IMG/VR virus record: IMGVR_UViG_3300044700_000019
Coordinates: 1 to 34,175 of that record
DNA length: 34,175 nucleotides
Reading direction: 5' to 3' (one strand)
Origin: a virus
A program made the position numbers and the translations under genes. Shown here one piece after another: positions 1 through 34,175 of the stretch. Numbering within the stretch: position 1 is the first letter of the stretch; each line of letters opens with the position of its first letter. Under the pieces are notes generated by a model that made no database searches, had not been told where the DNA came from, and was given only the letters and a program-made list of their open reading frames with translations.

Positions 1-58
1 TTGTGCCCAAAGTCATGGCTGCAACCATGGCTAGTGCGATTTTCTTAAATGAGTTCAT
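1..58 (-). CDS. N-terminus of a putative secreted protein (truncated by window edge)
   Basis: An ATG at 58..56 opens a frame that stays open to the window edge and reads MNSFKKIALAMVAAMTLGT. The layout is a short basic start (Lys-Lys) followed by an uninterrupted hydrophobic, alanine-rich core, as in a Sec-type signal peptide; the cleavage site lies outside the window. An AAAGGAA ribosome binding site lies about 10 bases before the ATG, and the gene starts 20 bases after the large terminase stop. Only 19 codons are visible, so mature function and length are unknown. A single N-terminal membrane anchor is the alternative reading. Head genes usually follow the terminase, so an exported protein here is unexpected. 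Confidence 0.6.
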   Translation of the reverse strand, partial: MNSFKKIALAMVAAMTLGT

Positions 59-78
59 TTAATTTATTCCTTTTCTTT

Positions 79-1863
79 TTATAGTAGATTAAATCTATCC
101 AGATAATCTTTTACATCATCTGGCATAGGTTTATAGTGTATCACACTACTGTTATCCATGTCAAATTCCGCCTTAGATTTGTCTCTAAATGTGTGGATTT
201 CGACCTCAGCATTATTATTTTTAGGAGTGTGTGATATGGCTCCAAAAATAGCGCCACACACAGCATCAGCCAAGTCTTTTGACTTTTTGCGTGGGTGGTC
301 AACTCTATCATTTTTCATAATCTTTAACTGTGTTAGTTCATCAAACAAGAGTTCAATTGCTGGCATAACAAGTCTTTCCTCGTAGACAAGCATAGCCATG
401 TCCTCGTAGTGCTTCTTGGCAACAGAAACAGTATCAGTCTTCATTCCAACCTGCTGAAGTTCATTCTGAATATCAAAGGATTGCCAACGGTCAAACGAAA
501 CCATTCCGATATCAAACCCTAATCTTCTAAGGTTTTGGATCCATTGCTTTACCTCTGAAAGGTTTACTGGGCCTTCAATCTTTGGTTCCCACCATGCTAC
601 TGCATCCACTACTACGATTGGTGCTACTTGTTCGTAGTTATTAATGACTTGTATGCTTACCCATTTTTCTACATGTGCAATAGCAACAGCACACTTATCG
701 TGCTTTTGTGCAAGGTCAGCATGTACATAATACTTCTTAGTTGGATCTGGTTTGAATGCTTCGTCAAACCTTCTAAAATTATCTATTGGATTACGAAGAG
801 TCATACACGCTCTTACCTTTTGTGATTGCTTAAAGAATGCATCTGATGCAAATGTTGGTACACATGCAAAGCGCATCATTGCATCCCCAAGGTCTGTCAT
901 AAAAGCAATCTTGAAATCATCAATCTGTCTTGTTGGATTAACTTCCCATGTAGGTCTCTTTAGTGCAAACACCCCTGGGTATTTGTATGAAAGGATTTGA
1001 TCTTCATCCCAGGAAATTTCAAATGAGTTATCTGAACTGTCTTCTGGAAGTAGTGGGTTAATAGTAAACCTATGAGACCTTTGAATAACTTCTTTATCAG
1101 CAATTACGGCATCATATTTTTCTGAAATATAATCTCCTGGATATCTTGGGAATGAAAGCAAAACAACTTTTCCAAGGTCTGGGAAGCGAGAGTCAACTGA
1201 TCCACGGAAAGCCTTATAGATATTCTCAGCAGTCTTTCCTTGTTCGTTTCCAGTTCCAACCTCAGATGCAAAACCAGAAATCTCATCAAGAACTGCAAGA
1301 AGAAGGTTCAAACCCTCATGCGATTCTCTTTCTGAGTGTCCAGAGTAAACAGTGATTGATTTATCAAACTCCACTGAGTCTGCTTTAGCATTATACTTTC
1401 CAGCAAACCATGGGGACTTTTCAATCTTTGTTTTAAATCCTTTAAAGAAAACATTCTTTGCCTGCTGAGCGTTAATAGCAACATTGATTAGGTCAATAGC
1501 GTCTCCAGAGGGCTTACCAAAATATTTTGCTGGGTCTTTTAAGCATAGAAGTTTGTATACGATGTATGAGCATGCTACTGTTGATGTAAAGTCTTTTCCA
1601 GATCCTTTACCAAGTTGGAGAATGATTTCATTCTTGGTGTACTTCTCGTAATACCTTGATCCCTTTTCTTCTCCCAATAGATCTATCAGGTCTTCTTTGC
1701 GATAGATCTGGCTCATTGCCTCAACAATGTCATACTGGATATCTGATAGTGGTGGCTGACCTAAATAAGATGCTGACTCAACAAATGTCTTTGCATCTAC
1801 TGGAGTTTCCTCAAAGTTATTATTTTTAAGAACCTCTAAAAACTCATTAAACTTCGTGGACAA
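79..1863 (-). CDS. terL: Terminase large subunit (ATPase and nuclease)
   Basis: This is the 594-residue packaging motor, which pumps DNA into proheads and cuts the concatemer. The ATPase domain has a glycine-rich P-loop at about residues 84-91 (LGKGSGKD, with Asp where Ser/Thr is usual) and a Walker B at 189-194 (LAVLDE). The RNase H-like nuclease domain has acidic residues at about D383 (HADLA), D458 (SFDRW) and D530/D533 (KSKDLADAV). The length is normal for the family. The start is TTG: it overlaps the 3' end of the small terminase gene by 17 bases, GAGG lies about 10 bases upstream, and no ATG or GTG occurs early in the frame. It follows the small subunit directly, as is usual. The family call is secure; the exact start is slightly less so. 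Confidence 0.96.
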   Translation of the reverse strand: MSTKFNEFLEVLKNNNFEETPVDAKTFVESASYLGQPPLSDIQYDIVEAMSQIYRKEDLIDLLGEEKGSRYYEKYTKNEIILQLGKGSGKDFTSTVACSYIVYKLLCLKDPAKYFGKPSGDAIDLINVAINAQQAKNVFFKGFKTKIEKSPWFAGKYNAKADSVEFDKSITVYSGHSERESHEGLNLLLAVLDEISGFASEVGTGNEQGKTAENIYKAFRGSVDSRFPDLGKVVLLSFPRYPGDYISEKYDAVIADKEVIQRSHRFTINPLLPEDSSDNSFEISWDEDQILSYKYPGVFALKRPTWEVNPTRQIDDFKIAFMTDLGDAMMRFACVPTFASDAFFKQSQKVRACMTLRNPIDNFRRFDEAFKPDPTKKYYVHADLAQKHDKCAVAIAHVEKWVSIQVINNYEQVAPIVVVDAVAWWEPKIEGPVNLSEVKQWIQNLRRLGFDIGMVSFDRWQSFDIQNELQQVGMKTDTVSVAKKHYEDMAMLVYEERLVMPAIELLFDELTQLKIMKNDRVDHPRKKSKDLADAVCGAIFGAISHTPKNNNAEVEIHTFRDKSKAEFDMDNSSVIHYKPMPDDVKDYLDRFNLL

Positions 1864-2380
1864 TTGTTATAACCTCATCGTCTTTAGATATCTTAGAAAG
1901 CCTACGCATAATTTCATCACGAATTTCTGGGTGCTCTGTTGCTATATCTTTAAGTATATGAATAAGAACTTCTTGTCTATGCTCAATCTCAATCATTTCT
2001 TCTGCAAGTTCTTTGTTCTCAAGTAGTCCAGCCTTTTGAAGCATGTCAATTCTTTTAGACTCAATCTCCATTACAAGTTTAATTCCAGCAGTCTTTGCGC
2101 TAAGGTTATTGGTCATGGAAGCCTCATCAATAACTTCGTATGTTCTTGAAACCAACTTACTATAGTGTGTATCAGCAGCAGCAAGGGCTTCTTTAGCACG
2201 AGCACGGATAGCATCATTAGCAGATGCCATTACTTTCCACTCGTTAATAAGAGTTACAACCTTTGTTCTTGGAATGTCAAGTTGCTTTGATATTACTGTT
2301 GGGTCATTGCCCTTTAAGTATTCTTCTACAACAAGATTAACTTGATCAAGGTGCTTGACTAGATCTTCTTCAGTTGACAT
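1847..2380 (-). CDS. terS: Terminase small subunit candidate (HTH, coiled-coil)
   Basis: This is a 177-residue acidic, largely helical protein encoded immediately before the large terminase and overlapping it by 17 bases. Residues about 15-50 form a helix-turn-helix (a stretch with NDPTVISKQLDIPRTKV followed by a recognition-helix-like segment), which would recognise the packaging start. The remainder is long helices that could oligomerise. A good ribosome binding site (AGGGAG) precedes the ATG. Small terminases have little sequence conservation, so the call rests on position, size and HTH-plus-helix layout. A transcription regulator is the alternative, but the overlap with terL makes that less likely. 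Confidence 0.8.
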   Translation of the reverse strand: MSTEEDLVKHLDQVNLVVEEYLKGNDPTVISKQLDIPRTKVVTLINEWKVMASANDAIRARAKEALAAADTHYSKLVSRTYEVIDEASMTNNLSAKTAGIKLVMEIESKRIDMLQKAGLLENKELAEEMIEIEHRQEVLIHILKDIATEHPEIRDEIMRRLSKISKDDEVITIVHEV

Positions 2381-2645
2381 GTTTTAACTCCCTTGCTATT
2401 TTTAATAGTATAAGATAGCCAATCAAATCGTCAATATCATTGTCACCAATGAATGATCCACCTCTAGTAATTCTAGACAGTTTGTCATCAATTCGAACAT
2501 GTAACTGTTCAATGTTATCAGAAATAGAAAAAATACGAACTGGGTTTAGTGCTGAGTCTCCGTAGGATTTATTTTTTGTAATAAGCATGTCCTTAATCTC
2601 ATCACAAACTTGACCAATGGTGAACTGTGTCTCAGAACTCATCAT
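2370..2645 (-). CDS. Nucleotide modification associated domain 1 (Nmad1/DUF1599) protein
   Basis: This 91-residue all-helical protein carries the family signature KNKSYGDSALNP at about residues 23-34, then a run with VRIDDKLSRI and the closing DDLIGYLILLKIA. This matches, from memory, the DUF1599/Nmad1 family, which occurs widely in phages and was linked by comparative genomics to nucleotide or base modification; its biochemical activity is not established. It overlaps the terminase small subunit gene by 11 bases and the membrane microgene upstream by 14. Two adjacent ATGs (2645 and 2642) are possible starts behind GAGGAG. A MazG-like nucleotide hydrolase role is an alternative idea that the sequence does not settle. 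Confidence 0.75.
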   Translation of the reverse strand: MMSSETQFTIGQVCDEIKDMLITKNKSYGDSALNPVRIFSISDNIEQLHVRIDDKLSRITRGGSFIGDNDIDDLIGYLILLKIARELKHVN

Positions 2646-2769
2646 CTATCTCCTCTTCTAGATCCCAATCAAATACTTCTGGAATTCCTCTTAGTGCAGC
2701 AAATGCAAATGCAAAACCAACTGTGCCTGCTACAGCAATTGCTACTAATGCTTTTTCAACTTTACTCAT
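2632..2769 (-). CDS. 45-residue single-pass membrane protein
   Basis: A short ORF: an ATG at 2769 preceded by AAGGAAA eight bases upstream, ending TGA at 2632. The protein starts with a charged MSKVEK, has one hydrophobic segment at residues 7-26 rich in Ala, Val and Phe, and ends in a strongly acidic tail (DWDLEEEIDDEF). That is a one-helix membrane protein, most likely with the acidic tail in the cytoplasm or outside depending on topology. Its start overlaps the stop of the HTH microgene as ATGA, so the two are probably translationally coupled. Function is unknown. A holin is unlikely at this size and with no lysin beside it. Confidence 0.7.
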   Translation of the reverse strand: MSKVEKALVAIAVAGTVGFAFAFAALRGIPEVFDWDLEEEIDDEF

Positions 2770-2921
2770 CGCTTTGATTTCCTTAATCCAAATTTGGCAA
2801 GGTATACGTAGATAGTCTCAACACTGGCTCCGCACTCCTTTGCAATCTCTTCTGGGGTCTTTTTATCCATAAGATATCTCTTACGCATAAAGACTTCTGA
2901 TGTATATAGTTTAGCAGCCAT
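2766..2921 (-). CDS. 51-residue helix-turn-helix protein
   Basis: A short ORF from the ATG at 2921 to TGA at 2766. The protein is basic and consists of a charged N-terminal helix (TSEVFMRKRYLMD) followed by a clear HTH: KTPEEIAKECGASVETIYVYL, with the turn at the Gly-Ala-Ser of residues 31-33, ending in a basic tail. This looks like a small sigma-region-4/homeodomain-type DNA-binding unit common in phages. It starts four bases after the RuvC-like gene and its stop overlaps the next ATG. It may bind phage DNA as a regulator or packaging accessory; the target is unknown. Confidence 0.72.
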   Translation of the reverse strand: MAAKLYTSEVFMRKRYLMDKKTPEEIAKECGASVETIYVYLAKFGLRKSKR

Positions 2922-2925
2922 GGCG

Positions 2926-3492
2926 TTATTTGTCAAGCCCAACTGCTTTGTCCCAGTTTTTTATGGCCCAATGGCCAATACCGCAAGCATCAGCGACATC
3001 GTTATCTGTGATAGTTCTGTCATAAATAATATTAATAAACTTTATTGTTCTTTCTTTACGAAGGTTTCTTTCGTAGGTCTTATACCAAGAAGCAGACTTT
3101 GCTGGGTATTGATATCTTATGGCAACCTGTTCATCTTTAGATATTTTTTTATTTCCTATGTAGTTCTGCCAAGTAATTGGGGATACTTTGCCTATAACCC
3201 TAGTTCCAGATTGCCCTGCTGCACCAAGTATTGCACCTTGAACCAAGGCTAGATCGGCTGCAGTCTTGGGGCTATTCATAAATACTGTATGCTCAATAAC
3301 TATTGCTTCAAATCCACCGTAGTAATCAAAAAATGCTTTTACTTTTTGTCCTGCATCCATAACCTTTTCGTATGTATTATTACCTTCAAAGTTAATTTTT
3401 CCAATCACGCCCAGAGATTGTTGTTGGGTATCAAAAATAGAAAAGGCAAGACTATTAGTACTAGCGTCTATGGCGCAGATAGTCTTAGGCAT
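2926..3492 (-). CDS. RuvC-like Holliday junction resolvase
   Basis: From the ATG at 3492 the protein has 188 residues and an RNase H fold. The four-acid active site is visible: D9 in AIDAST at the end of the first strand, E67 in IVIEHT, and D163/D165/D168 in TDNDVADACGIGHWA. The segment SPITWQNYIG is typical of phage RuvC relatives. It would cut four-way or branched DNA so that replicated concatemers can be packaged. A second start at 3519 (nine residues earlier, overlapping the preceding gene by 11 bases, behind AGGAAA) is also possible. I prefer 3492 because the catalytic strand then begins as in RuvC proteins and GTGGGGA lies upstream. Confidence 0.88.
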   Translation of the reverse strand: MPKTICAIDASTNSLAFSIFDTQQQSLGVIGKINFEGNNTYEKVMDAGQKVKAFFDYYGGFEAIVIEHTVFMNSPKTAADLALVQGAILGAAGQSGTRVIGKVSPITWQNYIGNKKISKDEQVAIRYQYPAKSASWYKTYERNLRKERTIKFINIIYDRTITDNDVADACGIGHWAIKNWDKAVGLDK

Positions 3493-3508
3493 TATTTCTA
3501 TTCCCCAC

Positions 3509-3793
3509 TTATTCTTCATTGTTTCCTAAACCTTTAATCTTTTTTAGTGTTTTTAAAACAATAACTGGATTAACAAAACACTCTACACATAATGGATCAT
3601 CGTTATATATTGATAAACTTTTCTGACATCCCTTGCATTTTCTTTCTTTGCCAATTCTTTTTTGACGACGAAGCACCAGGTATCGCTCTGCAATTTTTTC
3701 TTTAGTTGCTTGCTCTCTGCATTTAACAGAGCAATATATCTGGTAACTAACTTCTGTATTGAATTCGGAATCACACCATTTACAATGCTTCAT
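3509..3793 (-). CDS. Small double zinc-finger protein
   Basis: This is a 94-residue basic protein with two cysteine clusters. The first is C4-x2-C7 and C21-x3-C25 (CKWC and CSVKC). The second is CKGC near residue 53 and CVEC near residue 69. The spacing suggests two separate zinc sites joined by a basic helix (ERYLVLRRQKRIGKE). It overlaps the Cas4-like gene upstream by 14 bases and the RuvC-like gene downstream by a few. Neighbours point to a DNA-binding accessory in recombination. I do not recognise a named family. Confidence 0.7.
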   Translation of the reverse strand: MKHCKWCDSEFNTEVSYQIYCSVKCREQATKEKIAERYLVLRRQKRIGKERKCKGCQKSLSIYNDDPLCVECFVNPVIVLKTLKKIKGLGNNEE

Positions 3794-4574
3794 CTTTCAA
3801 TGGCTCCATAGACTTTAATTTAAACTCCCCCTTACCAGCATCTGCACATGCCTTTTTAATTGGGCATGACTTGCAAATCTTTGAATTGGAACGATAATTC
3901 TTTTCAGGAAGAGTTCTATCAACCCAAGCCTTTCTAACAGATCTCATCCATTCAAAAGTCTGGTCTACCCATTTACGGTAGTAGTCGTTTACTTCTACTG
4001 GAAGAACAAGCAACTCGTGATTGTTTTTATTTTCATAAATAAGAACTGCTTTAGGCTTCTTAAGAATTTTCATATAGATAAGTAACTGGACCAAGTGACC
4101 AGTCTTTGGTTTCATGTGCGCCTTGCGGTACTCAAAACCTTCATTCATCATTGTTTTAATTTCACCAAGGAGTTCTTCTCCTTGCCAGTTAACAATAACA
4201 TCTCCATACCCAAAGATTGGTGGATCACTGTGCGTAATCTTAAATTCTGAATCAACAAGGAAGTCTGGAACATTTCCCATAGCCTCTTGAATTCTCTCGT
4301 GAGACTTTGTTCCAGCAGTCATATTAGCAGCGCTGTAAGGTGTTGCATCATCTTCAAACATCTGACCATCAAATGCTAGGTACCAATATCTTGGACACTC
4401 TCCATGCCCATAGGCAATTGTAGATGGTGCAAAAGTCTTTTTCTGAGTTTGCTTATCTATTCTATTAACAGTATAGCCAGACTGAATTTTTTCAGTCAAA
4501 CCAGCAGCATCGATTGGATGGGCTGGTAGCACTTCTTGCTTTACCATAATTTGTTGCAGTAAACTTTTTGTCAT
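3780..4574 (-). CDS. Cas4-like PD-(D/E)XK exonuclease with Fe-S cluster cysteines
   Basis: A 264-residue nuclease of the RecB/Cas4 type. Active-site residues in order: H92 (KSHERI), D125 (GYGDVIV), E138-x-K140 (GEIK) and Q163 (HLVQLLIYM). Four cysteines in the Cas4/AddB arrangement, C60 (GECPRY) and C234-x2-C237-x5-C243 (CKSCPIKKAC), would hold a 4Fe-4S cluster that locks the N- and C-terminal parts together. Known relatives are single-strand exonucleases that process DNA ends. With RecA and RuvC-like genes nearby and no CRISPR array or other cas gene, a role in phage recombination is likely. The start has a promoter-like sequence 25-33 bases upstream and only a weak ribosome binding site (GAGAAAA). 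Confidence 0.9.
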   Translation of the reverse strand: MTKSLLQQIMVKQEVLPAHPIDAAGLTEKIQSGYTVNRIDKQTQKKTFAPSTIAYGHGECPRYWYLAFDGQMFEDDATPYSAANMTAGTKSHERIQEAMGNVPDFLVDSEFKITHSDPPIFGYGDVIVNWQGEELLGEIKTMMNEGFEYRKAHMKPKTGHLVQLLIYMKILKKPKAVLIYENKNNHELLVLPVEVNDYYRKWVDQTFEWMRSVRKAWVDRTLPEKNYRSNSKICKSCPIKKACADAGKGEFKLKSMEPLKDEAL

Positions 4575-4598
4575 GTTTTTCTCGTTTCTATTAGTATA

Positions 4599-4607
4599 AG
4601 TATAGCA
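4599..4607 (-). promoter_or_regulatory. Extended -10 promoter candidate before the Cas4-like gene
   Basis: On the minus strand the gap between 4610 and 4574 reads TGCTATACT, an extended -10 (TGN plus TATACT), followed directly by a second TATACT at 4598..4593. No convincing -35 is seen. Transcription would begin near 4592 or 4586, giving a leader of about 10-20 bases. This is one of the few gaps in the replication region and it contains the same motif as the tail promoters. Confidence 0.5.
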
Positions 4608-4609
4608 GA

Positions 4610-4915
4610 TTAGCGAGTTATATACTTGAGTGCAGAAACAAGATTGTTAATAGACTCTGCTGCAGTATAGTAAAGGTTTTTCTTTCCACGATCCGACTTG
4701 TCAACATTGGCCATCCATGTTGCTTTAAGTGCCATCTTTGCTGCAATAGCCTGAAGCCTTACGATCTCAATCGTAGCAACCTGTGTTGGAATGTCTGGTT
4801 TAATAATAATCTTAGCAATAAAGGTTAGTGCCTGAGTTAGTTCCTCATCCTGCATATAGTCTGCTATTTCTGCAAGACCATTAACCATATCAATAGTAGT
4901 ATTCTCTGTTTGCAT
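4610..4915 (-). CDS. Conserved-looking hypothetical protein, helical
   Basis: A 101-residue protein I do not recognise. It appears almost wholly alpha-helical, with amphipathic stretches (AEIADYMQDEELTQALTFI and a segment rich in Ala and Met around residues 50-70). There is no cysteine cluster, signal peptide or membrane segment. Its ATG overlaps the stop of the 2OG-oxygenase gene as TAATG, so it is probably translated by coupling and may work with that enzyme. The gene ends 35 bases before the Cas4-like gene, and the gap between them holds a promoter-like element. Confidence 0.75.
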   Translation of the reverse strand: MQTENTTIDMVNGLAEIADYMQDEELTQALTFIAKIIIKPDIPTQVATIEIVRLQAIAAKMALKATWMANVDKSDRGKKNLYYTAAESINNLVSALKYITR

Positions 4916-5499
4916 TATATTTTTTCCTCGCCACGGTTTATATCTATTTTTTTAGCCCACTCTTCTTGAAGGATAAACATTTTTTCTTGATGCTCTTTGG
5001 TAACAAACTTATTGGGACCATCTTTTCTTTCTGCATGACAAAACATCATGTCCACAACATCAGTGTCTGATAGATCTGCTGGGGCTCTCCAGTGAATTTG
5101 ATCTGTTCCAGAAAACACAACGCCCTCATTATTTTTTAATAGAAACTCTTTGCCCTCTACAACAATTGGCCAGTCTAATGTAGAATTAATCTGTACATCC
5201 AGGGTTAGTTTGTGAACCTCAAAGGCATCATCAAAATGCGGGTAAAGTTTTGGTTTATATCCAAATTTTGTTGAGTATCTAGCAAACTGAAAATCTGTCA
5301 GTATCCACTCTTCTCCATAATGCTTTTGAATAATTTTTTCAAAGTGGACTCTGAGTGATTCATCAAATCCAACAAAATATGCCTGATGGCCAAGTCTAGT
5401 TTGAATAGTAGTCTTTTCTTCTGGAGCAGAGTCTACTTGACTATATATATGATCTATCTGTTCTTGTGTCAAAATGTTCTTTACAATTATGTTTTCCAT
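4915..5499 (-). CDS. 2-oxoglutarate/Fe(II)-dependent oxygenase
   Basis: From the ATG at 5499 the protein has 194 residues and the double-stranded beta-helix signature: H88-x-D90 (YPHFDDAF), distal H136 and R138 (GTDQIHWRAP), followed by a closing strand (VVDMMFCH). It would use Fe(II), oxygen and 2-oxoglutarate to hydroxylate a substrate. Phage relatives are often labelled prolyl hydroxylase-like, but the target cannot be read from sequence and could be protein, nucleotide or DNA. A GTG at 5514 is an upstream alternative start, but it sits directly against GGAGG. At the ATG there is no properly spaced Shine-Dalgarno; instead a TATAAT box lies exactly six bases upstream. Confidence 0.85.
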   Translation of the reverse strand: MENIIVKNILTQEQIDHIYSQVDSAPEEKTTIQTRLGHQAYFVGFDESLRVHFEKIIQKHYGEEWILTDFQFARYSTKFGYKPKLYPHFDDAFEVHKLTLDVQINSTLDWPIVVEGKEFLLKNNEGVVFSGTDQIHWRAPADLSDTDVVDMMFCHAERKDGPNKFVTKEHQEKMFILQEEWAKKIDINRGEEKI

Positions 5500-5505
5500 A
5501 TTACT

Positions 5506-5514
5506 ATTATACAC
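5506..5514 (-). promoter_or_regulatory. -10 box six bases before a start codon (possible leaderless promoter)
   Basis: The minus strand reads GTGTATAATAGTAATATG. A consensus TATAAT is followed by six bases and the oxygenase ATG, so a transcript would begin at or near the A of ATG. The box overlaps the TAA stop of the preceding nuclease gene. A weak TTGAAC lies upstream with a short 15-base spacer. The box lacks the TG of the extended form. The GGAGG at the end of the preceding gene is about 15 bases from the ATG, too far for a normal ribosome binding site. Confidence 0.45.
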
Positions 5515-5791
5515 CCTCCACTAGTTGTTCAAGTATACTCATCTCAATTATTGCAAGTCTTACTTTTGAATTACCCTCGCCCATTACGACTACTATTGCT
5601 GGATCTTTACTGTTCTTCATTGCATCCGTTGTTGCTTTGGCCCAGACTTCCTTGTTTAGGGTAAATGATTTGCCAACTTCTTTAAAGTCTACAACAAAAT
5701 TTTTCCAGGAAGCATCTCCCTTTTGAGTATTACGGCCAGAGTTCTTGTGCTGCTTAGCACCTATCCTCTTACTCTCACTCTTCTCCGTCAT
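5507..5791 (-). CDS. Small PD-(D/E)XK nuclease, Holliday-junction-resolvase-like
   Basis: The start chosen is the ATG at 5791, with AAGGA six to seven bases upstream, giving 94 residues; the frame is open a little further upstream from a weak TTG. The layout is like small phage endonucleases of the PD-(D/E)XK superfamily: a basic N-terminus (AKQHKNSGRNTQKGD) with the first acid of the motif in KGD, then FVVDFKEV supplying D-x-K (Asp where Glu is commoner), then a helix (SFTLNKEVWAKA) and a hydrophobic strand (PAIVVVMG). Archaeal Hjc-like and VSR-like enzymes share this order. It follows the RecA and zinc genes, which fits DNA repair or junction cleavage. The fold call is from motif order only. 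Confidence 0.6.
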   Translation of the reverse strand: MTEKSESKRIGAKQHKNSGRNTQKGDASWKNFVVDFKEVGKSFTLNKEVWAKATTDAMKNSKDPAIVVVMGEGNSKVRLAIIEMSILEQLVEGV

Positions 5792-5954
5792 CAAAATCCT
5801 TCTTTTTTCTTCGTCCAAGATAAACTGTTGTTAAATGTTTTTCTTTACACATCCAAGTTAATGTCTTTGTTGCAGCATAACATCTTAGCGTTGGAACAAT
5901 TGCTTTGCAGGTATGACACACCCATTGCCCATGATAAACTGTATACTTATCCAT
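5775..5954 (-). CDS. 59-residue CCCH zinc-binding protein
   Basis: A short ORF from the ATG at 5954 to TGA at 5775. It has C13-x2-C16 (VCHTC), then C36-x3-H40 (MCKEKH), with C25 between, enough for one zinc site. It ends with a basic patch (GRRKKK) and a short acidic tail (DFDDGEE). The ATG overlaps the RecA stop by eight bases and its 3' end overlaps the following nuclease gene by 17, so it is embedded in the recombination operon. There is no clear ribosome binding site, which suggests coupling to recA translation. Function is unknown; nucleic-acid binding is the simplest guess. Confidence 0.72.
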   Translation of the reverse strand: MDKYTVYHGQWVCHTCKAIVPTLRCYAATKTLTWMCKEKHLTTVYLGRRKKKDFDDGEE

Positions 5955-6957
5955 TTAATTTATTCTTGATAGACTCTTGCAAGTCAAGATCCTCTCTTAC
6001 ACGATTAACAAATGCTTCTTTGCCCTGTACTTTTGATCCGTCAGGTAGTATGTACCAAGCGCCTGTGCGCTCTACAATACCATTTAGTTCAGCAGTATTA
6101 ACCAAGTCACCGATGGTATCAAGACCAATATCGTCACCTCTAAAATAAAAATCATACTCACCAGACTGGAACCCTGGAGAGGTTTTGGAGAACTGGAGTT
6201 CCCACTTAATAGTTCTACCAATTTTTTCTTCAATTAGTTTATCTCCTACCTTAATTTTTCCTTTAATCGCTTGATTGTCGGACTCGGAACTAAATAACTT
6301 AACAATGCAAGAAGAATAAAACTTAGTAGCCTGACCACCAGAAGGCTGCTGGCTAGTATACATAGCATTAATATTATTGCGAGACTGGGAAATAAGAACA
6401 AGAAGAGTAGGCTTAACCTTGTTGTTAGCATAATTAAGCATTTTCCATGCGTTACTAAAGTCACGGGATTCTGCTCCAATCTGTTTAGTATTTTCTAATG
6501 CCTTCATTTCGTCTGTATCTTTTTCAAAATAGATTGCTGGAAGCATTGATGTAATAGAGTCTACCACGATTAAATCAACACCAGCGTTCATCAATCCCAC
6601 ACCGACATCTACCATGTCACTAATAGTTCTTGCTTGTGAGTAGATTAGTTTTTCTGGATCTACCCCCAAAGTTCTAGCCCAATCTTCTGAGTATGACATT
6701 TCTGAGTCAATCCACGCACATAGTTTACCTTCGGCTTGTGCTAAAGCAATCATCTGAAGGCACATAGAAGACTTTGCAGACGACTTTGATCCCCATATTA
6801 GTACCTGCCTACCATAAGGCAGTCCACCTCCCAGAGCACGGTTTAAACCAAAACTAGGGGTAGGTTGATACTCATAGTTGACTCCGACTCCACTACCTAA
6901 TCTCTTCCTCAACTTAGGATCAAGTTGTGCTAACGCTTCTTCTATACTAACCGACAT
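5947..6957 (-). CDS. recA: RecA-like recombinase
   Basis: This 336-residue strand-exchange ATPase has a P-loop at residues 56-64 (GSKSSAKSS, with Ala where the loop normally has its last Gly), Walker B at about 129-133 (LIVVDS, D133), and a DNA-binding loop region with SQSRNN followed by a Ser/Gly-rich segment (TSQQPSGGQATKF). The length is close to bacterial RecA but the C-terminal part differs. Two ATGs lie six bases apart; GGAGG is spaced correctly only for the second, at 6957. It overlaps the polymerase gene by 11 bases. It would drive recombination-dependent replication and repair together with the nearby nucleases. Confidence 0.92.
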   Translation of the reverse strand: MSVSIEEALAQLDPKLRKRLGSGVGVNYEYQPTPSFGLNRALGGGLPYGRQVLIWGSKSSAKSSMCLQMIALAQAEGKLCAWIDSEMSYSEDWARTLGVDPEKLIYSQARTISDMVDVGVGLMNAGVDLIVVDSITSMLPAIYFEKDTDEMKALENTKQIGAESRDFSNAWKMLNYANNKVKPTLLVLISQSRNNINAMYTSQQPSGGQATKFYSSCIVKLFSSESDNQAIKGKIKVGDKLIEEKIGRTIKWELQFSKTSPGFQSGEYDFYFRGDDIGLDTIGDLVNTAELNGIVERTGAWYILPDGSKVQGKEAFVNRVREDLDLQESIKNKLNG

Positions 6958-9900
6958 GTACATCCTCCAATGTTACTGTTCCGTCTTTTGTCTTTCCAAA
7001 ATCAAACTTGTAAGATTTTCCTTCTTCAATACTCATGTAAGCCTTTGCAAAAGATGTAGGGAATACTGTGATAGAGTGCAAGTCTCTGCTGGTGTCTGCC
7101 AGAGTGAGAGATGCCATCTTCTTTCCAGTTTTAGTAATCCTTGGCTTAAATGAAACAACAAACATTTCATCATCTTTGTATGGAAGTTGCTTATAACTTA
7201 AGAACTTTACAAGAGCATGTGACGATTCTTTTATTTCGTCAGATGGAATGAAAGATACAATCCTGTTATCATTACAAAGAACCAAATAAGAACGACCCGT
7301 CTCAATAGTTGTATTCTCATCATCGAATATCCCAACACTCCCAGTCTTGTCCAAAACTTCAACTCGTGACCATCCTGTTCCTCGCTTAATTGATTTTACC
7401 ATACCCATAAAAATGTATGATCCCTTTTCTTCAAAGTCAACAATATCCTGAATAAATGCGTAGTAGTGAGAAGGAATAGTAATATTAAACTCTGGAAGGT
7501 TTAAATATTCATATAGATTCTCTTTAATCTCCTGATCATTTCTAGGATTATCATTAAAGGTTGCAGCGCCGATTACTCTTAGTGCTTGTAGTGCACGACT
7601 GTTTACTCCGTTGCCTTTGGTAAATGTAAATTCCTCAAGTTCTTTGTACGAATTGAATGGTCGTGCAGATATGTATCGTTCACCAATCTTGTCAGATATG
7701 AACTTGATAGCACTGAGTCCAAACCGAATGCCTTTACCCTCAATTTTAAAATCGATATCCGAATCGTTAATGTGAGGTAACTTAACGCTAATGCCCATTC
7801 TTTTTGCTTCAATAAGATATTCAGTTCTCGCATCTTTGTCCTTTTCATTCTTTAGCACTGAGTACATAAACTCAAGTGGATAATAATACTTTAGCCATGC
7901 TGTCCAGTAGGATAGCGTTGAGTATGCTACTGCGTGTGATTTGTTAAATGAGTACCCTGCGTGAGCCTCAAAGTCATGCCATAGATCACGAGCAGCATTT
8001 GGAGTAATAAACTTAGATGCTCCCTCTACGAACTTTTCTTTAAACTGATCAAATTCTTTAGCATCTTTTTTCTTTCCAATGATCTTTCTAACTTTATCTG
8101 CTTCCGACATGGACATACCGCCAAGGTGTACGCATGCTTGCATAACTTGTTCTTGATAAAGAATACAGCCATAGGTGTCCTCCGTAAATTCTTTTAGTAC
8201 TTGGTGTGTATAAGATATGTTTTGACGACCATGCTTACGATCAACATAGTCTTTTCCAATAGTATTCATTGCGCCTGGACGAACAAGAGCATTAGATGCA
8301 GCAAGTTCGTTTAGATTCTTGACACCCATCTTAACAAGAAGGTTTGTGTATGGTGCTGCTTCACACTGGAACACGCCCTTTGTATACCCGTCTGACAACA
8401 TCTGATAAACATTTGCATCATCCATCTTGATCTTAAGAAGGTCAATCTTCTTGCCATCTCGTTCTTTAATTATATCAGTTGTATTCTTAAGAACAGATAA
8501 AGTTTTAAGCCCTAGAGCATCAATCTTAATTAAACCAATTCTCTCTGCTTCTTCCATATCAACACCAACAACAGGGATTCTTTCATCGGACCCTGTCGAA
8601 GATCTTGTTTCAAGTGGTGCGTACCTAAAGATTGGTTCTTTTGCAGTTACAACACCAGCAGCATGGATTCCTGTACCACGAATACGACCACGAAGTTGTT
8701 CTCCATAAATCTCTACCTCTGGATACTTTTCACGAAACTCTCTTGTAGATTTAGATGTGCAGAAGTCGTCCCAAGTATCTACAGTTTTTAAAACCTTATT
8801 AACATCTGATAAAGGAATATTTAGTACTCGTGCAACATCTCTAACGATTCCCTTTCCAGTAAACTGAAGGAATGTAGCAATAGATGCAACATGTCGATAT
8901 TGTCTAACTAGATAATCCTTAACCTCTTCACGACGAGTATCTTGAATATCTGTGTCAATATCTGGGAAGTCATTACGCTCTGGGTTAATAAAACGGAAGA
9001 ACAAAAGGTCGTGCTCAATAGGATCAATGTCTGTAATTTTTAGTGCATAACAAACAAGAGAACCAGCAGATGAACCACGACCTGGACCAACCATAATCTC
9101 TTCCTTCTTTGCCCAGTTAATCATATTGCTCACAACAAGAAAGTATGGTGCAAACTTCTTATCTTTAATAATCTGCAACTCTTCTTCAAGTCTGTCAAGG
9201 TATTCTTGATTCTCTGACAAACCTCGTTCTACCAAACCCTCTAGTGCAGCCTTTGCAAGTTCCTTATCAGGATTCTTGTATTGTACTGGAAGCAGGTCTA
9301 ATCCTTCTTGAATACCATAATCTTCTACTGTGTCTGCTAATAGCATTGTGTTTGAGTATATGTCAGGTCGATCAATCCCCTGCGATTCCATCGCTGCTTT
9401 GATCTCTTCATATGAGAGCAGGTGAATATCAAACTTGTTAAATGTAATCTGACGGTCTTCGCCATAGAGATAGTCAAGGCGTTCCATCATGTCTGTTTTC
9501 TTTTTTGACTTTTCGTATGTTGTATCTTTTACAAACTTACCGTGGGTGTTCATAAGCAACTTAAATTCTTGAACTTCTTTTTGTGACGAGTCTACATGGT
9601 GGCAGTCTGGTGTTACAACAACCTTAATTCCAAACTCATCTGCAAGTTCAATTAAATATTTATTAATATGTGCTTCGTTGTGAGGCATGACTTCAATATA
9701 GTAGTCATCTTCAAAGCGTTCCTTAAACCAAGATATATATTTCTTAGCAAGAGCAAACTCTTCTTCTTCAAGTGCTTTAACCAAAACGCTACTTGGGCAA
9801 GCAGAGGTTACAATAATTCCCTCTTTATACTTTTCTAGAATAGTAAAATCAAAGCGTGGCTTCTTAAAGAAACCATCTGTCCAAGATAGTTCGCTAATCT

Positions 9901-10222
9901 TGTTTAGATTTTCCAAACCAATTTGATTCTTGGCTAGAAGGATAATGTGATTGTAGACAAGATCTTGTTGACCTTCTCTTTCAGACTTATCTCTTGTATC
10001 AGATATGTCTGCACACATGTATCCTTCTAGACCTAGAATTGGCTTAATGCCCTTTGCTTTTGCAATACGGTGCAGTTCCCTATGCCCAGATAAAGTACCG
10101 TGGTCAGTGATGGCAATTGCTGGCATCCCTAACTCAACTGCACGGTCAACGTATTCTTCTGGAGTAGCAATCCCATCAAATAAACTAAAATGGGTGTGGA
10201 CATGTAAGCCTACGTAATTCAT
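6947..10222 (-). CDS. dnaE: DNA polymerase III alpha subunit (DnaE type)
   Basis: This 1091-residue replicative polymerase has an N-terminal PHP domain with metal ligands in place: H7-x-H9 (LHVHTH), D40-H41 (ITDHGTLSG) and later TPDCHHV. The C-family palm follows: GRGSSAGSL, the catalytic pair in FPDIDTDI, and the third acid in KIDALGLKTL. After the fingers come a helix-hairpin-helix-like region and a C-terminal OB fold (KMASLTLADTSRDLHSITVF). Length is near bacterial DnaE. The intact PHP site suggests possible proofreading, as in some actinobacterial DnaE1. There is no separate DnaQ, clamp or clamp loader here, so host factors are probably used. It starts three bases after the SSB-like gene. 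Confidence 0.96.
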   Translation of the reverse strand: MNYVGLHVHTHFSLFDGIATPEEYVDRAVELGMPAIAITDHGTLSGHRELHRIAKAKGIKPILGLEGYMCADISDTRDKSEREGQQDLVYNHIILLAKNQIGLENLNKISELSWTDGFFKKPRFDFTILEKYKEGIIVTSACPSSVLVKALEEEEFALAKKYISWFKERFEDDYYIEVMPHNEAHINKYLIELADEFGIKVVVTPDCHHVDSSQKEVQEFKLLMNTHGKFVKDTTYEKSKKKTDMMERLDYLYGEDRQITFNKFDIHLLSYEEIKAAMESQGIDRPDIYSNTMLLADTVEDYGIQEGLDLLPVQYKNPDKELAKAALEGLVERGLSENQEYLDRLEEELQIIKDKKFAPYFLVVSNMINWAKKEEIMVGPGRGSSAGSLVCYALKITDIDPIEHDLLFFRFINPERNDFPDIDTDIQDTRREEVKDYLVRQYRHVASIATFLQFTGKGIVRDVARVLNIPLSDVNKVLKTVDTWDDFCTSKSTREFREKYPEVEIYGEQLRGRIRGTGIHAAGVVTAKEPIFRYAPLETRSSTGSDERIPVVGVDMEEAERIGLIKIDALGLKTLSVLKNTTDIIKERDGKKIDLLKIKMDDANVYQMLSDGYTKGVFQCEAAPYTNLLVKMGVKNLNELAASNALVRPGAMNTIGKDYVDRKHGRQNISYTHQVLKEFTEDTYGCILYQEQVMQACVHLGGMSMSEADKVRKIIGKKKDAKEFDQFKEKFVEGASKFITPNAARDLWHDFEAHAGYSFNKSHAVAYSTLSYWTAWLKYYYPLEFMYSVLKNEKDKDARTEYLIEAKRMGISVKLPHINDSDIDFKIEGKGIRFGLSAIKFISDKIGERYISARPFNSYKELEEFTFTKGNGVNSRALQALRVIGAATFNDNPRNDQEIKENLYEYLNLPEFNITIPSHYYAFIQDIVDFEEKGSYIFMGMVKSIKRGTGWSRVEVLDKTGSVGIFDDENTTIETGRSYLVLCNDNRIVSFIPSDEIKESSHALVKFLSYKQLPYKDDEMFVVSFKPRITKTGKKMASLTLADTSRDLHSITVFPTSFAKAYMSIEEGKSYKFDFGKTKDGTVTLEDVHVG

Positions 10223-10225
10223 CTA

Positions 10226-10873
10226 TTACCAGTCAGTATTTGTGCTGGTAACGGATGGGCTGTCAAAGCCAAGGTAGAACGCTTCTTGTTCTGCATAAGG
10301 AACCTTGCGAAGAGCAGACTCTAGTGGATATGGTTCAGTACCAGTCCAATCAAATGGCTCCTTGTCTGGTGCAGATGGGATCAGTGTGTAATTGGTTTCA
10401 GTTCCCTGACCATTACGCTTTAACTTCCAGAGAACATTTGAAATGCTTCCAGTCTCCATTGCGTATTCCTTGATTGTGTTAAATGATGATTGCTTGCTGA
10501 TACCCATTGACCAGATAGCAACATATGGTGGCTCTAGGCCATCGTCTACAAGTACATTGCAGTAGAAACGAAGACGGGCTCTCCAGCCAGCCTTTGGATC
10601 TTTACGATGCATCTCTTCTGCCCAGTCACGACCTTCTTCTTCCATTGTGTCTAGAGCCTTACGCTTGTAGTCCTTTGGGTTTGTGTGTTCTTTAACAACT
10701 AGTGCAAGCCCACGGCTTTCGTTATAGTTTGCAGAGTCTTCGTCAAGTTCTTCAATAAAACGAATCTTTGCTGATTGTCCGTCTGCTAACTTTAGCCAAC
10801 GAACCTTTGGTCCATCTGATTTTGGTTTGTCGAGCAGGGCATTGATTGCTTTTAGTCCCTTTACTACGCTCAT
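10226..10873 (-). CDS. Single-stranded DNA-binding protein candidate
   Basis: This is a 215-residue protein, with the N-terminal helix KGLKAINALLDK, a segment VRWLKLADGQSAKIRFIEEL that looks like the first strands of an OB fold, and a central aromatic region (GWRARLRFYCNVLV, then YVAIWSMGIS). The order resembles phage SSB proteins of the T4 gp32/T7 gp2.5 functional type. The C-terminus ends in Asp-Trp after a Ser/Thr-rich tail, a loose echo of SSB tails that bind replication partners. A clear GGAG lies seven bases before the ATG. Its place between primase and polymerase supports the role. The call rests on recall of related phage genes and context, so function is not proven. Confidence 0.7.
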   Translation of the reverse strand: MSVVKGLKAINALLDKPKSDGPKVRWLKLADGQSAKIRFIEELDEDSANYNESRGLALVVKEHTNPKDYKRKALDTMEEEGRDWAEEMHRKDPKAGWRARLRFYCNVLVDDGLEPPYVAIWSMGISKQSSFNTIKEYAMETGSISNVLWKLKRNGQGTETNYTLIPSAPDKEPFDWTGTEPYPLESALRKVPYAEQEAFYLGFDSPSVTSTNTDW

Positions 10874-10897
10874 ATATTTCTCCTTTGTGTTGTTATA

Positions 10898-11842
10898 TTA
10901 GTTTAGCATAGAGTCTATAGATTTGTCAAATGAGAAGTCAAGTTCCTTAATTAATTTATCATCCATATCGCCTATGTCTTTATATTGTTTATCTAGTTTA
11001 ATAACGGATACACGAGATCCTAGTTTTTCAACTATCTTAGATTTCATATTTCCTCCCGCCTCATCATTATCAGCAATAACAATAATGCTATTGAAGTATT
11101 TCTGAAGCAATTCTATTTGTGTGTTTGACACATTGGCCCCCAGGGTAGCCACTGCAGAGATGCCAACTTGGTCAAGTCTAATAGCGTCAAATGAGGACTC
11201 AACCACATATACGCTATCTAACATTTTTACTCTGTTTAAATTAAAAAGGGTTTTTGATTTTGGAAGTCCAGGAGTATTTTTAAACTCTTTGCCCTCAATA
11301 GATCTTCCTACAAAACCAATTGGCATTCCATCTGGGCTATGTACTGGAACAGTCACCATGTCTTGTTTTTCTGAGTAGCCTAAAGAAAATTTTGACCAAG
11401 AAGAAAGTTCAATTTTACGATACCTAAAATAATCTTTTGCTCTGTCTGATGAAATAAGATTATTATACAAACGCTTAAGGATCAGTTCGTCAAACAAAAC
11501 AAACTCTGGTTTTTGATATAGGGCCTTGTTAATATCTTGCTCTAGGTTTCCTTCTGACTCTTTGCTTTTTATAAATCTTTCAGACTCAAAATAGGTTCTT
11601 CCAGAAACATGCATTACGAACTCTGTTAAATTTGAAACATGCTGGCAAGAAAAACAAAAGAATGTTCCGCTATATTTATCTACTTCTCCTGCTGGTGTTC
11701 GGGTGTTATTGTGATATGGACAAAAAATTATATAGTCGGAATCAATTTCTGACTCAACATCTATACCTGCTCCTGTGAGAACTCTTTTAATTTGTTCTTT
11801 TGTATACCTATTGGTTTGGTTCCGTCTATTCCTGATATCCAT
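10898..11842 (-). CDS. dnaG: DnaG-type DNA primase
   Basis: This 314-residue primase has an N-terminal CHC2 zinc finger, C41-x2-H44 (CPYH) and C63-x2-C66 (CFSC), then the TOPRIM domain with E215 (VVESSFDAI) and D258-x-D260 (IADNDEAGG). It is shorter than bacterial DnaG and lacks an evident C-terminal helicase-binding domain, so coupling to the phage DnaB must differ. The start at 11842 has AAAGGAAAA about six bases upstream but lies inside the preceding gene, giving an 82-base out-of-frame overlap. It makes RNA primers for the phage DnaE. Confidence 0.94.
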   Translation of the reverse strand: MDIRNRRNQTNRYTKEQIKRVLTGAGIDVESEIDSDYIIFCPYHNNTRTPAGEVDKYSGTFFCFSCQHVSNLTEFVMHVSGRTYFESERFIKSKESEGNLEQDINKALYQKPEFVLFDELILKRLYNNLISSDRAKDYFRYRKIELSSWSKFSLGYSEKQDMVTVPVHSPDGMPIGFVGRSIEGKEFKNTPGLPKSKTLFNLNRVKMLDSVYVVESSFDAIRLDQVGISAVATLGANVSNTQIELLQKYFNSIIVIADNDEAGGNMKSKIVEKLGSRVSVIKLDKQYKDIGDMDDKLIKELDFSFDKSIDSMLN

Positions 11843-12087
11843 TCGCTTTTCCTTTTCCCTACATATATTCCGTATATTGTTAATTCGAACTCAAAGTATT
11901 TCTTCTTTTCATTATAGTCTATCGTAAAATCTGGTTCTATGTCAAATCTTGGAACACATCCACTGATCTTCATTTCTGAAACAACCAGCCTGATATATTC
12001 AGTCTTTAGCCTGCCTATGGCTGATTCATCGTGGATAACCCCATTTAAATTGAACTTCTTTATCTGCTTGTGATGATAACGAACCAT
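11761..12087 (-). CDS. Hypothetical protein overlapping primase
   Basis: A 108-residue protein that I cannot assign. It has a basic start (MVRYHHKQIKKF), a helical region (SAIGRLKTEYIRLVVSEM), and then strands with a DxEPDF motif and FEFELTIYGIYVGK. Its last 27 codons overlap the start of the primase gene in another frame. No ribosome binding site precedes the ATG; instead TATAAT lies seven bases upstream, just after the DnaB stop. The context suggests a replication accessory protein. Confidence 0.72.
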   Translation of the reverse strand: MVRYHHKQIKKFNLNGVIHDESAIGRLKTEYIRLVVSEMKISGCVPRFDIEPDFTIDYNEKKKYFEFELTIYGIYVGKRKSEWISGIDGTKPIGIQKNKLKEFSQEQV

Positions 12088-12094
12088 AATTCAT

Positions 12095-12103
12095 ATTATA
12101 CCT
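12095..12103 (-). promoter_or_regulatory. -10 box seven bases before a start codon
   Basis: The 14-base gap between the DnaB stop and the next gene reads AGGTATAAT then ATGAATT and ATG on the minus strand. The TATAAT is consensus. The position would place the transcript start at or one base before the ATG, and no Shine-Dalgarno is present. It lacks the TG of the extended form and has no clear -35, so it is the weaker of the candidates. Confidence 0.4.
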
Positions 12104-13322
12104 ACTTATCTTCAAAATCTTTATATCTATAGTATCCCTTGTCAAAATCACACTGGACTAAGAAGTCTCCCATAAAACCATTACGGTTCTTTCTAAAAGC
12201 GCATTCAATGATATCACTATTTGTAGCACGACCAAGTGCTAAAACCCAGTCTGCATCATATGCAATCTGTCTAGACCAAGCAGTTTGACCTAGGGTAGGA
12301 ACTCCACTAAGATCATTAACATCGTCTGGTGTTGCAGATGAGATAGCGATAATTGGAACCTCTTCACCAATAGCCATAAGTTTTAGTTCTCTTGAAAGGT
12401 TCTTCATTCGTACCGTTTCATTATCTGACTTCTGATTAGGAGCCATCAACTGTAGATAGTCGACAATTACAAAGTCTGGCTTATACTGATCAATCTTTCC
12501 ACGAAGGACTGATGGATTGATTTCTCCGCCTTGGTCATTTGAAATAATGTGAAACTCTGGCTTACCCTGCAGATGCTTTGCATGCCACATCTTTAAGGTT
12601 TCCATTTCAACTTCACCATTGCTGAGTTTTCTATGAGACCAAAGTCCCTCACCCATAATTGTGAAAACACGATTACGAACTTCTGTCTCTGACATCTCAA
12701 GAGATATTACAAGGGGGCTCTTACCCTGTTTCCAGGCCTGTACAGCGAAGTAAAGAGCCATCCATGACTTTCCTATACCTGGATATGCTAGAAAGACTCC
12801 TAGGTGCCCTGGCATAATTCCAGAAGGAAGATAGTTATCAAACCCTGGTAGATTAGTCTTAATTCCAACATGGCCTGCTGCTTGCTGAATCTTTAAGTTT
12901 TCAAAGTATGCAACTGCTGATTCAAGATCAGTAACATCGATATCACGAATTGCTGAAGTATTTTTCTTTAACTCTGAAGTCTGAGTAATTAAGTTATCTA
13001 GTGCTTTGTTTCCCTGACCCTGCTGAACATCTCCAGCAGCAGATCTAAGAATATCTTTTAGGCTATCATTTAGGTATTCTGTTTGTAATTCTTCAAGGTG
13101 ATGCTTTGTTGAACCAACACCTGCAACAGGTTCAAAGTCACGAAACTTTTCAACAACAAGGTTTACTGGAGGCACAGAACTATTGTGTTCAAAATAGTTT
13201 CTGATAAACTCCCAAAGGTCTGTATGAGTTCTTAGAAGATTATCTACATTGGCTTGCAGTAGAACATGAACCTGCTTGTCTTGTAAGACTGCAGATATTA
13301 CCTTTGCTTCAGTGTTATTCAC
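12102..13322 (-). CDS. dnaB: Replicative DNA helicase, DnaB type
   Basis: A 406-residue RecA-fold hexameric helicase. Walker A is at about 179-186 (AYPGIGKS), the catalytic glutamate at E209 (SLEMSE), Walker B at 285-288 (VIVDYLQLM), and a C-terminal segment RKNRNGFMGDF matches the DnaB-family motif near the arginine finger. The N-terminal 150 residues are helical and shorter than in bacterial DnaB. The start is GTG at 13322 with AAGGAG seven bases upstream, overlapping the previous gene by eight bases. It unwinds DNA ahead of the phage DnaE and works with the DnaG-type primase encoded just downstream. Confidence 0.95.
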   Translation of the reverse strand: MNNTEAKVISAVLQDKQVHVLLQANVDNLLRTHTDLWEFIRNYFEHNSSVPPVNLVVEKFRDFEPVAGVGSTKHHLEELQTEYLNDSLKDILRSAAGDVQQGQGNKALDNLITQTSELKKNTSAIRDIDVTDLESAVAYFENLKIQQAAGHVGIKTNLPGFDNYLPSGIMPGHLGVFLAYPGIGKSWMALYFAVQAWKQGKSPLVISLEMSETEVRNRVFTIMGEGLWSHRKLSNGEVEMETLKMWHAKHLQGKPEFHIISNDQGGEINPSVLRGKIDQYKPDFVIVDYLQLMAPNQKSDNETVRMKNLSRELKLMAIGEEVPIIAISSATPDDVNDLSGVPTLGQTAWSRQIAYDADWVLALGRATNSDIIECAFRKNRNGFMGDFLVQCDFDKGYYRYKDFEDK

Positions 13323-13623
13323 TTAACCACTCCTTAGCCATTTGTCTACGCTCTGCTCTTTCTTTGTCATCTTTAATCTTATCTCTTTGTGCCTGAAGAA
13401 TTTTTTCTGCGTTGTATGCAAAGTGATTCCAAGAAGGACTCTCTGCAACTGAAAAGTAATACTCAAGTATATCGTAACACCCAGACAAAGTATATGATTC
13501 AACAAGAGCATCGGATGCCCACTGTTCCACATTCAAATTAAGAGATGGCTTTGACTCGTACTTTGCAGTATGATACTTGCTGTATCTTGAAAGCAAAGCC
13601 ATTCGGTCTTTGCGTTCGGCCAT
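13315..13623 (-). CDS. Hypothetical protein, possible helicase loader or replication accessory
   Basis: A 102-residue protein placed directly before DnaB and overlapping it by eight bases. It is helical, with a basic beginning (MAERKDRMALLSRYSKYHTAKY), a central VEQWASDALVESYTL, a segment EYYFSVAESPSWNHFAYNAEKIL, and a highly charged C-terminal helix rich in Lys, Asp, Glu and Arg. Small phage helicase-loader or replication-initiation domains share this kind of aromatic/charged layout and this gene position, but I see no diagnostic motif. The ATG overlaps the preceding stop as TAATG. Confidence 0.75.
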   Translation of the reverse strand: MAERKDRMALLSRYSKYHTAKYESKPSLNLNVEQWASDALVESYTLSGCYDILEYYFSVAESPSWNHFAYNAEKILQAQRDKIKDDKERAERRQMAKEWLSE

Positions 13624-13823
13624 TATTCGTTAATTTCGGACTTTGCTTCGTTAATCTTCTGTGCAAGTTTATCTTCAACAAACTTATAAACTCTTTCAAA
13701 AGCCTGATCTGTATTTTCTCCGTCACGCTTGGAGTCAACAACTCCCAAGTCTAGTCTAAGAGATTGAAAATTTCCTAGGTTAAGCGTATATCCTAGAGTT
13801 ATTGATACCTTTGTTTCTTCCAT
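13623..13823 (-). CDS. Small conserved-looking hypothetical protein
   Basis: The true start is the ATG at 13823, preceded by GAAAGG about eight bases upstream, giving 66 residues; the frame extends further only from a poor TTG inside the preceding gene's end. The protein has a beta-type first half (KVSITLGYTLNLGNFQSLRLDLG) and a helical, charged second half (AFERVYKFVEDKLAQKIN). I do not recognise a named family. It forms a coupled pair with the next gene (TAATG at 13623) at the beginning of the replication block. Confidence 0.75.
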   Translation of the reverse strand: MEETKVSITLGYTLNLGNFQSLRLDLGVVDSKRDGENTDQAFERVYKFVEDKLAQKINEAKSEINE

Positions 13824-13837
13824 TTTAATGCCTTTCG

Positions 13838-14380
13838 CTAAATAGATTCGCTCCAAACTGGAACAAATCTCCCATCTTCAGTCTTTACATATGTAAGTAT
13901 ACCGTCTCCCATTCGCCTTGTCAACTCTTGGGTACTTGGTGTAATATCATTTGTTATTAAATTATCTTTTCTTGGTCTTCCAATATGGTATGTAGCAAGT
14001 ATATCACGGATCTCTCTTACCTGCAATTCTGAGTAATATGATCTTACTTGGAATCCTCTTGCTCCACCTTTTTGAGACCCCGTTGGAAATGGAATGACTC
14101 CTCGTTTCATTAATGATGGCATATATTTTTTATGACGATTAACTAAATCAGCAGTCTCTCTGACAGTGTATGCTCTAAGCCTTTTCTTTTTAAAGTCACC
14201 AATAAGACAACTTTCTATTCTGTCCTGAGTTATATTATATACAGACATAATTCCATTAGATTTATTTAGATGGTGTACCCTTACAAGATCACCATTTAAA
14301 AACCAAACTTTTTTATTTCCAGGAATTACAGGGGCGAGATTGTAGCCTTCGCTTTCAATGCTTCCTTTTTTAAAAGCCAT
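13838..14380 (-). CDS. Helix-turn-helix DNA-binding protein, candidate regulator
   Basis: A 180-residue protein with an N-terminal beta-rich region (KKVWFLNGDLVRVHHL), then a MerR/excisionase-like winged HTH: AYTVRETADLVNRHKKYMPSLM followed by a proline-containing wing (RGVIPFPTG) and a basic helix (VREIRDILATYHIGRPRKD). It begins with a strong GGAGGGG site although its start overlaps the upstream zinc ribbon gene by 55 bases, indicating independent translation. It stands at the border between tail genes and replication genes, a natural place for a switch regulator. No repressor or integrase partner is visible. Confidence 0.78.
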   Translation of the reverse strand: MAFKKGSIESEGYNLAPVIPGNKKVWFLNGDLVRVHHLNKSNGIMSVYNITQDRIESCLIGDFKKKRLRAYTVRETADLVNRHKKYMPSLMKRGVIPFPTGSQKGGARGFQVRSYYSELQVREIRDILATYHIGRPRKDNLITNDITPSTQELTRRMGDGILTYVKTEDGRFVPVWSESI

Positions 14381-14517
14381 TTCCCCTCCAATGAATCGTT
14401 TGGTGGATTAAAAAATTTTCTATTTCCGCAAAGCATGCAATATGTTTCTAGGTGCATAGGAGAACTATACTGTCTGTCAACAAACATTCTTCCCTTACAT
14501 CTTGAACATCTTAGCAT
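14326..14517 (-). CDS. 63-residue zinc ribbon protein
   Basis: The ATG at 14517 overlaps the stop of the tail gene upstream as TGATG. A TTG one codon earlier is unlikely as the start. The protein has a clean four-cysteine zinc ribbon, C4-x2-C7 (CSRC) and C27-x2-C30 (CMLC), in its first half and a basic helical tail (KWLLKKEALKAK). Its last part overlaps the HTH gene by 55 bases in another frame. Small zinc ribbons like this are frequent in actinobacteriophages, with no known function. It may bind nucleic acid or a host transcription component. Confidence 0.78.
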   Translation of the reverse strand: MLRCSRCKGRMFVDRQYSSPMHLETYCMLCGNRKFFNPPNDSLEGKWLLKKEALKAKATISPL

Positions 14518-14960
14518 CAATTTGGAATGCCAATTACTATGATGTTTAGTGCAACCGTTACATCCCCAGTTTCATTAAATGTTACTACGCCCTCAAGTTT
14601 TGTGGTGCTTACAGTTTTTAAAACAACTGAAACATTTTTACCAGCAGAAGTGTTTGCAACATTTAACGGTGTGGCAACTGCAATAGGGGTATACTTAAAA
14701 GCAGTATTAAAGTCATAAGAAAAGGCAACAGAGTCTCCCTTTGTCTTGCTTGCGCTGTTTACAATCTCTTTATATCCACCAATTATTTTTGCATCTGATG
14801 TTCTTGCGCTTTCTTGCCTGTTAGTACCAGCGACATCCACAGTAACATATTTTGAAAGGGTGGTTGGTGTGGCTGCAATTAATTTATTAAGAGATTCTAC
14901 AACTGTATACAGATATCCAACATCTAGTGGTTGGCCACGCTCAGGTAATGGAATAGTCAT
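14517..14960 (-). CDS. Minor tail protein / tail tip or fibre protein candidate
   Basis: This 147-residue protein has a helical N-terminus (DVGYLYTVVESLNKLIA) followed by a Ser/Thr/Val-rich beta domain with many short strands, as in phage fibre tips. It is the last structural-type gene of the tail block. The ATG has no Shine-Dalgarno, but an extended -10 (TGGTATAAT) lies exactly six bases before it, overlapping the stop of the preceding gene. It may be expressed separately from the rest of the tail. There is no receptor-binding signature, so the role is inferred from context and composition. Confidence 0.65.
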   Translation of the reverse strand: MTIPLPERGQPLDVGYLYTVVESLNKLIAATPTTLSKYVTVDVAGTNRQESARTSDAKIIGGYKEIVNSASKTKGDSVAFSYDFNTAFKYTPIAVATPLNVANTSAGKNVSVVLKTVSTTKLEGVVTFNETGDVTVALNIIVIGIPN

Positions 14961-14966
14961 ACTACT

Positions 14967-14975
14967 ATTATACCA
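14967..14975 (-). promoter_or_regulatory. Extended -10 promoter candidate, leaderless geometry
   Basis: The minus strand reads TGGTATAATAGTAGTATG. This is a perfect extended -10 (TGG plus TATAAT), six bases, then the ATG at 14960. The expected transcription start is the A of ATG. The element overlaps the stop codon of the upstream tail gene, and no ribosome binding site is present. It is nearly identical to the sequence before the oxygenase gene at 5499. Confidence 0.55.
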
Positions 14976-15423
14976 CTAGGCTGATCGAATTAGATTCAAA
15001 AATTTTGGCATGTTCAAACTTTTTTGTAGGAAATGTTGGAATCTGAACACAAACCTTGACAGATGTTGCACCTTGTTTTGCCAATACAGTATATGCTGGG
15101 GCAAGAACTCTTTTTTCATATACCCAGTCAGCACTGTCCCATTTCAAATATACATCAAACTCGTTATTTATATCTGCTGTTGGAGTCCATGCTATAGATA
15201 TAATTTTTTTAGTTGCGTCTAATCCTATTGCAAAATTTACTGCTGTAGTATCATTATCTATATAAGGAAGCACTGGCAATTTATACTGAGGAGACCAGTG
15301 AGAGTTTCTGTTTCTATCTTCTGAAACAATCCTGTATCTAACAATATAAGATTCTGTGTCTCCACTGTAGGCTGGTAGTTTAGCCTTTGGAATAATTACC
15401 CTTTTTATTTTTTCTGTTGCCAT
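14968..15423 (-). CDS. Minor tail protein, fibronectin-III-like beta sandwich candidate
   Basis: A 151-residue protein with beta-strand patterns typical of Ig/FN3 domains: a segment ESYIVRYRIVSEDRNRNSHWS, in which the tyrosines and tryptophan are placed as in FN3 repeats, later IISIAWTPTAD and NEFDVYLKWD. These modules decorate phage tails and help contact cell-surface sugars. It is joined to the preceding tail gene by a TAATG overlap at 15423. There is no signal peptide or cysteine cluster. The domain call is from pattern only. Confidence 0.68.
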   Translation of the reverse strand: MATEKIKRVIIPKAKLPAYSGDTESYIVRYRIVSEDRNRNSHWSPQYKLPVLPYIDNDTTAVNFAIGLDATKKIISIAWTPTADINNEFDVYLKWDSADWVYEKRVLAPAYTVLAKQGATSVKVCVQIPTFPTKKFEHAKIFESNSISLVV

Positions 15424-16589
15424 TATAAAACACCAATGTTAAACCTAAACTCAACGAAGTTTGTGCTGTTAGCAAGTTTAGTAATTGGTCTTGCCTGTAC
15501 ATTTTTTATAACAGAGTATCCAACTAAACCATAAAGGACATTTAGATCATCTGTATTTTCAATTCTTAAAGCATCTAGCGCTACATAAAAATCAGAAGAT
15601 GGGTTGTCATTTTGATCAAGTATACAAACACTAAACTTTACAGTATTAACAGCGGTCCAAGAAAAAGATCCAGACTTGGTAAGTTCTTGAAGTTGCTTAT
15701 TAATAATAAAATATCTATTAGTAGAAAAGTCATTTGATGCATGTCCTGTGGTGTGTGTTATATCTACTTCAAATCTAGCATACTGTCCAGTATTGTGAGC
15801 ATCGGCAGAGTCAAACTCTAAAAGAAGCATTACTCTTTTTGGATTGACTGTAGAATTTCCGTCTTTATTGATTACTGAGAATGCTAGTCTTAACTCATCA
15901 AGTGGTGATTGCCTATTTAAGTCAATATTGTTTCCATTTAAATGTATGTGCTCAGAGAAGTAGGTTGTACCCGATGTTGTCCAAGTTGGGACAATTGATA
16001 ACTTACCAAGTTGGCTTGACTGAATTTTTGAAGAATTTCCAGACATAAGAATAATATTATTTAAAAATCTACATCTTTCATTTCTGTCAAGTCGTGTGTC
16101 ATCAGTAAACAATCTGTTGTCTGCGTTTGTTTGAAAAACCTTTTCTGTCTCATTTATAACATTGTCTTCATCTGTTCCATCTAAAGGGTCATAAACAATC
16201 TTAATAGATGTTGCTTCTGTCGCTTTGTGGTATTCCCAGTTTTCGCTTTGAGTAAAAGAAAACAATGTTCTGCTGTCTAAAGCACCTGCAAAAGAGTTAG
16301 ATCCTGCTGAGTATACTCCAACTTCTGTAATTTCATATCTTTCATCTGATGGTAGTTCTGCTGTTAGAACAATCTTGTCATCGCCATCTTCATTTACAAA
16401 TCCCCTGGAAATAATAGGGACTCTTAGCATTTCAAAATCAAGGGATTTTTGATCTGAGTAATCCCCAAAAACTCCAGTTGAACTGTCAAGTGGCTTTGCT
16501 CCGCAGCCTATTGCAATATAAGAAGCGTACGCAGGAGACTGGCCAATAAGATATTTGGCTATAATAGACTTTCCTTTTTCTGTAATCAT
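15423..16589 (-). CDS. Minor tail protein / baseplate-tail fibre protein
   Basis: A 388-residue protein whose N-terminal region (ITEKGKSIIAKYLIGQSP, then YIAIGCGAKPL) and the later YEITEVGVYSAG are typical of the conserved base of tail-fibre proteins, in which the fibre is fixed to the tail tip. The C-terminal 250 residues are beta-rich with a jelly-roll-like feel (lengthy strands, a FEVDITHTTGHASNDF segment and an LRI region) and may bind the host surface. It sits within the TAATG-coupled tail operon. Exact placement in the virion is inferred from context. Confidence 0.75.
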   Translation of the reverse strand: MITEKGKSIIAKYLIGQSPAYASYIAIGCGAKPLDSSTGVFGDYSDQKSLDFEMLRVPIISRGFVNEDGDDKIVLTAELPSDERYEITEVGVYSAGSNSFAGALDSRTLFSFTQSENWEYHKATEATSIKIVYDPLDGTDEDNVINETEKVFQTNADNRLFTDDTRLDRNERCRFLNNIILMSGNSSKIQSSQLGKLSIVPTWTTSGTTYFSEHIHLNGNNIDLNRQSPLDELRLAFSVINKDGNSTVNPKRVMLLLEFDSADAHNTGQYARFEVDITHTTGHASNDFSTNRYFIINKQLQELTKSGSFSWTAVNTVKFSVCILDQNDNPSSDFYVALDALRIENTDDLNVLYGLVGYSVIKNVQARPITKLANSTNFVEFRFNIGVL

Positions 16590-17083
16590 TATATTGTCCC
16601 CTCATATATTGTACCACTAAGTAGTTCCCCAGAAATCAAAATCTGAACATCTACTTGTTCATCTGGCTCAAGATTAACTACCTCTATAACAAGATCTCCG
16701 CCAGAGTTTAAGTACACAGTCTTTTTGCCTGGCCCAGTTCCTTCTAATGGCAAAGACTTTTCAATCTTAATAGGAAAATTCTTAAATATAGTAACAGAAG
16801 TATCTTGAAGGTTAAGTATGTTCTGTGGGTTGTATTGCAAATAAAGGCTGCTTATGTTTTTAATTGGTTGATAGGAAATTGTCTGGCCAGATATTAAGTC
16901 ATTTCTAGACAAAGTTATTAGTTCATGTCCACCTATGTCTTCAAATATTAAATCTACCATTAATTGTTCTGGAAGAACATCGTCCTTAAAAACAAACAAG
17001 TCTGGTGTGGCTACCTTGACTGCTGGATACGCTGCAGATGTACTATTATTGGAAGGTTGTGGAGATGTTGCTTCTGTTGACAT
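16589..17083 (-). CDS. Minor structural protein, tail tip region
   Basis: This 164-residue protein begins with a disordered Ser/Thr/Pro-rich stretch (residues 1-20) and continues as a beta-rich domain ending in VQILISGELLSG. No catalytic motif, membrane segment or cysteine pair is seen. The gene is fused by TAATG overlaps to both neighbours (17083 and 16589), so it is translated with the hub protein and the fibre protein and most likely belongs to the same tip assembly. I do not recognise a family. Confidence 0.68.
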   Translation of the reverse strand: MSTEATSPQPSNNSTSAAYPAVKVATPDLFVFKDDVLPEQLMVDLIFEDIGGHELITLSRNDLISGQTISYQPIKNISSLYLQYNPQNILNLQDTSVTIFKNFPIKIEKSLPLEGTGPGKKTVYLNSGGDLVIEVVNLEPDEQVDVQILISGELLSGTIYEGTI

Positions 17084-20000
17084 TAGACCACCTCACTCAA
17101 GTATAGCGTCATATCTGGACCCTTTTCTGATTTTGAATACTGGATACTGTAAACGATAAACCTATCATTTCCACCCTTATTAATTCCATTTTCAAAATAA
17201 TCAACCTTTACGATATCTCCAAGTTGCACTGTTGGCAATGCAAAAACTTTTACGCCAATGCTTCTTCTTGGTTTCATAATTTTTGATATTGTCCACTTCA
17301 TCAAATCATTTGCGTCGTCCTGAGTCTGGACATACGGAACATTTAGGTTAAAGTCTTTTGTACCATAGGTAAGTCTGCTAACTTTTATATCTTCATAATC
17401 TTTTTTTGCTTTAAGTGGTGATTCTATCACTACCCCATTGCTAATGTTTGGATCTGCTAAGTTAGAAAGTTTAGAAAAATATTCGTCAACCTTTAAAGAG
17501 TTTTGAGATGCCTGAGTAAATGTTACCCCTTGAATTCTTAGATAGTTGCCAGAAGTTGAGTCTAGGCTTAAGAATGTGTCAGTTGAATTAAATACCATAA
17601 ACTCTGCCCCATACGATCCCGCTCTAAATCCAGATATAGTATAACCCTTTAGGCTGTTAAATGTTGGAGACATTTTTGCATGAAGTGCAGGCCAGGCCTT
17701 GTCATATCTTACATTAAACAAAGATGCTTCACGCATGATAGTTCCGAATTCTTCAAAATATATATTGTGTGAAGGAGAGTCTGAAGACTCAATACCAGAT
17801 AAATATGTTGATTGAACAATACCACTCATTGAGTATTTTCTAAAAGACTCATTTACGGTTAAGTCTCCATCATCAAAGATTGAGTTTACTGGTGTGCTTA
17901 ATGCATAAGCAGTATTTTTTGAATAGTTATGAGAAATAGCAAATACATTTTCAAACATCATCCTTGATCCACCTCTTACGAAAAGAGCCATATTATTATA
18001 TATTGGAAGAGGAGATATATCGTCTACAGTTTTTATCAGGGTATTGTTTATGTAAAGAAAAAATCTTCTAATAGAACCAATGTCCTGATACTCTACAGAC
18101 AAATCATAGACTGTTGGGTTCTCTTCTGCTGCTACTCTGTACTGACCAACAAAGTTTCCATCGTCTACTGTTATGCTTGTTAGTCCTTCCCAAAGTTTTA
18201 CTGGAACTGCGTTGTCTCTAGCATCTTTTAATATTTTATAAAAGAAAACATTGTTTACATTTGAATTTTCTTTATTGGTTAGTCCAGAGGATCCAAGGGC
18301 TGCAATTTCAAAATAGTATCCATTATTTGTTTCTGGATTTATTAGTACGGCCATGCCACCACCACCGCCAGATATGCTTATGCTTTTTGATGGATCGTCT
18401 CCTGGTATGACATAGTATGTTGAGTTTCCAGTAGAAGTTTGACTAGAGTCAAGATTGTTTTCTATTTTTCCAACTATTCTTACTCTTGTACCAAAATGTG
18501 TAAACTTGTTTGAAAGTTTTTTATATACATATGAAACAAACTGGTTTGGAGTTGGATATGTTGTAAGTCCTGGGCCTGTAATTACCAACGCAGAAGATTG
18601 CACAGAGCCACTCTGTGTACTCTGTAGTGTATTAACAACAGACTGATCTATGTATGTAGAAGATAGGAAATTTTTAATAACTCCATTTCTTGTTGTTTTT
18701 TTGGCAAGGTCATTACTTGTTGATGGGGTACTAACAGGGGGTGTTCCAAGATTAACAAAAGCAGTAAGGCCTGCAGCGCCTTGAGATAATCCTTCTGCAC
18801 TTGTTGGAAGTTCTGAGGCAGATGAATTAAAAAGAACATCGGACTTCATAGTAACTCCACGAAGATTTGCGTTGTCATACCAGTAAGGGTTTAGCCCAGC
18901 ACTATGAGAAACAATTGGCGTTCCAAATTGACCTCTACCATGCTTAGCCACCTCTCCATTTCTTAATTTTAATACTCCTCCAACTTCTTCATAGTTTGGC
19001 TCGGCATATATTCTTACAGACCCAGTTGGGTACAACTTTCCATTGAATGGAACCTTTGAAAGATAAGAAGAGTATTCCTGAACATCTGTAATCCAAACAT
19101 TTCCAACTCCAGCAACATTGTACTCTACTGCATCATATTTAATAATCTCTCCATTTGCATAAAAATATCCATTGTATCTTGACATCATGTATACGGCTTC
19201 GCCAAAATTCATTGTGTTATTTTGTAGCACACGATTTACAACTACTGGCTTTTGATCTGAAAGGTTTGAGTTAAGGGGTATTGCTGCTAACATGTATGTT
19301 GACTGGCTTCCTACCTGTCCATTTGAGGATTTAAGATTTTCTTCCCCAGTTACTTCCCACAACAAAACTGGCTTATATGTGTAAGTTCTGTCATAATCAA
19401 TTAGCATTGACTGACGAACAGAAGATATGGATCTTTGAATAGATCTTGCTGTGTATGTAATTGCGCCATCGTTATATGGCTGCGTTTCTTTTGTTGTAAA
19501 CTCAATAATGTTAGCAAGTTTGTTATTGCTATGAAAATTATTTACAATACCATTCTTCGTCTGATCCTTTGTTCCATACAAAGTAATGTCTGTTTCTCTT
19601 TCAGTTAAAGATGGCATCATGTAGTTCTTGCTCATTGTTATAAAGTTATTATACTCATCAAAAAACATTGCTGTCTGTGTAGAAATTGCTATATCCTCCA
19701 AGACTTGTGCAACGCTTGTGTCTGGTGGAACAAAGAAATATGGAATAATCATTTCTTTTTCTCCAGCAATTCTTCGGAATGTGTAATTTGAAAATCCTGT
19801 TGAGTCTAACAATAATGATATTGCAGAACTTGTTGAAACATTTGTTAATAACATTTGTGGAGCAATAGAAGACTCTAGATGAAAGAACATATCTCTTAGA
19901 GTAATATCTGCCATCTTGTCTGAGTTTGAAACCTCTGGAAATGACTCTGAATACATTGTCTTTATTGGAATGTAGTAATCGTATCCCCCCAGATCAACAA

Positions 20001-21420
20001 CTATGTCATAAAATTTAAATTGTATGTTTCTAGAAAGATAATTTCTAATAATACTATTTGGGTTTATTTCAGAAAAAGAATCATCAAAATCAAAAATCTT
20101 TAATTTGCCTGTAGATGCCAAGAGTTGTCCAACAGGTAGACCACTAATTCCCAAATCTGAAGCACTTTTTGTTACAGAAAAATCAACCACCATGTTAGTA
20201 ATATTCGCTGAAAGTCTTGGAGATATTTCAATAAGGTCAAATGTAGAATCTACCTTTGTCATAGTGTCTACAACAATTCTGATACCACGAACATTTTCAA
20301 ATTCACGGTATTTTTTTGAACTCTCAGAAGGAGATATATAATAACTTGGGCTTGTAAAGTCTGTAACAAAGTTTGTTAGTCTTGAAGTTTCTTCTTCTGC
20401 AAGTTGCCATCCATATGATGGAACAAATGTTTCATAAATGCCATCGTTCCAAATATAAAATCTTCCAATTTCATTTGGATTTTCAATAAGTAAGTAAGCA
20501 TATCCATCAATATTTTTATCTGGAAGAACAGTGGTTGAAGATATTGTTTCGGCAAATGAGAATATTTTCTTATACTTATCTGGTACTTTTAAACCATACA
20601 TAAGTTCTACATATCCATCGGAACCAATAATTGGAGTTCCATCAGGCCTGGTTGTAGTTGCATTAAAAGACATTGTGTCTACCCAGTTATTGTTTTTTAG
20701 TGTTTGAATCTTCCATTTTTTTGGAGTTGCTTTATTTGAATCACCGTAGAATGGATCTAAAAATGTTTTTCCATCCCATGTAAATGAGCCAAAATTTATG
20801 TCTCCTGTATGCGTTTGCATCTTTACAACAATCCTGTTTGTTGGAATGTCATTTTTGTAAACTACAAACGGAGCCGTGTCTTCTATAGAGTCTTGTCCAT
20901 TGACTATCTTATTGGCAACACCGTATTCAATGCTGTCTTCTTTTCGGTATGATGTCCAGTACTTAAATGAATCTTCTCTATCTGCCATATAATATCTTGG
21001 TCTATTGGCCATACTAACATTTGAATGATGGATATAAGATTTTCTCATAAACCTTGCTTTGTTGATTCCAGACCTTGGCCTAAACTGATTAAAACAATCT
21101 TCTAAAGAATATATCATATTAAACTTTTCTTTTTTTGTTAATATCGTTGTTGGAATATTTTCATTTTCTTCATCTAGTCCACCGTCAATTTTTACATCTG
21201 AGTCAGTTGCGTTTGTGTAATATCCTCCATCATCATTCATATCAAAGGTGTTTGGTAATAGTGAAAACTTTGATTCTGCTTGTGTTGGTCTATATCTATA
21301 GTTTCCAATTTTTTCTATATTGGATGCAATGTTCATATTCCATTCAGCAATAACTGCAGAACGGCTTCTAATTGTTTGAGACTCTTCTAGGTGTTTCTGA
21401 AGTTCTTCATTTTTAAACAT
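17083..21420 (-). CDS. Large tail hub / Tal-like minor tail protein
   Basis: The start is the ATG at 21420, which overlaps the preceding stop as TAATG behind GGAAG; an upstream in-frame extension inside the previous gene is not supported. The protein has 1445 residues. It has a charged N-terminal helix (KNEELQKHLEESQTIRSRS), many beta domains, a region at about 1010-1160 that looks like a concanavalin/LamG-type lectin sandwich (FFLYINNTLIKTVDD, later MMFENVFAIS), and a C-terminus (PTVQLGDIVKVDYF, later FIVYSIQYSK) like the hub fold of tail-tip proteins. It probably forms the tip complex and binds cell-surface glycan. No peptidase or lysozyme motif was noticed. Confidence 0.82.
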   Translation of the reverse strand: MFKNEELQKHLEESQTIRSRSAVIAEWNMNIASNIEKIGNYRYRPTQAESKFSLLPNTFDMNDDGGYYTNATDSDVKIDGGLDEENENIPTTILTKKEKFNMIYSLEDCFNQFRPRSGINKARFMRKSYIHHSNVSMANRPRYYMADREDSFKYWTSYRKEDSIEYGVANKIVNGQDSIEDTAPFVVYKNDIPTNRIVVKMQTHTGDINFGSFTWDGKTFLDPFYGDSNKATPKKWKIQTLKNNNWVDTMSFNATTTRPDGTPIIGSDGYVELMYGLKVPDKYKKIFSFAETISSTTVLPDKNIDGYAYLLIENPNEIGRFYIWNDGIYETFVPSYGWQLAEEETSRLTNFVTDFTSPSYYISPSESSKKYREFENVRGIRIVVDTMTKVDSTFDLIEISPRLSANITNMVVDFSVTKSASDLGISGLPVGQLLASTGKLKIFDFDDSFSEINPNSIIRNYLSRNIQFKFYDIVVDLGGYDYYIPIKTMYSESFPEVSNSDKMADITLRDMFFHLESSIAPQMLLTNVSTSSAISLLLDSTGFSNYTFRRIAGEKEMIIPYFFVPPDTSVAQVLEDIAISTQTAMFFDEYNNFITMSKNYMMPSLTERETDITLYGTKDQTKNGIVNNFHSNNKLANIIEFTTKETQPYNDGAITYTARSIQRSISSVRQSMLIDYDRTYTYKPVLLWEVTGEENLKSSNGQVGSQSTYMLAAIPLNSNLSDQKPVVVNRVLQNNTMNFGEAVYMMSRYNGYFYANGEIIKYDAVEYNVAGVGNVWITDVQEYSSYLSKVPFNGKLYPTGSVRIYAEPNYEEVGGVLKLRNGEVAKHGRGQFGTPIVSHSAGLNPYWYDNANLRGVTMKSDVLFNSSASELPTSAEGLSQGAAGLTAFVNLGTPPVSTPSTSNDLAKKTTRNGVIKNFLSSTYIDQSVVNTLQSTQSGSVQSSALVITGPGLTTYPTPNQFVSYVYKKLSNKFTHFGTRVRIVGKIENNLDSSQTSTGNSTYYVIPGDDPSKSISISGGGGGMAVLINPETNNGYYFEIAALGSSGLTNKENSNVNNVFFYKILKDARDNAVPVKLWEGLTSITVDDGNFVGQYRVAAEENPTVYDLSVEYQDIGSIRRFFLYINNTLIKTVDDISPLPIYNNMALFVRGGSRMMFENVFAISHNYSKNTAYALSTPVNSIFDDGDLTVNESFRKYSMSGIVQSTYLSGIESSDSPSHNIYFEEFGTIMREASLFNVRYDKAWPALHAKMSPTFNSLKGYTISGFRAGSYGAEFMVFNSTDTFLSLDSTSGNYLRIQGVTFTQASQNSLKVDEYFSKLSNLADPNISNGVVIESPLKAKKDYEDIKVSRLTYGTKDFNLNVPYVQTQDDANDLMKWTISKIMKPRRSIGVKVFALPTVQLGDIVKVDYFENGINKGGNDRFIVYSIQYSKSEKGPDMTLYLSEVV

Positions 21421-22076
21421 TATGCTTCTTCCAAAGAAATAGAGACATTCCAAAAGTCATGCTTCTGTCCTCTTTTTGCAACAGTATAATCAAACTTTGA
21501 AATATATACCTCTACTATTTCATTGTATTGGTTTAGGTGTCCATATGCTGCATTATTATCCCCAAAATTATTATACTTATCGTAGGCTAAAAACATCCAG
21601 AAAGATCCAGTGTGATTTTCGTACCAGTCAAGAAGTTCTCCTCCCCCTGCACCACCATCTACGGTGTACTGCTGAGGTGCTGCTGTAGGGGTCCCTGAAG
21701 CCCCTATAAGCGCACTTTTGCCTGTTGTGGTGTTAAAGTCTGGCCTTAATGCAAAAGCCCTTGAGGGCAGTTCATCCCATGAAAAATCAAAGTTCATCTT
21801 ATCAGCAATGTGGTATGAACGCATATGCCCATTAATCATTCTTTCTCTTTTTTCTATTCGGTTTGGGGTAACCTTAATCTCAGACCTATTGTGATCTGAC
21901 AGAATTAAAAATTCATCTATTGTTGCTGGGTCAGTAACAGAACCTGGATCTTGTCCAACTTCAAAACCATTTGGGACATATAGTCCATTAACAAGAGTTC
22001 CAGGATTATTAGAAAACAAAACAGCCTGTGGACGACCATACTTTCGTCTACCTGTCATGTATGTTGAAGTAGCCAT
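21420..22076 (-). CDS. Distal tail (Dit-position) minor tail protein
   Basis: This is a 218-residue protein directly after the tape measure gene, with its ATG overlapping the tape measure stop (TAATG). That is the usual position of the distal tail protein that caps the tube and carries the hub. The sequence is beta-rich, with a central part reading KMNFDFSWDELPSRAF and a late aromatic section (GSFWMFLAYDKYNNF) ending in a strand VEVYISKFDYTV. Similar proteins are found after the tape measure in actinobacteriophages. Dit identity is inferred from position; the sequence alone is not diagnostic. Confidence 0.75.
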   Translation of the reverse strand: MATSTYMTGRRKYGRPQAVLFSNNPGTLVNGLYVPNGFEVGQDPGSVTDPATIDEFLILSDHNRSEIKVTPNRIEKRERMINGHMRSYHIADKMNFDFSWDELPSRAFALRPDFNTTTGKSALIGASGTPTAAPQQYTVDGGAGGGELLDWYENHTGSFWMFLAYDKYNNFGDNNAAYGHLNQYNEIVEVYISKFDYTVAKRGQKHDFWNVSISLEEA

Positions 22077-25000
22077 TATATTCTAGTCCCTCTCATTCTT
22101 TGTGAATCTATCTGCTGTATTTGTGCAATGACAGTTCTGGCAATTTGATCTGGGCTTGCATCAGACTTAACATTAACACTTAGGTTATAATTATACACTG
22201 AATCTCCTACGCTTGAACCTGAATTGATTGCCTTCATCTTATCTGTACCGTGGCTATTTACAGCATATCTGCTCATTACAAATTCTCCTGGAGTTAGCAT
22301 TGCTGGAACTGTATCAGTTCCTCTTGCAAACCCTCCTGCTGCAAAATATTTAGGAACTAGACCTCCTCGTGAAAGACCACCAGTTCTTCCTTTGTAGTAA
22401 GCAGCAAGTTGATCTGCTCTTGCGTCTGCTGCTTCTTTTGCCTTAAATCTTGATATTGAGTTGACATGGTCTTGTATTGCTTTTGCTGCTGCGTCTGCTG
22501 CTTCTTTTGCTTTTATTTGTGCTGCTATAGATGCTGCTCCGATGGCCCCACTTTCTCCTGCTGCCAATTTAGTTGGAACAACACCTACGGTGGCCGTTAA
22601 CTTGGCTAACGCAATTGCTGTTGCTTCATCTGCTGCTTTTTTATCTGCTGCTGCTTTTAATGCAAGTGCAGCATCATCACCACCATAACCCTTTACCCAA
22701 CCCTTGTTGTCATCCCAACCATAATCTCCAATAGGCTTGTCTGGCTTCTTCCATCCACCCTTACCATCTGAAATCCATGCAGCGCCTGGTTGTTTTGCTG
22801 GATCAGTTACTGGTGGTGTAACTGGTGGTGTGACTGGTGGCAAACCAAGTGCTGCTCCATATGTAGTAATTATATGCTGAGTAATAGTTATAGACTTATC
22901 TTTAATATCATCATAAGATTTCTTAATAGAATCCCATGCACCCTTTATTGTTCCAGAAACTGAATTAACATTAGCAAGGGCTAAAGCAAGATCTCCCTTT
23001 GCAAGTTTTTCTGCAGCCTGTGCAGCCTTTAATGTCAAGTCCCACTCTGCTCTAGTCTGTCCCTGAATAATTCTGTTCTTATCATTTGCAGTAATTTGTG
23101 CTGCTAACAAATCACTCTGTGACTGTAGCGGAAGCAACTGATCATTAATTGCCTTAAGTTTGTTTTGTTGATCTAGTAATGTTCCAAATGTAATCTTAGC
23201 AATGGCATCTGTCTTAACTTGAATTGCATCAAGTGCTACCTGTCTAGATTGCTCTAGCGCATAGATAGAGTCTTGGATTTCAAGGATTTGCTTATCTACC
23301 GCTGCCTTTTTGAGTTCTAAGTCGTAAGTCTTCTGACTGATATCCCACTGCTCTTCCTCAATTTCTTTCTGAGACTTTCCGCTAACTCCACCACGAAGAC
23401 TACCAACCTCATTCTCTCTTGCTTTTTGTAAAGCATCTTGTGCGCTGGTTGCATAGTTTGCTGCATTGGAGGCTCGCATATCTTGAATTGCTTTTGCTGC
23501 TCCTGAAATATCTCCTTGTGAAAGGGCATCTGCCAAGCCAAGTTGCTGTTGCTGTTGGCTAATAATCTGCTGATTAATTTCAGAGACTTTTGTTAATGCT
23601 TCTTGTTGCTTATCATATTTTTCATTGATTGCTTCTGCAGCCTTGTTCATGACATCTAGGTCATGAGATAGTACTGCAGATCTTTCTTGTAAAGCCTGGA
23701 TTGGTCTAGTAAAGTTAAGTTCAGCACTTCTTGTTAACTTCTCAATATCTCTTTGCTTCTTTTCAATTGGTCTAGTAAAGTTTTCTTCAATCTTTCGTTG
23801 ATCTGCATCTACCTCTTTTTGCATATCATCAATTTGAGATTGAGTTTGGTTAATAGCATTTTGAGCAATCTTTGCTTGACTATTTAGATCTTCCATCTTG
23901 ACCTGGAGGCCAGCAAAGGTGTTTCCTTCTTTATTAGTAAGAGTATTTTCATCAATCATCTTATATGCATCAAACATTTCTGCTGCAGCATTTGCTGCAT
24001 TAATTATTTTTTCTTCTCTTGTTTGAGTAAATACAAGTTCAATAATTTTTCTTTCTGGTATATCTTCTATCTGTGAAAGCAAATGATTAAACTCATCCTG
24101 AGCATCTTTTGCAAGAGTACCAAAATTGTCCATACCATTAATCAGGGTGTCTAGCATTGCTGGGTCGGTAATTGCAGCACGGATTGCATCGGCGCTCATG
24201 CCAGCCTGTTGCATCATTGCTACGACTTCTGGAATTCTCTTTTGGTTGTCTGTAGTCTTTTGCAAATCTTTTTGACCAGCAACTGCTCCGTTGATCTGGT
24301 TTCTAATTCTTGCCTGCTTAGTTAGAGCAGCATTTGTTTCTAGTTCTGCTTTTGTTACCTTACCTGTAGCAATAAGAGTCTTATAGTTTTCATCTGCAAG
24401 CATTGTCTGAATATCTAGTTCATCAAACCCTAGGGCAAGGAGTTTTCCTCTTGCTGCAATTTCCTGTTTTGCCAATGTAAGAGACTGAAGTTGTGCCTTA
24501 TTGTAGTCTCCAATGATAGCCTTTTTATATCCCTGCTCCATGTCTCTACCCTTTTGGGTGAGAACGGTATCTCCTACTTTAAACTTCTGGTACTTAGTAA
24601 CCATCTTTCCAGTTTCAGGATCTAACTGGGTATACTTTTGCTTACCTTTTTTCTTTTTTACATCTGCTGCAGTTGCTGTATAAGCAAACTTCTTTAGGTC
24701 TTTTGTATCTAGCCCAGCAAGGTAGTCTGTAAATTGACTGGTCTGACCCATCTTAATTAACTGCTGCTCAAGACCACTAAACTTGTTTGCAATAGCCTTG
24801 CTTCCTGTTGCTGCGATGGCTCTTTGTAGTTCTTTAAATCCGCCTGCTGCATCAATTGCAGAGTTACGAACATTGCGAAGACGCTTCATTAGTTCGTCGT
24901 AAGTAGTGTCTCTGTCTGTTTTAGGGGTTTCAACAACTGGAAGTCCTGTCTTAGGATCAATTGACGGGTCAAGGTACGGTGTTAGGAGTGCATTTGCCTG

Positions 25001-28000
25001 ACCGCCTCGGCCTAGACCATTATACTTTGCAATCAAAGCATCTCTTGCCATCGTGTAAGCAACACTACCTGCCACAAGCAATCTTGTGTCGTCACCCATT
25101 GACATCTGAGTATTTACCCAAATTTCTCTTTGTATCTTCAACTGCTCATCACTTATCTGGTTTTGTGATGCATATGTTACTACTAAATCTTGAACATACT
25201 CTATCTGTCTTTCTCTTGACATTTGCTGGAAGATTGCCATTCTGTCAGCATCATTTTGCAATGCTTTAATAGCAGGAGATGAAGCAATGGCGTCACTTTT
25301 TGCTTGTTCTAATAGGAAGTTTGCATCTTCTTTTTGTTTTGCTTCTTTTTCTTCCTTTGTCTTTGGTTCTTTTTTACCAGACTTCTTATCTGCTTCATCT
25401 TTTGCAGCCATTGCTTCTTTAATTTTTTCAACAGCCTCTTGTCTTTTTCTTAGTTCTTCAAGGAAGGGTGCCCCACCTGCTAGAAGAAGTTCCATGTCAA
25501 TAGTGACTCCATCTAAAGATTTAATGTTTGCTAAAGATTCCATCATTGCATCAAATTCTGCTGGATCTTTTTTATTTAAAACAATGTACTGAACAAGATT
25601 TGAACCAAGGTCTTTATTTGTAAAGTCTGAGAACATATTAAATAGTTCCTTCATTTTTCCTTGTCCATGCTCTTGAATTGAAAGTCTTATTACCTGATCT
25701 AACTGGTTAAGTTTTCCTGCAAATAGATCCATCATCGCAATTCCTTCGTCAGGAGAAAGGACTTTTCCTCCAACAAGAAGTTCCATTGTTGTCTGAAGTC
25801 TTTGTGCCTCAAAGTTGCTCTGTAGACCATTGGGTATAAAGTTATCATTGTCATCCCAAGTTCCAAGTTTTCCAAGATTTCTTGATTTTTCTAAGAATGT
25901 TTTTGAAGCCTCTTCTTGTGCTGTGCCAACGTATGCATTTTCAACAACTGCTTTTGATGAGTCAAAGAATGCATCTTCTTTATCTGCCTGTGCACCCCAG
26001 ACACTGTTGCTCTGGTTTCTCTCCCAGTCTGCTTGAGCGGTAATAATTTGATTAAGAATTGCATTATTCATTACTTGAGTATCAGTTTTTTCTTCAGCCA
26101 CTAGTGTTTTAAGTTTTCCTTGTAGTTCTAGTTTTTTCTCTAAGTTTTTAGTAGATTCTATTTCTACTTCTAATTTTTTCTTTTGTGTTTCATATTCTAG
26201 GGCAACTTGATCAGCCAACATAGTTGCTAGTTCAAGATTATTAATATTGTATGCAGCAATTGCAGCAACATCTTTTCTTCTTTGTGTCCAGGATGTGTCT
26301 TTAGATTCAGCGCTGGCTCTTAATTTTACGTTTCGGTTATTGGCGTTTGCCAATAGCATAAGTCTTGCTTTTACTGGATCTTTTTTAAGATCCTCTCCCT
26401 CTGGGCCAAGGATAGTATTCATTTGTCCAATTACTTGCAGCGCAACGCTTTGTTTTCCTATTGACAGGGCTAGTGCTTGAGCAATACTGTCTGCTTGTTT
26501 TTTATCTATTACGCCATCTGCAATTGAATTTGCTAATTTTAATGATAGATCATCAACGGCTTTTGACTCACCAAAGTCTTTTACATTTTTATTAAATGTC
26601 TTCTTTAAATCTTTTCCTTCTTTATCAGACATGTACTTTTTGCCAAATGGGTCTGGTGTTCTATAGTCTTCATTATATTTTTTATACTGAGAACCTCTTC
26701 TTCTTCTCTCCATAATTTGAGAGGCGCCAACTTTTCCAGTCATCTCCCCCATCTTTTTCATGCTCTCTCTTGTAGCAGATGTTTGGATTGCAAATTTTCC
26801 TGCTTCGGCAGCCATCTTGTTAAAGTGTTGGTTGAGCATGTATGCTCCTGCGCCTACTGCCATAATTCCTGCTGCTGCCCAACCTACTGGACCCATACCT
26901 GCAAGCATAGGTGCAAACTGAGCAACTGTTGCTGCTGTTCCAAGTGCTGCAGTTACCTGTGGTGGCGCTCCCATGGCTCCTGCTGCCATCGTTGCCATAC
27001 CTAGTGCGCCAGTGGCCTTACCAGAATACTTTCCAACCTTTTCTCTACGCATGCCACGTTTCTTCTTTGTGATTTGCTTTTGAGTCATCGTGGTTGGTTG
27101 CTTCTTGCCTTTTTCATCTAGTTCTGGATCAAATAGTAAGTGTCCCTTCTTGTCCATGGTGTACCCTGGGTTTGCATCGGTACCATCTCCATACGCTTCT
27201 GCTAATGCCTGGTCTTTTGTATATCTCTTTTTACCTGTTTGGCTAAGGTCACTGCCTGCTGCAAGTGCTGCATTTTGCTGTGCAAGTTCTCCATTCATTT
27301 GCTCTCTTAAAAACTTTTCTCGTTCTTGTAGTTCAGTTATTTCTTCTTGAGACATTGCTGTGTCTATTGTAGATCCATGAATGTCTCCAGTAGTTCCTAC
27401 GATTGCATCATTAAGATTACCTGTTGTTATAACATTGTCCAAGTTATCTGTCTGTGCTGGAATGATATCTCCAGTTACTTTTGCAATCTCATCTGTTTGG
27501 TCTGCAACTAGTACTGTTGAGTCTGCTGTATCTTCTGTACCCTCAACAATTCGTCTTAGTCCATCGCCTTGCTCTTGTGTTCCGTTAGAAATAGCCTCAG
27601 CACGTTTCTTTCTTTGTCTGTCTACAGACTTGTAAACCTGTCTTTCATCCCGCAATTCTGGCGTGTCAAGATCATCATAAAAATCCTTATTTCTAGTATC
27701 TATCTTATCATTTGGTGGTGTGCCTGGTGGTGTGCCTGGGGCTTTAGGTACAGCAGCATCACCAAGTTTTGCAGCCTGAGAAGAGACTTCTGCTTCACCT
27801 TCTTGCAAACCAATAGCAACTCCTTCTGCAATATCTTTACCAACTTCAATTCCATCTGTAGAAGGAGACTCTGTTTTTGCACCCTTCTTTACACCCCTTG
27901 TCGCTGCTTTACCAATCTTTTCACCTTGTGCTTCAGCATCTGCTTCTGCTTTTGGAGTAGCCACAACAAGAGGGGCTAATTCATCTTCTACGTTTTGATC

Positions 28001-31000
28001 AAATACTCCAAGTCTTTTCTTTCTTCCCGCTTCTCCACCAATTGCTCTACCGCCACCTGGAAATAAGTTTTTAGGTACAGATGTTACCCCGTCTGGTAGT
28101 GGAATCTCTCCATTTCTGTATCCTTCCATGATCAGGTCTTGTTGTTCTTGGCCAACGCCACTCGATCTTATTCCTGAAACATTATTAGAAGATCTTCTTG
28201 ATGCTGCTACAACAGTTGGATCTAGTCTAGGATCATTAAGGGCATCTTCTCTAATTGTCATTAAGTCTGTATCACTCATTTGACCAGACGTATTATTCTT
28301 AGCAAAAGTTCTTAGATGTTCTTCGTAGATTGCATCTAATTGTCTTACTTTTTCAGCATTGGCATCGACATCATAGCCAGCATTCGTAAGGCTTGTTCTC
28401 CACTTTTCAATTGGATCTAAATTAGTAAATTCATTAACAAAGGCGCCAACGCTTGCTGTTCCTGAGTCTAGTTGCTTGTTTAGGTCCATAGTAATTCCCT
28501 GAATACCTGCAGCAGAGACTGGTCTAAATTCTGGCGTAATCGGGGTCTTTGGTTTTCTTGGGTCACTATCTGGAAGATTATTTGCCCAGTCTGCTCCACC
28601 TTGTATTAACTTGACTCTATCAGAAACTCTTTTACTTTGGCTAGACATACGCAATGCTTCGTCATAAGGAACTGCTGATGATGTTTCTGTGTGTGCAAAA
28701 GTTTTTGCTTTCTTTTGATTTCCATGTGTATCTAGTGTGTCAAAAGCATTTGATGAACCAAGTGCCCTACTCTTTAAGAAATCCTTTATTGCATCCCCAC
28801 TAGCATTCCTATCTGGCACAGCAGTAATTGCTGCTCTTGCTTCATCAAGCATTCTGCTTCGCCAACGATTCATAGCCTGTGATTGTGCTTCCGTAATTTC
28901 CTCACCAGATGCTCTAGCAAACTCAATTATTCTCTTAACTCCCGCTTCTCCAGTAGAGATTGATCCTTCTATAAGTCCCTTGACTCTCTTGTCAAAATCT
29001 TCCCCACCAGATCCCAGAAATTCTAACTTCATCTTTGCTGCTCTAGTTTCTAGATCACTTCCAGAAATTCCATTACCTTCTATGCTTGTTGATTGTGAAT
29101 ACTTTTTAACTGCACCAGTCATAATTCCAGCAACAAGTTGTGGATTTTCCTTAACCATATCTTTTGATAGAACAACTTCTCCAGGTGTAAGCATGGCTGG
29201 AACAGTATCTTTATTGCCTGTCCCTGGAACAACTCCACCGTCTGCAAACTTTGGCAAACCAGATACTGCACCCTTTGGTCCTGGAACAGCATTAAATAGT
29301 GATGGAGAACCAGAGGCAAGCGCTCTAGCCTGTGATGCGGCATTTAGATATGCTGCTGCAAGTGCATCTACCGATGTCTTTTCTACATTAAATGTTGAAA
29401 TTAAGTCTTTATGAGATAAATGAAGTGCATGAGTTTGTGCAAGGTTTTCTGTTTCTGCTTGAGTTAGATAATCAAAACCGCCACCAAGAACATTGTTTTG
29501 TCCATTAAGTTTTGCAACTCCACTACGAAGCATTGCAAAGAACTTGATAAGGTTTGCAACACCGTTAGCAACAAGACCAACTGTCATCAATACAACTGGA
29601 GCAATTCCTCCAATGACTCCAATAAAACCAACCACAAACTTTTTAGTTCCATCACTAAGATTGTTAAACTTTTCTAGCATTTTTGCGGCAAATTGAACAA
29701 CTGGTGTTACTGCTTCTAGGAATGCTTTTCCAATAGGGATAAGTTGTAGTTTAACATTTTCAAGTTGCTTTTGGAACTTTACTCCAACAGCATCTTCTAC
29801 CTTACCCAATTCTCGTTCAGACAAAATAGCAAGTTCTTCAACCGTTGCTCCAGCAAGTCCAAGTGCTCTTGCTGCCTGTGAAGAATCTTTTGTTACGTTT
29901 TGAAATAATGTTGATAGACGAGCAAACTGAAACTTACCAAACATTTGTTCAATGGCTCTTGCACGGTTAAGAGGATCAAGTGTATCTAGTGCTCTTGCAA
30001 AACCAATAACAGTACTTTTTAGGTCTCCAGCATTAGCATTAACAATACCCTTTATGTTGATACCAAGATCTGCAAGGAATTCTGCTGCCTTCTTAGAAGG
30101 ATTAATCATAGAAGCAAGACCAGACTTAAGTGCGTTAGCACCTTCTGATGCATTAATTCCACCTTCTTTCATTGCGGTCATAAAGAATGCAAGATCTTCT
30201 ACAGATCCACCAAGTTGCTTTACAACTGGACCAGCCTTTGGAATTGCAACTGTTAAATCTTCAATAGATAAAACTGTTTGGTTTTCAACTGCGTTAAGGT
30301 AGTTTATTTTACCTGCAAGTTGGTCTGCAGAAATACCAAAAGCATTTTGAAGAGAAATAGTTGTCTCAAGTGCCTGTTGTTGTTCTACTTGACCAAGGAC
30401 AGAAAGCCTTGTTGCTTGTGTAACTTGTGCCTGTAGATCTGCACCCTGAAGACCCATTGCAGCAGCGGAGGCAGCCATTTCCATTGTGTCTTTAGCAGCA
30501 ATACCAAACTTTGTAAATTCTTTTGCAAGCAATTGAATTTCTGCAACCGCTTTGTCGGTATCCCCCATACCTGTTGTTAAGTCACCGTAAACTCTTGTGA
30601 ACTTAATTGTGGCTTGTTCCATTTCTCGAAACACCTTGGCTGCTGTGGATCCAAGAATTGTAAGAGGAATAGTCAAACCAACCATCAACTGGCGACCAGC
30701 CCACTGAGTATTCTTACCAAAGTTTAGGAGTTGAGTTGATCCTTGCTTTAATAGTTGATTTAAGAATTGCTGTCTTTGAGCAGCCATCTGAGTTCTTGTG
30801 GCATAGTCAGCATACTGACCATTGACCATTTTAAGATGCTTTGGAACAACTTGAAGAACTTTTACAAACTCTCCGTTGGCATTTGTTAGTTGAACATATT
30901 GTGTTTGTAGAGTTTTAACTCTATCTTTCATTGCCCTCTTTAGGACATCTTTTTCTTGTGCAAAAAGACCCTTTAAGGTTTTGCTGTTCATTGTTGCTGC

Positions 31001-31291
31001 AGCAGCCGTGTACCTAAAGTACTGACTCATGCTCAACTTATTCTTTTCTAGGGAATCAGTGAACGCTGTGGTACTTGAGGCAATGGTTTTTTGTGATGCT
31101 ACAAACTTTCCAGTAGCATTGATTGACTGCATGAGTTGTGAATTTAAACCCTTTTGTGCATTTGCAGCAGCGACATTGCCTTCTGTTAGGGCTTGATTAA
31201 ATCTGCTAAGTCCAGCCTGAAGCCTTCTTAGTTGAGCAAGAGCATCACTAGTGTCAAAATGTATACCAATATTAGCATTTACATCAGACAC
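22076..31291 (-). CDS. Tape measure protein (TP901-type core), very long
   Basis: This 3071-residue protein sets tail length. Residues about 205-560 form the TP901-type core (FREMEQATIKFTRVYGDL, then EFTKFGIAAKDTMEMAASAA). Hydrophobic segments lie at about 552-588 and 1427-1484 and may enter the host membrane. Long coiled coils occupy about 2430-2740, with the phrase NFTRPI repeated. A motif DTVPAMLTPGE occurs at about 695-705 and again near the C-terminus. Proline repeats (PPVT and PPGT) lie in linkers. The start is GTG at 31291, with stops just upstream in frame and a weak, distant GGGG. At about 0.15 nm per residue the tail would be near 460 nm; this ratio is textbook, the result is inference. 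Confidence 0.96.
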   Translation of the reverse strand: MSDVNANIGIHFDTSDALAQLRRLQAGLSRFNQALTEGNVAAANAQKGLNSQLMQSINATGKFVASQKTIASSTTAFTDSLEKNKLSMSQYFRYTAAAATMNSKTLKGLFAQEKDVLKRAMKDRVKTLQTQYVQLTNANGEFVKVLQVVPKHLKMVNGQYADYATRTQMAAQRQQFLNQLLKQGSTQLLNFGKNTQWAGRQLMVGLTIPLTILGSTAAKVFREMEQATIKFTRVYGDLTTGMGDTDKAVAEIQLLAKEFTKFGIAAKDTMEMAASAAAMGLQGADLQAQVTQATRLSVLGQVEQQQALETTISLQNAFGISADQLAGKINYLNAVENQTVLSIEDLTVAIPKAGPVVKQLGGSVEDLAFFMTAMKEGGINASEGANALKSGLASMINPSKKAAEFLADLGINIKGIVNANAGDLKSTVIGFARALDTLDPLNRARAIEQMFGKFQFARLSTLFQNVTKDSSQAARALGLAGATVEELAILSERELGKVEDAVGVKFQKQLENVKLQLIPIGKAFLEAVTPVVQFAAKMLEKFNNLSDGTKKFVVGFIGVIGGIAPVVLMTVGLVANGVANLIKFFAMLRSGVAKLNGQNNVLGGGFDYLTQAETENLAQTHALHLSHKDLISTFNVEKTSVDALAAAYLNAASQARALASGSPSLFNAVPGPKGAVSGLPKFADGGVVPGTGNKDTVPAMLTPGEVVLSKDMVKENPQLVAGIMTGAVKKYSQSTSIEGNGISGSDLETRAAKMKLEFLGSGGEDFDKRVKGLIEGSISTGEAGVKRIIEFARASGEEITEAQSQAMNRWRSRMLDEARAAITAVPDRNASGDAIKDFLKSRALGSSNAFDTLDTHGNQKKAKTFAHTETSSAVPYDEALRMSSQSKRVSDRVKLIQGGADWANNLPDSDPRKPKTPITPEFRPVSAAGIQGITMDLNKQLDSGTASVGAFVNEFTNLDPIEKWRTSLTNAGYDVDANAEKVRQLDAIYEEHLRTFAKNNTSGQMSDTDLMTIREDALNDPRLDPTVVAASRRSSNNVSGIRSSGVGQEQQDLIMEGYRNGEIPLPDGVTSVPKNLFPGGGRAIGGEAGRKKRLGVFDQNVEDELAPLVVATPKAEADAEAQGEKIGKAATRGVKKGAKTESPSTDGIEVGKDIAEGVAIGLQEGEAEVSSQAAKLGDAAVPKAPGTPPGTPPNDKIDTRNKDFYDDLDTPELRDERQVYKSVDRQRKKRAEAISNGTQEQGDGLRRIVEGTEDTADSTVLVADQTDEIAKVTGDIIPAQTDNLDNVITTGNLNDAIVGTTGDIHGSTIDTAMSQEEITELQEREKFLREQMNGELAQQNAALAAGSDLSQTGKKRYTKDQALAEAYGDGTDANPGYTMDKKGHLLFDPELDEKGKKQPTTMTQKQITKKKRGMRREKVGKYSGKATGALGMATMAAGAMGAPPQVTAALGTAATVAQFAPMLAGMGPVGWAAAGIMAVGAGAYMLNQHFNKMAAEAGKFAIQTSATRESMKKMGEMTGKVGASQIMERRRRGSQYKKYNEDYRTPDPFGKKYMSDKEGKDLKKTFNKNVKDFGESKAVDDLSLKLANSIADGVIDKKQADSIAQALALSIGKQSVALQVIGQMNTILGPEGEDLKKDPVKARLMLLANANNRNVKLRASAESKDTSWTQRRKDVAAIAAYNINNLELATMLADQVALEYETQKKKLEVEIESTKNLEKKLELQGKLKTLVAEEKTDTQVMNNAILNQIITAQADWERNQSNSVWGAQADKEDAFFDSSKAVVENAYVGTAQEEASKTFLEKSRNLGKLGTWDDNDNFIPNGLQSNFEAQRLQTTMELLVGGKVLSPDEGIAMMDLFAGKLNQLDQVIRLSIQEHGQGKMKELFNMFSDFTNKDLGSNLVQYIVLNKKDPAEFDAMMESLANIKSLDGVTIDMELLLAGGAPFLEELRKRQEAVEKIKEAMAAKDEADKKSGKKEPKTKEEKEAKQKEDANFLLEQAKSDAIASSPAIKALQNDADRMAIFQQMSRERQIEYVQDLVVTYASQNQISDEQLKIQREIWVNTQMSMGDDTRLLVAGSVAYTMARDALIAKYNGLGRGGQANALLTPYLDPSIDPKTGLPVVETPKTDRDTTYDELMKRLRNVRNSAIDAAGGFKELQRAIAATGSKAIANKFSGLEQQLIKMGQTSQFTDYLAGLDTKDLKKFAYTATAADVKKKKGKQKYTQLDPETGKMVTKYQKFKVGDTVLTQKGRDMEQGYKKAIIGDYNKAQLQSLTLAKQEIAARGKLLALGFDELDIQTMLADENYKTLIATGKVTKAELETNAALTKQARIRNQINGAVAGQKDLQKTTDNQKRIPEVVAMMQQAGMSADAIRAAITDPAMLDTLINGMDNFGTLAKDAQDEFNHLLSQIEDIPERKIIELVFTQTREEKIINAANAAAEMFDAYKMIDENTLTNKEGNTFAGLQVKMEDLNSQAKIAQNAINQTQSQIDDMQKEVDADQRKIEENFTRPIEKKQRDIEKLTRSAELNFTRPIQALQERSAVLSHDLDVMNKAAEAINEKYDKQQEALTKVSEINQQIISQQQQQLGLADALSQGDISGAAKAIQDMRASNAANYATSAQDALQKARENEVGSLRGGVSGKSQKEIEEEQWDISQKTYDLELKKAAVDKQILEIQDSIYALEQSRQVALDAIQVKTDAIAKITFGTLLDQQNKLKAINDQLLPLQSQSDLLAAQITANDKNRIIQGQTRAEWDLTLKAAQAAEKLAKGDLALALANVNSVSGTIKGAWDSIKKSYDDIKDKSITITQHIITTYGAALGLPPVTPPVTPPVTDPAKQPGAAWISDGKGGWKKPDKPIGDYGWDDNKGWVKGYGGDDAALALKAAADKKAADEATAIALAKLTATVGVVPTKLAAGESGAIGAASIAAQIKAKEAADAAAKAIQDHVNSISRFKAKEAADARADQLAAYYKGRTGGLSRGGLVPKYFAAGGFARGTDTVPAMLTPGEFVMSRYAVNSHGTDKMKAINSGSSVGDSVYNYNLSVNVKSDASPDQIARTVIAQIQQIDSQRMRGTRI
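22282..22336 (-). repeat. Second copy of the GG...GTDTVPAMLTPGE motif in the tape measure gene
   Basis: The minus strand encodes a glycine-rich turn followed by DTVPAMLTPGE near the C-terminus of the tape measure protein. The same phrase, with related DNA (AGCATTGCTGGAACTGTATC on the plus strand here, AGCATGGCTGGAACAGTATC in the other copy), is encoded at 29171..29239, almost 7 kb away. Two copies in one tape measure suggest a repeated structural element. Confidence 0.6.
22809..22842. repeat. Short tandem repeat encoding PPVT units
   Basis: Three adjacent copies of a roughly 12-base unit (plus strand ACTGGTGGTGT with A or G) encode PPVTPPVTPPVT in the tape measure protein, just before a tryptophan- and glycine-rich C-terminal segment. 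A similar 12-base repeat at about 27713-27740 encodes GTPPGTPP. Both look like flexible linkers and are candidates for copy-number change by slippage. Confidence 0.6.
29171..29239 (-). repeat. First copy of the GG...DTVPAMLTPGE motif in the tape measure gene
   Basis: This stretch encodes DGGVVPGTGNKDTVPAMLTP and the following GE of the tape measure protein at about residues 684-707. It matches the motif near the protein's C-terminus. It separates the N-terminal TP901-type core from the long middle of the protein. Confidence 0.6.
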
Positions 31292-31317
31292 TATTCATGA
31301 CACCCCTATTCATTTTT

Positions 31318-31629
31318 TTATTTTGATGTAAGCAATGCTGTAGGATCTGTAAGTTGAATACCAGATGCTGCATCGATTACTGCGTATACTGTTGGCAAGT
31401 CGATATTATCTTCTAGTGCCTCACGAGTAACTTCTTCCTTTACATATTGCTTAAATGCAATTTCTACACAGTCTAAAAGAACATTCATTGACTCATCGTT
31501 ATTATCTGATACATCTGAAAGTTCCTGAAATCTTTTCATAAAAGGCTTAAGCAAAGAAATCTTCAATGGTCGTACATCAATTACGGTTCCATCAATAAGA
31601 GTTACTTGCTTAGTTGTTTGTTCTGCCAT
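31318..31629 (-). CDS. Short tail assembly chaperone (G-like paralog)
   Basis: The start is the ATG at 31629 behind GGAGG with five bases between (an earlier in-frame TTG overlaps that site), giving 103 residues. The core matches the N-terminal half of the following-in-coordinate 227-residue protein: LIDGT, PLKI, FM, KQY, then IDL and AAGI in the same order. It ends after this domain (DPTALLTSK). Position directly before the tape measure gene is that of tail assembly chaperones, which coat the tape measure protein during tail tube assembly. It has its own promoter-like element upstream and a strong ribosome binding site. No frameshift extension was found. Confidence 0.8.
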   Translation of the reverse strand: MAEQTTKQVTLIDGTVIDVRPLKISLLKPFMKRFQELSDVSDNNDESMNVLLDCVEIAFKQYVKEEVTREALEDNIDLPTVYAVIDAASGIQLTDPTALLTSK

Positions 31630-31655
31630 TATTTCCTCCAATAGGTTGTTAATTA

Positions 31656-31664
31656 ATTATACCA
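31656..31664 (-). promoter_or_regulatory. Extended -10 promoter candidate before the short chaperone gene
   Basis: The gap between the two chaperone genes reads TGGTATAAT on the minus strand, a perfect extended -10. Transcription would start near 31649, giving a leader of about 20 bases that contains GGAGG. No good -35 is seen. It would allow the short chaperone and perhaps the tape measure gene to be transcribed independently of the long chaperone. Confidence 0.55.
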
Positions 31665-31680
31665 TAGCGACAGGCTTATT

Positions 31681-32364
31681 TTAGTCTATTTTTTCGTAGT
31701 CTAAGCCCAAGCCAATACCAAATCCAGCGCTTTTTGCATTTTGACCTTGAAGGGCAAGGATGTCTCTTGAGTCTGATGTTTTTCCACCACTATAAACCCT
31801 AGCCTTCATATCTTCCCAAGCATTACTTTTATTTGCATTTTTATCTAAGTCTACACCCTGCATTGCTGCCATGAATTTTTTTGTAGAATAGTCTTCTTCT
31901 CTTTTTATATTTAGTATTGCAGTTATCTCTTGCATTGATAAAGATCTTTCTAGTTCATCAAAGTCTTTCCAGATCCCCAGCAAAAAAACTTCTGATTCTA
32001 GTTTTGCCAAATCAAGATCTTCCCAGGTTGCTCCAGACTTAACTGCCTGATCCTTTACTCCTTCATCAGACTTCTCATCTACTTTAATTCCTGCAGCATA
32101 ATCTAGCAATCTATATATGTTTTTTAAATCTATTGCATCTTCAAAGTCTTCAATTGATCTTGAGATCTTTGGCATATACTGTTTCATGCAGTTCATTCCG
32201 CAAATTGCAAGAGCAGATATAGCCTCGATGTCGCCCTTTGCTGATCTTACACCTTCAAAGTCATCCATGAACTTTCTTAGATACTTAATCTTAAGAGGAG
32301 ATATTTCTAACTCAGTTCCGTCAACTAAATAAATAATTCCAGTTTTGTATATTTCTGTAGCCAT
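31681..32364 (-). CDS. Long tail assembly chaperone (G domain plus C-terminal T-like domain)
   Basis: The start is the ATG at 32364 (227 residues, MATEIYKTG); a longer in-frame reading runs into the terminator and is not credible. Residues about 10-105 match the short chaperone downstream (LVDGT, SPLKI, FM, KQY, IDL, AAGI). The C-terminal part (AKLESEVFLLGIWKDFDELE, then SLSMQEITAILN and KKFMAAMQGVDL) is the kind of sequence found in the extended tail chaperone of actinobacteriophages. There is no Shine-Dalgarno before the ATG; an extended -10 lies exactly six bases upstream, so the message may be leaderless. It acts in tail assembly and is not expected in the virion. Confidence 0.82.
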   Translation of the reverse strand: MATEIYKTGIIYLVDGTELEISPLKIKYLRKFMDDFEGVRSAKGDIEAISALAICGMNCMKQYMPKISRSIEDFEDAIDLKNIYRLLDYAAGIKVDEKSDEGVKDQAVKSGATWEDLDLAKLESEVFLLGIWKDFDELERSLSMQEITAILNIKREEDYSTKKFMAAMQGVDLDKNANKSNAWEDMKARVYSGGKTSDSRDILALQGQNAKSAGFGIGLGLDYEKID

Positions 32365-32370
32365 TATATA

Positions 32371-32379
32371 AGTATACCA
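32371..32379 (-). promoter_or_regulatory. Extended -10 promoter candidate, leaderless geometry, after terminator
   Basis: The minus strand reads TGGTATACTTATATAATG. The extended -10 (TGG plus TATACT) is followed by six bases and the ATG of the long chaperone, which has no ribosome binding site. It starts in the tail of a rho-independent terminator, so it would restart transcription directly after the tail tube transcript ends. Confidence 0.55.
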
Positions 32380-32380
32380 A

Positions 32381-32412
32381 ACAGAAAGGCCCAACCCCGA
32401 AGGATTGAGCCT
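32381..32412 (-). terminator. Rho-independent terminator after the tail tube gene
   Basis: On the minus strand AGGCTCAATCC, loop TTCG, GGGTTGGGCCT form an 11-base-pair stem with two G-T wobbles and a stable UUCG tetraloop, followed by TTTCTGTTT. It lies 19 bases after the stop of the major tail protein gene. It is the only convincing terminator in the window and sits where a highly expressed structural transcript should end. Confidence 0.85.
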
Positions 32413-32430
32413 CTCATATATTTAGTTGTA

Positions 32431-33048
32431 TTATGCTGCGCCGACTGTGCGGTCTACGATCTTACCGTATGATCCGTTGTCGTTTGGAAGAAGACGGAAT
32501 GATACTTCGAACATTGTCGCTTCGTCACGCTTTGCTGATACTGATACGCTCTCAATTGAAAGTGCACGGTATGCAACGTAAACACGCTCGATATTCTCGG
32601 TTGCGTCTCCAGTTCCTGGTCCAACTGCAATCAGACCACGCTCTACTGGCACATCGCCAATATCGCCTGCTGAAAGATTAAGTGTTGGGTTACTTGAAAC
32701 TGTTGAGAGATCTTCGTCCTTACCTGCAAGGGCAAATAGAAGGTTCTCTAGTGTTGATTCTGCGAATGTAGTATTTAGGTTTACTTGCATGCCTTGCTTA
32801 AATAACTTAGCAACGTCAAGTACCTGGTCTACTGCTACTTCGCCGAAATCTGGCTGGAATTGGATTTCCAAACCATTCATTGTATATCCAACGTTACGGA
32901 AGTCAGAATCTGCTGTAAGGGTATCCTTATATGAAGTTCCTGCTACGAACGCTGGTCGATCTGCGTCTGCAAGTGCGCCTGCTTCGTATGTGAAGAGTGC
33001 TGCTGCTCCAACGATAATATCGTTAGAACTACCACGTGTATATGCCAT
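32431..33048 (-). CDS. Major tail tube protein
   Basis: The start is the ATG at 33048 behind GAGGTG with six to seven bases between, giving 205 residues (MAYTRGSSND). The sequence is a mix of strands and short helices of the tail-tube type, with a beta-rich core (VGYTMNGLEIQFQPDFGEV), a long loop, and a closing section (YRALSIESVSVSAKRDEAT, then MFEVSFRLLPND). It is located between the neck genes and the tail chaperones, the standard position. It has a promoter upstream and an intrinsic terminator downstream, as expected for the most abundant tail protein. Codon choice appears to shift toward more G and C (for example CGT, CTT, GGT) than in its neighbours, fitting high expression. Confidence 0.88.
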   Translation of the reverse strand: MAYTRGSSNDIIVGAAALFTYEAGALADADRPAFVAGTSYKDTLTADSDFRNVGYTMNGLEIQFQPDFGEVAVDQVLDVAKLFKQGMQVNLNTTFAESTLENLLFALAGKDEDLSTVSSNPTLNLSAGDIGDVPVERGLIAVGPGTGDATENIERVYVAYRALSIESVSVSAKRDEATMFEVSFRLLPNDNGSYGKIVDRTVGAA

Positions 33049-33094
33049 GTATTTCACCTCTTTTTTCTTTATAGATTAAAGGGCTTGTTTCCTC

Positions 33095-33110
33095 ATGATA
33101 ATTATATCAT
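33095..33110. repeat. Inverted repeat overlapping the tail tube promoter
   Basis: The arms ATGATA and TATCAT face each other across four bases, and the -10 box lies inside them. A wider pair (AAAGGG at 33078-33083 and CCCTTT at 33111-33116 on the plus strand) flanks it, though not symmetrically. It could be an operator or simply an AT-rich promoter region. Confidence 0.4.
33101..33109 (-). promoter_or_regulatory. Extended -10 promoter candidate for the tail tube gene
   Basis: The 68-base gap upstream of the tail tube gene holds TGATATAAT on the minus strand, an extended -10 with consensus TATAAT. Transcription would start near 33094, leaving a leader of about 46 bases that ends with GAGGTG. 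There is no clear -35. This is the longest gap in the tail region and precedes the gene expected to be most strongly expressed. Confidence 0.6.
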
Positions 33111-33116
33111 CCCTTT

Positions 33117-33668
33117 TTAGGGGGCTATAGACTCAATAATGTCTTGCATCTGGTGATAGTCGTAGTCGATGATTATCTTGTTACCGCCATATGTTCGGGC
33201 TGTTCCAAAATCAACAAGGTCTCTGACTTCCTCTAGTTGGTATACCTTAAAGTTATGGAAGTAGAACTTGCAGGTCATGCCACCTATTGGTGCATGGTTT
33301 CTGGCCCAGACATTTAGATCTTCAGCACTTTCATCTCCTCGGTCCATAAGTCTTAGCACTGATTCTTGAACTTTGATCATGCTTTCAGTTACATCATTTT
33401 GGGTAGCATAAAAATAGTACAAAAGTTGTTCACATTTAATGTGTGGGAAAGGAGATCTTCTCATCCTAATTAGTCTGTCATATACAGCAACCACTCCTTG
33501 ATAAGATGCTCTCTCTTGATTAATAACTACCCATTGCTCAGTTAAATCATCAAGTGTGTTCGGAAGAGTAGGGAAAAATGGTATTGCAATCTCTGTATTG
33601 TTAAATATTTTTTCTTGAAGGTATGTGTTTACCCATAGTCCTGGGGTGTTTAGTGTTGATGTTGACAT
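33117..33668 (-). CDS. Tail terminator / tail completion protein candidate
   Basis: A 183-residue protein encoded between a neck protein and the tail tube protein, where the tail terminator (the ring that ends tube growth and joins it to the head) is normally found. It shows alternating strands and helices (ASYQGVVAVYDRLIRMRR, then CEQLLYYFYATQNDVTESMI) and ends with strands (KFYFHNFKVYQLEEV). There is no catalytic motif. Its ATG overlaps the previous stop as TAATG. The role is inferred from gene order; the fold is not verifiable by eye. Confidence 0.7.
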   Translation of the reverse strand: MSTSTLNTPGLWVNTYLQEKIFNNTEIAIPFFPTLPNTLDDLTEQWVVINQERASYQGVVAVYDRLIRMRRSPFPHIKCEQLLYYFYATQNDVTESMIKVQESVLRLMDRGDESAEDLNVWARNHAPIGGMTCKFYFHNFKVYQLEEVRDLVDFGTARTYGGNKIIIDYDYHQMQDIIESIAP

Positions 33669-34175
33669 TATGATACCATCCCCGCACTTGCTACCCAGCG
33701 AGATCCAACAGACATTCCTGTTGGTCTGCCACCTCTTTTACCAGCAGCCAAGTTCTTCTTATAAACTGTTGGATTAGCAAAGTGCTTATCAATACCGCTT
33801 GATCTTAAAAATGCTTGAGTAAAGTATCTACCAAAGAACATGTCCCAAACATTCTCAAATTGTCCTTGTGTATTTCCTCCAGGGTTTTGAACAACAACTG
33901 GTCTCTTTGTATAGACAACTTGTCCACCAACCTCAAACCTCAAGGTCTCTCCATTAATTGGTTTAATAACAACTGGCTGACCAAGTTCCATAACCTTTGC
34001 CTTGTTTTCAAAAGGAACTCTTGATCCATCCTGAATAGTTTTCGATTGCTTAAAGTCTGACATAAATGATAGACCAAGGTTGCTTATAGTAAACTTAATG
34101 TCAAATAGTCTTGCTGATGAACTTCCTGATTGACCCCACTCATAAACATGATGAAGTGTGTCGTAGCCTACTCTT
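33668..34175 (-). CDS. Neck or head-tail connector protein (5' end outside the window)
   Basis: The reading frame stays open from the stop at 33668 to the right edge; the ATG at 34063 is internal. Upstream of it the frame encodes protein-like sequence (HHVYEWGQSGSSSARLFDI, then FTISNLGLSF) with no stop, so at least 168 residues are visible. The C-terminal part has a basic, glycine-rich tail (KRGGRPTGMSVGSRWVAS). The location just before the tail terminator candidate suggests a head-tail joining or minor structural protein. The true start and the family are not visible. Confidence 0.72.
   Translation of the reverse strand, partial: RVGYDTLHHVYEWGQSGSSSARLFDIKFTISNLGLSFMSDFKQSKTIQDGSRVPFENKAKVMELGQPVVIKPINGETLRFEVGGQVVYTKRPVVVQNPGGNTQGQFENVWDMFFGRYFTQAFLRSSGIDKHFANPTVYKKNLAAGKRGGRPTGMSVGSRWVASAGMVS

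Follow-up and report, generated by a model that had tools for sequence, protein, structure and literature searches.

Two tail assembly chaperone genes with separate promoter-like elements appear to replace a programmed frameshift in a clade of uncultured, probably actinobacterial phages

Production of the tail assembly chaperones G and GT by frameshifting is a textbook case of recoding. PMC5009743 describes this frameshift as widely conserved among long-tailed phages, with the exception of T4. In lambda and TP901-1 both products come from one gene by a −1 frameshift (PMC5009743 and PMC4493119), whereas the locus described here encodes an in-frame GT and a separate G. The window (the whole stretch of DNA analysed) is a virus record of 34,175 bases, in which the chaperone genes and their neighbours all lie on the minus strand in the order major tail protein, long chaperone, short chaperone and tape measure. 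A first-pass annotation had proposed two separate chaperone genes, and both were confirmed at the positions given in Table 1.

Table 1. Features of the chaperone locus in the window.
Feature	Position	Strand	Details
Major tail protein gene, upstream neighbour	32431..33048	−	phrog_2175, E 4.3e-33 ('protein with Ig domain')
Terminator-like hairpin between the major tail protein and long genes	32388..32411	−	stem coordinates counted from the sequence
Extended −10 TGGTATACT of the long gene	32371..32379	−	from the sequence; 6 nt from ATG; leaderless-type promoter
Long gene, tail assembly chaperone with G and T fused in frame	31681..32364	−	ORF, 227 aa
Extended −10 TGGTATAAT of the short gene	31656..31664	−	from the sequence
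Shine-Dalgarno GGAGG of the short gene	31635..31639	−	5 nt from ATG
Short gene, separate G paralogue, directly before the tape measure gene	31318..31629	−	ORF, 103 aa; phrog_10504
Tape measure gene, downstream neighbour	22076..31291	−	ORF, 3071 aa

The long protein comprises a G part (approximately residues 1-99) and a T part (approximately residues 112-227). It matches phrog_10504 on residues 1-103 (E 1.4e-16) and phrog_10474 on residues 131-190 (E 2.8e-17), and it aligns to both the G and the out-of-frame T of Streptomyces phages, in agreement with the proposal that a G-like domain is followed by a T-like C-terminal domain. The short protein, whose gene starts with the ATG at 31629-31627, also matches phrog_10504 (E 1.6e-17); both families are without a named function in PHROGs. 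Compared by BLASTP as a single pair, the short protein and the G part of the long protein are identical in 31 of 94 columns (33%, E 1e-14), and with their shared family this upholds the suggested paralogy. The short protein is also 56% identical to the G of a frameshift-type locus (L108). As in lambda gpG/gpGT, TP901-1 gpG/gpGT and HK97 gp13, the two chaperones share a G domain and the longer one carries a T domain.

The identification as chaperones rests on homology to annotated phages, to G for both proteins and to T for the C-terminus of the long one, and on gene order. In tblastn searches the window proteins matched Streptomyces phage genes annotated as tail assembly chaperone. The long protein matched 132 records of a phage collection, 127 from Streptomyces phages and 5 from Rhodococcus phages, all below 60% identity; among the matches listed, which included three of the five Rhodococcus records, the latter covered the T part only. 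As for lambda-type G/GT, both genes are flanked by the major tail protein gene on one side and the tape measure gene on the other. The upstream neighbour has a weak match to phrog_885 (major tail protein, E 0.012) and occupies the position of the annotated major tail protein in the phages Circinus, Patelgo, Coruscant and JimJam, and residues 1-300 of the downstream protein match the annotated tape measure region of the same four phages (tblastn, 25-32% identity).

General profile libraries gave only weak signals. In Pfam, both the window proteins and a set of 47 G proteins (best E 0.001 for the latter) hit nothing but unrelated families, and these only weakly, with no convincing tail chaperone match. 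The one NCBIfam match of the short protein, to 'phage tail assembly chaperone G' (NF047360), was weak (E 0.058; 13.7 bits, where the cut-off is 25), and a PDB sequence search gave nothing credible for a tail chaperone. In AlphaFold models of the long and short proteins (mean pLDDT 75.0 and 73.6, respectively), the G part consists in both of two strands and four helices that follow one another in a shared order, and neither model has a Foldseek match below E 0.001. HK97 gp13 (2ob9) ranked second of 22 Foldseek matches for the short model, as a weak match (E 4.7). For the long model no tail chaperone was among the 50 of 119 Foldseek matches listed, and HK97 gp13 was found via VIA only, where it came third for the long model (Z 3.6) and second for the short model (Z 4.1). 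Because unrelated structures score as high, the likeness of the predicted models to the chaperone fold of HK97 gp13 is only suggestive.

Related loci were fetched from viral contigs with four queries, namely the long protein (80 loci, the best 80 of 93), the short protein (31 loci), a T alignment (80 loci, the best 80 of at least 526) and the G of L108 (80 loci, the best 80 of 157), with some contigs fetched more than once among the query sets. Together with the window and four Streptomyces phages, 276 loci were classed with G and T profiles. Two states were observed: a fused GT gene followed by a separate G (214 loci), and G followed by T in another frame (56 loci). The six others were five loci cut by a contig end (L013, L097, L185, L233, L237) and L194. 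Counted as distinct DNA, these amount to 159 fused and 34 frameshift loci. The two-gene layout, for which a search among related phages had been suggested, was found with nearly every fused gene: of 216 in total, 214 are followed by a separate G (both genes being spanned in 210), one (L013) is cut by the contig end, and one (L194) has that G broken. In contrast, no second G was found behind T in any of the 52 frameshift loci with at least 500 bases held after T, the other four of the 56 being cut. The long-protein query retrieved 79 fused-then-G loci and one cut locus, and the T query retrieved 66 fused-then-G loci, 12 loci with G then T, one cut locus with T then G, and one broken locus; the second G is therefore no effect of searching with the short G.

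The two states also differ in their slippery sites. In each of the 34 distinct frameshift loci, T is read in the −1 frame, and the last 9-18 codons of G are preceded by a slippery heptamer that is in frame (GGGAAAC in 27, CCCAAAT in four, CCCGGAA in two and GGGAAAT in one), where CCCGGAA was counted as a slippery site although it is no strict XXXYYYZ heptamer. These motifs are absent from 157 of the 159 distinct fused junctions, the other two (L240 and L242) having CCCAAAT in frame. Fused linkers vary in length between loci, and 17 of the 159 contain any XXXYYYZ heptamer in frame, which in 11 cases is AAAAAAN. In the window, G and T of the long gene lie in one open frame, rather than in different frames at a conserved slippery site, and a second G gene is present, rather than one G gene for both products.

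The first-pass annotation had reported a single A7 run, placed after the stop of the short gene. The run is real (31313-31319), though it overlaps the TAA stop rather than following it, and it is not the only one: on its coding strand the long gene has an A7 (31876-31882) and a T7 (31982-31988), both in the T part and both leading to stops in the −1 frame. Either gene might nevertheless hide a frameshift, with slippage on the long gene leading to an early stop and thereby to a short G, as happens in dnaX, or the short gene giving an extended product. In-frame XXXYYYZ heptamers are indeed found at codons 42, 79, 80, 126 and 161 of the window long gene, in addition to the 17 linkers, two of them with CCCAAAT, and to a GGGAAAC near the end of the short gene of L158. 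However, the linker heptamers, mostly AAAAAAN, differ between loci, and a separate G renders slippage needless. Moreover, no T-coding frame stands behind the window short gene, because only 26 nt separate the end of this gene from the start of the tape measure gene. We consider a hidden frameshift very unlikely. The GGGAAAC of L158, a possible relic, is in frame near the stop, approximately where frameshift-type relatives have their slippery site; a single such case among 159 short genes is too few to support relic slippery sites in short genes generally.

An in-frame fusion could also arise as an indel artefact of a frameshift-type gene. The loci come from metagenome contigs, and L194 does show a frame change in its short gene. 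Yet the same in-frame fusion recurs in 159 distinct sequences from many samples, with varied linker lengths, and it is accompanied by a second G and by a leaderless-type promoter. This breadth of loci refutes assembly error as the source of the fusion and leaves it a negligible chance.

Trees were constructed from 37 fused representatives (below 72% identity), 20 or 21 uncultivated frameshift loci and the four Streptomyces phages. When the Streptomyces frameshift phages serve as outgroup, both the tape measure N-terminus tree (96/99) and the T tree (99/94) gather the fused loci on a single branch. The T tree places the fused clade among the uncultivated frameshift loci, and the grouping of these loci as one clade is not rejected (p-AU 0.605, tape measure). 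The simplest reading of the sequences, given this outgroup, would be that frameshifting is the older state and was lost once. Taken together, the slippery G/T of the relatives, the second G confined to fused loci and the single branch support the proposal that gene duplication stands in place of the frameshift.

When did the duplication occur? In the G tree (99 rows, 103 columns), short G joins frameshift-type G (98/97) and long G stands apart (95/78), while short G alone is an unsupported group (53/0). A clade of long and short G is neither rejected (p-AU 0.27) nor shown. The grouping of short G with frameshift-type G suggests that the duplication is perhaps older than the fused clade; alternatively, a fast-evolving long G may be misplaced, since faster evolution can push it outward in the tree. 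Median dN/dS is 0.25 for the long G part and 0.15 for the short gene (151 and 128 sampled pairs, respectively), and 0.21 and 0.15 for the whole genes, values that indicate purifying selection on both and come from sampled pairs that share branches.

The same observations bear on whether the two proteins have divided their labour, such that duplication and fusion are real, no G:GT ratio is set, and the promoter difference concerns timing. The 33% identity between the two G domains of the window, their separate groups in the G tree and the faster evolution of the long G part would all fit such a split. Relatives with a single G, however, use one G domain for both products, short G stays close to the G of these relatives, and the separate G accompanies every fused gene that is neither cut nor broken at that point. 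Split functions are thus unlikely, and we favour the reading in which the two genes supply G and GT.

The first-pass annotation had noted an extended −10 immediately before the long gene, without a Shine-Dalgarno sequence, and a −10 of its own together with GGAGG for the short gene. Both descriptions hold for the window (Table 1), where no Shine-Dalgarno precedes the long gene, and both are kept in relatives. All 157 usable distinct loci have TGNTANNNT within 60 nt upstream of the long gene. Its distance to the start is 4-9 nt in 154 of them and 14, 15 or 21 nt in the other three, one of which (L080) has a Shine-Dalgarno and a GTG start. A Shine-Dalgarno of at least five bases precedes the long gene in just 1 of the 157. 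While counts of distinct DNA still include many near relatives, 33 of 36 representatives (below 72% identity) show the −10 at 4-9 nt as well. Before the short gene, TGNTANNNT is found in 159 of 159 distinct loci, farther upstream and never at 4-9 nt, and a Shine-Dalgarno of at least five bases in 145 of 159. Where several matches occur within 60 nt, the scan scores the last one, and nine short genes were therefore scored on TAACCT near the Shine-Dalgarno; the shortest −10 distances of short genes are such picks.

Other groups of starts seldom or never show the close spacing seen before the long gene. For frameshift-type G of uncultivated loci, TGNTANNNT was present in 30 of 30 with none at 4-9 nt, and a Shine-Dalgarno in 27; for G of the Streptomyces phages, both elements were present in 4 of 4, again with no −10 at 4-9 nt. 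The major tail protein gene of fused loci has TGNTANNNT in 11 of 149, none at 4-9 nt, and a Shine-Dalgarno in 148. Random ATGs have TGNTANNNT at 4-9 nt in 21 of 1271 cases and a Shine-Dalgarno in 93 of 1271. The promoter-like elements of the two chaperone genes also differ in quality, with a perfect TATAAT in 147 of 159 short genes versus 18 of 157 long genes, and a mean −35 match of 2.99 of 6 versus 2.04 of 6. The conservation of these elements, at different distances from the two starts, supports a promoter for each gene.

The first-pass annotation does not mention a terminator-like hairpin immediately upstream of the −10 of the long gene in the window. It has a 10-bp stem with two G-T pairs and a TTCG loop, and is followed by a T-rich stretch (32379-32387). 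Of 36 representatives, 30 have such a hairpin before the long gene (shuffled expectation 2.0); before frameshift-type G the count is 14 of 21 (shuffled 0.6). The interval from the long to the short gene and the 70 nt downstream of the latter were without one in 37 of 37 loci each. As no terminator was found between the two genes, long transcripts probably run into the short gene. An Rfam search of positions 30900-34175 gave no match up to E 1.

The long gene has the features of leaderless genes in Actinobacteria, a TANNNT box a few nucleotides before the start codon and no Shine-Dalgarno (PMC3898074 and PMC3160421). PMC3160421 gives a TA-like signal approximately 12 bp upstream of the start as the mark of a leaderless gene, common in Actinobacteria. 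According to PMC3898074, proteins from leaderless messages of M. tuberculosis have a lower median level, with no clear difference in the mRNA:protein ratio. As for the chaperones, lambda G and GT are reported at a molar ratio of 30:1; the tape measure protein is bound by G, whereas GT recruits the tail tube protein through its T part (PMC5009743). A permanent G-T fusion in TP901-1 leads to normal-looking but non-infectious particles (PMC4493119). The G:GT ratio matters for tails. From the TP901-1 fusion and the lambda ratio it follows that fusion of G to T should oblige a phage to obtain free G from elsewhere, and in the fused loci the separate gene is such a source.

We regard it as likely that these siphophages make G (short) and GT (long) from two genes, without −1 frameshifting, and may set their ratio at initiation. 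With one copy of G fused in frame to T, ordinary translation suffices for GT, and the other copy makes G alone. The GT gene, behind a terminator, would be transcribed from its extended −10 promoter with the start site on or next to the ATG, and the resulting leaderless message would give modest amounts of GT. The G gene has a −10 close to consensus and a strong Shine-Dalgarno behind what would be a short leader, and should give abundant G. The lower protein level of leaderless genes in M. tuberculosis, together with the roles of G and GT, points to few GT and many G. As in lambda, the tape measure protein would then be coated by G, while the few GT molecules would recruit the major tail protein. 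The G:GT ratio may accordingly depend on the strength of promoters and of translation initiation rather than on slippage, judging by the DNA sequence. That the clade lost a widely conserved frameshift and wrote the same stoichiometry into initiation mode, with rare GT from a terminator-insulated leaderless gene and abundant G from a near-consensus promoter and a Shine-Dalgarno, is a stronger statement, which we consider somewhat better than evenly balanced.

The nearest isolated relatives found are the Stanwilliamsviridae phages Circinus, Patelgo, Coruscant and JimJam, which infect Streptomyces and have homologous G, T and tape measure genes in the same order. They differ in having a single, leadered G, a slippery site of the sequence CCCAAAT or CCCGGAA, and T in the −1 frame. 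Their annotations place the G and T regions in two frames, name at least one of them a tail assembly chaperone, and join the two in Patelgo; the chaperone annotation of Rhodococcus phage Dorin is likewise joined from two pieces. From these isolated relatives the host of the window phage is likely an actinobacterium, and the uncultured phages of the fused clade are probably actinobacterial.

Separately read chaperone ORFs without an evident frameshift have already been reported for Microbacterium phages of cluster EA1, such as Phriends (PMC7302621 and PMC6856279). In Phriends, the one EA1 phage compared, gp15 and gp16 show no similarity (BLASTP E 6.2); G and T therefore look split there, unlike the duplicated G and fused GT of the window, and the chaperones of this phage were ruled out as the same solution. 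No description of a duplicated G with an in-frame GT was found among the open-licence papers listed. A further difference, from leaderless genes of Actinobacteria in general, is that in this clade two paralogues that form one assembly pair are initiated in different modes, in place of recoding. This natural experiment suggests that the G/GT frameshift is dispensable, via duplication, in-frame fusion and separate promoters, while sister phages kept it. It makes testable whether selection keeps the G:GT ratio or its coupling to one message, and provides a natural pair for leaderless versus leadered translation of paralogues. For annotators, an absent slippery site in such phages is no error.

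A second gene of the window has a similar start. The gene for a 147-aa protein at 14517-14960 (minus strand) is preceded by TGGTATAAT at 14967-14975, 6 nt before its ATG and without a Shine-Dalgarno, so this phage may use leaderless starts beyond the long chaperone gene. Elsewhere on the minus strand are genes that look like those for DNA polymerase III alpha (6947-10222), RecA (5947-6963) and DnaB (12102-13322).

Some related loci depart from the common layout. In L194, a frame change near residue 26 interrupts the short G gene (approximately 3905-4220), which points to either a sequencing error or a decaying copy. Extra genes of approximately 600-720 bases lie between the long and short genes in L047-L050, L068 and also L066; judged by their motifs, that of L047 is apparently a SAM methyltransferase and that of L066 apparently an HNH-like protein. 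Finally, a frameshift-type chaperone of this phage group, outside the 276 loci, was found on a 110-kb contig of a cyanobacterial metagenome bin (L282, CAINGU010000031.1), which is probably a phage contig binned wrongly or else points to a different host.
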